Shown: positions 1 to 27,378 of the stretch, piece by piece
Layout: each line of letters starts with the position of its first letter
Numbering within the stretch: position 1 is the stretch's first letter
Assembly (NCBI GenBank): GCA_029564595.1
Contig: JAKQPS010000182.1
Location: 1-27,378 of the forward strand
Source: a bacterium
GTDB lineage: Bacteria > UBP15 > UBA6099
Reading direction: 5' to 3'
DNA: 27,378 nucleotides
Notes under the pieces: model-generated
Databases searched by the model: none
Seen by the model: only the letters and a program-made list of their open reading frames with translations
Told to the model about the DNA's origin: nothing
Translations under genes and position numbers: made by a program

Positions 1-939
1 ATGGTTCAACGGGCCGGAAGAGTGGACAGGATCGGCTCGGAGTTCGACAGGATATACCTGCATAACATGTTTCCTGACGAGGGGCTTGAGAAACTTCTCA
101 AGCTAGTGGAAAGCCTGACAACGAAAATCAACGTGATAGACCAAGCGGGATTTCTGGACGCGAGCATTCTGGGGGAGACGGTGCATCCGAAATGCTTCAA
201 CACGCTGAGGAGAATAAAACAGGAAGACGGCTCCGTGATTGAGGAGGAAGAGCAGTTCACGGAGCTTGTAAGCAGTGAATACATGATGAAACAACTGGCG
301 GGACTGCTGGAGGCTGGCGGAAAAGAAAAACTGGACGAGCTTCCCGACGGGACACACTCTGGGTTGGCGAGACAGAACGCAAAAGGAATGTTTTTCTATT
401 TCACGGCGAACAAAGACAGCGTCAAATCTCACTTCTGGAAGTATTACGATTTGAAGACCGACAGAATTATTGATAATCGGTATCTGATTGGGAATCTGAT
501 AGCTTGCAGCCCCGACACGCCAAGAGTCATTGGCGACTGCGACGCCTTCGAGATTCAACAAAGAATTATCGACGATATATTGCGGCGGCATGAGCAACAG
601 CGCGGATTGGAATCAGCGCCCAAGACGATTGACCCGCTCCAACAGACAATCGCTACCACTCTTCAGGGATACATGAACAATCCCAACGTAGATAGAAAAC
701 AAACGCTCGAGGCGATCAAATATCTGAATCAACCAATGCTTTCGGTTCATGTCAAGGAACTGAGGGCCTTGTATAACGAGTTTCAGAAGAGCGGAAACTT
801 TAATGCTTTCATAGAGCCGATCCTCGACATGACGAACAAGTATGGAAAACAGGCGGTCGCTCCCACCGGCAAGCGTAAAGAAAAAGAACTAACAGCGGAA
901 GACCTACGCCTTGTCTGCTTCGATTATATTGTGGGCTGA
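1..939 (+). CDS. SNF2-type helicase, C-terminal part (5' truncated by window edge)
   Basis: The frame is open from the first base and ends in TGA at 937-939. It begins almost at once with QRAGRVDRIGS (residues 3-13), the arginine-finger motif VI of superfamily 2 helicases in its SNF2/HepA form. The Walker A and DEAH motifs must therefore lie upstream of the window, and the ATG at base 1 is most likely an internal Met. The remaining ~300 residues are a mostly helical, charged C-terminal extension in which I recognise no catalytic motif. An SNF2-type ATPase would translocate on or remodel double-stranded DNA. The stop is 39 nt before the likely start of the nuclease-STAND gene, so the two are probably one operon. 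Base use is AT-richer than in the genes after 6265. Helicase class is confident; the biological role (defence) is inferred from the neighbour only. Confidence 0.8.
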   Translation: MVQRAGRVDRIGSEFDRIYLHNMFPDEGLEKLLKLVESLTTKINVIDQAGFLDASILGETVHPKCFNTLRRIKQEDGSVIEEEEQFTELVSSEYMMKQLAGLLEAGGKEKLDELPDGTHSGLARQNAKGMFFYFTANKDSVKSHFWKYYDLKTDRIIDNRYLIGNLIACSPDTPRVIGDCDAFEIQQRIIDDILRRHEQQRGLESAPKTIDPLQQTIATTLQGYMNNPNVDRKQTLEAIKYLNQPMLSVHVKELRALYNEFQKSGNFNAFIEPILDMTNKYGKQAVAPTGKRKEKELTAEDLRLVCFDYIVG

Positions 940-967
940 GTCTGTAATAGCCGCATGTCGCGTTCCC

Positions 968-971
968 GGAG
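968..971 (+). promoter_or_regulatory. Ribosome binding site favouring the start at 979
   Basis: GGAG lies 7 nt before the ATG at 979. The earlier in-frame ATG at 955 has no purine-rich sequence at the right distance, so 979 is the better start. Confidence 0.5.
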
Positions 972-978
972 CGTATCA

Positions 979-3900
979 ATGTCTCATGATAAAATGAATC
1001 AGCTAATCGAAGCGTTGAGAGACATGCCTGCTTCGGGCGAAAAAGGTTTCGAAGGACTGATAGCGACGCTTCTTGGAAAGCTTCTGGATGAGGAGTTTGT
1101 GGTGGCGCGGTCAGGCAGCCAACCGGGCGGCGATGCGCATAGCGTTTCCGGCGGTGTTACAATGCAGGCAAAACGATATAAAGAATCGACGAGTTTTAAC
1201 CTGAATGAAATCGAAGGAGGAATAAATCAGTGTTTACGGCTGCACAGAGACTTGCAGTGCTATGTACTGGCCACAACTAGATCACTGGATGGACAAACGC
1301 AAACTCGGTTGAAAGATATTTCCAATGAAACGGGTCTTGATATTGTTGTGCTGGATCATCGAATTGATGGGTTTTCCGATCTGTTCTGCCTGTGTGTAAC
1401 TTACTGGGACTCTATCTTGTCTTTCACTCCTATAAAAAAGTTGGAACCTGCTTTTCAAGATTGGGCAAGAACTCAGAGCCAAACAACTGAAGTTAAATCA
1501 AGAACGAGAGAAATCGAAAAGCGCGTAAAAGAACTTATTGGGAGTTACAGCTCAGTGTGCGCCACCGCAACAGACAAACTTGAAGAAAGATTTGGAATAA
1601 AACCGTCGCAAAAGCATTTTTCGTACAATATAAACCTAGAGAAATCCGTGAGAAGGCAGTCTGTTGAAAAAGAAATTTCGGAATGGTGGAGCGATGCAAA
1701 CAAGGAAGCGGCTTGTCTTGAAGGTGAGGAAGGAACAGGCAAGTCATGGGCGGCCGCGCTCGCGATAAGGAATATTCCTGAGATGTCTAATACCCTTGTC
1801 CTCTGGATGGACAGTTCGGCTTGGTGCGAAAAAAATAGTGTCAAAGAATCGTTAAGGGTGGGATTCGAAACAATTGAACCATTGAATACGGGCCGGACAG
1901 ACAAGCTTGTTGAAAAAACTCTAAAAAGATGGAAAGAGCCGATTCTGATAGTTTTTGACGGTGTGAATGAGAAAGCCGCCGTCAAAGCCGCCAACAGAAT
2001 ACTAAATGATTATAACAATGTATATTCATCGAACAACGATGTTGACTTATCCCACATAAGACTGCTATTTACCAGTAGGCTTTTACCCAATATCTCCGAA
2101 TATGACAAAAGAGCATGGCAAAATGTCAAATCAATACCAGTCAAGGAGTACGACGATGGTGAGTTGGCTGATGCGCTGAGGATATTCGATGCTCAGATTC
2201 GCACTGAAGATATTCCGGAGAGTATTAAGCCATATATGAAAATACCGCGATATTTCGGCGTTTGCTTAAAGATGAGAAAACGGCTGGGAGTGCTGTCAAA
2301 TATCTCAAAGGAGATAATCCTTTGGGAAGACCTCAAATCGAGAATTGACGAAACAGACGACCAAACAAGGAATAAGCTTGGATGGCAGAATGAGAGAGAC
2401 GCCGAAGATGTTTTATCGATGCTGGCTCAAAATGCTGTTGAAATAAAAGGGCAGCAAACAGCCGAAAAAGAGTTGCTCGATAAGTGTTTTGACAATAAAT
2501 ACGATAGCATTAGGCAACACCTTAGAGAACTTAGAATTGCCGAAAAAGCAGATAAGTTTCATGCCATTTTAAGCGAGGAGCATGTTAAGCTGGGTTGGGC
2601 GCTGTACATTCTTAATAAAGTAGGAATCATAGATGAAAATCAAAGCGTATTGGCAGTCGCCAATGATATCAGGGCACTTTTGGAACCGATACCTTCAGAC
2701 GACATACGAACAGAAGCTCTTTATTCAGCGTTGCTGCTGAGTGTGAATGACAAGTCGAAGCTCGGAGTTTCGCCTGAAAAAAAGCGCGCCGCATTGCTTC
2801 ATTGCTGGCTGTTTTCCAACAATGCGGACATCAACGTTGAGAAGCTGGACTTCTGGGCCAACGAGGACATAGAGGCTTATCTTGGGCTTATCGACGTTTT
2901 TTCCCACGAGCTATATCAAGGCGAACTTCAGATGTTTATTTTTTATCCGTTGGCAAAGGTTTGGAAACAGAGCGCTCTGGATATTATCAAAAAACATATC
3001 GAACAGTGGCTGCTGCTTGTTCACACTCCGAACAGCGACGCGTCGGGGTTCTACGAATACAAGGGGCACAGTTTCCCGATAGCATTTAATAAAGACCATC
3101 TCCGACTATCCGCTCTCGCCGTGTCCCTCGTCTCGATTCAACCTGACATAAAGTTTCTAAAAGCGCTCGCGCTTTCCATGGTTACTTGGAATCTGCCTTT
3201 TTATGAAGTTGATGGCTTAAAAAGACATCCCAAGGATATCAGGAATAATATCGGCTTGATTATGAGATGGGTTTATACGGAGAAGGCTTTTAAAAACATA
3301 CAAGACTTAGCGGCGGAGAACAAGGAAGACAAGTTGCTTCTGGAAGGACTGCAACTGCTTACGCGCAGTCTAGGCGTTATTGATCCGCCGCAGGAGCTTC
3401 AATATGCAAGCCAATCCGTGCCATGGTATGAAACATTGATCCAACGCATCGAAAACAAAGAACCTCTTTTCGAGGCGGGAGAAAAGGTGTTCGGCTCTTT
3501 AAATTCTCTTGCGGCCAGAACGGATCTTCCAGAAATCCGATGTTTGGACAAGAGGGAGATATTTCGCAGATTTGAAGACCTATGCCGCAACAGAAAACCA
3601 AAACGACATGAAGGCGCCGTTGAAGAAGACGATCCTTTTGATGAATATCTGCCGTGGGTGGCGCGATACTGTCCCGATGAATTGGCAGAGTTGATGAGCG
3701 TGTTGCGGACAAGAGCGTTTAGCAACGAACATCCTAGCATCCTATTTAATAAGACTTCCGGCATATATCACTTTTCTGAATCAGCCCAAGATAATGAAAG
3801 CATTGTGGACAGCATCATAACTGCGACTAATAAATACATTTCAGAGCTTCACAGCAACAGAGCATATATCGTTTCTGTGTTTTTCGAATCAATTATCTTG

Positions 3901-5691
3901 CACGCCGCCCCTGATAAGCTGAAACAATGGTTCGAGTTATTGTCAACCGACGAACAGACCAGAAAAGGCATTTTGGTGTTTGACACCAAACCATTGCTCA
4001 TGAAGTATTTGTTAAAGTCCGAGATGGCGGAATACGCAAAAGATAAAACATTAGGTGCTTTCGAATCTTGTATCCTTCTTGATGAGATAGACATTAAAGT
4101 GTCTGAATTCGCGTTCTGGAGTTTCATCGCATCGAGCACACATGAAACAGATGAAACATTCTTTGAATGGGCGAAAGCCCGATTAATTGAGAATGGAGCA
4201 AGCCATCCGACAAATTATTATCTTTTCTATATAGCGGCAAGTCGCGGCTCAAGCAATTGGCTCAAAGACATTTTAAATGATGATAATCTTTTCCCACTCA
4301 TCGATGAACGCGCTGTCAGGGCTTTTGTTGACAGCAGTAAACCTTTTCCATCTACGTTGTCAACAAACAGGACTTATGAAGAGCTAATGCGTGTGTTGCC
4401 TAAGGATTTTGCCGGCCTTGTGCTTGCCGAAACAGGCAGAACAGAAGACTTCAATAGATGGGGGCGTGAATTGCATGAAACAGTTCGGGACAGTTTTCCT
4501 CCCTCTGACTTAGAGCCTGAATCAAGAAGCATAACGGAATACATTCTCAGCAGGGACGGAACCCCCAATAGAATACGTCAGAATCCGCCTTCCAGTAGCG
4601 TCACATTTAGAAACACTGACTCAGCAACATGGGGAGTTGACTATGGCTCCGATGGGATCGAAGACATAGAAGAGGTTTTTGATGATTCAAAAAGAGAAGA
4701 GCGGATGAGGTCGGAAGCTGAGTTGTGGAGAAAGGATCTCGAAAGAATTAATCAGTGGTCTTATGCATGGATAAATAAAATAAGATTTGTCGGACTTATA
4801 TCGGAATGGGCGAAAAGGAACGAAGAAGTATTTGTTGAGTTAGCAAAGGCATATTTGGATAGAATTAACAGGTTTGGCTTGGTTCAACACGAAATGGCTG
4901 CATTCACGCTTAAGGTTCTGTGTCTATATATTAAGCACGATCCTCACATGGCATGGGAAACATATCAGAAGCATTTCGATAAAGGCTTTCGAAGACATAG
5001 GTTAATACGCGAATATGGCACAGATGAAATATTAGCGGCTCTGTGGGATGTCGAGCTTTGCGGAACACAACAACATGATGAGTTGAGAAAAAAGATATTT
5101 GATGACAACTGGTTAAGCGACATGGATGTTATGAGAATAACTCTTGCTGCAGTTGACAATGGCGCGGAGAAATATATTCTGGGCTTTGTAAAAAAACACT
5201 ATCTCAGCGCGGATGTGGCAAGAGAAAGATGTCTAGCGGTTTCAGTTCTACCATGGCTGACAAACGCTGAAGCGCTAGATATATTGTGTGATTTAAGGGA
5301 CAACGATCCAAATCGATGGGTGCGAAACCATGCGGAATGGGCTTGTGATGTTGCCTTGAATGAGCGCTGTTGTCGCGAACTGTATAGAACAGCTTTGCGA
5401 GAAAAAGAACCGAAAAAGATGTCAGCCACGCTTCAACAAATCAAACCGGCGCTAAGCCCGGCGGCTCTCTTATGGAAAAAAATGATATTGTATGAAGAAA
5501 AGAAAAGCAACAACGTCCCTGAAAACAAAACAAATTATGCGATCAGGTTGGTGTTTTGGAGTAAACTGAGAAATAGCCTTGCGAAAACAAAGGTGAACGG
5601 AAGAGACATTGACAAATACATAAGAGGTGAAAGCATAGATTCACACAGAACGGTTCGATTAGCCCCGTGGTGGAGTGTTAAGACAGACTAG
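979..5691 (+). CDS. Mrr-like nuclease / STAND NTPase immune protein (Avs-like)
   Basis: About 1570 residues counted from the ATG at 979 (ATG 955 would add 8). Residues ~20-130 fit a PD-(D/E)xK Mrr-type endonuclease: KGFEGLIATLL with E25, PGGDA with D52, and MQAKRY with Q63 and K65 as the Q-x-K motif. A STAND-type NTPase follows: Walker A GEEGTGKS (249-256), Walker B LIVFDGVNE (D327), and a sensor-like LLFTSR (~363-367). The remaining ~1100 residues lack catalytic motifs and look like an all-helical repeat array with many W/E/L/K helices, as in TPR- or HEAT-like sensor regions. Nuclease, STAND and long C-terminal sensor is the known plan of Avs (AVAST) proteins, where a phage protein binds the C-terminus and activates the N-terminal nuclease; the Mrr effector and total length are most like Avs4. 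No transmembrane segment is seen. It follows the helicase gene by 39 nt on the same strand. Domain calls are good; Avs membership and the trigger are inference. Confidence 0.8.
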   Translation: MSHDKMNQLIEALRDMPASGEKGFEGLIATLLGKLLDEEFVVARSGSQPGGDAHSVSGGVTMQAKRYKESTSFNLNEIEGGINQCLRLHRDLQCYVLATTRSLDGQTQTRLKDISNETGLDIVVLDHRIDGFSDLFCLCVTYWDSILSFTPIKKLEPAFQDWARTQSQTTEVKSRTREIEKRVKELIGSYSSVCATATDKLEERFGIKPSQKHFSYNINLEKSVRRQSVEKEISEWWSDANKEAACLEGEEGTGKSWAAALAIRNIPEMSNTLVLWMDSSAWCEKNSVKESLRVGFETIEPLNTGRTDKLVEKTLKRWKEPILIVFDGVNEKAAVKAANRILNDYNNVYSSNNDVDLSHIRLLFTSRLLPNISEYDKRAWQNVKSIPVKEYDDGELADALRIFDAQIRTEDIPESIKPYMKIPRYFGVCLKMRKRLGVLSNISKEIILWEDLKSRIDETDDQTRNKLGWQNERDAEDVLSMLAQNAVEIKGQQTAEKELLDKCFDNKYDSIRQHLRELRIAEKADKFHAILSEEHVKLGWALYILNKVGIIDENQSVLAVANDIRALLEPIPSDDIRTEALYSALLLSVNDKSKLGVSPEKKRAALLHCWLFSNNADINVEKLDFWANEDIEAYLGLIDVFSHELYQGELQMFIFYPLAKVWKQSALDIIKKHIEQWLLLVHTPNSDASGFYEYKGHSFPIAFNKDHLRLSALAVSLVSIQPDIKFLKALALSMVTWNLPFYEVDGLKRHPKDIRNNIGLIMRWVYTEKAFKNIQDLAAENKEDKLLLEGLQLLTRSLGVIDPPQELQYASQSVPWYETLIQRIENKEPLFEAGEKVFGSLNSLAARTDLPEIRCLDKREIFRRFEDLCRNRKPKRHEGAVEEDDPFDEYLPWVARYCPDELAELMSVLRTRAFSNEHPSILFNKTSGIYHFSESAQDNESIVDSIITATNKYISELHSNRAYIVSVFFESIILHAAPDKLKQWFELLSTDEQTRKGILVFDTKPLLMKYLLKSEMAEYAKDKTLGAFESCILLDEIDIKVSEFAFWSFIASSTHETDETFFEWAKARLIENGASHPTNYYLFYIAASRGSSNWLKDILNDDNLFPLIDERAVRAFVDSSKPFPSTLSTNRTYEELMRVLPKDFAGLVLAETGRTEDFNRWGRELHETVRDSFPPSDLEPESRSITEYILSRDGTPNRIRQNPPSSSVTFRNTDSATWGVDYGSDGIEDIEEVFDDSKREERMRSEAELWRKDLERINQWSYAWINKIRFVGLISEWAKRNEEVFVELAKAYLDRINRFGLVQHEMAAFTLKVLCLYIKHDPHMAWETYQKHFDKGFRRHRLIREYGTDEILAALWDVELCGTQQHDELRKKIFDDNWLSDMDVMRITLAAVDNGAEKYILGFVKKHYLSADVARERCLAVSVLPWLTNAEALDILCDLRDNDPNRWVRNHAEWACDVALNERCCRELYRTALREKEPKKMSATLQQIKPALSPAALLWKKMILYEEKKSNNVPENKTNYAIRLVFWSKLRNSLAKTKVNGRDIDKYIRGESIDSHRTVRLAPWWSVKTD

Positions 5692-5777
5692 CATTCCATC
5701 GGCAAGATAATGCCTGCATATATCCACATAAATAAAGTGATTTTTCAGAAAGACAATACTAATGACGATACGTTGAA

Positions 5778-6002
5778 TAAGTTTTCCCTTAAAATCCCTT
5801 TCAAAATCTTTCATGCCAGCGCCAAAGGCAGAGCTTCGCTTCCGCCTTTGGCGCATATCAAGTGAAAAGATATTGGGAAAGAGATTTTTATGAGAATCTT
5901 CATCTTGAACATTTTCACAGGAGCGTAGTGACGGCGCGCAAGGAAAAGATTGAAGGATTTTCAAGGAAACTTTTCAAAGTTTCCTTGAACCGCCGGAGGC
6001 GC
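5778..6002 (+). repeat. Composite palindromic element, copy A
   Basis: Order of parts: the right arm only of palindrome P1 (AAGTTTTCCCTTAA; the left arm is not recognisable), the linker AAATCCCTTTCAAAATCTTTCA, hairpin H1 at 5819-5854 (arms GCGCCAAAGGC and GCCTTTGGCGC around a TTCG-containing loop), GTGAAAAGATATTGGGAAAG, CATTTTCACAGGAGCGTAG leading into TGACGGCGCGC, then palindrome P2 at 5960-5989 (14-bp stem, TC loop) and CCGCCGGAGGCGCTT. The same parts in the same order occur in copies B (+) and C (-). One A.C mismatch sits in H1 relative to copy B. No transposase or protein frame belongs to it. Confidence 0.85.
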
Positions 6003-6166
6003 TTGATGAGCGCGCGGAGTATATGCGCGTATAGTCGGCGAGGCTTGATTTCTTATTTGCGCTTTTATCATAAAACGTTGCCCGCATGCTCGAAAATCAG
6101 GAAAATTCCGTCCCCCCTGTAAGTTTGCCTGTGTTGAGAATATTTTTTATCCGGAGTTGTTTTCAG

Positions 6167-6196
6167 TTGATTGATTATGCTTTATTATGATATATT
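6167..6196 (+). promoter_or_regulatory. Possible sigma-70 promoter for the secreted-protein gene
   Basis: TTGATT (6167-6172), an 18-nt spacer and TATATT (6191-6196). The local sequence is very AT-rich, so other pairings are possible. The leader would be about 60 nt and contains GGGAGG just before the start. Confidence 0.35.
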
Positions 6197-6264
6197 GTAT
6201 GCAAAGGATTGCAAAATGGCCGTAATGTATTTTAAATTACGCTCATAATATTTGGGAGGCAAAA

Positions 6265-7179
6265 ATGGTAAAAAGACTCAAACAAACGTTTCTTGCGGCG
6301 CTGGCGGTCGCGTTGATGTTGCCGGCGGTCGCTGCTGCGACGACAGCGGCACTGCCGATAGATTCGGCGGCGGCGGCGGCAAATGTGGAGAAGATGATCG
6401 CGACTGCCACCGAGCGCCCGGAGGATTACCGTCAGCAAATTGACGCTATGATCGACCTGACGCTGCACATTCTGCGCGGCCCCGTCCCCGACGGCTCCGG
6501 TTATCAGTATGCGGAGGCGATTATCGACAAGACGGCGGAGCCGGTGACTCTGCTCAGCGAGAGGGTGAACGCGGTGTGGAAGGCAAACCAGCAGCAGACT
6601 TTCTCCGCCGAGGCGAGGACGGTCTATATGCTTCAGATTTACGCTCCGAAATACCGCTCCGGCCTTTTCAGGAACAACGGCGACACTTATGTTGAAAAAT
6701 ACAAAGTTGAATTTTCGATTCAAGGCAAGACCCGCACGATCAACTGGGAACACAAGAACTGGATTTCCCGCGACTCGACGGTCGAAATTCCCCTGCCGGG
6801 CATAGCGGAATGGGCGAAGATAGAGATAGTGGCCGGGGTCGAAGCGTCGGACGTCGGCAACGCGATAATCGAACTTCGCGCCGTGCGCCCCATCGTCAAA
6901 GACGACCCGAAAAACCCGTTCTCATACTCGATAGACCAGTTGAAGGCGTTGCAGAAAAATATCGCGTACGCAAAGAGCGAGGCAACGCTTGAGCAGTTGA
7001 ACGAAGCTCTCGCCGGAATCAAAACCGCGCCGGTGGCGGCCGCCGCATCTTCACAGGCTTCCACGGATCAAGCCGTCGTTCAGAAGCTCGAAGCCATTTC
7101 CTCTCTGATGGACGGAAGCGAAGAGGACCGCGCAAAGGCGAAAGCCGAGTTGAAAAGCTTAATCGAATCGATGAAATAG
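6265..7179 (+). CDS. Secreted protein of unknown function (304 aa)
   Basis: I do not recognise a family. A classical signal peptide is visible: a basic start (MVKRLKQ), a hydrophobic stretch AALAVALMLPAVAAA and a likely cleavage after ~25 residues, followed by an alanine-rich stretch. Residues ~85-205 alternate hydrophobic and polar residues and are tryptophan-containing (TRTINWEHKNWISRDSTVEI), which suggests a beta-sandwich. Residues ~215-304 are charged and helical (FSYSIDQLKALQKNIAYAKS, then a Lys/Glu-rich tail), consistent with a coiled coil. GGGAGG at 6252-6257 before AAAAATGG supports the start. There is no lipobox cysteine and no membrane anchor, so it should be periplasmic or exported. 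The next gene starts 80 nt downstream on the same strand; they may or may not be co-transcribed. Confidence 0.75.
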   Translation: MVKRLKQTFLAALAVALMLPAVAAATTAALPIDSAAAAANVEKMIATATERPEDYRQQIDAMIDLTLHILRGPVPDGSGYQYAEAIIDKTAEPVTLLSERVNAVWKANQQQTFSAEARTVYMLQIYAPKYRSGLFRNNGDTYVEKYKVEFSIQGKTRTINWEHKNWISRDSTVEIPLPGIAEWAKIEIVAGVEASDVGNAIIELRAVRPIVKDDPKNPFSYSIDQLKALQKNIAYAKSEATLEQLNEALAGIKTAPVAAAASSQASTDQAVVQKLEAISSLMDGSEEDRAKAKAELKSLIESMK

Positions 7180-7258
7180 AACTGACGCGCGCGAACCGCG
7201 CGACTAAGGCGGCTCCGGAGCGACCCCGCTTCGGCGCGGCCATACGAATGGTTCGTTA

Positions 7259-7786
7259 ATGGCGAAGTATGAGTTGGGCGAAAAAAGGCCGGCGGTCGGC
7301 GACGGGACTTGGGTCCACGAGACCGCGCAGCTTATCGGCGACGTTGTGATCGGCTCCGGGTGTTTTATCGGAGCGGGGGCCGTCCTTCGGGGCGACTTCG
7401 GGAGCTGCCGCGTCGGCGACCGTTCGAGCGTTCAGGAAAGTTGCGCCATGCACTCGCGCCCCGGAGAGGTTTGTTCCGTCGGCTCCGATTCGACAATCGG
7501 CCACGGGGCCGTCCTTCACGGCTGCAAGGTGGGAGACCGCGCGGTGGTCGGCATCCACTGCGTGGTTGCGGACGGCGCGGAAGTGGGCGACGACTGCATA
7601 ATCGGGGAGAATTCTCTGGTGAAGGCGGGGATGAAGATACCCGCCGGGAGCCTCGCCGCAGGGTCGCCCGCGGTTGTGAAAGGGCCTCTGAAGGAATCGC
7701 AGATAATGATGAAAAACGCGGGGGCCGCGCTGTACGCGGACCTTGCGGCCAGATACGTCAGAGAAGCCCGCAGGCTGCCCGACTGA
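7259..7786 (+). CDS. Gamma carbonic anhydrase family hexapeptide-repeat protein
   Basis: A 175-residue left-handed beta-helix protein. The repeating hexapeptide pattern (IGDVVIGSGCFIGAGAVLRGD and onward) runs over residues ~25-145. Three histidines sit where the gamma-class metal ligands are expected: H65 (ESCAMH), H82 and H87 (IGHGAVLHGC). The GSLAAGSPA segment near residue 155 is the usual end of the helix, followed by a C-terminal alpha helix. Members either hydrate CO2 as zinc/iron trimers or are non-catalytic relatives (YrdA/PaaY/CaiE type); which applies cannot be read here. No good ribosome binding site precedes the ATG. The stop is only 6 nt from the stop of the convergent alpha/beta hydrolase gene, leaving no room for a separate terminator. 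Confidence 0.88.
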   Translation: MAKYELGEKRPAVGDGTWVHETAQLIGDVVIGSGCFIGAGAVLRGDFGSCRVGDRSSVQESCAMHSRPGEVCSVGSDSTIGHGAVLHGCKVGDRAVVGIHCVVADGAEVGDDCIIGENSLVKAGMKIPAGSLAAGSPAVVKGPLKESQIMMKNAGAALYADLAARYVREARRLPD

Positions 7787-7792
7787 ACGCGC

Positions 7793-8518
7793 TCACGCGA
7801 ACCGTTTTATCCAGTCCAAGCACAACGAGAGAAAGATTTCCCTGTGTTCATGGCGCGTGAACGCGTGGTCGGCTCCGGGAACGATCTCAAGCCGCTTTGG
7901 CTCGACGGCAATCGCGTGGATGCGTTCGGCGTGCCAAGACGGAATCAGTTCGTCGTCCGAGCCGTGGCACGTCAGAAGGCGCGAAGCGCGCGCGCACATC
8001 GCGGGAATGTCGTGTCCCGCCGCGTCCGTCTCCAGCGCCCGCTTCACCCTCGTTCCGTCGCCGAGATTGATGTAATCGCCGTCGCGGGAATACTCCGGGC
8101 CTAGACGCGGAAAGAAATCGAAGTTGAACGGGGTGGCGCAAATAACGGAGCAGAAAGGCCGCGCGGTTTCCGCCGCCGCAAGAGCCGTCAGGCCCCCGAA
8201 ACTGCTGCCGATCAGCGCTATGCCGCGAGCGCCGAAACGCTCTCTGACGAAACCGGCCGCGGCCGCAAGCTCGGCGGCGCGCCCCGTAAGCGTGATGTCC
8301 TCGAACTTCCCTTCGCTCTCCCCTATGCCGCTGTGATCGAACCTGAAAGCGGAAATCCCCGCCGCCGCCAACCCCTCGCACACGAACGTCCATTTTTCGC
8401 TGTCTTTCGAGCCTGCGAACCCGTGGCTAATCACCGCCGCCGGAGCGCCCGCGCTCCCGGCTTCATGCCACGCCCCCGCAAGTCTCAACCCTGCATGTTC
8501 AAATGGCATTTTTTCCAT
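7793..8518 (-). CDS. Alpha/beta hydrolase (esterase/peptidase-like)
   Basis: 241 residues from the ATG at 8518. The fold markers are in order: oxyanion-loop SHGFAGSKDS (31-40), FRFDHSGIGESEG (59-70), nucleophile elbow GSSFGG with S106, acid D189 in HGSDDELIP, and H218 in PGADHAF. This is the dienelactone-hydrolase/BAAT-like small serine hydrolase type; the substrate is unknown. No signal peptide is seen, so it is cytoplasmic. The frame stays open to 8599, but those 27 extra codons are a translation of repeat element B (MKGILRENFFKSF) and are not believed. A TATAAT box ends 6 nt before this ATG, so the mRNA may be leaderless. If the second ATG (8509) is used, three residues are lost. Confidence 0.85.
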   Translation of the reverse strand: MEKMPFEHAGLRLAGAWHEAGSAGAPAAVISHGFAGSKDSEKWTFVCEGLAAAGISAFRFDHSGIGESEGKFEDITLTGRAAELAAAAGFVRERFGARGIALIGSSFGGLTALAAAETARPFCSVICATPFNFDFFPRLGPEYSRDGDYINLGDGTRVKRALETDAAGHDIPAMCARASRLLTCHGSDDELIPSWHAERIHAIAVEPKRLEIVPGADHAFTRHEHREIFLSLCLDWIKRFA

Positions 8519-8524
8519 GTTTGT

Positions 8525-8553
8525 ATTATACGGGCAAGAAAAACTTATTGGAA
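8525..8553 (-). promoter_or_regulatory. -10 box (TATAAT) with weak -35, directly before the hydrolase start
   Basis: On the minus strand TATAAT (8530-8525) lies 6 nt before the ATG at 8518. The sequence 17 nt upstream, TTCCAA, is a weak -35 and abuts the first palindrome of repeat B at 8554. Initiation about 7 nt after the -10 would begin at the A of the ATG. Confidence 0.5.
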
Positions 8554-8820
8554 TTAAGGTAAAACTTTTGAAAAAGTTTTCCCTTAAAATCCCTTTCAAA
8601 ACATTTCATGCCAGCGCCAAAGGCGGAGCTTCGCTTCCGCCTTTGGCGCGTATCGTGTGAAAAGATATCGATAGCGTTTTCTATGAGAATCTTTTTCTTG
8701 AACATTTTCACAGGAGCGTAGTGACGGCGCGCTGCAGCGCGCCGTCACTACGCGCAAGGAAAAATTTGAAGGATTTTCAAGGAAACTTTTCAAAGTTTCC
8801 TTGAACCGCCGGAGGCGCTT
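8554..8820 (+). repeat. Composite palindromic element, copy B
   Basis: The complete version on the plus strand. P1 at 8554-8587 (16-bp arms, GA loop, one mismatch at T8560); linker AAATCCCTTTCAAAACATTTCA; hairpin H1 (14-bp stem GCGCCAAAGGCGGA/TCCGCCTTTGGCGC); an outer pair TGTGAAAA (8656-8663) with TTTTCACA (8705-8712); a perfect 38-nt palindrome (8716-8753); P2 at 8776-8805 (14-bp stem, TC loop); then CCGCCGGAGGCGCTT. It matches copy A part for part except for the longer 38-nt palindrome. It lies between the hydrolase promoter and the 3' end of the GH172 gene. Confidence 0.9.
8716..8753. repeat. Perfect 38-nt palindrome inside copy B
   Basis: From GCGTAGTGACGGCGCGC through the central TGCA to the exact reverse complement: 19 base pairs with no mismatch. 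Copy A has only the left arm here, so the two copies differ by a 23-nt insertion or deletion. Confidence 0.9.
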
Positions 8821-8836
8821 TAAAAGCATGTCGATT

Positions 8837-8866
8837 AAGGGAAAACTTTTGAAAAAGTTTTCCCTT
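8837..8866. repeat. Extra P1 palindrome at the 3' end of the GH172 gene
   Basis: AAGGGAAAACTTTT, loop GA, then AAAAGTTTTCCCTT: a perfect 14-bp stem. It ends 22 nt from the GH172 stop codon and may serve as a transcription end for the minus-strand gene, although no clean T-run follows the stem. Confidence 0.85.
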
Positions 8867-8888
8867 GACTCTCCGTTTCGCGCTCTGT

Positions 8889-9950
8889 TTACTTCGTCAG
8901 GCGGTTGATTTTTTCGAACATATTCATGCCTATTTCGAGTATGTCGGAGGCCGCGTATTTCGCATTTTTGAGCAGGAATCCGTCGTCCGGCAGCCTGTCT
9001 TCGGCGGGCGGGAAAGAGCCCATCGGCTTATGTGGCTCAGTCTGATACCAGTATGCCACGCTTGAGTAGTCGGAGCCGGGCGCGTCGTTAATGCCGCCGT
9101 GTTCGATAGTGGCCCTAATGCTTTTCTTGAAAGGGATAGGATCGTTCACATGGAATCTATAGGCGGAGATGCGGGAGCGCAGGGGGTCCTTGATGGTGAG
9201 GCCGTGGTAAGGGCCGGCGAAAGCGCCGTTGACGAAGTACCACCCGCTGTTGAAGTAGTCCTCCGTTCCGGTTCCGTGTATGGCGGGAGGATGTTGCTCG
9301 CCGTCAACATATATCATCTCGTCGCCTTCGAGGAACCAGAAAGAGAAAGGCCTGCGGCCCTGCATTGAGAGGTTGCAGCCGACGTAGTGGCCGGAGCCAT
9401 CGGCTTCTAGTATGGTGTAGTTCGAGCCGGGGAGGGTTCTCTCGTGCCGCCAGCGCGCGTGGAACCTGCCCGTTTTCGAGTCGTTCTCCGGGGCGTCTTC
9501 CTTGTTGTAGCCGATGTTGTAGTAGAGGGCGTTGATTTTTTTCGAGCTTTGGTTCTCTATCTCGATGCGCGCGCCCTTGGAGAACGGCATCGGGAAGTAT
9601 GAGTAGAAACCTCCGCTGGACATTCCGAGAGGGATGGAGGTGTAGTGCCTGTAGTTTGCGAAACCCACGCCGAAGAAATCGCCGACCGGCGACTCGACGC
9701 TGGGCGCGGACTCTCCGTCCCAGTACATGCGAAGCACGCAGTTGCGCAGGATGTACAAGTCAGGCGAGGCGATAGTGATCCAAATCCTAGTTATGCGGCC
9801 CGCGCCGGAGATATCCGCCAGAACGGCTTTGTCCTCTGAGTTGACCCGCACGTAGTCGTTGTTGCCGCCCGTGCGGTCGAAGCTGGATTCCTGCGCCGCC
9901 TTGAACGCTTTCAGCAGCGGCAGCCCGTCGAGGTCGTTTGCAGATTTCAT
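8889..9950 (-). CDS. GH172 / DUF2961 family glycoside hydrolase
   Basis: 353 residues, the usual length for a single-domain member. Family features seen: the N-terminal segment around NSEDKAVLADISGAGRITRIW, then NCVLRMYWDGESAPSVESP and VGDFFGVGF (the beta-sandwich with the typical PVGDFFG), and the signature HGTGTEDYFNSGW at about residue 229, whose Glu belongs to the conserved acidic pair of the family. Characterised GH172 enzymes act on fructofuranosides (difructose anhydride) or arabinofuranosides; the substrate cannot be told here. No signal peptide is seen, so it seems cytoplasmic and would act on imported sugars. GGGGAGA lies upstream of the ATG at the right spacing. Its promoter is at 9992-10020. 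The 3' end abuts the P1 palindrome at 8837. Confidence 0.87.
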   Translation of the reverse strand: MKSANDLDGLPLLKAFKAAQESSFDRTGGNNDYVRVNSEDKAVLADISGAGRITRIWITIASPDLYILRNCVLRMYWDGESAPSVESPVGDFFGVGFANYRHYTSIPLGMSSGGFYSYFPMPFSKGARIEIENQSSKKINALYYNIGYNKEDAPENDSKTGRFHARWRHERTLPGSNYTILEADGSGHYVGCNLSMQGRRPFSFWFLEGDEMIYVDGEQHPPAIHGTGTEDYFNSGWYFVNGAFAGPYHGLTIKDPLRSRISAYRFHVNDPIPFKKSIRATIEHGGINDAPGSDYSSVAYWYQTEPHKPMGSFPPAEDRLPDDGFLLKNAKYAASDILEIGMNMFEKINRLTK

Positions 9951-9991
9951 ATCCGTTCTCCCCGCAAAAATATTGTCGCGATGCGTTTATG

Positions 9992-10020
9992 ATTATACGC
10001 GCGAGGCGATTATATGAAAA
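9992..10020 (-). promoter_or_regulatory. Promoter of the GH172 gene
   Basis: On the minus strand TTTTCA (10020-10015), a 17-nt spacer and TATAAT (9997-9992), about 40 nt before the start codon. Confidence 0.5.
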
Positions 10021-10066
10021 GCGCGAGGGAGAAGCGGACTAAGAGATGGCCGCTTGCGCAAAAGCG

Positions 10067-10912
10067 TCAGATGATTATTTCTGCGGAAGGCTCGCGCTGT
10101 GCGGCCACATCTATCAGGATGTGGTCTTCTCCGACAAGCCGGAGGGAATCCCTGACGGCGTCGAGAGCAAGCTTGGGCGTGTTGCAGTCTTCGCTAAGGT
10201 GAAGGAGGAGAATGTGTTTGACGCTGCCCCTGCTGCGGGATGCCACGCGCGCGGCAGTCCTGCCGCACTGCTCGTTCGACAGATGCCCGCGCCCGCCAAG
10301 CACCCAGTCGACAAGAAACCTCGGCCGCCCCGAATCCAGTTCCGAGCGGACATCGTGGTTGCACTCGATAGCCAGCGCGTCGGCTCCGAGCATGGCTTCT
10401 TCGGCCTCAGGCGTGACTTCGCCGAGATCGGTGGCAAAGGCGAAAGATTTTCGGGAGGCCCCCTCGACGTGGCTTATGCGGAACCCCACCGGGCGGCCCA
10501 CGATGTCCCTGTTCCAGCCGCCTGAGCCGTGCGGGACGGCGAACGGCCCGATAGTCAGTTCTCCCATCGGGAAAGGAGCGTCGTCGAATTTTCTCACGAG
10601 GCCCGCTCGGTCAAGCTCGGCGAATTTCTTCGACCGCCTTAAAAGGTCCTCGAACGACTCGGCGTGCACGTACAGAGGTATGCCGTGCCTGCGGCATATC
10701 GGATACGTCACTCCGGCGTCAACGTGGTCGCCGTGCATGTGTGTAGCCAGCACGCCGTTCACGTCGTCGAGCGAAACCCCTCGCTCGGACAGCCTGTCGG
10801 TTATGTAGTTTATTCCGAGGCGCGCGGCGTCGATAAGCAGCCGCGTTCCACGCTCGGTCTCGACCAGCGAGCAGTTTCCGCCGCTGCCGCTTCCGAGGTT
10901 GACAAGTTTCAT
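10067..10912 (-). CDS. WalJ/YycJ-type metallo-beta-lactamase-fold hydrolase
   Basis: 281 residues from ATG 10912. It starts with MKLVNLGSGSGGNC, typical of the YycJ/WalJ group, and contains a full two-metal site: H58, H60, D62, H63 (THMHGDH), H128 (VPHGS), D162 (FATDLG) and H238 (LLHLSEDCNTP, a YycJ-specific motif), plus IECNHD at 183-188. Group members are DNA-processing exonucleases or related phosphodiesterases; the function here is inferred by family only. The same frame continues 171 codons upstream, but that stretch is Arg-rich antiframe translation of the nitrilase gene and is not part of the protein. The start is 35 nt after the nitrilase stop, so the two are an operon read from 11793. 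Confidence 0.87.
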   Translation of the reverse strand: MKLVNLGSGSGGNCSLVETERGTRLLIDAARLGINYITDRLSERGVSLDDVNGVLATHMHGDHVDAGVTYPICRRHGIPLYVHAESFEDLLRRSKKFAELDRAGLVRKFDDAPFPMGELTIGPFAVPHGSGGWNRDIVGRPVGFRISHVEGASRKSFAFATDLGEVTPEAEEAMLGADALAIECNHDVRSELDSGRPRFLVDWVLGGRGHLSNEQCGRTAARVASRSRGSVKHILLLHLSEDCNTPKLALDAVRDSLRLVGEDHILIDVAAQREPSAEIII

Positions 10913-10947
10913 TCTCAATTCCGGAAATTCCTTTCGCCGCCTGAAGA

Positions 10948-11793
10948 TCAGGTCTCCGAGCGAACGCCTGCCGCATAAGGGCCGCAGACGCGCAACGGAG
11001 ACTCGGCGCGCTCTCGCAACGCCTTCACATCCTCGATGTACGGCCACCTGCTTCTCTGGTCGGAGACGCGCCACATCTCTAGGGAGGCCCTCAACACGGT
11101 CTCTTCCTCGCCGGCGGACGCGATGATGTCTCCCGACGGCCCGCAGACGACTGAGCCGCCCGTGACCGCCCTGCCGTCCAGATAGCGCGCGCCCATGTTG
11201 TTGACGAACGCGGCGAACACGACGTTCTCCGCGGCGCGCGCGGCGGCCAGCCCCCTCCACAACTCCAGCCTCTGTCCGGGAATGTTTCCCGGATTGAACA
11301 CGACTTCGGCTCCGGCGAGCGCCATCTCCCTGACTATCTCCGGATACATCATGTCCACGCACACCGCGACGCCGCACCTGACGCCGGCGACGTCGAACAG
11401 CGCCAGCCCGTCTCCGCCCTCGCAAAATTTCCTCTCGCCAATAGCGCCGGAAGGGAATATTTTCTTCTGCGCGCAGAGAGTCCGTCCGTCCGGGCCGACA
11501 ACGTGGCAGATGTCCTCCACCCTGCCGCCGGAGTTCACGAACAGCCCTCCGGTCAGAACATGAAACCTTTTCTCCCCGGCTATCTCGCCGATGTCAGCGA
11601 GCAGGGAGTCGATCTCCGCCTCTTCCAGAATCGCGGCTCCGATCCACACCTCCGAAAAACACACGACATCCGCGCCCTCTATCGCGCGGAGCGTCTCAAG
11701 CGCCCTCGCCTTGTTCGAGTCTATGCGATGCAGTTCGCGCCGGAACTGTATCAGCGCGACATTGAGTTTCCTGTCGTCTTCCGCCTTAACCAT
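10948..11793 (-). CDS. Nitrilase-superfamily carbon-nitrogen hydrolase
   Basis: 281 residues from ATG 11793 (MVKAEDDRKLNVALIQF). The catalytic triad of the superfamily is visible: E48 (VVCFSEVW), K110/K111 (CAQKKIFPSG) and C145 (GVAVCVDMMYPE), followed by GAEVVFNPGN and the AARAAENVVFAAFVNN segment. Such enzymes hydrolyse amides or nitriles (omega-amidase, N-carbamoyl-amine amidase and others); I cannot narrow the substrate. There is no glutaminase-channel fusion or membrane domain. A strong promoter (TTGATA, 17 nt, TATAAT) ends exactly 7 nt before the ATG, which both fixes the start and suggests a leaderless mRNA. The frame is open 12 codons further upstream, but that would lie across the -10 box. 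First gene of the operon with the MBL hydrolase. Confidence 0.87.
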   Translation of the reverse strand: MVKAEDDRKLNVALIQFRRELHRIDSNKARALETLRAIEGADVVCFSEVWIGAAILEEAEIDSLLADIGEIAGEKRFHVLTGGLFVNSGGRVEDICHVVGPDGRTLCAQKKIFPSGAIGERKFCEGGDGLALFDVAGVRCGVAVCVDMMYPEIVREMALAGAEVVFNPGNIPGQRLELWRGLAAARAAENVVFAAFVNNMGARYLDGRAVTGGSVVCGPSGDIIASAGEEETVLRASLEMWRVSDQRSRWPYIEDVKALRERAESPLRVCGPYAAGVRSET

Positions 11794-11800
11794 AAAGCAG

Positions 11801-11829
11801 ATTATATGGAAGGCTGGGCGACATATCAA
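11801..11829 (-). promoter_or_regulatory. Strong sigma-70 promoter of the nitrilase-MBL operon
   Basis: On the minus strand TTGATA (11829-11824), a 17-nt spacer and TATAAT (11806-11801). That is 11 of 12 consensus bases. The ATG follows after 7 nt. Confidence 0.75.
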
Positions 11830-11861
11830 CGCGCGCGCGCATCCCTTTTTTCGCCGGGAGT

Positions 11862-11890
11862 TTAAAATGCGCGGGTAGCGCGGCTACAAT
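11862..11890 (+). promoter_or_regulatory. Promoter of murB
   Basis: TTAAAA (11862-11867), 17 nt, TACAAT (11885-11890), then 7 nt to the murB ATG. No ribosome binding site is present between them. It is back to back with the nitrilase promoter. Confidence 0.55.
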
Positions 11891-11897
11891 TTGCGTT

Positions 11898-12803
11898 ATG
11901 AGCTGGGTGGAAGAAGTTAAAAGAATCGCGCGCGGACGGGTCTTGGAAAAAGAGCCTATGTCTCGGCGCACGACATTCCGCGTCGGCGGGCCGTGCGAAG
12001 CCTTCTTCTGTCCCGAAGGCGCGGACGACTTGGCCGCCGTCTTGAAATTCCTCCGCGCGGAGGGCATACGGCATATTGTCATAGGGCAAGGCTCGAACGT
12101 CCTTTTTCCCGACGATGGATACGACGGATGCGTGGCGGGCGTCGGAAACGGGATGTCGAAAGTGGAGTTCGACCCCGGAAAGCTGGAGGCGGAAGCCGAA
12201 GCTGGAGCTTCCCTGAACGAGCTTGCGCTTGAGACAGCCGCGCGCGGAATGGCCGGACTGGAATCTCTCGCGGGCATACCCGGCTCTGCGGGCGGCGCGG
12301 TGTTCATGAACGCGGGCGCTTTCGGAGCTTGGATATCCGGCCCGCTGACGTCCGTCGATTTTATCTCTGCCGATGGTGAGCGCGTCCGGCTCGACGCGGC
12401 TGAACTGGACTTCGGATACCGCCGCAGCTCGTTTCAGGACAACCCCGGCTGCGCGATAGTCTCCGCGAGGTTCGCGTTCGCGCCCGGCGACCCCGCCGCC
12501 CTGAAAGCCCGCGCGGCGGAAATACTTGAGTTGCGGCGCGGCAAACAGCCTCTCGACATGGGGTCCGCCGGCAGCTTCTTCAGAAACGCCGAGGACGGCG
12601 GCCCCGCGGGAAGACTCATAGACGAGGCCGGGCTTAAAGGCCGTCGCGTCGGCGGCGCGATGGTCTCCCCAAAACATGCCAACTTCATCGTCAACGCCGG
12701 AGGAGCCACCCGCGCGGACATCCTCGCCCTCGCCGACATCGTGTCCTCCCGCGTCAAAGAACTCTTCGGCGTCGTCCTCGTCCCGGAAGTCAGAATCATC
12801 TGA
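11898..12803 (+). CDS. murB: UDP-N-acetylmuramate dehydrogenase (UDP-N-acetylenolpyruvoylglucosamine reductase)
   Basis: 301 residues, the normal length of a type II MurB. This FAD enzyme reduces enolpyruvyl-UDP-GlcNAc to UDP-MurNAc with NADPH in cytoplasmic peptidoglycan precursor synthesis. FAD-domain motifs are TTFRVGGPCEAF (25-36), GQGSNVLF (63-70) and GIPGSAGGAVFMNAGAFG (126-143). Catalytic residues by family comparison are R175 in the YRxSxF-like YRRSSF, S226 in GSAGSFFRN as proton donor, and E297 in VPEVRII. It lacks the Tyr-loop of type I enzymes. It stands alone rather than in a dcw cluster. It diverges from the nitrilase operon and converges on the D-aminoacylase-like gene. Confidence 0.96.
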   Translation: MSWVEEVKRIARGRVLEKEPMSRRTTFRVGGPCEAFFCPEGADDLAAVLKFLRAEGIRHIVIGQGSNVLFPDDGYDGCVAGVGNGMSKVEFDPGKLEAEAEAGASLNELALETAARGMAGLESLAGIPGSAGGAVFMNAGAFGAWISGPLTSVDFISADGERVRLDAAELDFGYRRSSFQDNPGCAIVSARFAFAPGDPAALKARAAEILELRRGKQPLDMGSAGSFFRNAEDGGPAGRLIDEAGLKGRRVGGAMVSPKHANFIVNAGGATRADILALADIVSSRVKELFGVVLVPEVRII

Positions 12804-12813
12804 CGCGCTGCAA

Positions 12814-12850
12814 CCCTTTTCAAAGAGTTTTCCCCAACCGCCTGCGGCGG
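12814..12850 (+). repeat. Possible worn 3' end of the composite element
   Basis: CCCTTTTCAAAGAGTTTTCC followed by CCAACCGCCTGCGGCGG resembles the P2-plus-CCGCCGGAGGCG end of copies A and B, with several mismatches. It lies between two convergent genes. Confidence 0.3.
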
Positions 12851-12928
12851 CCGCGCGCCTCATGCTTTTCCTTGTTCTTCTTTCTTTTCTTCTTCTTTCG
12901 CTTTTCCCATTTTCCATCCGCCGGAAAA

Positions 12929-14665
12929 TCAGCCGCCGTTTCTCAGAGCGCGGCCTGCGAGGCGGCTTTTGTCGAACCTGCCGTCGTCCAGAATGTGGAA
13001 GCCGTTGATTAGGACATGATCGATGCCTGACGGAGTCCCCACGGGGTTGAAGAAATCCACGTTGGGAGCGATCATGTCGGGATCGAACACTAGCAGGTCG
13101 GCGAAATAGCCTTCTTTGACGATGCCGCGTTGTTTAAGGTTGAACTGTTCTGCGGGCAGGCCGGTGGTTTTGTGTATGGCAGTTGGGAGATCAAGCATCT
13201 TTTTCTCCCGCACATATCGGCTGAAGAACTTGGGGAACGCGCCGTAGAACAGGTGCGACGGCTTGCCGAATCCCATCAGGATGGTGTCCGTGCTTATCTG
13301 GACGTCCGGGTGAGCGAGAGCGGCGAAGATGGACTGCTCGGTGAAGTTGTCCTCCGGGCGGCCCGCCGACGAGAAGACGAGCACCCTGCCCTCTTCCTCC
13401 ACCAGCAGGTCGCAGATGAAGTCGAACGGATGCTTGCCGGCGTCCTTTGCCAAGTCCGAAACGCGTTTGCCTTCGCAGCATTTGTTCTTGTCGGTGACGA
13501 CGGACATGATGCGCGTGCAGTCCCAGCCGAGCAGTTTGAAGATGTTGAGAGACCAACTGCTTTTGCCGGTGTGGGGCCACAGCATGTCGCCCTGTTCGAT
13601 GTCGCGCCTTATCTTGCGCCTGATGGCGCGGCTGGTGAGGCGCTCGCCGATTTCCTCTTTGTCGCCCTTGAGGGTCCACGGGGGGAAGTAGGCCATAAGG
13701 TGCGTGAAGGTGGTGGTGGTGGGCATGACGTCCACGCCTATCTTCTGCCCCTGTGAGTTCATTTTTGAAATTCTATTTAGCTGTTTCTCAATCTCGGCAT
13801 CCAGCTTCATCGGGAGAGTCCAGTATTGAGAAAGCTCGATCATGAGGCCGGCGAACGCGCGGATGAACGGGCCGAGCAGGCCCATGTCAGGAACCCAGAA
13901 GAGGTGCGACACCTGAGCGCGGATGTCGTTGGCGCGCGCCACTTCGGCAAGCTCGTCTATAGCCTTTTCGAGGTCGTTCATGTATGTTCGCAGGTGGCTG
14001 ACGTACATCCCGTCGTAGTCGGACAGCACGCTTCCGAGGCGCACCAGTTCGCGGGTGTCGCTTTGAAGGCCGGGCATGTACTGAAGGCCGGTGGAGAGTC
14101 CGATGCAGCCCGCGTCCATGCAGCGCTCTAGCGAGAGAGACATGCGGGATATCTCCTCGTTCGTGGCTTTTCTGGGCTGCATGCCCATCGCGTCGATGCG
14201 GATGAGGCCGTGCGGCGCGAGCAGCGCGAAGTTGAGCAGCGCCCCGTTGCCCTCGATGTGATCGAAGAACCCGGCGGTGTCTTTCCACGGAATGTCTTTA
14301 AGCTCGCGCGCGGTGAACCCTTCGAGATATGTCTTCATGTCGGAGTAATACTCGTCGGAGAAGGGAGCCATGGACATGCCGCAGTTGCCGCCGACGAAGG
14401 TGGTTATGCCTTGGCGGACCAGAGGCTCCAGAACGTCAGCGTGGTCTTTGCGGTGTATAGTCAGGTCCGCGTGCGAATGCGGGTCGATTATGCCCGGACA
14501 AACCGTCTTGCCGGTCGCGTCGATTACCCGGCAGCCGTTCGCCGACGCGAGCGCGCCGTTCCGCTCCACCGCCTTTATCTTGTCTCCCTTGACCGCGACG
14601 TCCGCCTTGAATCCGGGTTTCCCCGTTCCGTCTATAACCGTTCCGTTCTTGATTATCAGGTCCAA
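12929..14665 (-). CDS. N-acyl-D-amino-acid deacylase (D-aminoacylase) family amidohydrolase
   Basis: 578 residues. It begins as amidohydrolases do (MDLIIKNGTVIDGTGKPGFK) and ends with a beta-sandwich returning strand (GYFADLLVFDPD, GIDHVLINGFHIL). Metal and catalytic residues match the D-aminoacylase pattern: H63 and H65 (GIIDPHSHAD), C95 (VGGNCGMS, the bridging Cys of this subgroup), H224 (YVSHLRTY), H254 (QVSHLF) and D460 (ISTDTI). Characterised members remove acyl groups from N-acyl-D-amino acids; related dihydroorotase-like enzymes exist, so the substrate is open. No signal peptide is visible. The start is TTG at 14665-14663, supported by GAGGGG 8 nt upstream. It is an isolated minus-strand gene between murB and repeat C. 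Confidence 0.88.
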   Translation of the reverse strand: MDLIIKNGTVIDGTGKPGFKADVAVKGDKIKAVERNGALASANGCRVIDATGKTVCPGIIDPHSHADLTIHRKDHADVLEPLVRQGITTFVGGNCGMSMAPFSDEYYSDMKTYLEGFTARELKDIPWKDTAGFFDHIEGNGALLNFALLAPHGLIRIDAMGMQPRKATNEEISRMSLSLERCMDAGCIGLSTGLQYMPGLQSDTRELVRLGSVLSDYDGMYVSHLRTYMNDLEKAIDELAEVARANDIRAQVSHLFWVPDMGLLGPFIRAFAGLMIELSQYWTLPMKLDAEIEKQLNRISKMNSQGQKIGVDVMPTTTTFTHLMAYFPPWTLKGDKEEIGERLTSRAIRRKIRRDIEQGDMLWPHTGKSSWSLNIFKLLGWDCTRIMSVVTDKNKCCEGKRVSDLAKDAGKHPFDFICDLLVEEEGRVLVFSSAGRPEDNFTEQSIFAALAHPDVQISTDTILMGFGKPSHLFYGAFPKFFSRYVREKKMLDLPTAIHKTTGLPAEQFNLKQRGIVKEGYFADLLVFDPDMIAPNVDFFNPVGTPSGIDHVLINGFHILDDGRFDKSRLAGRALRNGG

Positions 14666-14673
14666 TGTCGGTT

Positions 14674-14679
14674 CCCCTC
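14674..14679 (-). promoter_or_regulatory. Ribosome binding site supporting a TTG start
   Basis: GAGGGG on the minus strand ends 8 nt before the TTG that opens the D-aminoacylase-like gene. No in-frame ATG lies at a suitable distance. Confidence 0.55.
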
Positions 14680-14766
14680 GCGATGAATTTCAAACGCCCA
14701 TGCGGCCGTTTTGATAGAGCATATAGAAGAGAGCGGCAAATATCAACACCCGGCGCGCGCGGTTGG

Positions 14767-15043
14767 GCCTCCGGCGGCCAAAGAGAAACTTTTGAAAAAG
14801 TTTCTCTTTGGATTCTCTTCAAAACGTTTCGATGGTCGTCGGGAGCGAATCGCTGCCGCGCTTCCCCTCCCGACGCCCTATTTAAAATCATTTATGAATA
14901 ATATTCCACTGAAAACCCTTTCCCAATATCTTTTCACATGTGCGCGGCGGAGCGGAGGCGCGAACGCGCCCGCTTCGCCGCGCGCATTGAAACGTTTTGA
15001 AAGGGATTTTAAGGGAAAACTTTTTCAAAAGTTTTCCCTTAAA
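14767..15043 (-). repeat. Composite palindromic element, copy C (inverted)
   Basis: Read on the minus strand from 15043: P1 (15043-15008, 17-bp stem with TC/GA loop, perfect); the linker AAATCCCTTTCAAAACGTTTCA; hairpin H1 at 14983-14942 with different arms from A and B (GCGCGGCG with CGCCGCGC, then AGCG/CGCT and GGCGCG/CGCGCC); GTGAAAAGATATTGGGAAAG; a diverged middle; hairpin H2 (14875-14837, 9-bp stem CGTCGGGAG/CTCCCGACG); P2 (14811-14778, a perfect 16-bp stem of different sequence); and CCGCCGGAGGC. Part order and linkers equal those of A and B. It fills the space between two divergent genes and ends 42 nt before the chosen cobO start. Confidence 0.85.
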
Positions 15044-15084
15044 TTATAATGAGCCTGCGATTCGGAAGCGAACGGGGAAAAGCC

Positions 15085-15609
15085 ATGCTGGAAAAGGGAT
15101 ACTCACAGGTATACACGGGAAACGGAAAAGGAAAGACGACGGCGGCGCTTGGGCTGGCGCTTCGCGGGGCGGGCGCGGGCCTGCGCTCGTACATCGGCCA
15201 GTTCATGAAGGGGCGTCCGTACAGCGAGCTTGATTCGGCGAAGCTGCTCTCTCCTTTTGTTGTCATAGAGCAATACGGGCATCCGGAGTTCTGCGTTCCG
15301 GGAAAAGTCTCCGACGATGATTTCCGGTTGGCCCGCGAAGGAATGGAGAAACTGAGGGCGGCCCTTTTCGGTGGCGAATACGATATTGTGATAGCGGATG
15401 AAATATGCACCGCGATATACTTCAAGCTCGTTGCGCTTGAAGATGCGCTCGCGCTAATCGCGTCGAAGCCGGAGCATGTCGAGCTTGTGATGACGGGCAG
15501 ATACGCGCCGGACGAGCTTATCGCCGCCGCCGACCTCGCGACTGAAATGAAAGAGTTGAAACATTATTATCAGAAGGATGTTCCGGCGCGCAAAGGCGTG
15601 GAATTCTGA
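15085..15609 (+). CDS. cobO: Cob(I)yrinic acid a,c-diamide (corrinoid) adenosyltransferase, CobO/BtuR type
   Basis: 174 residues from ATG 15085. The P-loop YTGNGKGKTTAALGLALR (10-27) is the characteristic ATP site of the BtuR/CobO/CobP family. IGQFMKGRPYSELDS, DIVIADEICTAI (Walker-B-like) and the C-terminal TEMKELKHYYQKDVPARKGVEF are also family hallmarks. It adenosylates cob(I)alamin or cobyrinic acid diamide on cobalt in coenzyme B12 synthesis or salvage, in the cytoplasm. GGGG at 15074-15077 favours 15085; the earlier in-frame ATG (15049) sits 6 nt from repeat C with no ribosome binding site. No other cob genes and no B12 riboswitch are seen nearby, which suggests salvage or a dispersed pathway. 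The stop is 22 nt from that of convergent hflX. Confidence 0.92.
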   Translation: MLEKGYSQVYTGNGKGKTTAALGLALRGAGAGLRSYIGQFMKGRPYSELDSAKLLSPFVVIEQYGHPEFCVPGKVSDDDFRLAREGMEKLRAALFGGEYDIVIADEICTAIYFKLVALEDALALIASKPEHVELVMTGRYAPDELIAAADLATEMKELKHYYQKDVPARKGVEF

Positions 15610-15631
15610 GCGCGCGCCGCGCCTTTCGCCG

Positions 15632-16786
15632 TCAGGCTGTTTTTTCTGACAGGCGGCGGGCGATTTCTTCTTTCAGATTGTCAATTGATTCGTTTTTGAG
15701 AGCGGACACGGCGATAGAGCCGGGATTGCTTTTCAGCATCGCGTCCAGCCTGCCCGGTTTGTCCAGCGCGTCCGTCTTGTTAAACACCATCATCGTCGGG
15801 GCGTCGCCCGCCCCAAGCTCCGCCAGAATCTTTTCCACCTCGAACATCTGCTCCTCGAATGTCGGGTTGCTGATGTCCGTCACATGAAGGATGAGATGGG
15901 CGTCTCTAGCGACTTCGAGGGTGGATTTGAAAGATTCCACAAGTTCGACAGGCAGGTTCTTGATGAAGCCGACTGTGTCGATGACAAGGATGTTGCCCGC
16001 GCCGGGAAGATATACGCGGCGCGTGAGAGGGTCGAGCGTGGCGAAAAGCTTGTCCTCCACGAAAGCGGACTCCGAGCTGAGCCTGTTGAAGAGGGTGGTT
16101 TTTCCTGCGTTCGTGTATCCGACGAGGGCGACGACGCGGACGCCCGACCTGTCGCGGCGGCGGTTCTGAACGGAGCGGTGAAGCGCAATTTTTTCGAGTT
16201 TTTTCTTGAGCGTGGAGATGCGGGCGCGGATGCGGCGCCGGTCGGCTTCGAGCTTGGTTTCGCCGGGGCCGCGCGTCCCGATTCCGCCCCCCAGTCTCGA
16301 CAGCAACAACCCTTTTCCGGTTATCCTCGGCAACATGTACGTGAGTTGCGCCAGTTCGACCTGAATCTTGCCTTCGTCGCTCGCCGCTCGCATCGCGAAT
16401 ATGTCTAGTATCAACTGGGTGCGGTCCACCACCTTGGCTTCAAGAGCCTCTTCGAGGTTCTTGAATTGCAGAGGCGATAGGTTGTGGTTGAATATGACGA
16501 CTTCCGCTTCGTGTTCGTCGACGGCGGCGGCGATTTCGTCCACTTTGCCGCGCCCGACGAAGAACTGGGGAGTCGGCGTCGTTTCGGCCTGAGTGACGAC
16601 GGCGACGGCGTCCGCGCCCGCAGTGTCCGCAAGGCGGGCCAGCTCGACGTACGCCTCATCCGTTTCGTCCGCGCTCGTTCCTCGCGTCCTGAACCCCGCC
16701 AGAATCGCCTTCTCCCGCCCGCCGCTCTTTATGTCTATCAAATGGTGTCGTCCGTTCCGTCCGCGCGCTCGCGGAGCTGTCGTCAT
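15632..16786 (-). CDS. hflX: Ribosome-associated GTPase HflX
   Basis: 384 residues. The N-terminal HflX domain has [15 protein letters not shown] (71-85) and [16 protein letters not shown] (97-112), then [13 protein letters not shown] and the glycine-rich linker [18 protein letters not shown] (163-180), all diagnostic of HflX. The G domain has G1 GYTNAGKTT (223-231), G3 DTVGF (270-274), G4 NKTD (336-339) and G5 SAL (361-363). A coiled coil (~180-210) joins the two. HflX splits stalled 70S ribosomes under stress. The ATG overlaps the stop of the upstream yyaL-like gene as ATGA (16786-16783), so translation is probably coupled. The C-terminus is short, as in the basic form of the family. Confidence 0.96.
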
Positions 16787-18981
16787 TCCTTCAGCAAGTC
16801 GCCGTATTTATATATGTCAGTCGTTGGGAATCTGCAAGCGAAATCGCGGCACACGAACGCGGTGGTCATGCCGTCTTTCATTTCCTTGAACTGCGTGATT
16901 GGTATTATTTTAGAGATTCCGCCGGGATTGTCCGCCGGGTAGAACACAGTGATTTTATTTGGAAGGAACTCTCTGCGGGCGATGCGAATCATGTCCTCCG
17001 CCACCGGGTCGCCTGTGTTTCCGGCGATGACGATTTCCATCGGCGTGGCGAGCATGAAATCGAGCGCGGCCAGCATCTGCGTGTGCGCCTCCGGGTTGCG
17101 GGCGACGCGGGACGAAAAAGCCTCTATCGCGCCTCGCGCCGTCCTTTCCATCTCCATGTCCATCCTGAACCGGGAAAGCTTCAGCAGGGCGAGAGCGGCA
17201 ACCGAGTTGCCGGACGGCTCCGCCCCGTCGTAAGCCGCGCGGATTTCTCCGATCAGCTTCTCGTTGTCGTAGCCGGAGAACCTGAATCCGCCGTTTTCCG
17301 CGTCGTGGAATTTGTCTATCATCTCGGCGGCGAGCAGGGACGCCTGCTCAATGCGGCGCGGGTCGAATGTCGCCTCGTACAGGTCGACCAGCCCCATGAC
17401 GAGGAACGCGTAGTCGTCCAAGAACGCCGGAACTGCGGTCTCGCCTTCGCGCCATCTCCTGTGGAGCTTGCCGTCCGCGCGCATGTTCGCCGCGATGAAA
17501 TCCGCCGCGCGGTCCGCCGCGAGCGCATATTTCGGGTCGTCCAGAACCTGCGCCCCAAAAGCCATCGAGGATATCATCAGCCCGTTCCACGACGCGATTA
17601 CCTTGTCGTCCCTGAGCGGCCTCGCGCGCTTGTCCCTTTCGGCAAGGAGCTTTGCTTTTCCGTCGGCGACAATCCTGTCCAGCTCCGCTCCGCTGATGTT
17701 GCGCGCCTTGAGGAATTCCTCCCGGTCGTTCGGCGCGTGAATAATGTTCGTCCCGCGCTCGAAGTTGCCTTGCTCGGTTACGCCGTGCCAGTCGCAGAAG
17801 ACGGATGAGTCATCGCCGAGAACGCGGTCGATTTCGGACTTTTTCCAGACGTAGAAAGCGCCTTCGGAGCCGTCGCTGTCCGCGTCTTCTGCGGACAGGA
17901 AACCGCCACCGTCTCCCGTCAGGTCGCGCAGGACATAGTCAAGGATGTTTCTTGCGGTGTCCGCGTAGAACCGGTTCCCTGTGGCCTGAAAAGCTTCGAG
18001 GTATGCCCGCGCGAGCAGCGCCTGATCGTAAAGCATTTTCTCGAAGTGAGGAACTAGCCATTCGCTGTCGACGGAATACCTGTGGAAGCCGCCGCCGAGG
18101 TGGTCGTTTATTCCGCCTTCGGCCATTCCGCGCAGGGAGCGCTCGACCATGCGCAGCGCCTTTTCATCTCCCATATTTTTCCAATGCCTCAGCAGGAATG
18201 TGAAATTATGCGGAGAGGGGAACTTCGGCGCGCTTCCGAACCCGCCGTGTTTCTCGTCGAACGCGGCTTCGAGATTCCTGAACGCCTTGTCCATGACGGA
18301 CGCGTCGAGCGCGGCTTTTTCGGAGGGCTTGGACATCTCGTTCAGGGCGAGCGCCACGCGGTCGGCGTGGCTGTCTATGTCGTTTCTGCGGTAAGTCCAC
18401 ACCGAGTTTATTTCGTTGAGAACCGTCTTGAACGCCTTGAGTCGATGCCTGTCTTCCGGGGGGAAATAAGTTCCGGCGAAGAAAGGTTTTTTTTCGGGAG
18501 TTAGAACGACTGTTAGAGGCCATCCGCCGCCGCCTGTCATGAGTTGACATACGGCCATATAAATCGCGTCGATGTCGGGGCGCTCCTCGCGGTCCACTTT
18601 TACGGGCACGAAGTTGTCGTTGAGGATGCGGGCGGTCGCTTCATCCTCGAAGGACTCGCGCTCCATGACATGGCACCAGTGGCAGGCGGAATAGCCGATG
18701 GAGAGGAGGACAGGTTTGTTCTCGCGGGCGGCGGTCTCGAAAGCCTCGTCGCCCCACGGACGCCAGTCTACCGGGTTGGAGGCGTGTTGAAGGAGATAGG
18801 GGCTTTTTTCGCCCGCGAGCCGGTTGAGCCTGCGCGCGCGGCCCGCCGCGCCTCCTTCGTCCATTTTCGATTCGCCGTTCGACGCCATGAGCATCAGCCC
18901 CGCCGCCAGCGCGATTATAATCTTATACGCGGCCGGCGCTTTTTTTCGTATCCTTGTTGTTTTAACACTGCGGCGAATCAT
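16783..18981 (-). CDS. YyaL/SPATA20-type thioredoxin-domain protein (DUF255)
   Basis: 732 residues from ATG 18981, which has GGGAAA shortly upstream; the frame extends 8 codons more to a TTG that is not needed. Family signature near the N-terminus: [21 protein letters not shown], then the thioredoxin-fold CxxC in [18 protein letters not shown] (C100 and C103). [41 protein letters not shown] and [20 protein letters not shown] follow; the rest is an (alpha/alpha)6-barrel similar to N-acylglucosamine epimerase folds. The biochemical role of the family is not established. Unusually, residues 1-36 hold a basic segment and a hydrophobic stretch ([16 protein letters not shown]), an apparent signal peptide or anchor. 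The downstream hflX overlaps by 4 nt. Confidence 0.92.
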
Positions 18982-19058
18982 AATGTTTCCCGCGCGCCTG
19001 AACAAAGGGCGCCTCGCTTCATTTTATAGCAAAGCATAATCGGAATCCGCCATTTGTC

Positions 19059-19075
19059 GGCGCGGCTCCCGCGCC
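19059..19075. terminator. Hairpin after the giant repeat protein gene
   Basis: GGCGCGG, loop CTC, CCGCGCC: a perfect 7-bp GC stem 6 nt beyond the stop codon of the minus-strand gene. The T-rich flank (TTTGTTCT) lies on the plus-strand side, so as a terminator of the minus-strand gene it lacks a U-tract. Confidence 0.4.
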
Positions 19076-19081
19076 TTTGTT

Positions 19082-22000
19082 CTACTGATGTCCGAACATT
19101 ACGACGTGTATGCCGCTGCTGTTGGCGGCGAGCGTTCCGTTGTTGCGGCAACTGACCGTCACCGAGTTCGCTGTTCCCCCCGAGAGATAGCAATTCCACG
19201 ACTCAGTGTTCGCGGCCACCGCTGTGGCCATCACAACGTAGTTGGTGTCTGCGAAAGCCCTGTTCAAATTAATCACATAGTTGCCTGTCGAAGCGCTCGT
19301 GACGGACGCCACGTTGTACGCGCTTGTCGTAGTGACCGAACCTGCTGTTCCGTAGAATCTGGCCCACGCTTTGGGCACTAGCGGGCCGTAGATGGCGTTG
19401 GCCTCCGGCGTTGCCGGGGCCGATGTGGTGACGATGCCGCCGTTGTTGTTGACTATCAGCTTGTCGGCTCCGGCCTGTCTGAGTCTCAGAAGCGGCCCGG
19501 TTCCGTTCACGTTCTCTCCCTCGATGACCGGCTGAGAGGATGTGCCGTCGGAATAGACGCGCAGCGCCGCAGCCCCAGTTCCGGCGTGCCTTATCAACAT
19601 GGCATATCCGCTCGCTTGGTTGGAGTTTGTTCCTACGAACACCGATTCATTCGAAGAGCCTGTGTTGTTTGTGTAGAACTCGGCGGCTTTCGCGTTGTTC
19701 ATGTTATAAACGTAAAGGCTGGGGTCGGTGGAGCCGTTGCCGGACTGTATCTCGATTGCGTTTCCGCCAGTGCCGCTGTTGATGGCAAGGACATCGCCCG
19801 CCGCCGCAGTGTTCGTAAGATTGAGCGTTTTGCCCCCCATGCTTCCGTTGACTTCAAGCATATACGTCGGGCCTGTCGTCCCTATGCCGACGGAGCCGTA
19901 AGTGCCTACGCCGCTTGCTGGACCGACGAAAAGCGTCGGCACGTCGCTGTCGAAACCCACCATGAGCGAATTAGCCATGCTGTTGACAAGCCTCGTCGCG
20001 TTGCCCGCTCCGTTGCCGAGAGTTATAGAATACTCTGAGCCAACGGCCGATTCGAGGTATCTGCCGAGCGTTATCGAGTTGTTGGTGTTGGCCGTGGAGT
20101 ATGACCCAATGCTCATCGAATATCCCCCGGCGGCTTCGGTGTTGTCGCCGATAGCGGTCGAATACCCCCCGCTTGCGATTGTTTGATTCCCCATAGCGGT
20201 GGAAAGCTGGCCGCTGGCGGTGGTCATGCTTCCGAGCGCCACCGCGCGCTGGTTGCTTGCGTTTGTGGAGTATCCGAGAGAAACAGACGCCTCCCCGCTT
20301 GCCGTAACTTGTCTTCCCAGCGCCACCGAATATTCTCCTGTGTCAATGTCCGCATAGGACATGCTTCGCCCGGCGCGCAACGCCGCTCTGTCCGCGTTCC
20401 AAAACATCATGGCTCCCGCGACTCCCTCGGCGACTCCATATAAAGTCACATCATAAATATCCGACAGAGTTCCTTGCCCGGTCGTCAATTCGCCCTGAAC
20501 GTCAAGCGTCGTAGCCGGTGAAGATGTTCCTATGCCGACTTTTCCGTAAGTGCCGATTCCGCTGCCCGGACCTACGAAGAATGTGGGAACAGTGCTGTTG
20601 AAGCCGATGCCAAGCGAGTTAATCGTATTGTTCGTCATACGGTTAGAATCATCCACACCTGTGCCTAGCGCGACAGTGTTGGCATTAGGGCCGGCAGTGA
20701 CATATTGTCCAGCGGCTATAGAGTAATCGCCGCTTGCGGTTGTGTATTCGCCCATCGCGGTCGAGACACCGCCGCTTGCGGTTGTGTTGGAGCCCATCGC
20801 GGTCGAGACACCGCCGCTTGCGGTTGTTTCGGCGCCCATAGCAGTCGAATAATTTTCGCTTGCGATTGTGTTGACTCCCATCGCGGTCGAGTAATTTCCG
20901 CTTGCGGTTGTGTTATGTCCGGATGCGAAGGAAATATCGCCGACGTTTGCGTCGTCCCATTGGGCGCCATCCACTTGCCCCGCTCGGAACGCCGATTTTG
21001 ATGCATCCCAGAACATTCGGGAGCCTGTCAATCCGCCGTATGTTCCATAGAAATTAATGTCGTATCCGTCGGCTCCCGTGTTCGCGCCGACTGACAGCGC
21101 GCCAGTCATCGGCACGCTGCCGTTCGCCATGAAGTCCCCCCCGCCGAAGTCCGACCACGCTCCATTTTCACGGCCCCTGAATTTGTTCGTCTCCGAGTTG
21201 TATATCAACATTCCGTCAACGCCTGTGAGCGCGCCCTGTTGGGCTGTTGTCAGGCGCGGCAGCAGGAGCGCGCCGTCCGTTCCAGCGATTTCGAGCGCGG
21301 CGGAAGTCGCGGGCGTTGTGGTTCGAATACCCACGTTTCCATAAGTGCCGGCGCCGCTTCCGGGGCCGACGAAGAATGTGGGCACGGTGCTGTTGAAGCC
21401 CACCATGAGCGAATTGTCGATGTTGTTGACAAGAGAATCAAATGCGGAAACGCCAAGCCCAAGAGCGATGGAGTTTGAATTCGGGCTTGTCACATACTGG
21501 CCGATTGCGATGGAATAATCGCCGCTTGCCACTGCGTTGTTGCCGATGGCGGTCGAGTTGAATCCATCGGCGGTTACGGTATTTCCAAGCGCAATTGAGT
21601 AATTTCCGTCGGCGGTTGAATCTCTGCCTATTGCGGCGGCTGCGAACCCGGCGGCTTGCGAGTCATAACCGGCGACAAATGAATTTGCGCCTACGTTCGC
21701 GTCGCTCCAGAAAGTTCCGCTTGAGTCCCGCCCGATCCTGAGAGCTTCTTTTGAGGCGTCCCAGAACATCCGGCCCGAAGGAGCCGAGTAATACGTTCCA
21801 TAGAAATTCAAATCGTAGCCGTCGGTTCCGGTGTCCTTTCCAACCGTCATCTCTCCCTGAACGTCGAGCGTCGTCGCCGGGGTCGTAGTTCCAATGCCGA
21901 CTTTGCCATAAGTGCCAGCGCCGCTTGCCGGGCCGACGAACAGCGTCGGCTCTGTGCTGTTAAACCCTATTCCGAGTGAATTGATTATATTGTTCGTCAT

Positions 22001-25000
22001 CAAATTGCCGCCGTCCACGCCTTTTCCTATTGCGACAGCGTTGGCATTCGGGCCGGCTGCGACAAATTGTCCTGCGGCTATAGAGTAATCGCCGCTTGCG
22101 GTTGTGTTTGCGCCCATTGCGGTCGAATAACCTCCGCTAGCGGTTGTGGTATCGCCTATCGCCGTAGAAACTATGCCGCTGGCGATTGTTCCTGCGCCCA
22201 TTGCGGTCGAATAACCTCCGCTAGCGGTTGTTCCGAATCCGTTTGCGAAAGAATACGATCCGACATTTGCGTCGCTCCACTCGGCCCCGTCCGCGCGGCC
22301 CGCTCGGAACGCTGATTTGGACGCGTCCCAGAACACTCTAGCATTTGCCAAGCCTGCGTATGTGCCATAGAAGTTAACGTCATATCCGTCGGTTCCCGTG
22401 TTCGCGCCCACCGTCAGCCCGCCTGTCATCGGCACGCTGCCGTCGGACATGAAGTCCCCGCCGCCCCCGCCTAACGCCAGCCAGCCGCCGCCGTCGTTCT
22501 TGTATTCGAGAGTCCCCGCGTTGTCGCGGAAACCGTAGCCGACGGAGCCAGCCGCCGCGCCGAAATTCATATATCCGCCCGCTTCCGCGGCAAAACTGTT
22601 CGCCGAGTCGCTTCTTATCGTGCCGCTGGCGAAGAAGTTTCCCCATCTGTCAACCGCGAGCGAAGGCATTGCGCCTGAATCCAGCCTTATCAGATGTCCG
22701 GCGGCCCCGGAGTGTTTGCCGTATATCAAGTCGCCATCGCCTAATGTGCGCGCTTCCACGGCGTTTACCGTTCCGCCCGCGTCTCCCGCCTCGAAATAGC
22801 CCGCCGCGCCCGAACCGCCCCCGTGGAAGCCCACCACCGCGTTGCTTCCCGCGCCCACAGTGTTGACCACCAGCGCGCTTTCCGTGTTGGCCGCGTCAGT
22901 GTTTTCAAAATATCCCGCGCCCATCTGGTCCCCGGTGTTGCGCGCGTACACCGCAAAACCGCCTCCGCTGTGCTCCACGCGCAACCCGTAACTGTTCGTG
23001 TGCGCATTGTCGGTGGATATGTACACCGCCGCGGTCGCAGACGCCGCGCCCGCGCTTTCCACGTAAATAGAATTTCCGCTTCCTCTGTTAATGATGTCCA
23101 CGACCGGAAGGTCGTTGCCCGCGCTGTCCGACTGGAAATAAGCCCCCTTGCCGTTCAGACCTGAGTTGACGAAACTCAACCCGGTGACATTGCTTCCCTC
23201 GGAAACGAACGCCGCCTGTCCCGCCATATTCGCGCTTGAAGTTATGGGGCCAGACGCGGATATATCGCCATTCACGTCCAGCGCCGCCGCCGGGGCGGAT
23301 GTGCCTATGCCCACTTTGCCGTAAGTTCCGATTCCGCTTGCGGGGCCGACAAAGAGGGTGGGAACATCGCTGTTGAAGCCGACGCCGAGAGAATCGGCCA
23401 CATTGTTCGTCATGCGGTTTGCATTGTCCACGCCTAAGCCGAAGGCGAACGTGTGGTTGTTAGGGCCTGCGGCGACATATCGCCCGGCAGCGATTGAGAA
23501 ATCGCCGCTTGCAGTTGCTGAACTGCCCATCGAGGTCGATTCAGCGCCGCTTGCGGTTGTAGAGTAGCCCATCGCGGTCGAGTAATTTCCGCTTGCGGTT
23601 GTGACGTAGCCCGCCGAGGTCGAGTAAAGCCCGCTTGCGGTTGTGGAGTAGCCCATCGCAGTCGAGTAATTTCCGCTTGCGGTTGTGGTTTCGCCCAAAG
23701 CGGTCGAGTTATTGCCGCTTGCGGTTGTGTTATGTCCGGATGCGAAGGAAAAAGCTCCGACGCTTGCGTCGTCCCATTCAGCGCCATCCGTCTGCCCCGC
23801 GCGGAACGCCGATTTGGACGCGTCCCAGAACATCCTAGACCCTGTCAACGCGCTGTATGTTCCATAAAAATTCACGTCATATCCGTCTGCTCCCGTGTTT
23901 GCGCCCACCGTCAGCCCGCCCGTCATCGGCACGCTGCCGTTCGCCATGAAGTCCCCGCCGCCGCCGCTGAATGCCGCCCACGAGCCGCCGCTGTTTTTGT
24001 ATTCGAGCGTGCCCGCATTATCCCGGAATCCGTAGCCCGCCGGGCCGACCGCCGCGCCGAAAGCGTAGTATCCGTTCGGTGGCGCGCCGAAACTGGCGGC
24101 GGACTCAGTCGTTATCGTTCCGCTGGCAAACACCGCTCCGTTCCTGTCCACTTGGAACTTCGCGTCGTTGCTCGCTTTGAGGATTATCAGTTTCCCCGTC
24201 CCCGTCTGGTTGCCCGAATACAGAAGCCCGCTTCCGGAGTGGTTGGCGTAAAAACCCTCGCCTTTTCCGTTCGTCTGCGCGAACACTGTGGCGTTTATGT
24301 TCAGTCCGTTTAGGGTGCGGAAATAACCCGCGCTTCCATTGCCTGTGGTTGACACGTGCATCGTGTCTCCGACAGTGTTTTCCACCCGGAGCGCGTTGCT
24401 TCCCACATTTATGTTGTCTGTTTTTATATATACGGTCGCCGTCGCAGCGTCTGGCGCGCCGAGATGTTCGAAATAAGCCGCGCTGCCCCCGCCCGCGTTG
24501 CCTGCCTTGACGTGCAGCGTCGCGGTCGCCGAATCGAAATCCACCACAAGTCCGCCGCTGACGGTGTCTCCACTTTTGGACACGTATGAGCCGCTGCCCA
24601 TAGCCGGCAGGTTCGTCAATCCGCTTCCATCTCCTACGAAGTTCTGCGCCGTTATCGTGCTTGTCGCCGCGGTGATTGCGCCCGCCGAGATTATCCCATT
24701 TTGCGCCACAAGCCCGCCCGTCATCGGCACGCTGCCGTCGGACATGAAGTCGCCGCCCGCAACCGGGAGGTTCGTCAATTGAGAGCCGTCTCCTATGAAA
24801 AACGCGGCTGTCGCGTTGCCTGTCACTTCTATGCCGGAGCCTGTTATCGCGCCCGCCGCGTCCACCGCTCCCGCCGTCACCGTTCCTGTGGCCGCAGTAA
24901 TATTTCCCGGAGTGGCAATTCCGCCCTGAACCGTCAAAGCCCCCGTCATTGTGTCGCCGGAAATATTTACATAATCCGCGTCGTGCGCGTGAGTCGCCGA

Positions 25001-26134
25001 AGCAAAAGCAGCCGTCGTCAGCCCGCTCAGAGTCGCCGCGTCAACGCTTGTCAGCGCGCTGCCGTCTCCGTCGAAAGCCCCGTCGAACAGCGGGGCCGTC
25101 ACTGTGCCCGTCGCGGTTATCGTGTTGTTTACAGTCAGCGCGCCGGACATCGGCACACTGCCGTCGGACATGAAGTCGCCGCCCGCAACCGGGAGATTAG
25201 TAAGTCCCGCGCCATCGCCAACAAACGCCGCAGCCGTCACTGTTCCCGTCGCCGCTGTGATATCTGCTGCCGTCACGAATCCGCCCTGAACCGTCAAAGC
25301 CCCCGTCATTGTGTCGCCGGAAATATTTACATAATCCGCGTCGTGCGCGTGAGTCGCCGAAGCAAAAGCAGCCGTCGTCAGCCCGCCCAGAGTCGCCGCG
25401 TCAACGCTTGTCAGAGCGCTGCCGTCTCCGTCAAAAGCTCCGTCAAACAGCGGAGCCGTCACAGTTCCAGTCGCGGTTATCGTGTTGTTTACAGTCAGCG
25501 CGCCGGACATCGTGTCGCCCGTTTTCGCCACAGCGCCGCCCGCAACCGGGAGATTCGTCAATCCGCTTCCGTCTCCCACGAACGCCGCAGCCGTCACAGT
25601 TCCCGTCGCCGCTGTGATATCTCCTGCCGTCACGAATCCGCCCTGAACCGTCAAAGCCCCCGTCATCGTGTCGCCTGACACCTTGATGTAAACGCCGTCA
25701 TGCGCGTGAGACGCGGTGGCGAACGCCGCCGCCGCCTGCCCGCCCAGCTTGTCAGAATTGAGCGACATCGCGGCGGGAACCACACGCTCGCGCGGCGTCA
25801 AGGTCTGGCCGCCCACGACGACTTCCAGAAAAACGTTCGACCCGGCCCAGTCGATAGCCGCCAAGTCGCACCCGCCCGCTTCCGAGCCTATTTCGTAGTT
25901 GAACCTGCCCCGCGTCACCGTCACCGCCTGCGGGTTGGTCGAGCAAAGCTGCGCTCCCCCGGTGTCCGCGTCGAACAACCGGAACTCCATCGTCGCCGGT
26001 CCGCTCATCGGCAGACCGCTCTGGGTGATGTAGCCCTGATAGTTGAGCCTCTGCGGCGTGGCGAATATTATCGCCGCCGTCAGCGCGAAAGCCGTTCCGA
26101 TTATGGCCGCTGGAACAAGTCTTTTTCTGCTCAT
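19082..26134 (-). CDS. Giant secreted repeat protein with YadA-type head repeats and phage-tail-like C-terminus
   Basis: 2350 residues. A signal peptide (basic MSRKR, then a hydrophobic stretch to ~residue 26) is followed by a LNYQGYITQSG domain (~27-125). Residues ~130-520 repeat SGDTMTGALTVQGG, TATGTVTA and FVGDGSGLTNLP. Five blocks follow, each with VPMTGxLxVGANTG, FWDASKSAFRAG, 6-8 copies of a 14-residue head motif like NYSTAMGYSTTASG (heads near residues 800-900, 1290-1360, 1480-1550, 1730-1815 and 1930-2035), then PTLFVGPASG, YGKVGIGT and LDVxG. Stretches with AGYFE and ALxVxT repeats lie between. The last ~95 residues (AWARFYGTAG to the end) resemble phage tail-fibre tips. YadA heads form trimeric beta-rolls, so a trimeric surface fibre is likely. 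No YadA membrane-anchor barrel, LPXTG, PEP-CTERM or Por tail is seen, so attachment is unexplained. AAGGGAAGG lies 7 nt before the ATG. Confidence 0.88.
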   Translation of the reverse strand: MSRKRLVPAAIIGTAFALTAAIIFATPQRLNYQGYITQSGLPMSGPATMEFRLFDADTGGAQLCSTNPQAVTVTRGRFNYEIGSEAGGCDLAAIDWAGSNVFLEVVVGGQTLTPRERVVPAAMSLNSDKLGGQAAAAFATASHAHDGVYIKVSGDTMTGALTVQGGFVTAGDITAATGTVTAAAFVGDGSGLTNLPVAGGAVAKTGDTMSGALTVNNTITATGTVTAPLFDGAFDGDGSALTSVDAATLGGLTTAAFASATHAHDADYVNISGDTMTGALTVQGGFVTAADITAATGTVTAAAFVGDGAGLTNLPVAGGDFMSDGSVPMSGALTVNNTITATGTVTAPLFDGAFDGDGSALTSVDAATLSGLTTAAFASATHAHDADYVNISGDTMTGALTVQGGIATPGNITAATGTVTAGAVDAAGAITGSGIEVTGNATAAFFIGDGSQLTNLPVAGGDFMSDGSVPMTGGLVAQNGIISAGAITAATSTITAQNFVGDGSGLTNLPAMGSGSYVSKSGDTVSGGLVVDFDSATATLHVKAGNAGGGSAAYFEHLGAPDAATATVYIKTDNINVGSNALRVENTVGDTMHVSTTGNGSAGYFRTLNGLNINATVFAQTNGKGEGFYANHSGSGLLYSGNQTGTGKLIILKASNDAKFQVDRNGAVFASGTITTESAASFGAPPNGYYAFGAAVGPAGYGFRDNAGTLEYKNSGGSWAAFSGGGGDFMANGSVPMTGGLTVGANTGADGYDVNFYGTYSALTGSRMFWDASKSAFRAGQTDGAEWDDASVGAFSFASGHNTTASGNNSTALGETTTASGNYSTAMGYSTTASGLYSTSAGYVTTASGNYSTAMGYSTTASGAESTSMGSSATASGDFSIAAGRYVAAGPNNHTFAFGLGVDNANRMTNNVADSLGVGFNSDVPTLFVGPASGIGTYGKVGIGTSAPAAALDVNGDISASGPITSSANMAGQAAFVSEGSNVTGLSFVNSGLNGKGAYFQSDSAGNDLPVVDIINRGSGNSIYVESAGAASATAAVYISTDNAHTNSYGLRVEHSGGGFAVYARNTGDQMGAGYFENTDAANTESALVVNTVGAGSNAVVGFHGGGSGAAGYFEAGDAGGTVNAVEARTLGDGDLIYGKHSGAAGHLIRLDSGAMPSLAVDRWGNFFASGTIRSDSANSFAAEAGGYMNFGAAAGSVGYGFRDNAGTLEYKNDGGGWLALGGGGGDFMSDGSVPMTGGLTVGANTGTDGYDVNFYGTYAGLANARVFWDASKSAFRAGRADGAEWSDANVGSYSFANGFGTTASGGYSTAMGAGTIASGIVSTAIGDTTTASGGYSTAMGANTTASGDYSIAAGQFVAAGPNANAVAIGKGVDGGNLMTNNIINSLGIGFNSTEPTLFVGPASGAGTYGKVGIGTTTPATTLDVQGEMTVGKDTGTDGYDLNFYGTYYSAPSGRMFWDASKEALRIGRDSSGTFWSDANVGANSFVAGYDSQAAGFAAAAIGRDSTADGNYSIALGNTVTADGFNSTAIGNNAVASGDYSIAIGQYVTSPNSNSIALGLGVSAFDSLVNNIDNSLMVGFNSTVPTFFVGPGSGAGTYGNVGIRTTTPATSAALEIAGTDGALLLPRLTTAQQGALTGVDGMLIYNSETNKFRGRENGAWSDFGGGDFMANGSVPMTGALSVGANTGADGYDINFYGTYGGLTGSRMFWDASKSAFRAGQVDGAQWDDANVGDISFASGHNTTASGNYSTAMGVNTIASENYSTAMGAETTASGGVSTAMGSNTTASGGVSTAMGEYTTASGDYSIAAGQYVTAGPNANTVALGTGVDDSNRMTNNTINSLGIGFNSTVPTFFVGPGSGIGTYGKVGIGTSSPATTLDVQGELTTGQGTLSDIYDVTLYGVAEGVAGAMMFWNADRAALRAGRSMSYADIDTGEYSVALGRQVTASGEASVSLGYSTNASNQRAVALGSMTTASGQLSTAMGNQTIASGGYSTAIGDNTEAAGGYSMSIGSYSTANTNNSITLGRYLESAVGSEYSITLGNGAGNATRLVNSMANSLMVGFDSDVPTLFVGPASGVGTYGSVGIGTTGPTYMLEVNGSMGGKTLNLTNTAAAGDVLAINSGTGGNAIEIQSGNGSTDPSLYVYNMNNAKAAEFYTNNTGSSNESVFVGTNSNQASGYAMLIRHAGTGAAALRVYSDGTSSQPVIEGENVNGTGPLLRLRQAGADKLIVNNNGGIVTTSAPATPEANAIYGPLVPKAWARFYGTAGSVTTTSAYNVASVTSASTGNYVINLNRAFADTNYVVMATAVAANTESWNCYLSGGTANSVTVSCRNNGTLAANSSGIHVVMFGHQ
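20700..20945 (-). repeat. 42-nt in-frame tandem repeats encoding a YadA-type head (block 4)
   Basis: GCTTGCGGTTGTG and CCCATCGCGGTCGA (plus-strand reading) recur every 42 nt, one 14-residue head motif per unit. The same kind of array occurs at about 23475-23745, 22070-22260, 21490-21690 and 20090-20350, with more divergence. Confidence 0.85.
24900..25700 (-). repeat. 360-nt tandem duplications in the giant protein gene
   Basis: 24920-25152 and 25280-25512 are nearly identical at an exact 360-nt offset, with about nine differences by eye. The start of a third unit (from about 25620) shows the same offset. Each unit encodes 120 residues (SGDTMTGALTVQGG to FVGDGxGLTNLP). Confidence 0.88.
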
Positions 26135-26233
26135 ATCAATGCCTTCCCTTCAAATATGTCAAAACTGTTATTCAGGATAGGTTTTTCTGTAAAGAAATCA
26201 TTTGCCATAAATTCAATAGTATATGCAAATTTT

Positions 26234-26262
26234 ATGGTACTTGTAACGGGCCATATTGTCAA
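26234..26262 (-). promoter_or_regulatory. Promoter of the giant repeat protein gene
   Basis: On the minus strand a perfect TTGACA (26262-26257), a 17-nt spacer and TACCAT (26239-26234). The untranslated leader would be about 90-95 nt and AT-rich. Confidence 0.5.
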
Positions 26263-26377
26263 TGTGATAAAGTATGCAAACCACCGCAAATCTCGCGCGG
26301 GGAAGCGCGCTGCTCATCTCTTTTCTCGCCTGCCACGCCCCAAAACCTTCGGCCCGGAATATCTTCTAAAAATCAAG

Positions 26378-26406
26378 TTGAAAAACGCACAAAACGCACA
26401 TAAAAT
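26378..26406 (+). promoter_or_regulatory. Promoter of the glyoxalase-II-like gene
   Basis: TTGAAA (26378-26383), 17 nt, TAAAAT (26401-26406). AGGGAGG at 26421-26427 is the probable ribosome binding site for the ATG at 26439. Confidence 0.6.
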
Positions 26407-26438
26407 GTAACCGCAACTACAGGGAGGCGGCTGGCGGG

Positions 26439-27041
26439 ATGGACGTTTATACGATTGTGGTGGGGTTTTTAGAGACGAATTGTTATGTTGCGACGAACGG
26501 CGGAGGCGATGCGGTCATCATCGACCCCGGCGCCAATCCTGACAGAATTCTGGAATTCATATCGAAAAGGTCTTTGCGGGTCTCCCGCGTTCTGTTGACA
26601 CACGGCCACAACGACCACATCGGCGGCATTGAGTCGATAATGCGAGCGCTCAACCCGCAGGTTCTGCTCCAAGAGAAAGAGGCCGACTTCATCGGGCTTC
26701 CGCCCGCAGGCCGGCGCCGCTTCGACCCCGCCGACGCCGCCCCCGGTTTCGCTCTCCTCAAAGACGGCGACGAAATCCCCCTCGGCGACATCCGCATCAA
26801 GGCATTCCACACGCCCGGCCACACGCCCGGCGGAGCCTGCTTTCTGGCCGACTCAGTCTGCTTCACCGGCGACACCCTGTTCAACGACGGCGTGGGCCGC
26901 ACCGACTTTGAAGGCGGCAGTCATAAAAGCATCATCCAATCCATCAAATCCAAACTACTCTCCCTCGACGACGACGTGAAGATTTATCCCGGCCACGGCC
27001 CTTCGTCCACCATCGGCCGCGAACGCAGATATTTTCAATAA
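26439..27041 (+). CDS. Metallo-beta-lactamase-fold hydrolase, glyoxalase-II-like (YcbL type)
   Basis: 200 residues, the length of the short single-domain glyoxalase-II relatives. A complete two-metal site is present: H55, H57, D59, H60 (THGHNDH), H128 (FHTPGHTPGG), D145 (CFTGDTLF) and H186 (IYPGHGP). The GVGRTDFEGG segment is also typical of YcbL-like proteins. Members hydrolyse S-D-lactoylglutathione or related thioesters in the cytoplasm; the C-terminal glutathione-binding helix domain of classical GloB is missing, so the natural substrate is uncertain. No signal peptide is seen. It has its own promoter and no same-strand neighbour in the window. Confidence 0.9.
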   Translation: MDVYTIVVGFLETNCYVATNGGGDAVIIDPGANPDRILEFISKRSLRVSRVLLTHGHNDHIGGIESIMRALNPQVLLQEKEADFIGLPPAGRRRFDPADAAPGFALLKDGDEIPLGDIRIKAFHTPGHTPGGACFLADSVCFTGDTLFNDGVGRTDFEGGSHKSIIQSIKSKLLSLDDDVKIYPGHGPSSTIGRERRYFQ

Positions 27042-27068
27042 CCGCACCCGCTCCGCGCCTTTAATAAA

Positions 27069-27105
27069 GCCGATTTTGTTCTTAACGTAGTTCGACAAAA
27101 TCGGC
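27069..27105 (+). terminator. Hairpin downstream of the glyoxalase-II-like gene
   Basis: GCCGATTTTGT and ACAAAATCGGC form a perfect 11-bp stem with a 15-nt loop, 27 nt after the stop codon. A T6 run follows at 27115-27120, further away than in a textbook terminator. Confidence 0.4.
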
Positions 27106-27125
27106 GTCCGGGAGTTTTTTCGGAA

Positions 27126-27166
27126 GGGGCGAGGCGAAACCGGTTTTTGCAAAAAACGGTTGCCCC
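27126..27166. repeat. Nested inverted repeat
   Basis: Outer arms GGGGC (27126-27130) and GCCCC (27162-27166) enclose AACCGGTTTTT / AAAAAACGGTT (27138-27161), an 11-bp stem with one mismatch. Confidence 0.5.
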
Positions 27167-27289
27167 GCAAACTTACAAATATGACTGTTCTTAATTGATT
27201 TTACCCACCCGTTTGTGTGCCATGCACAAAACTTTTTCTGAGTCCCCCTGAAACTCAGATATTTATCGCGGCGAGCGGGACTTTGGAGT

Positions 27290-27311
27290 GCGGCGATTCA
27301 TCGCCGCTTTT
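27290..27311 (+). terminator. REP-like hairpin with T-run
   Basis: GCGGCGAT, loop TC, ATCGCCGC: a perfect 8-bp stem followed by TTTT. It is preceded by CTTTGGAGT, giving the look of a dispersed palindrome as well as of an intrinsic terminator. Confidence 0.5.
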
Positions 27312-27333
27312 CCCAGCGATGTGAGCCATCCCG

Positions 27334-27357
27334 GAGCCGGGAATTAATTCCCGGCTC
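27334..27357. repeat. Perfect 24-nt palindrome
   Basis: GAGCCGGGAATT followed by its exact reverse complement AATTCCCGGCTC, with no loop. It lies 26 nt after the REP-like hairpin. Confidence 0.7.
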
Positions 27358-27378
27358 TTGTCAGCGTTGATCGCGATT

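Follow-up and report, generated by a model that had tools for sequence, protein, structure and literature searches.

The window analysed here is the whole of a 27,378-nt stretch of contig JAKQPS010000182.1 (assembly GCA_029564595.1; GTDB lineage UBP15, UBA6099), which contains three copies (A, B and C) of a multi-hairpin repeat. The first-pass annotation placed all three between genes, and this is borne out: A and B lie between tandem genes and C lies between divergent genes. Their features are listed below, with P1 and P2 naming the outer palindromes, HP1 and HP2 the inner hairpins, and R1 and R2 the two types of right end.

5773-6002, + strand: copy A, truncated; P1 right arm about 5779-5790, linker, HP1 5819-5854, middle, HP2 remnant 5921-5939, P2 5960-5989, tail 5990-6000
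8543-8666, - strand: opposite-strand match to the right-unit covariance model, covering the left unit of copy B (E 1.2e-10, positions 1-124 of the model)
8554-8820, + strand: copy B, complete, R2-type right end; P1 8554-8585, HP1 8614-8649, HP2 8716-8753, P2 8776-8805, tail 8806-8816
8835-8866, + strand: orphan P1-type palindrome beside copy B
14767-15043, - strand: copy C, complete, R1-type right end; P1 15009-15042, HP1 about 14942-14985, HP2 about 14835-14877, P2 14778-14811, tail 14767-14777
14928-15051, + strand: opposite-strand match to the right-unit covariance model, covering the left unit of copy C (E 4.7e-17, positions 1-124 of the model)

The single module order claimed for the three copies is upheld by comparison, although copy A is incomplete. 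DNA adjoining the gene at 955-5691 stands in place of its P1 left arm, and its second hairpin has no 3' arm (5921-5939; compare 8716-8753 in copy B), a loss that apparently arose by slippage between GCGCGC repeats. A palindrome of the orphan type at 8835-8866 is found in the related genome ADurb.Bin236 too, where it adjoins a DUF2961 gene. The palindrome core AAACTTTTSAAAAGTTT, allowing up to three mismatches, occurs six times in the window against 0.05 expected, and none of 100 shuffles of the window reached six; the word CCGCCGGAGGC, the usual right border across the repeat family, is weakly above chance there (five matches with at most one mismatch, against 1.35 expected). The elements fold far better than their shuffles, with z-scores of -11.6 for copy B (RNA parameters) and of -9.8 (RNA) and -12.9 (bottom strand, DNA) for copy C. 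Exchanging hairpin halves between copies lowered the folding energy modestly, because the copies resemble one another; pair counts were used in place of this swap.

One unit of ~110-125 nt is present twice, in inverted orientation, and P1 and P2, which had been taken for separate modules, are the outer palindromes of its two copies. The unit consists of the outer palindrome, a CCCTTTCAAAA-type linker and the inner hairpin, with a CCGCCGGAGGC tail on the right unit, and the full element totals ~270 nt. The left unit reads TTAAGGGAAAACTTTTGAAAAAGTTTTCCCTT, AAAATCCCTTTCAAAAC, TTTCA, HP1; the right unit, read inward on the other strand, gives CCAAAGAGAAACTTTTGAAAAAGTTTCTCTTTGG, AATCTCTTCAAAACGTTTCA, HP2; a conserved middle (GTGAAAAGATATTGGGAAAG...) separates them. 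The two are inverted copies because each unit model finds the opposite unit at full length in reverse complement: the right-unit model finds the left units of copies B and C (listed above), and the left-unit model matches right units with E values of 1.5e-13 and 2e-11. The element has terminal inverted repeats, as MITEs do, and its two inverted palindromic units form a larger hairpin, as in REPINs and REPs. Several left ends of the sister genus (G004) start with GCCTCCGGCGG or a close form, which is the reverse complement of the right tail. Two HP1 types and two right-end types occur in several combinations across copies; some copies are in tandem, joined by GCGCTTTAAAAGCATGTCGA or similar, and some carry inserted GGGGCGACCC-type repeats.

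These three copies belong to a large family. BLAST with copy B against its own genome returned 136 matching pieces, and covariance models built from the copies found many further units there and in relatives: 141 and 132 matches in the own genome, 113-133 in each of three congeners and, in a divergent version, 96 and 73 in the sister genus, figures that are not copy numbers because they include left/right cross-matches and come from the best 150 candidates per genome. In G005 the two models had two matches and one, and in the remaining seven genomes none. Neither of the annotation's own refuting checks went against it: many further copies lie elsewhere in the genome (more than 100 unit matches), and a search of the element against Rfam gave no family match. 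Among ~85,000 species genomes, the exact left-end 29-mer was found only in ADurb.Bin236, UBA6099 (whose record is labelled UBP15) and USCA_metabat.19_sub; among 290 genomes, the exact right-module pattern was found only in the own genome, the three congeners and the sister genus. Stretches common to the own genome and the congeners have 89-95% identity, which, together with the kinship assigned to these genomes, puts the window in the same genus as UBA6099. Our literature search found no bacterial repeat containing GCCTCCGGCGG. This is apparently an undescribed repeat family limited to one uncultivated lineage, UBP15.

We searched element flanks from the own genome, UBA6099 and USCA in 2.0 Mb of ADurb.Bin236 contigs, which were chosen by size regardless of element content. 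(ADurb.Bin236 includes at least one foreign contig, C1 with 28% GC, which has no effect on the site tests.) Wherever the flanks were colinear the site was occupied, in 25 of 25 comparisons representing 18 distinct sites, none of them empty. One candidate empty site, ADurb.Bin236 C6:21511 compared with C59:41660 of the own genome, was traced to a related family that had expanded in tandem. Copy C occupies the same location in ADurb.Bin236 and UBA6099. At such orthologous sites the flanks are similar and the interiors often different: R1 faces R2 right ends in five pairs of copies (L060/L053, L051/L073, L076/L101, L055/L132 and L043/L142), HP1 is of a different type in L029/L106 and again in L076/L101, and L043 has a P2 that combines the two P2 types. 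For some of the swaps, deletion within a composite copy (L044, L049) would be a sufficient origin, which takes some weight from recombination as their cause; others apparently require that copies have exchanged sequence.

The flanks of a further 14 sites are separated from each other in ADurb.Bin236. In all, 17 of the 22 flanks at these split sites that reach the element edge abut another element in ADurb.Bin236, as do 20 of the 26 informative single flanks. Elements are associated with synteny breakpoints: on the ADurb.Bin236 side they stand at 14 of 37 intergenic breakpoints against 11.2% of gaps (P 2e-5), and on the own-genome side at 11 of 40 against 11.7% (P 0.005). Weighting gaps by length weakens this excess, the expectations becoming 19.4% (P 0.007) and 22.1% (P 0.26), respectively. 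Copies A and B themselves are located on synteny breaks. At copy A a 1578-aa gene is joined to half of P1; this left junction recurs in ADurb.Bin236 beside other element interiors, and the sequence flanking copy A on the right comes after an element, without the 1578-aa gene, in every one of the three congeners. The left and right neighbours of copy B lie apart in all three congeners, and its junction was found in none of the three; either a genuine rearrangement or a faulty assembly could explain it. Every genome used here was assembled from a metagenome, and repeats can lead to misjoins in such assemblies. Elements coincide with many contig ends, short-read assemblers may misjoin there, and misassembly is possible at some junctions, a point against the reading that we prefer below. 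Users of UBP15 assemblies should be warned that they break, and may misjoin, at element sites. Four related genomes allow fixed sites, part exchange and rearrangement to be traced one site at a time.

The position of the elements relative to genes raises the possibility that they are selected gene-end elements, acting as bidirectional terminators or 3'-end protecting hairpins, often for convergent genes. By a simple ORF caller, 55 elements have a called gene on both sides; the flanking pair is convergent for 27, tandem for 22 and divergent for 6, compared with 152, 408 and 170 of all 730 gaps. A stop codon lies within some tens of bases of many element ends, and every colinear site has been retained, as selection at gene ends would have it. 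However, 49 of the 55 lying between convergent or tandem genes is also the placement of REPINs and REPs, and REPs elsewhere show the identical location bias (PMC3733652); none of the copies in the window, moreover, lies between convergent genes. The annotation had offered a termination site among its readings, and this finds little in the sequence: copies A and B have no canonical intrinsic terminator (GC-rich stem and T run), and the single weak terminator-like match at copy C is P2 itself and does not exceed shuffles. We consider a selected gene-end role unlikely.

The high copy number, the inverted repeats at both ends, the intergenic position and the very similar copies in three congeners could instead reflect a currently active repeat, MITE-like or RAYT-driven, that is still inserting at new sites. 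The fixed sites speak against this, with no empty site at any of the 18 distinct colinear positions. The Y1 transposase (TnpA_REP/RAYT; PF01797) has no match in the own genome or in ADurb.Bin236 (G003); weak to moderate PF01797 matches occur in G001, G002 and G004-G006, with no shown link to the element. BLAST found no transposase between paired ends in the copies examined, nor was an autonomous parent transposon found among them, in genomes that are incomplete and fragmented. Target duplications, the mark of insertion to which the annotation had pointed, were not recognised in the flanks by inspection, which was the only means used. Two candidate movers were rejected: the Y1 transposase, as missing from the own genome, and IS110, which is present in a single copy that is itself inserted within an element. 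Of the readings that the annotation offered, a REP cluster or non-autonomous repeat fits best, but no recent transposition is seen, given the 0 of 18 empty sites, the lack of a Y1 gene in the genome and the lack of a transposase between paired ends. Continuing insertion is, in our judgement, quite improbable.

The hairpins themselves covary. In 17 R2-type copies, standard pairs fill 96.8% of pair cells, and double changes are seen in 51 cells, against 13.6 in shuffles and 4-10 in slid structures used as a control. The changes are confined to HP1 and HP2; P1, P2 and the linker stem are nearly invariant and therefore uninformative on pairing. Covariation of the inner hairpins is family-wide, and the sister genus has a wholly different stem (GCAATTCC...GGAATTGC) in which pairing is kept, with the GCTTCGC apex unchanged in part of the copies. 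This strong covariation, the strong folding of copies B and C, and the many copies just 3' of genes, which are probably transcribed because of that position, could all be expected of a structured-RNA family (small RNAs or 3'-UTR elements) in which P1, HP1, HP2 and P2 fold in the transcript, another of the annotation's readings. Selection on an RNA would be expected to enrich G-U on the strand that is transcribed. By a rough, tree-free count of distinct events, however, HP1 has 8 G-T and 6 A-C intermediates and HP2 has 13 and 11, a near-parity that disfavours this reading. The HP2 tetraloops are mostly GNNA rather than GNRA, the elements take either orientation relative to their neighbours, divergent gene pairs included, and Rfam again offers no match. 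We therefore regard a structured RNA as very unlikely.

The same observations favour hairpins maintained at the DNA level. The HP1 apex is GC-TNC-GC in 84 of 85 copies, which is GCGNAGC on the bottom strand. GNA and GNNA loops are stable in DNA generally. For d(GCGAAGC) in particular, PMC6582339, in a passage citing Hirao 1994, describes an extraordinarily stable DNA hairpin. It is the equal G-T and A-C counts, the conserved loops, the replaced stem of the sister genus and this known stability that together favour DNA-level maintenance, and the first two make it directly testable. Selection may keep the inner hairpins paired, or the palindromes may be corrected arm against arm.

The reading we prefer, with a probability of roughly 0.6, is that the family is a lineage-specific, REPIN/BIME-like intergenic DNA repeat built of inverted two-hairpin units, which spread in an ancestor and now changes mainly by recombination between copies. 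The copies would have been dispersed in the ancestor of the UBP15 lineage by a mobilising activity, probably trans-acting. Today, copies lying dispersed or in tandem would change mainly by recombining homologously with one another, a process that the palindromes would promote and that would swap interiors and occasionally rearrange the chromosome. The inner hairpins would stay paired as DNA, as a cruciform or a single-strand hairpin; mobility may have required the folding, or arm-against-arm correction may preserve it. It tells against this account that no mobilising enzyme or autonomous copy has been identified. That the elements are instead attC-like folded DNA sites, genome-wide, at which a dedicated host recombinase exchanges cassettes and causes rearrangements at fixed positions, strikes us as very improbable.

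As an ancestrally spread, recombining repeat, the family can be set beside several known systems. E. coli BIMEs are likewise mosaic arrays of alternating inverted palindromic units and linkers, and they are targets of insertion sequences (PMC1525189); the present units differ in enclosing two further covarying hairpins, and the sequence relation was compared through Rfam only. MITEs are likewise short and non-coding, with imperfect terminal inverted repeats and high copy number, but here neither a parent transposon nor target duplications nor empty sites were found. The REPs tagged GTAG or CGTC also favour gaps between convergent and unidirectional genes, with units often paired in opposite orientation, and those tagged CGTC also have no known transposase (PMC3733652). 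The border of the present element is instead CCGCCGGAGGC, and neither tetranucleotide is conserved beside P1: within 12 nt of its 234 occurrences, counting both strands, GTAG was found at 12 and CGTC at 2.

The RAYT gene is thought to maintain REPINs. The closest likeness is to the REPINs and REP doublets of Pseudomonas and enterobacteria, in which inverted conserved palindromic units surround variable, paired sequence with compensatory hairpin changes, and which persist for long in hundreds of intergenic copies (PMC3116915, PMC8049555). The present unit, of ~110-125 nt with two hairpins, is larger than a REP of 20-40 nt; the element has no GTAG/CGTC tag, and its own genome no RAYT-type gene; and its interiors are swapped between species at fixed sites. 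The family nevertheless works like REPINs, because in other bacteria REPINs last for millions of years (PMC8049555), REPs are targets of insertion sequences (PMC1525189) and REPIN spacers carry compensatory changes (PMC3116915). These findings bring REPIN-like repeats into an uncultivated phylum, in a form that has a larger unit, with two hairpins, and no RAYT gene.

The right arm alone of P1, the outer palindrome of the element's left unit, marks the end of a gene for a P-loop-type protein bordering copy A:

955-5778: P-loop-type protein gene (955-5691), 1578 aa, weak NPHP3_N match; the region runs up to this half P1

The same half P1 also closes its homologues in the congeneric metagenome assembly ADurb.Bin236 (loci L068 and L069), where different interiors follow downstream. 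This gene region is possibly a mobile or defence-like island for which the palindrome serves as a border. At copy C, the promoter-like pair TTTTCA-17-TATAAT (15022-15050) that precedes the cobO-type gene overlaps the outer edge of the element, so that P1 of this copy may supply the -35 element ahead of the gene.

The window also holds a repeat-rich reading frame, whose internal repeat number differs from that in ADurb.Bin236:

19082-26134: reading frame of 2350 aa, many internal repeats with units of 42 nt and longer

Judged by base composition, one contig of the ADurb.Bin236 assembly (G003:C1, L145-L150) is foreign DNA, because its GC content is 28% vs 50-59% in the rest of the assembly.

A related repeat family shares the element's layout but has a different palindrome, GGGGAAAAACCCTTTGAAAAGGGTTCTTTCCCC; its linker is AAACCCCTTTCCCAAACTTTTCA and its hairpin GCGCC...GGCGC. 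Its sites are:

ADurb.Bin236, contig G003:C6 (M_C6): 21400-21900 and 17500-17700
Window's own genome, contig O_C59: 39000 and 41650

Several element copies (L013, L020, L025, L058; L119, L130) are interrupted by a separate repeat starting with CCTGATTCCCCCTGAAACTCATATAG; four of its insertions lie at an identical position, after AATGATTT or similar, and it was also found splitting P1 mid-palindrome. A single IS110-family transposase gene turned up in the window's genome (G000:C123, locus L066, 1-1065, minus strand), and it is inserted inside one element copy; REPs elsewhere are likewise insertion targets of IS110-family elements.
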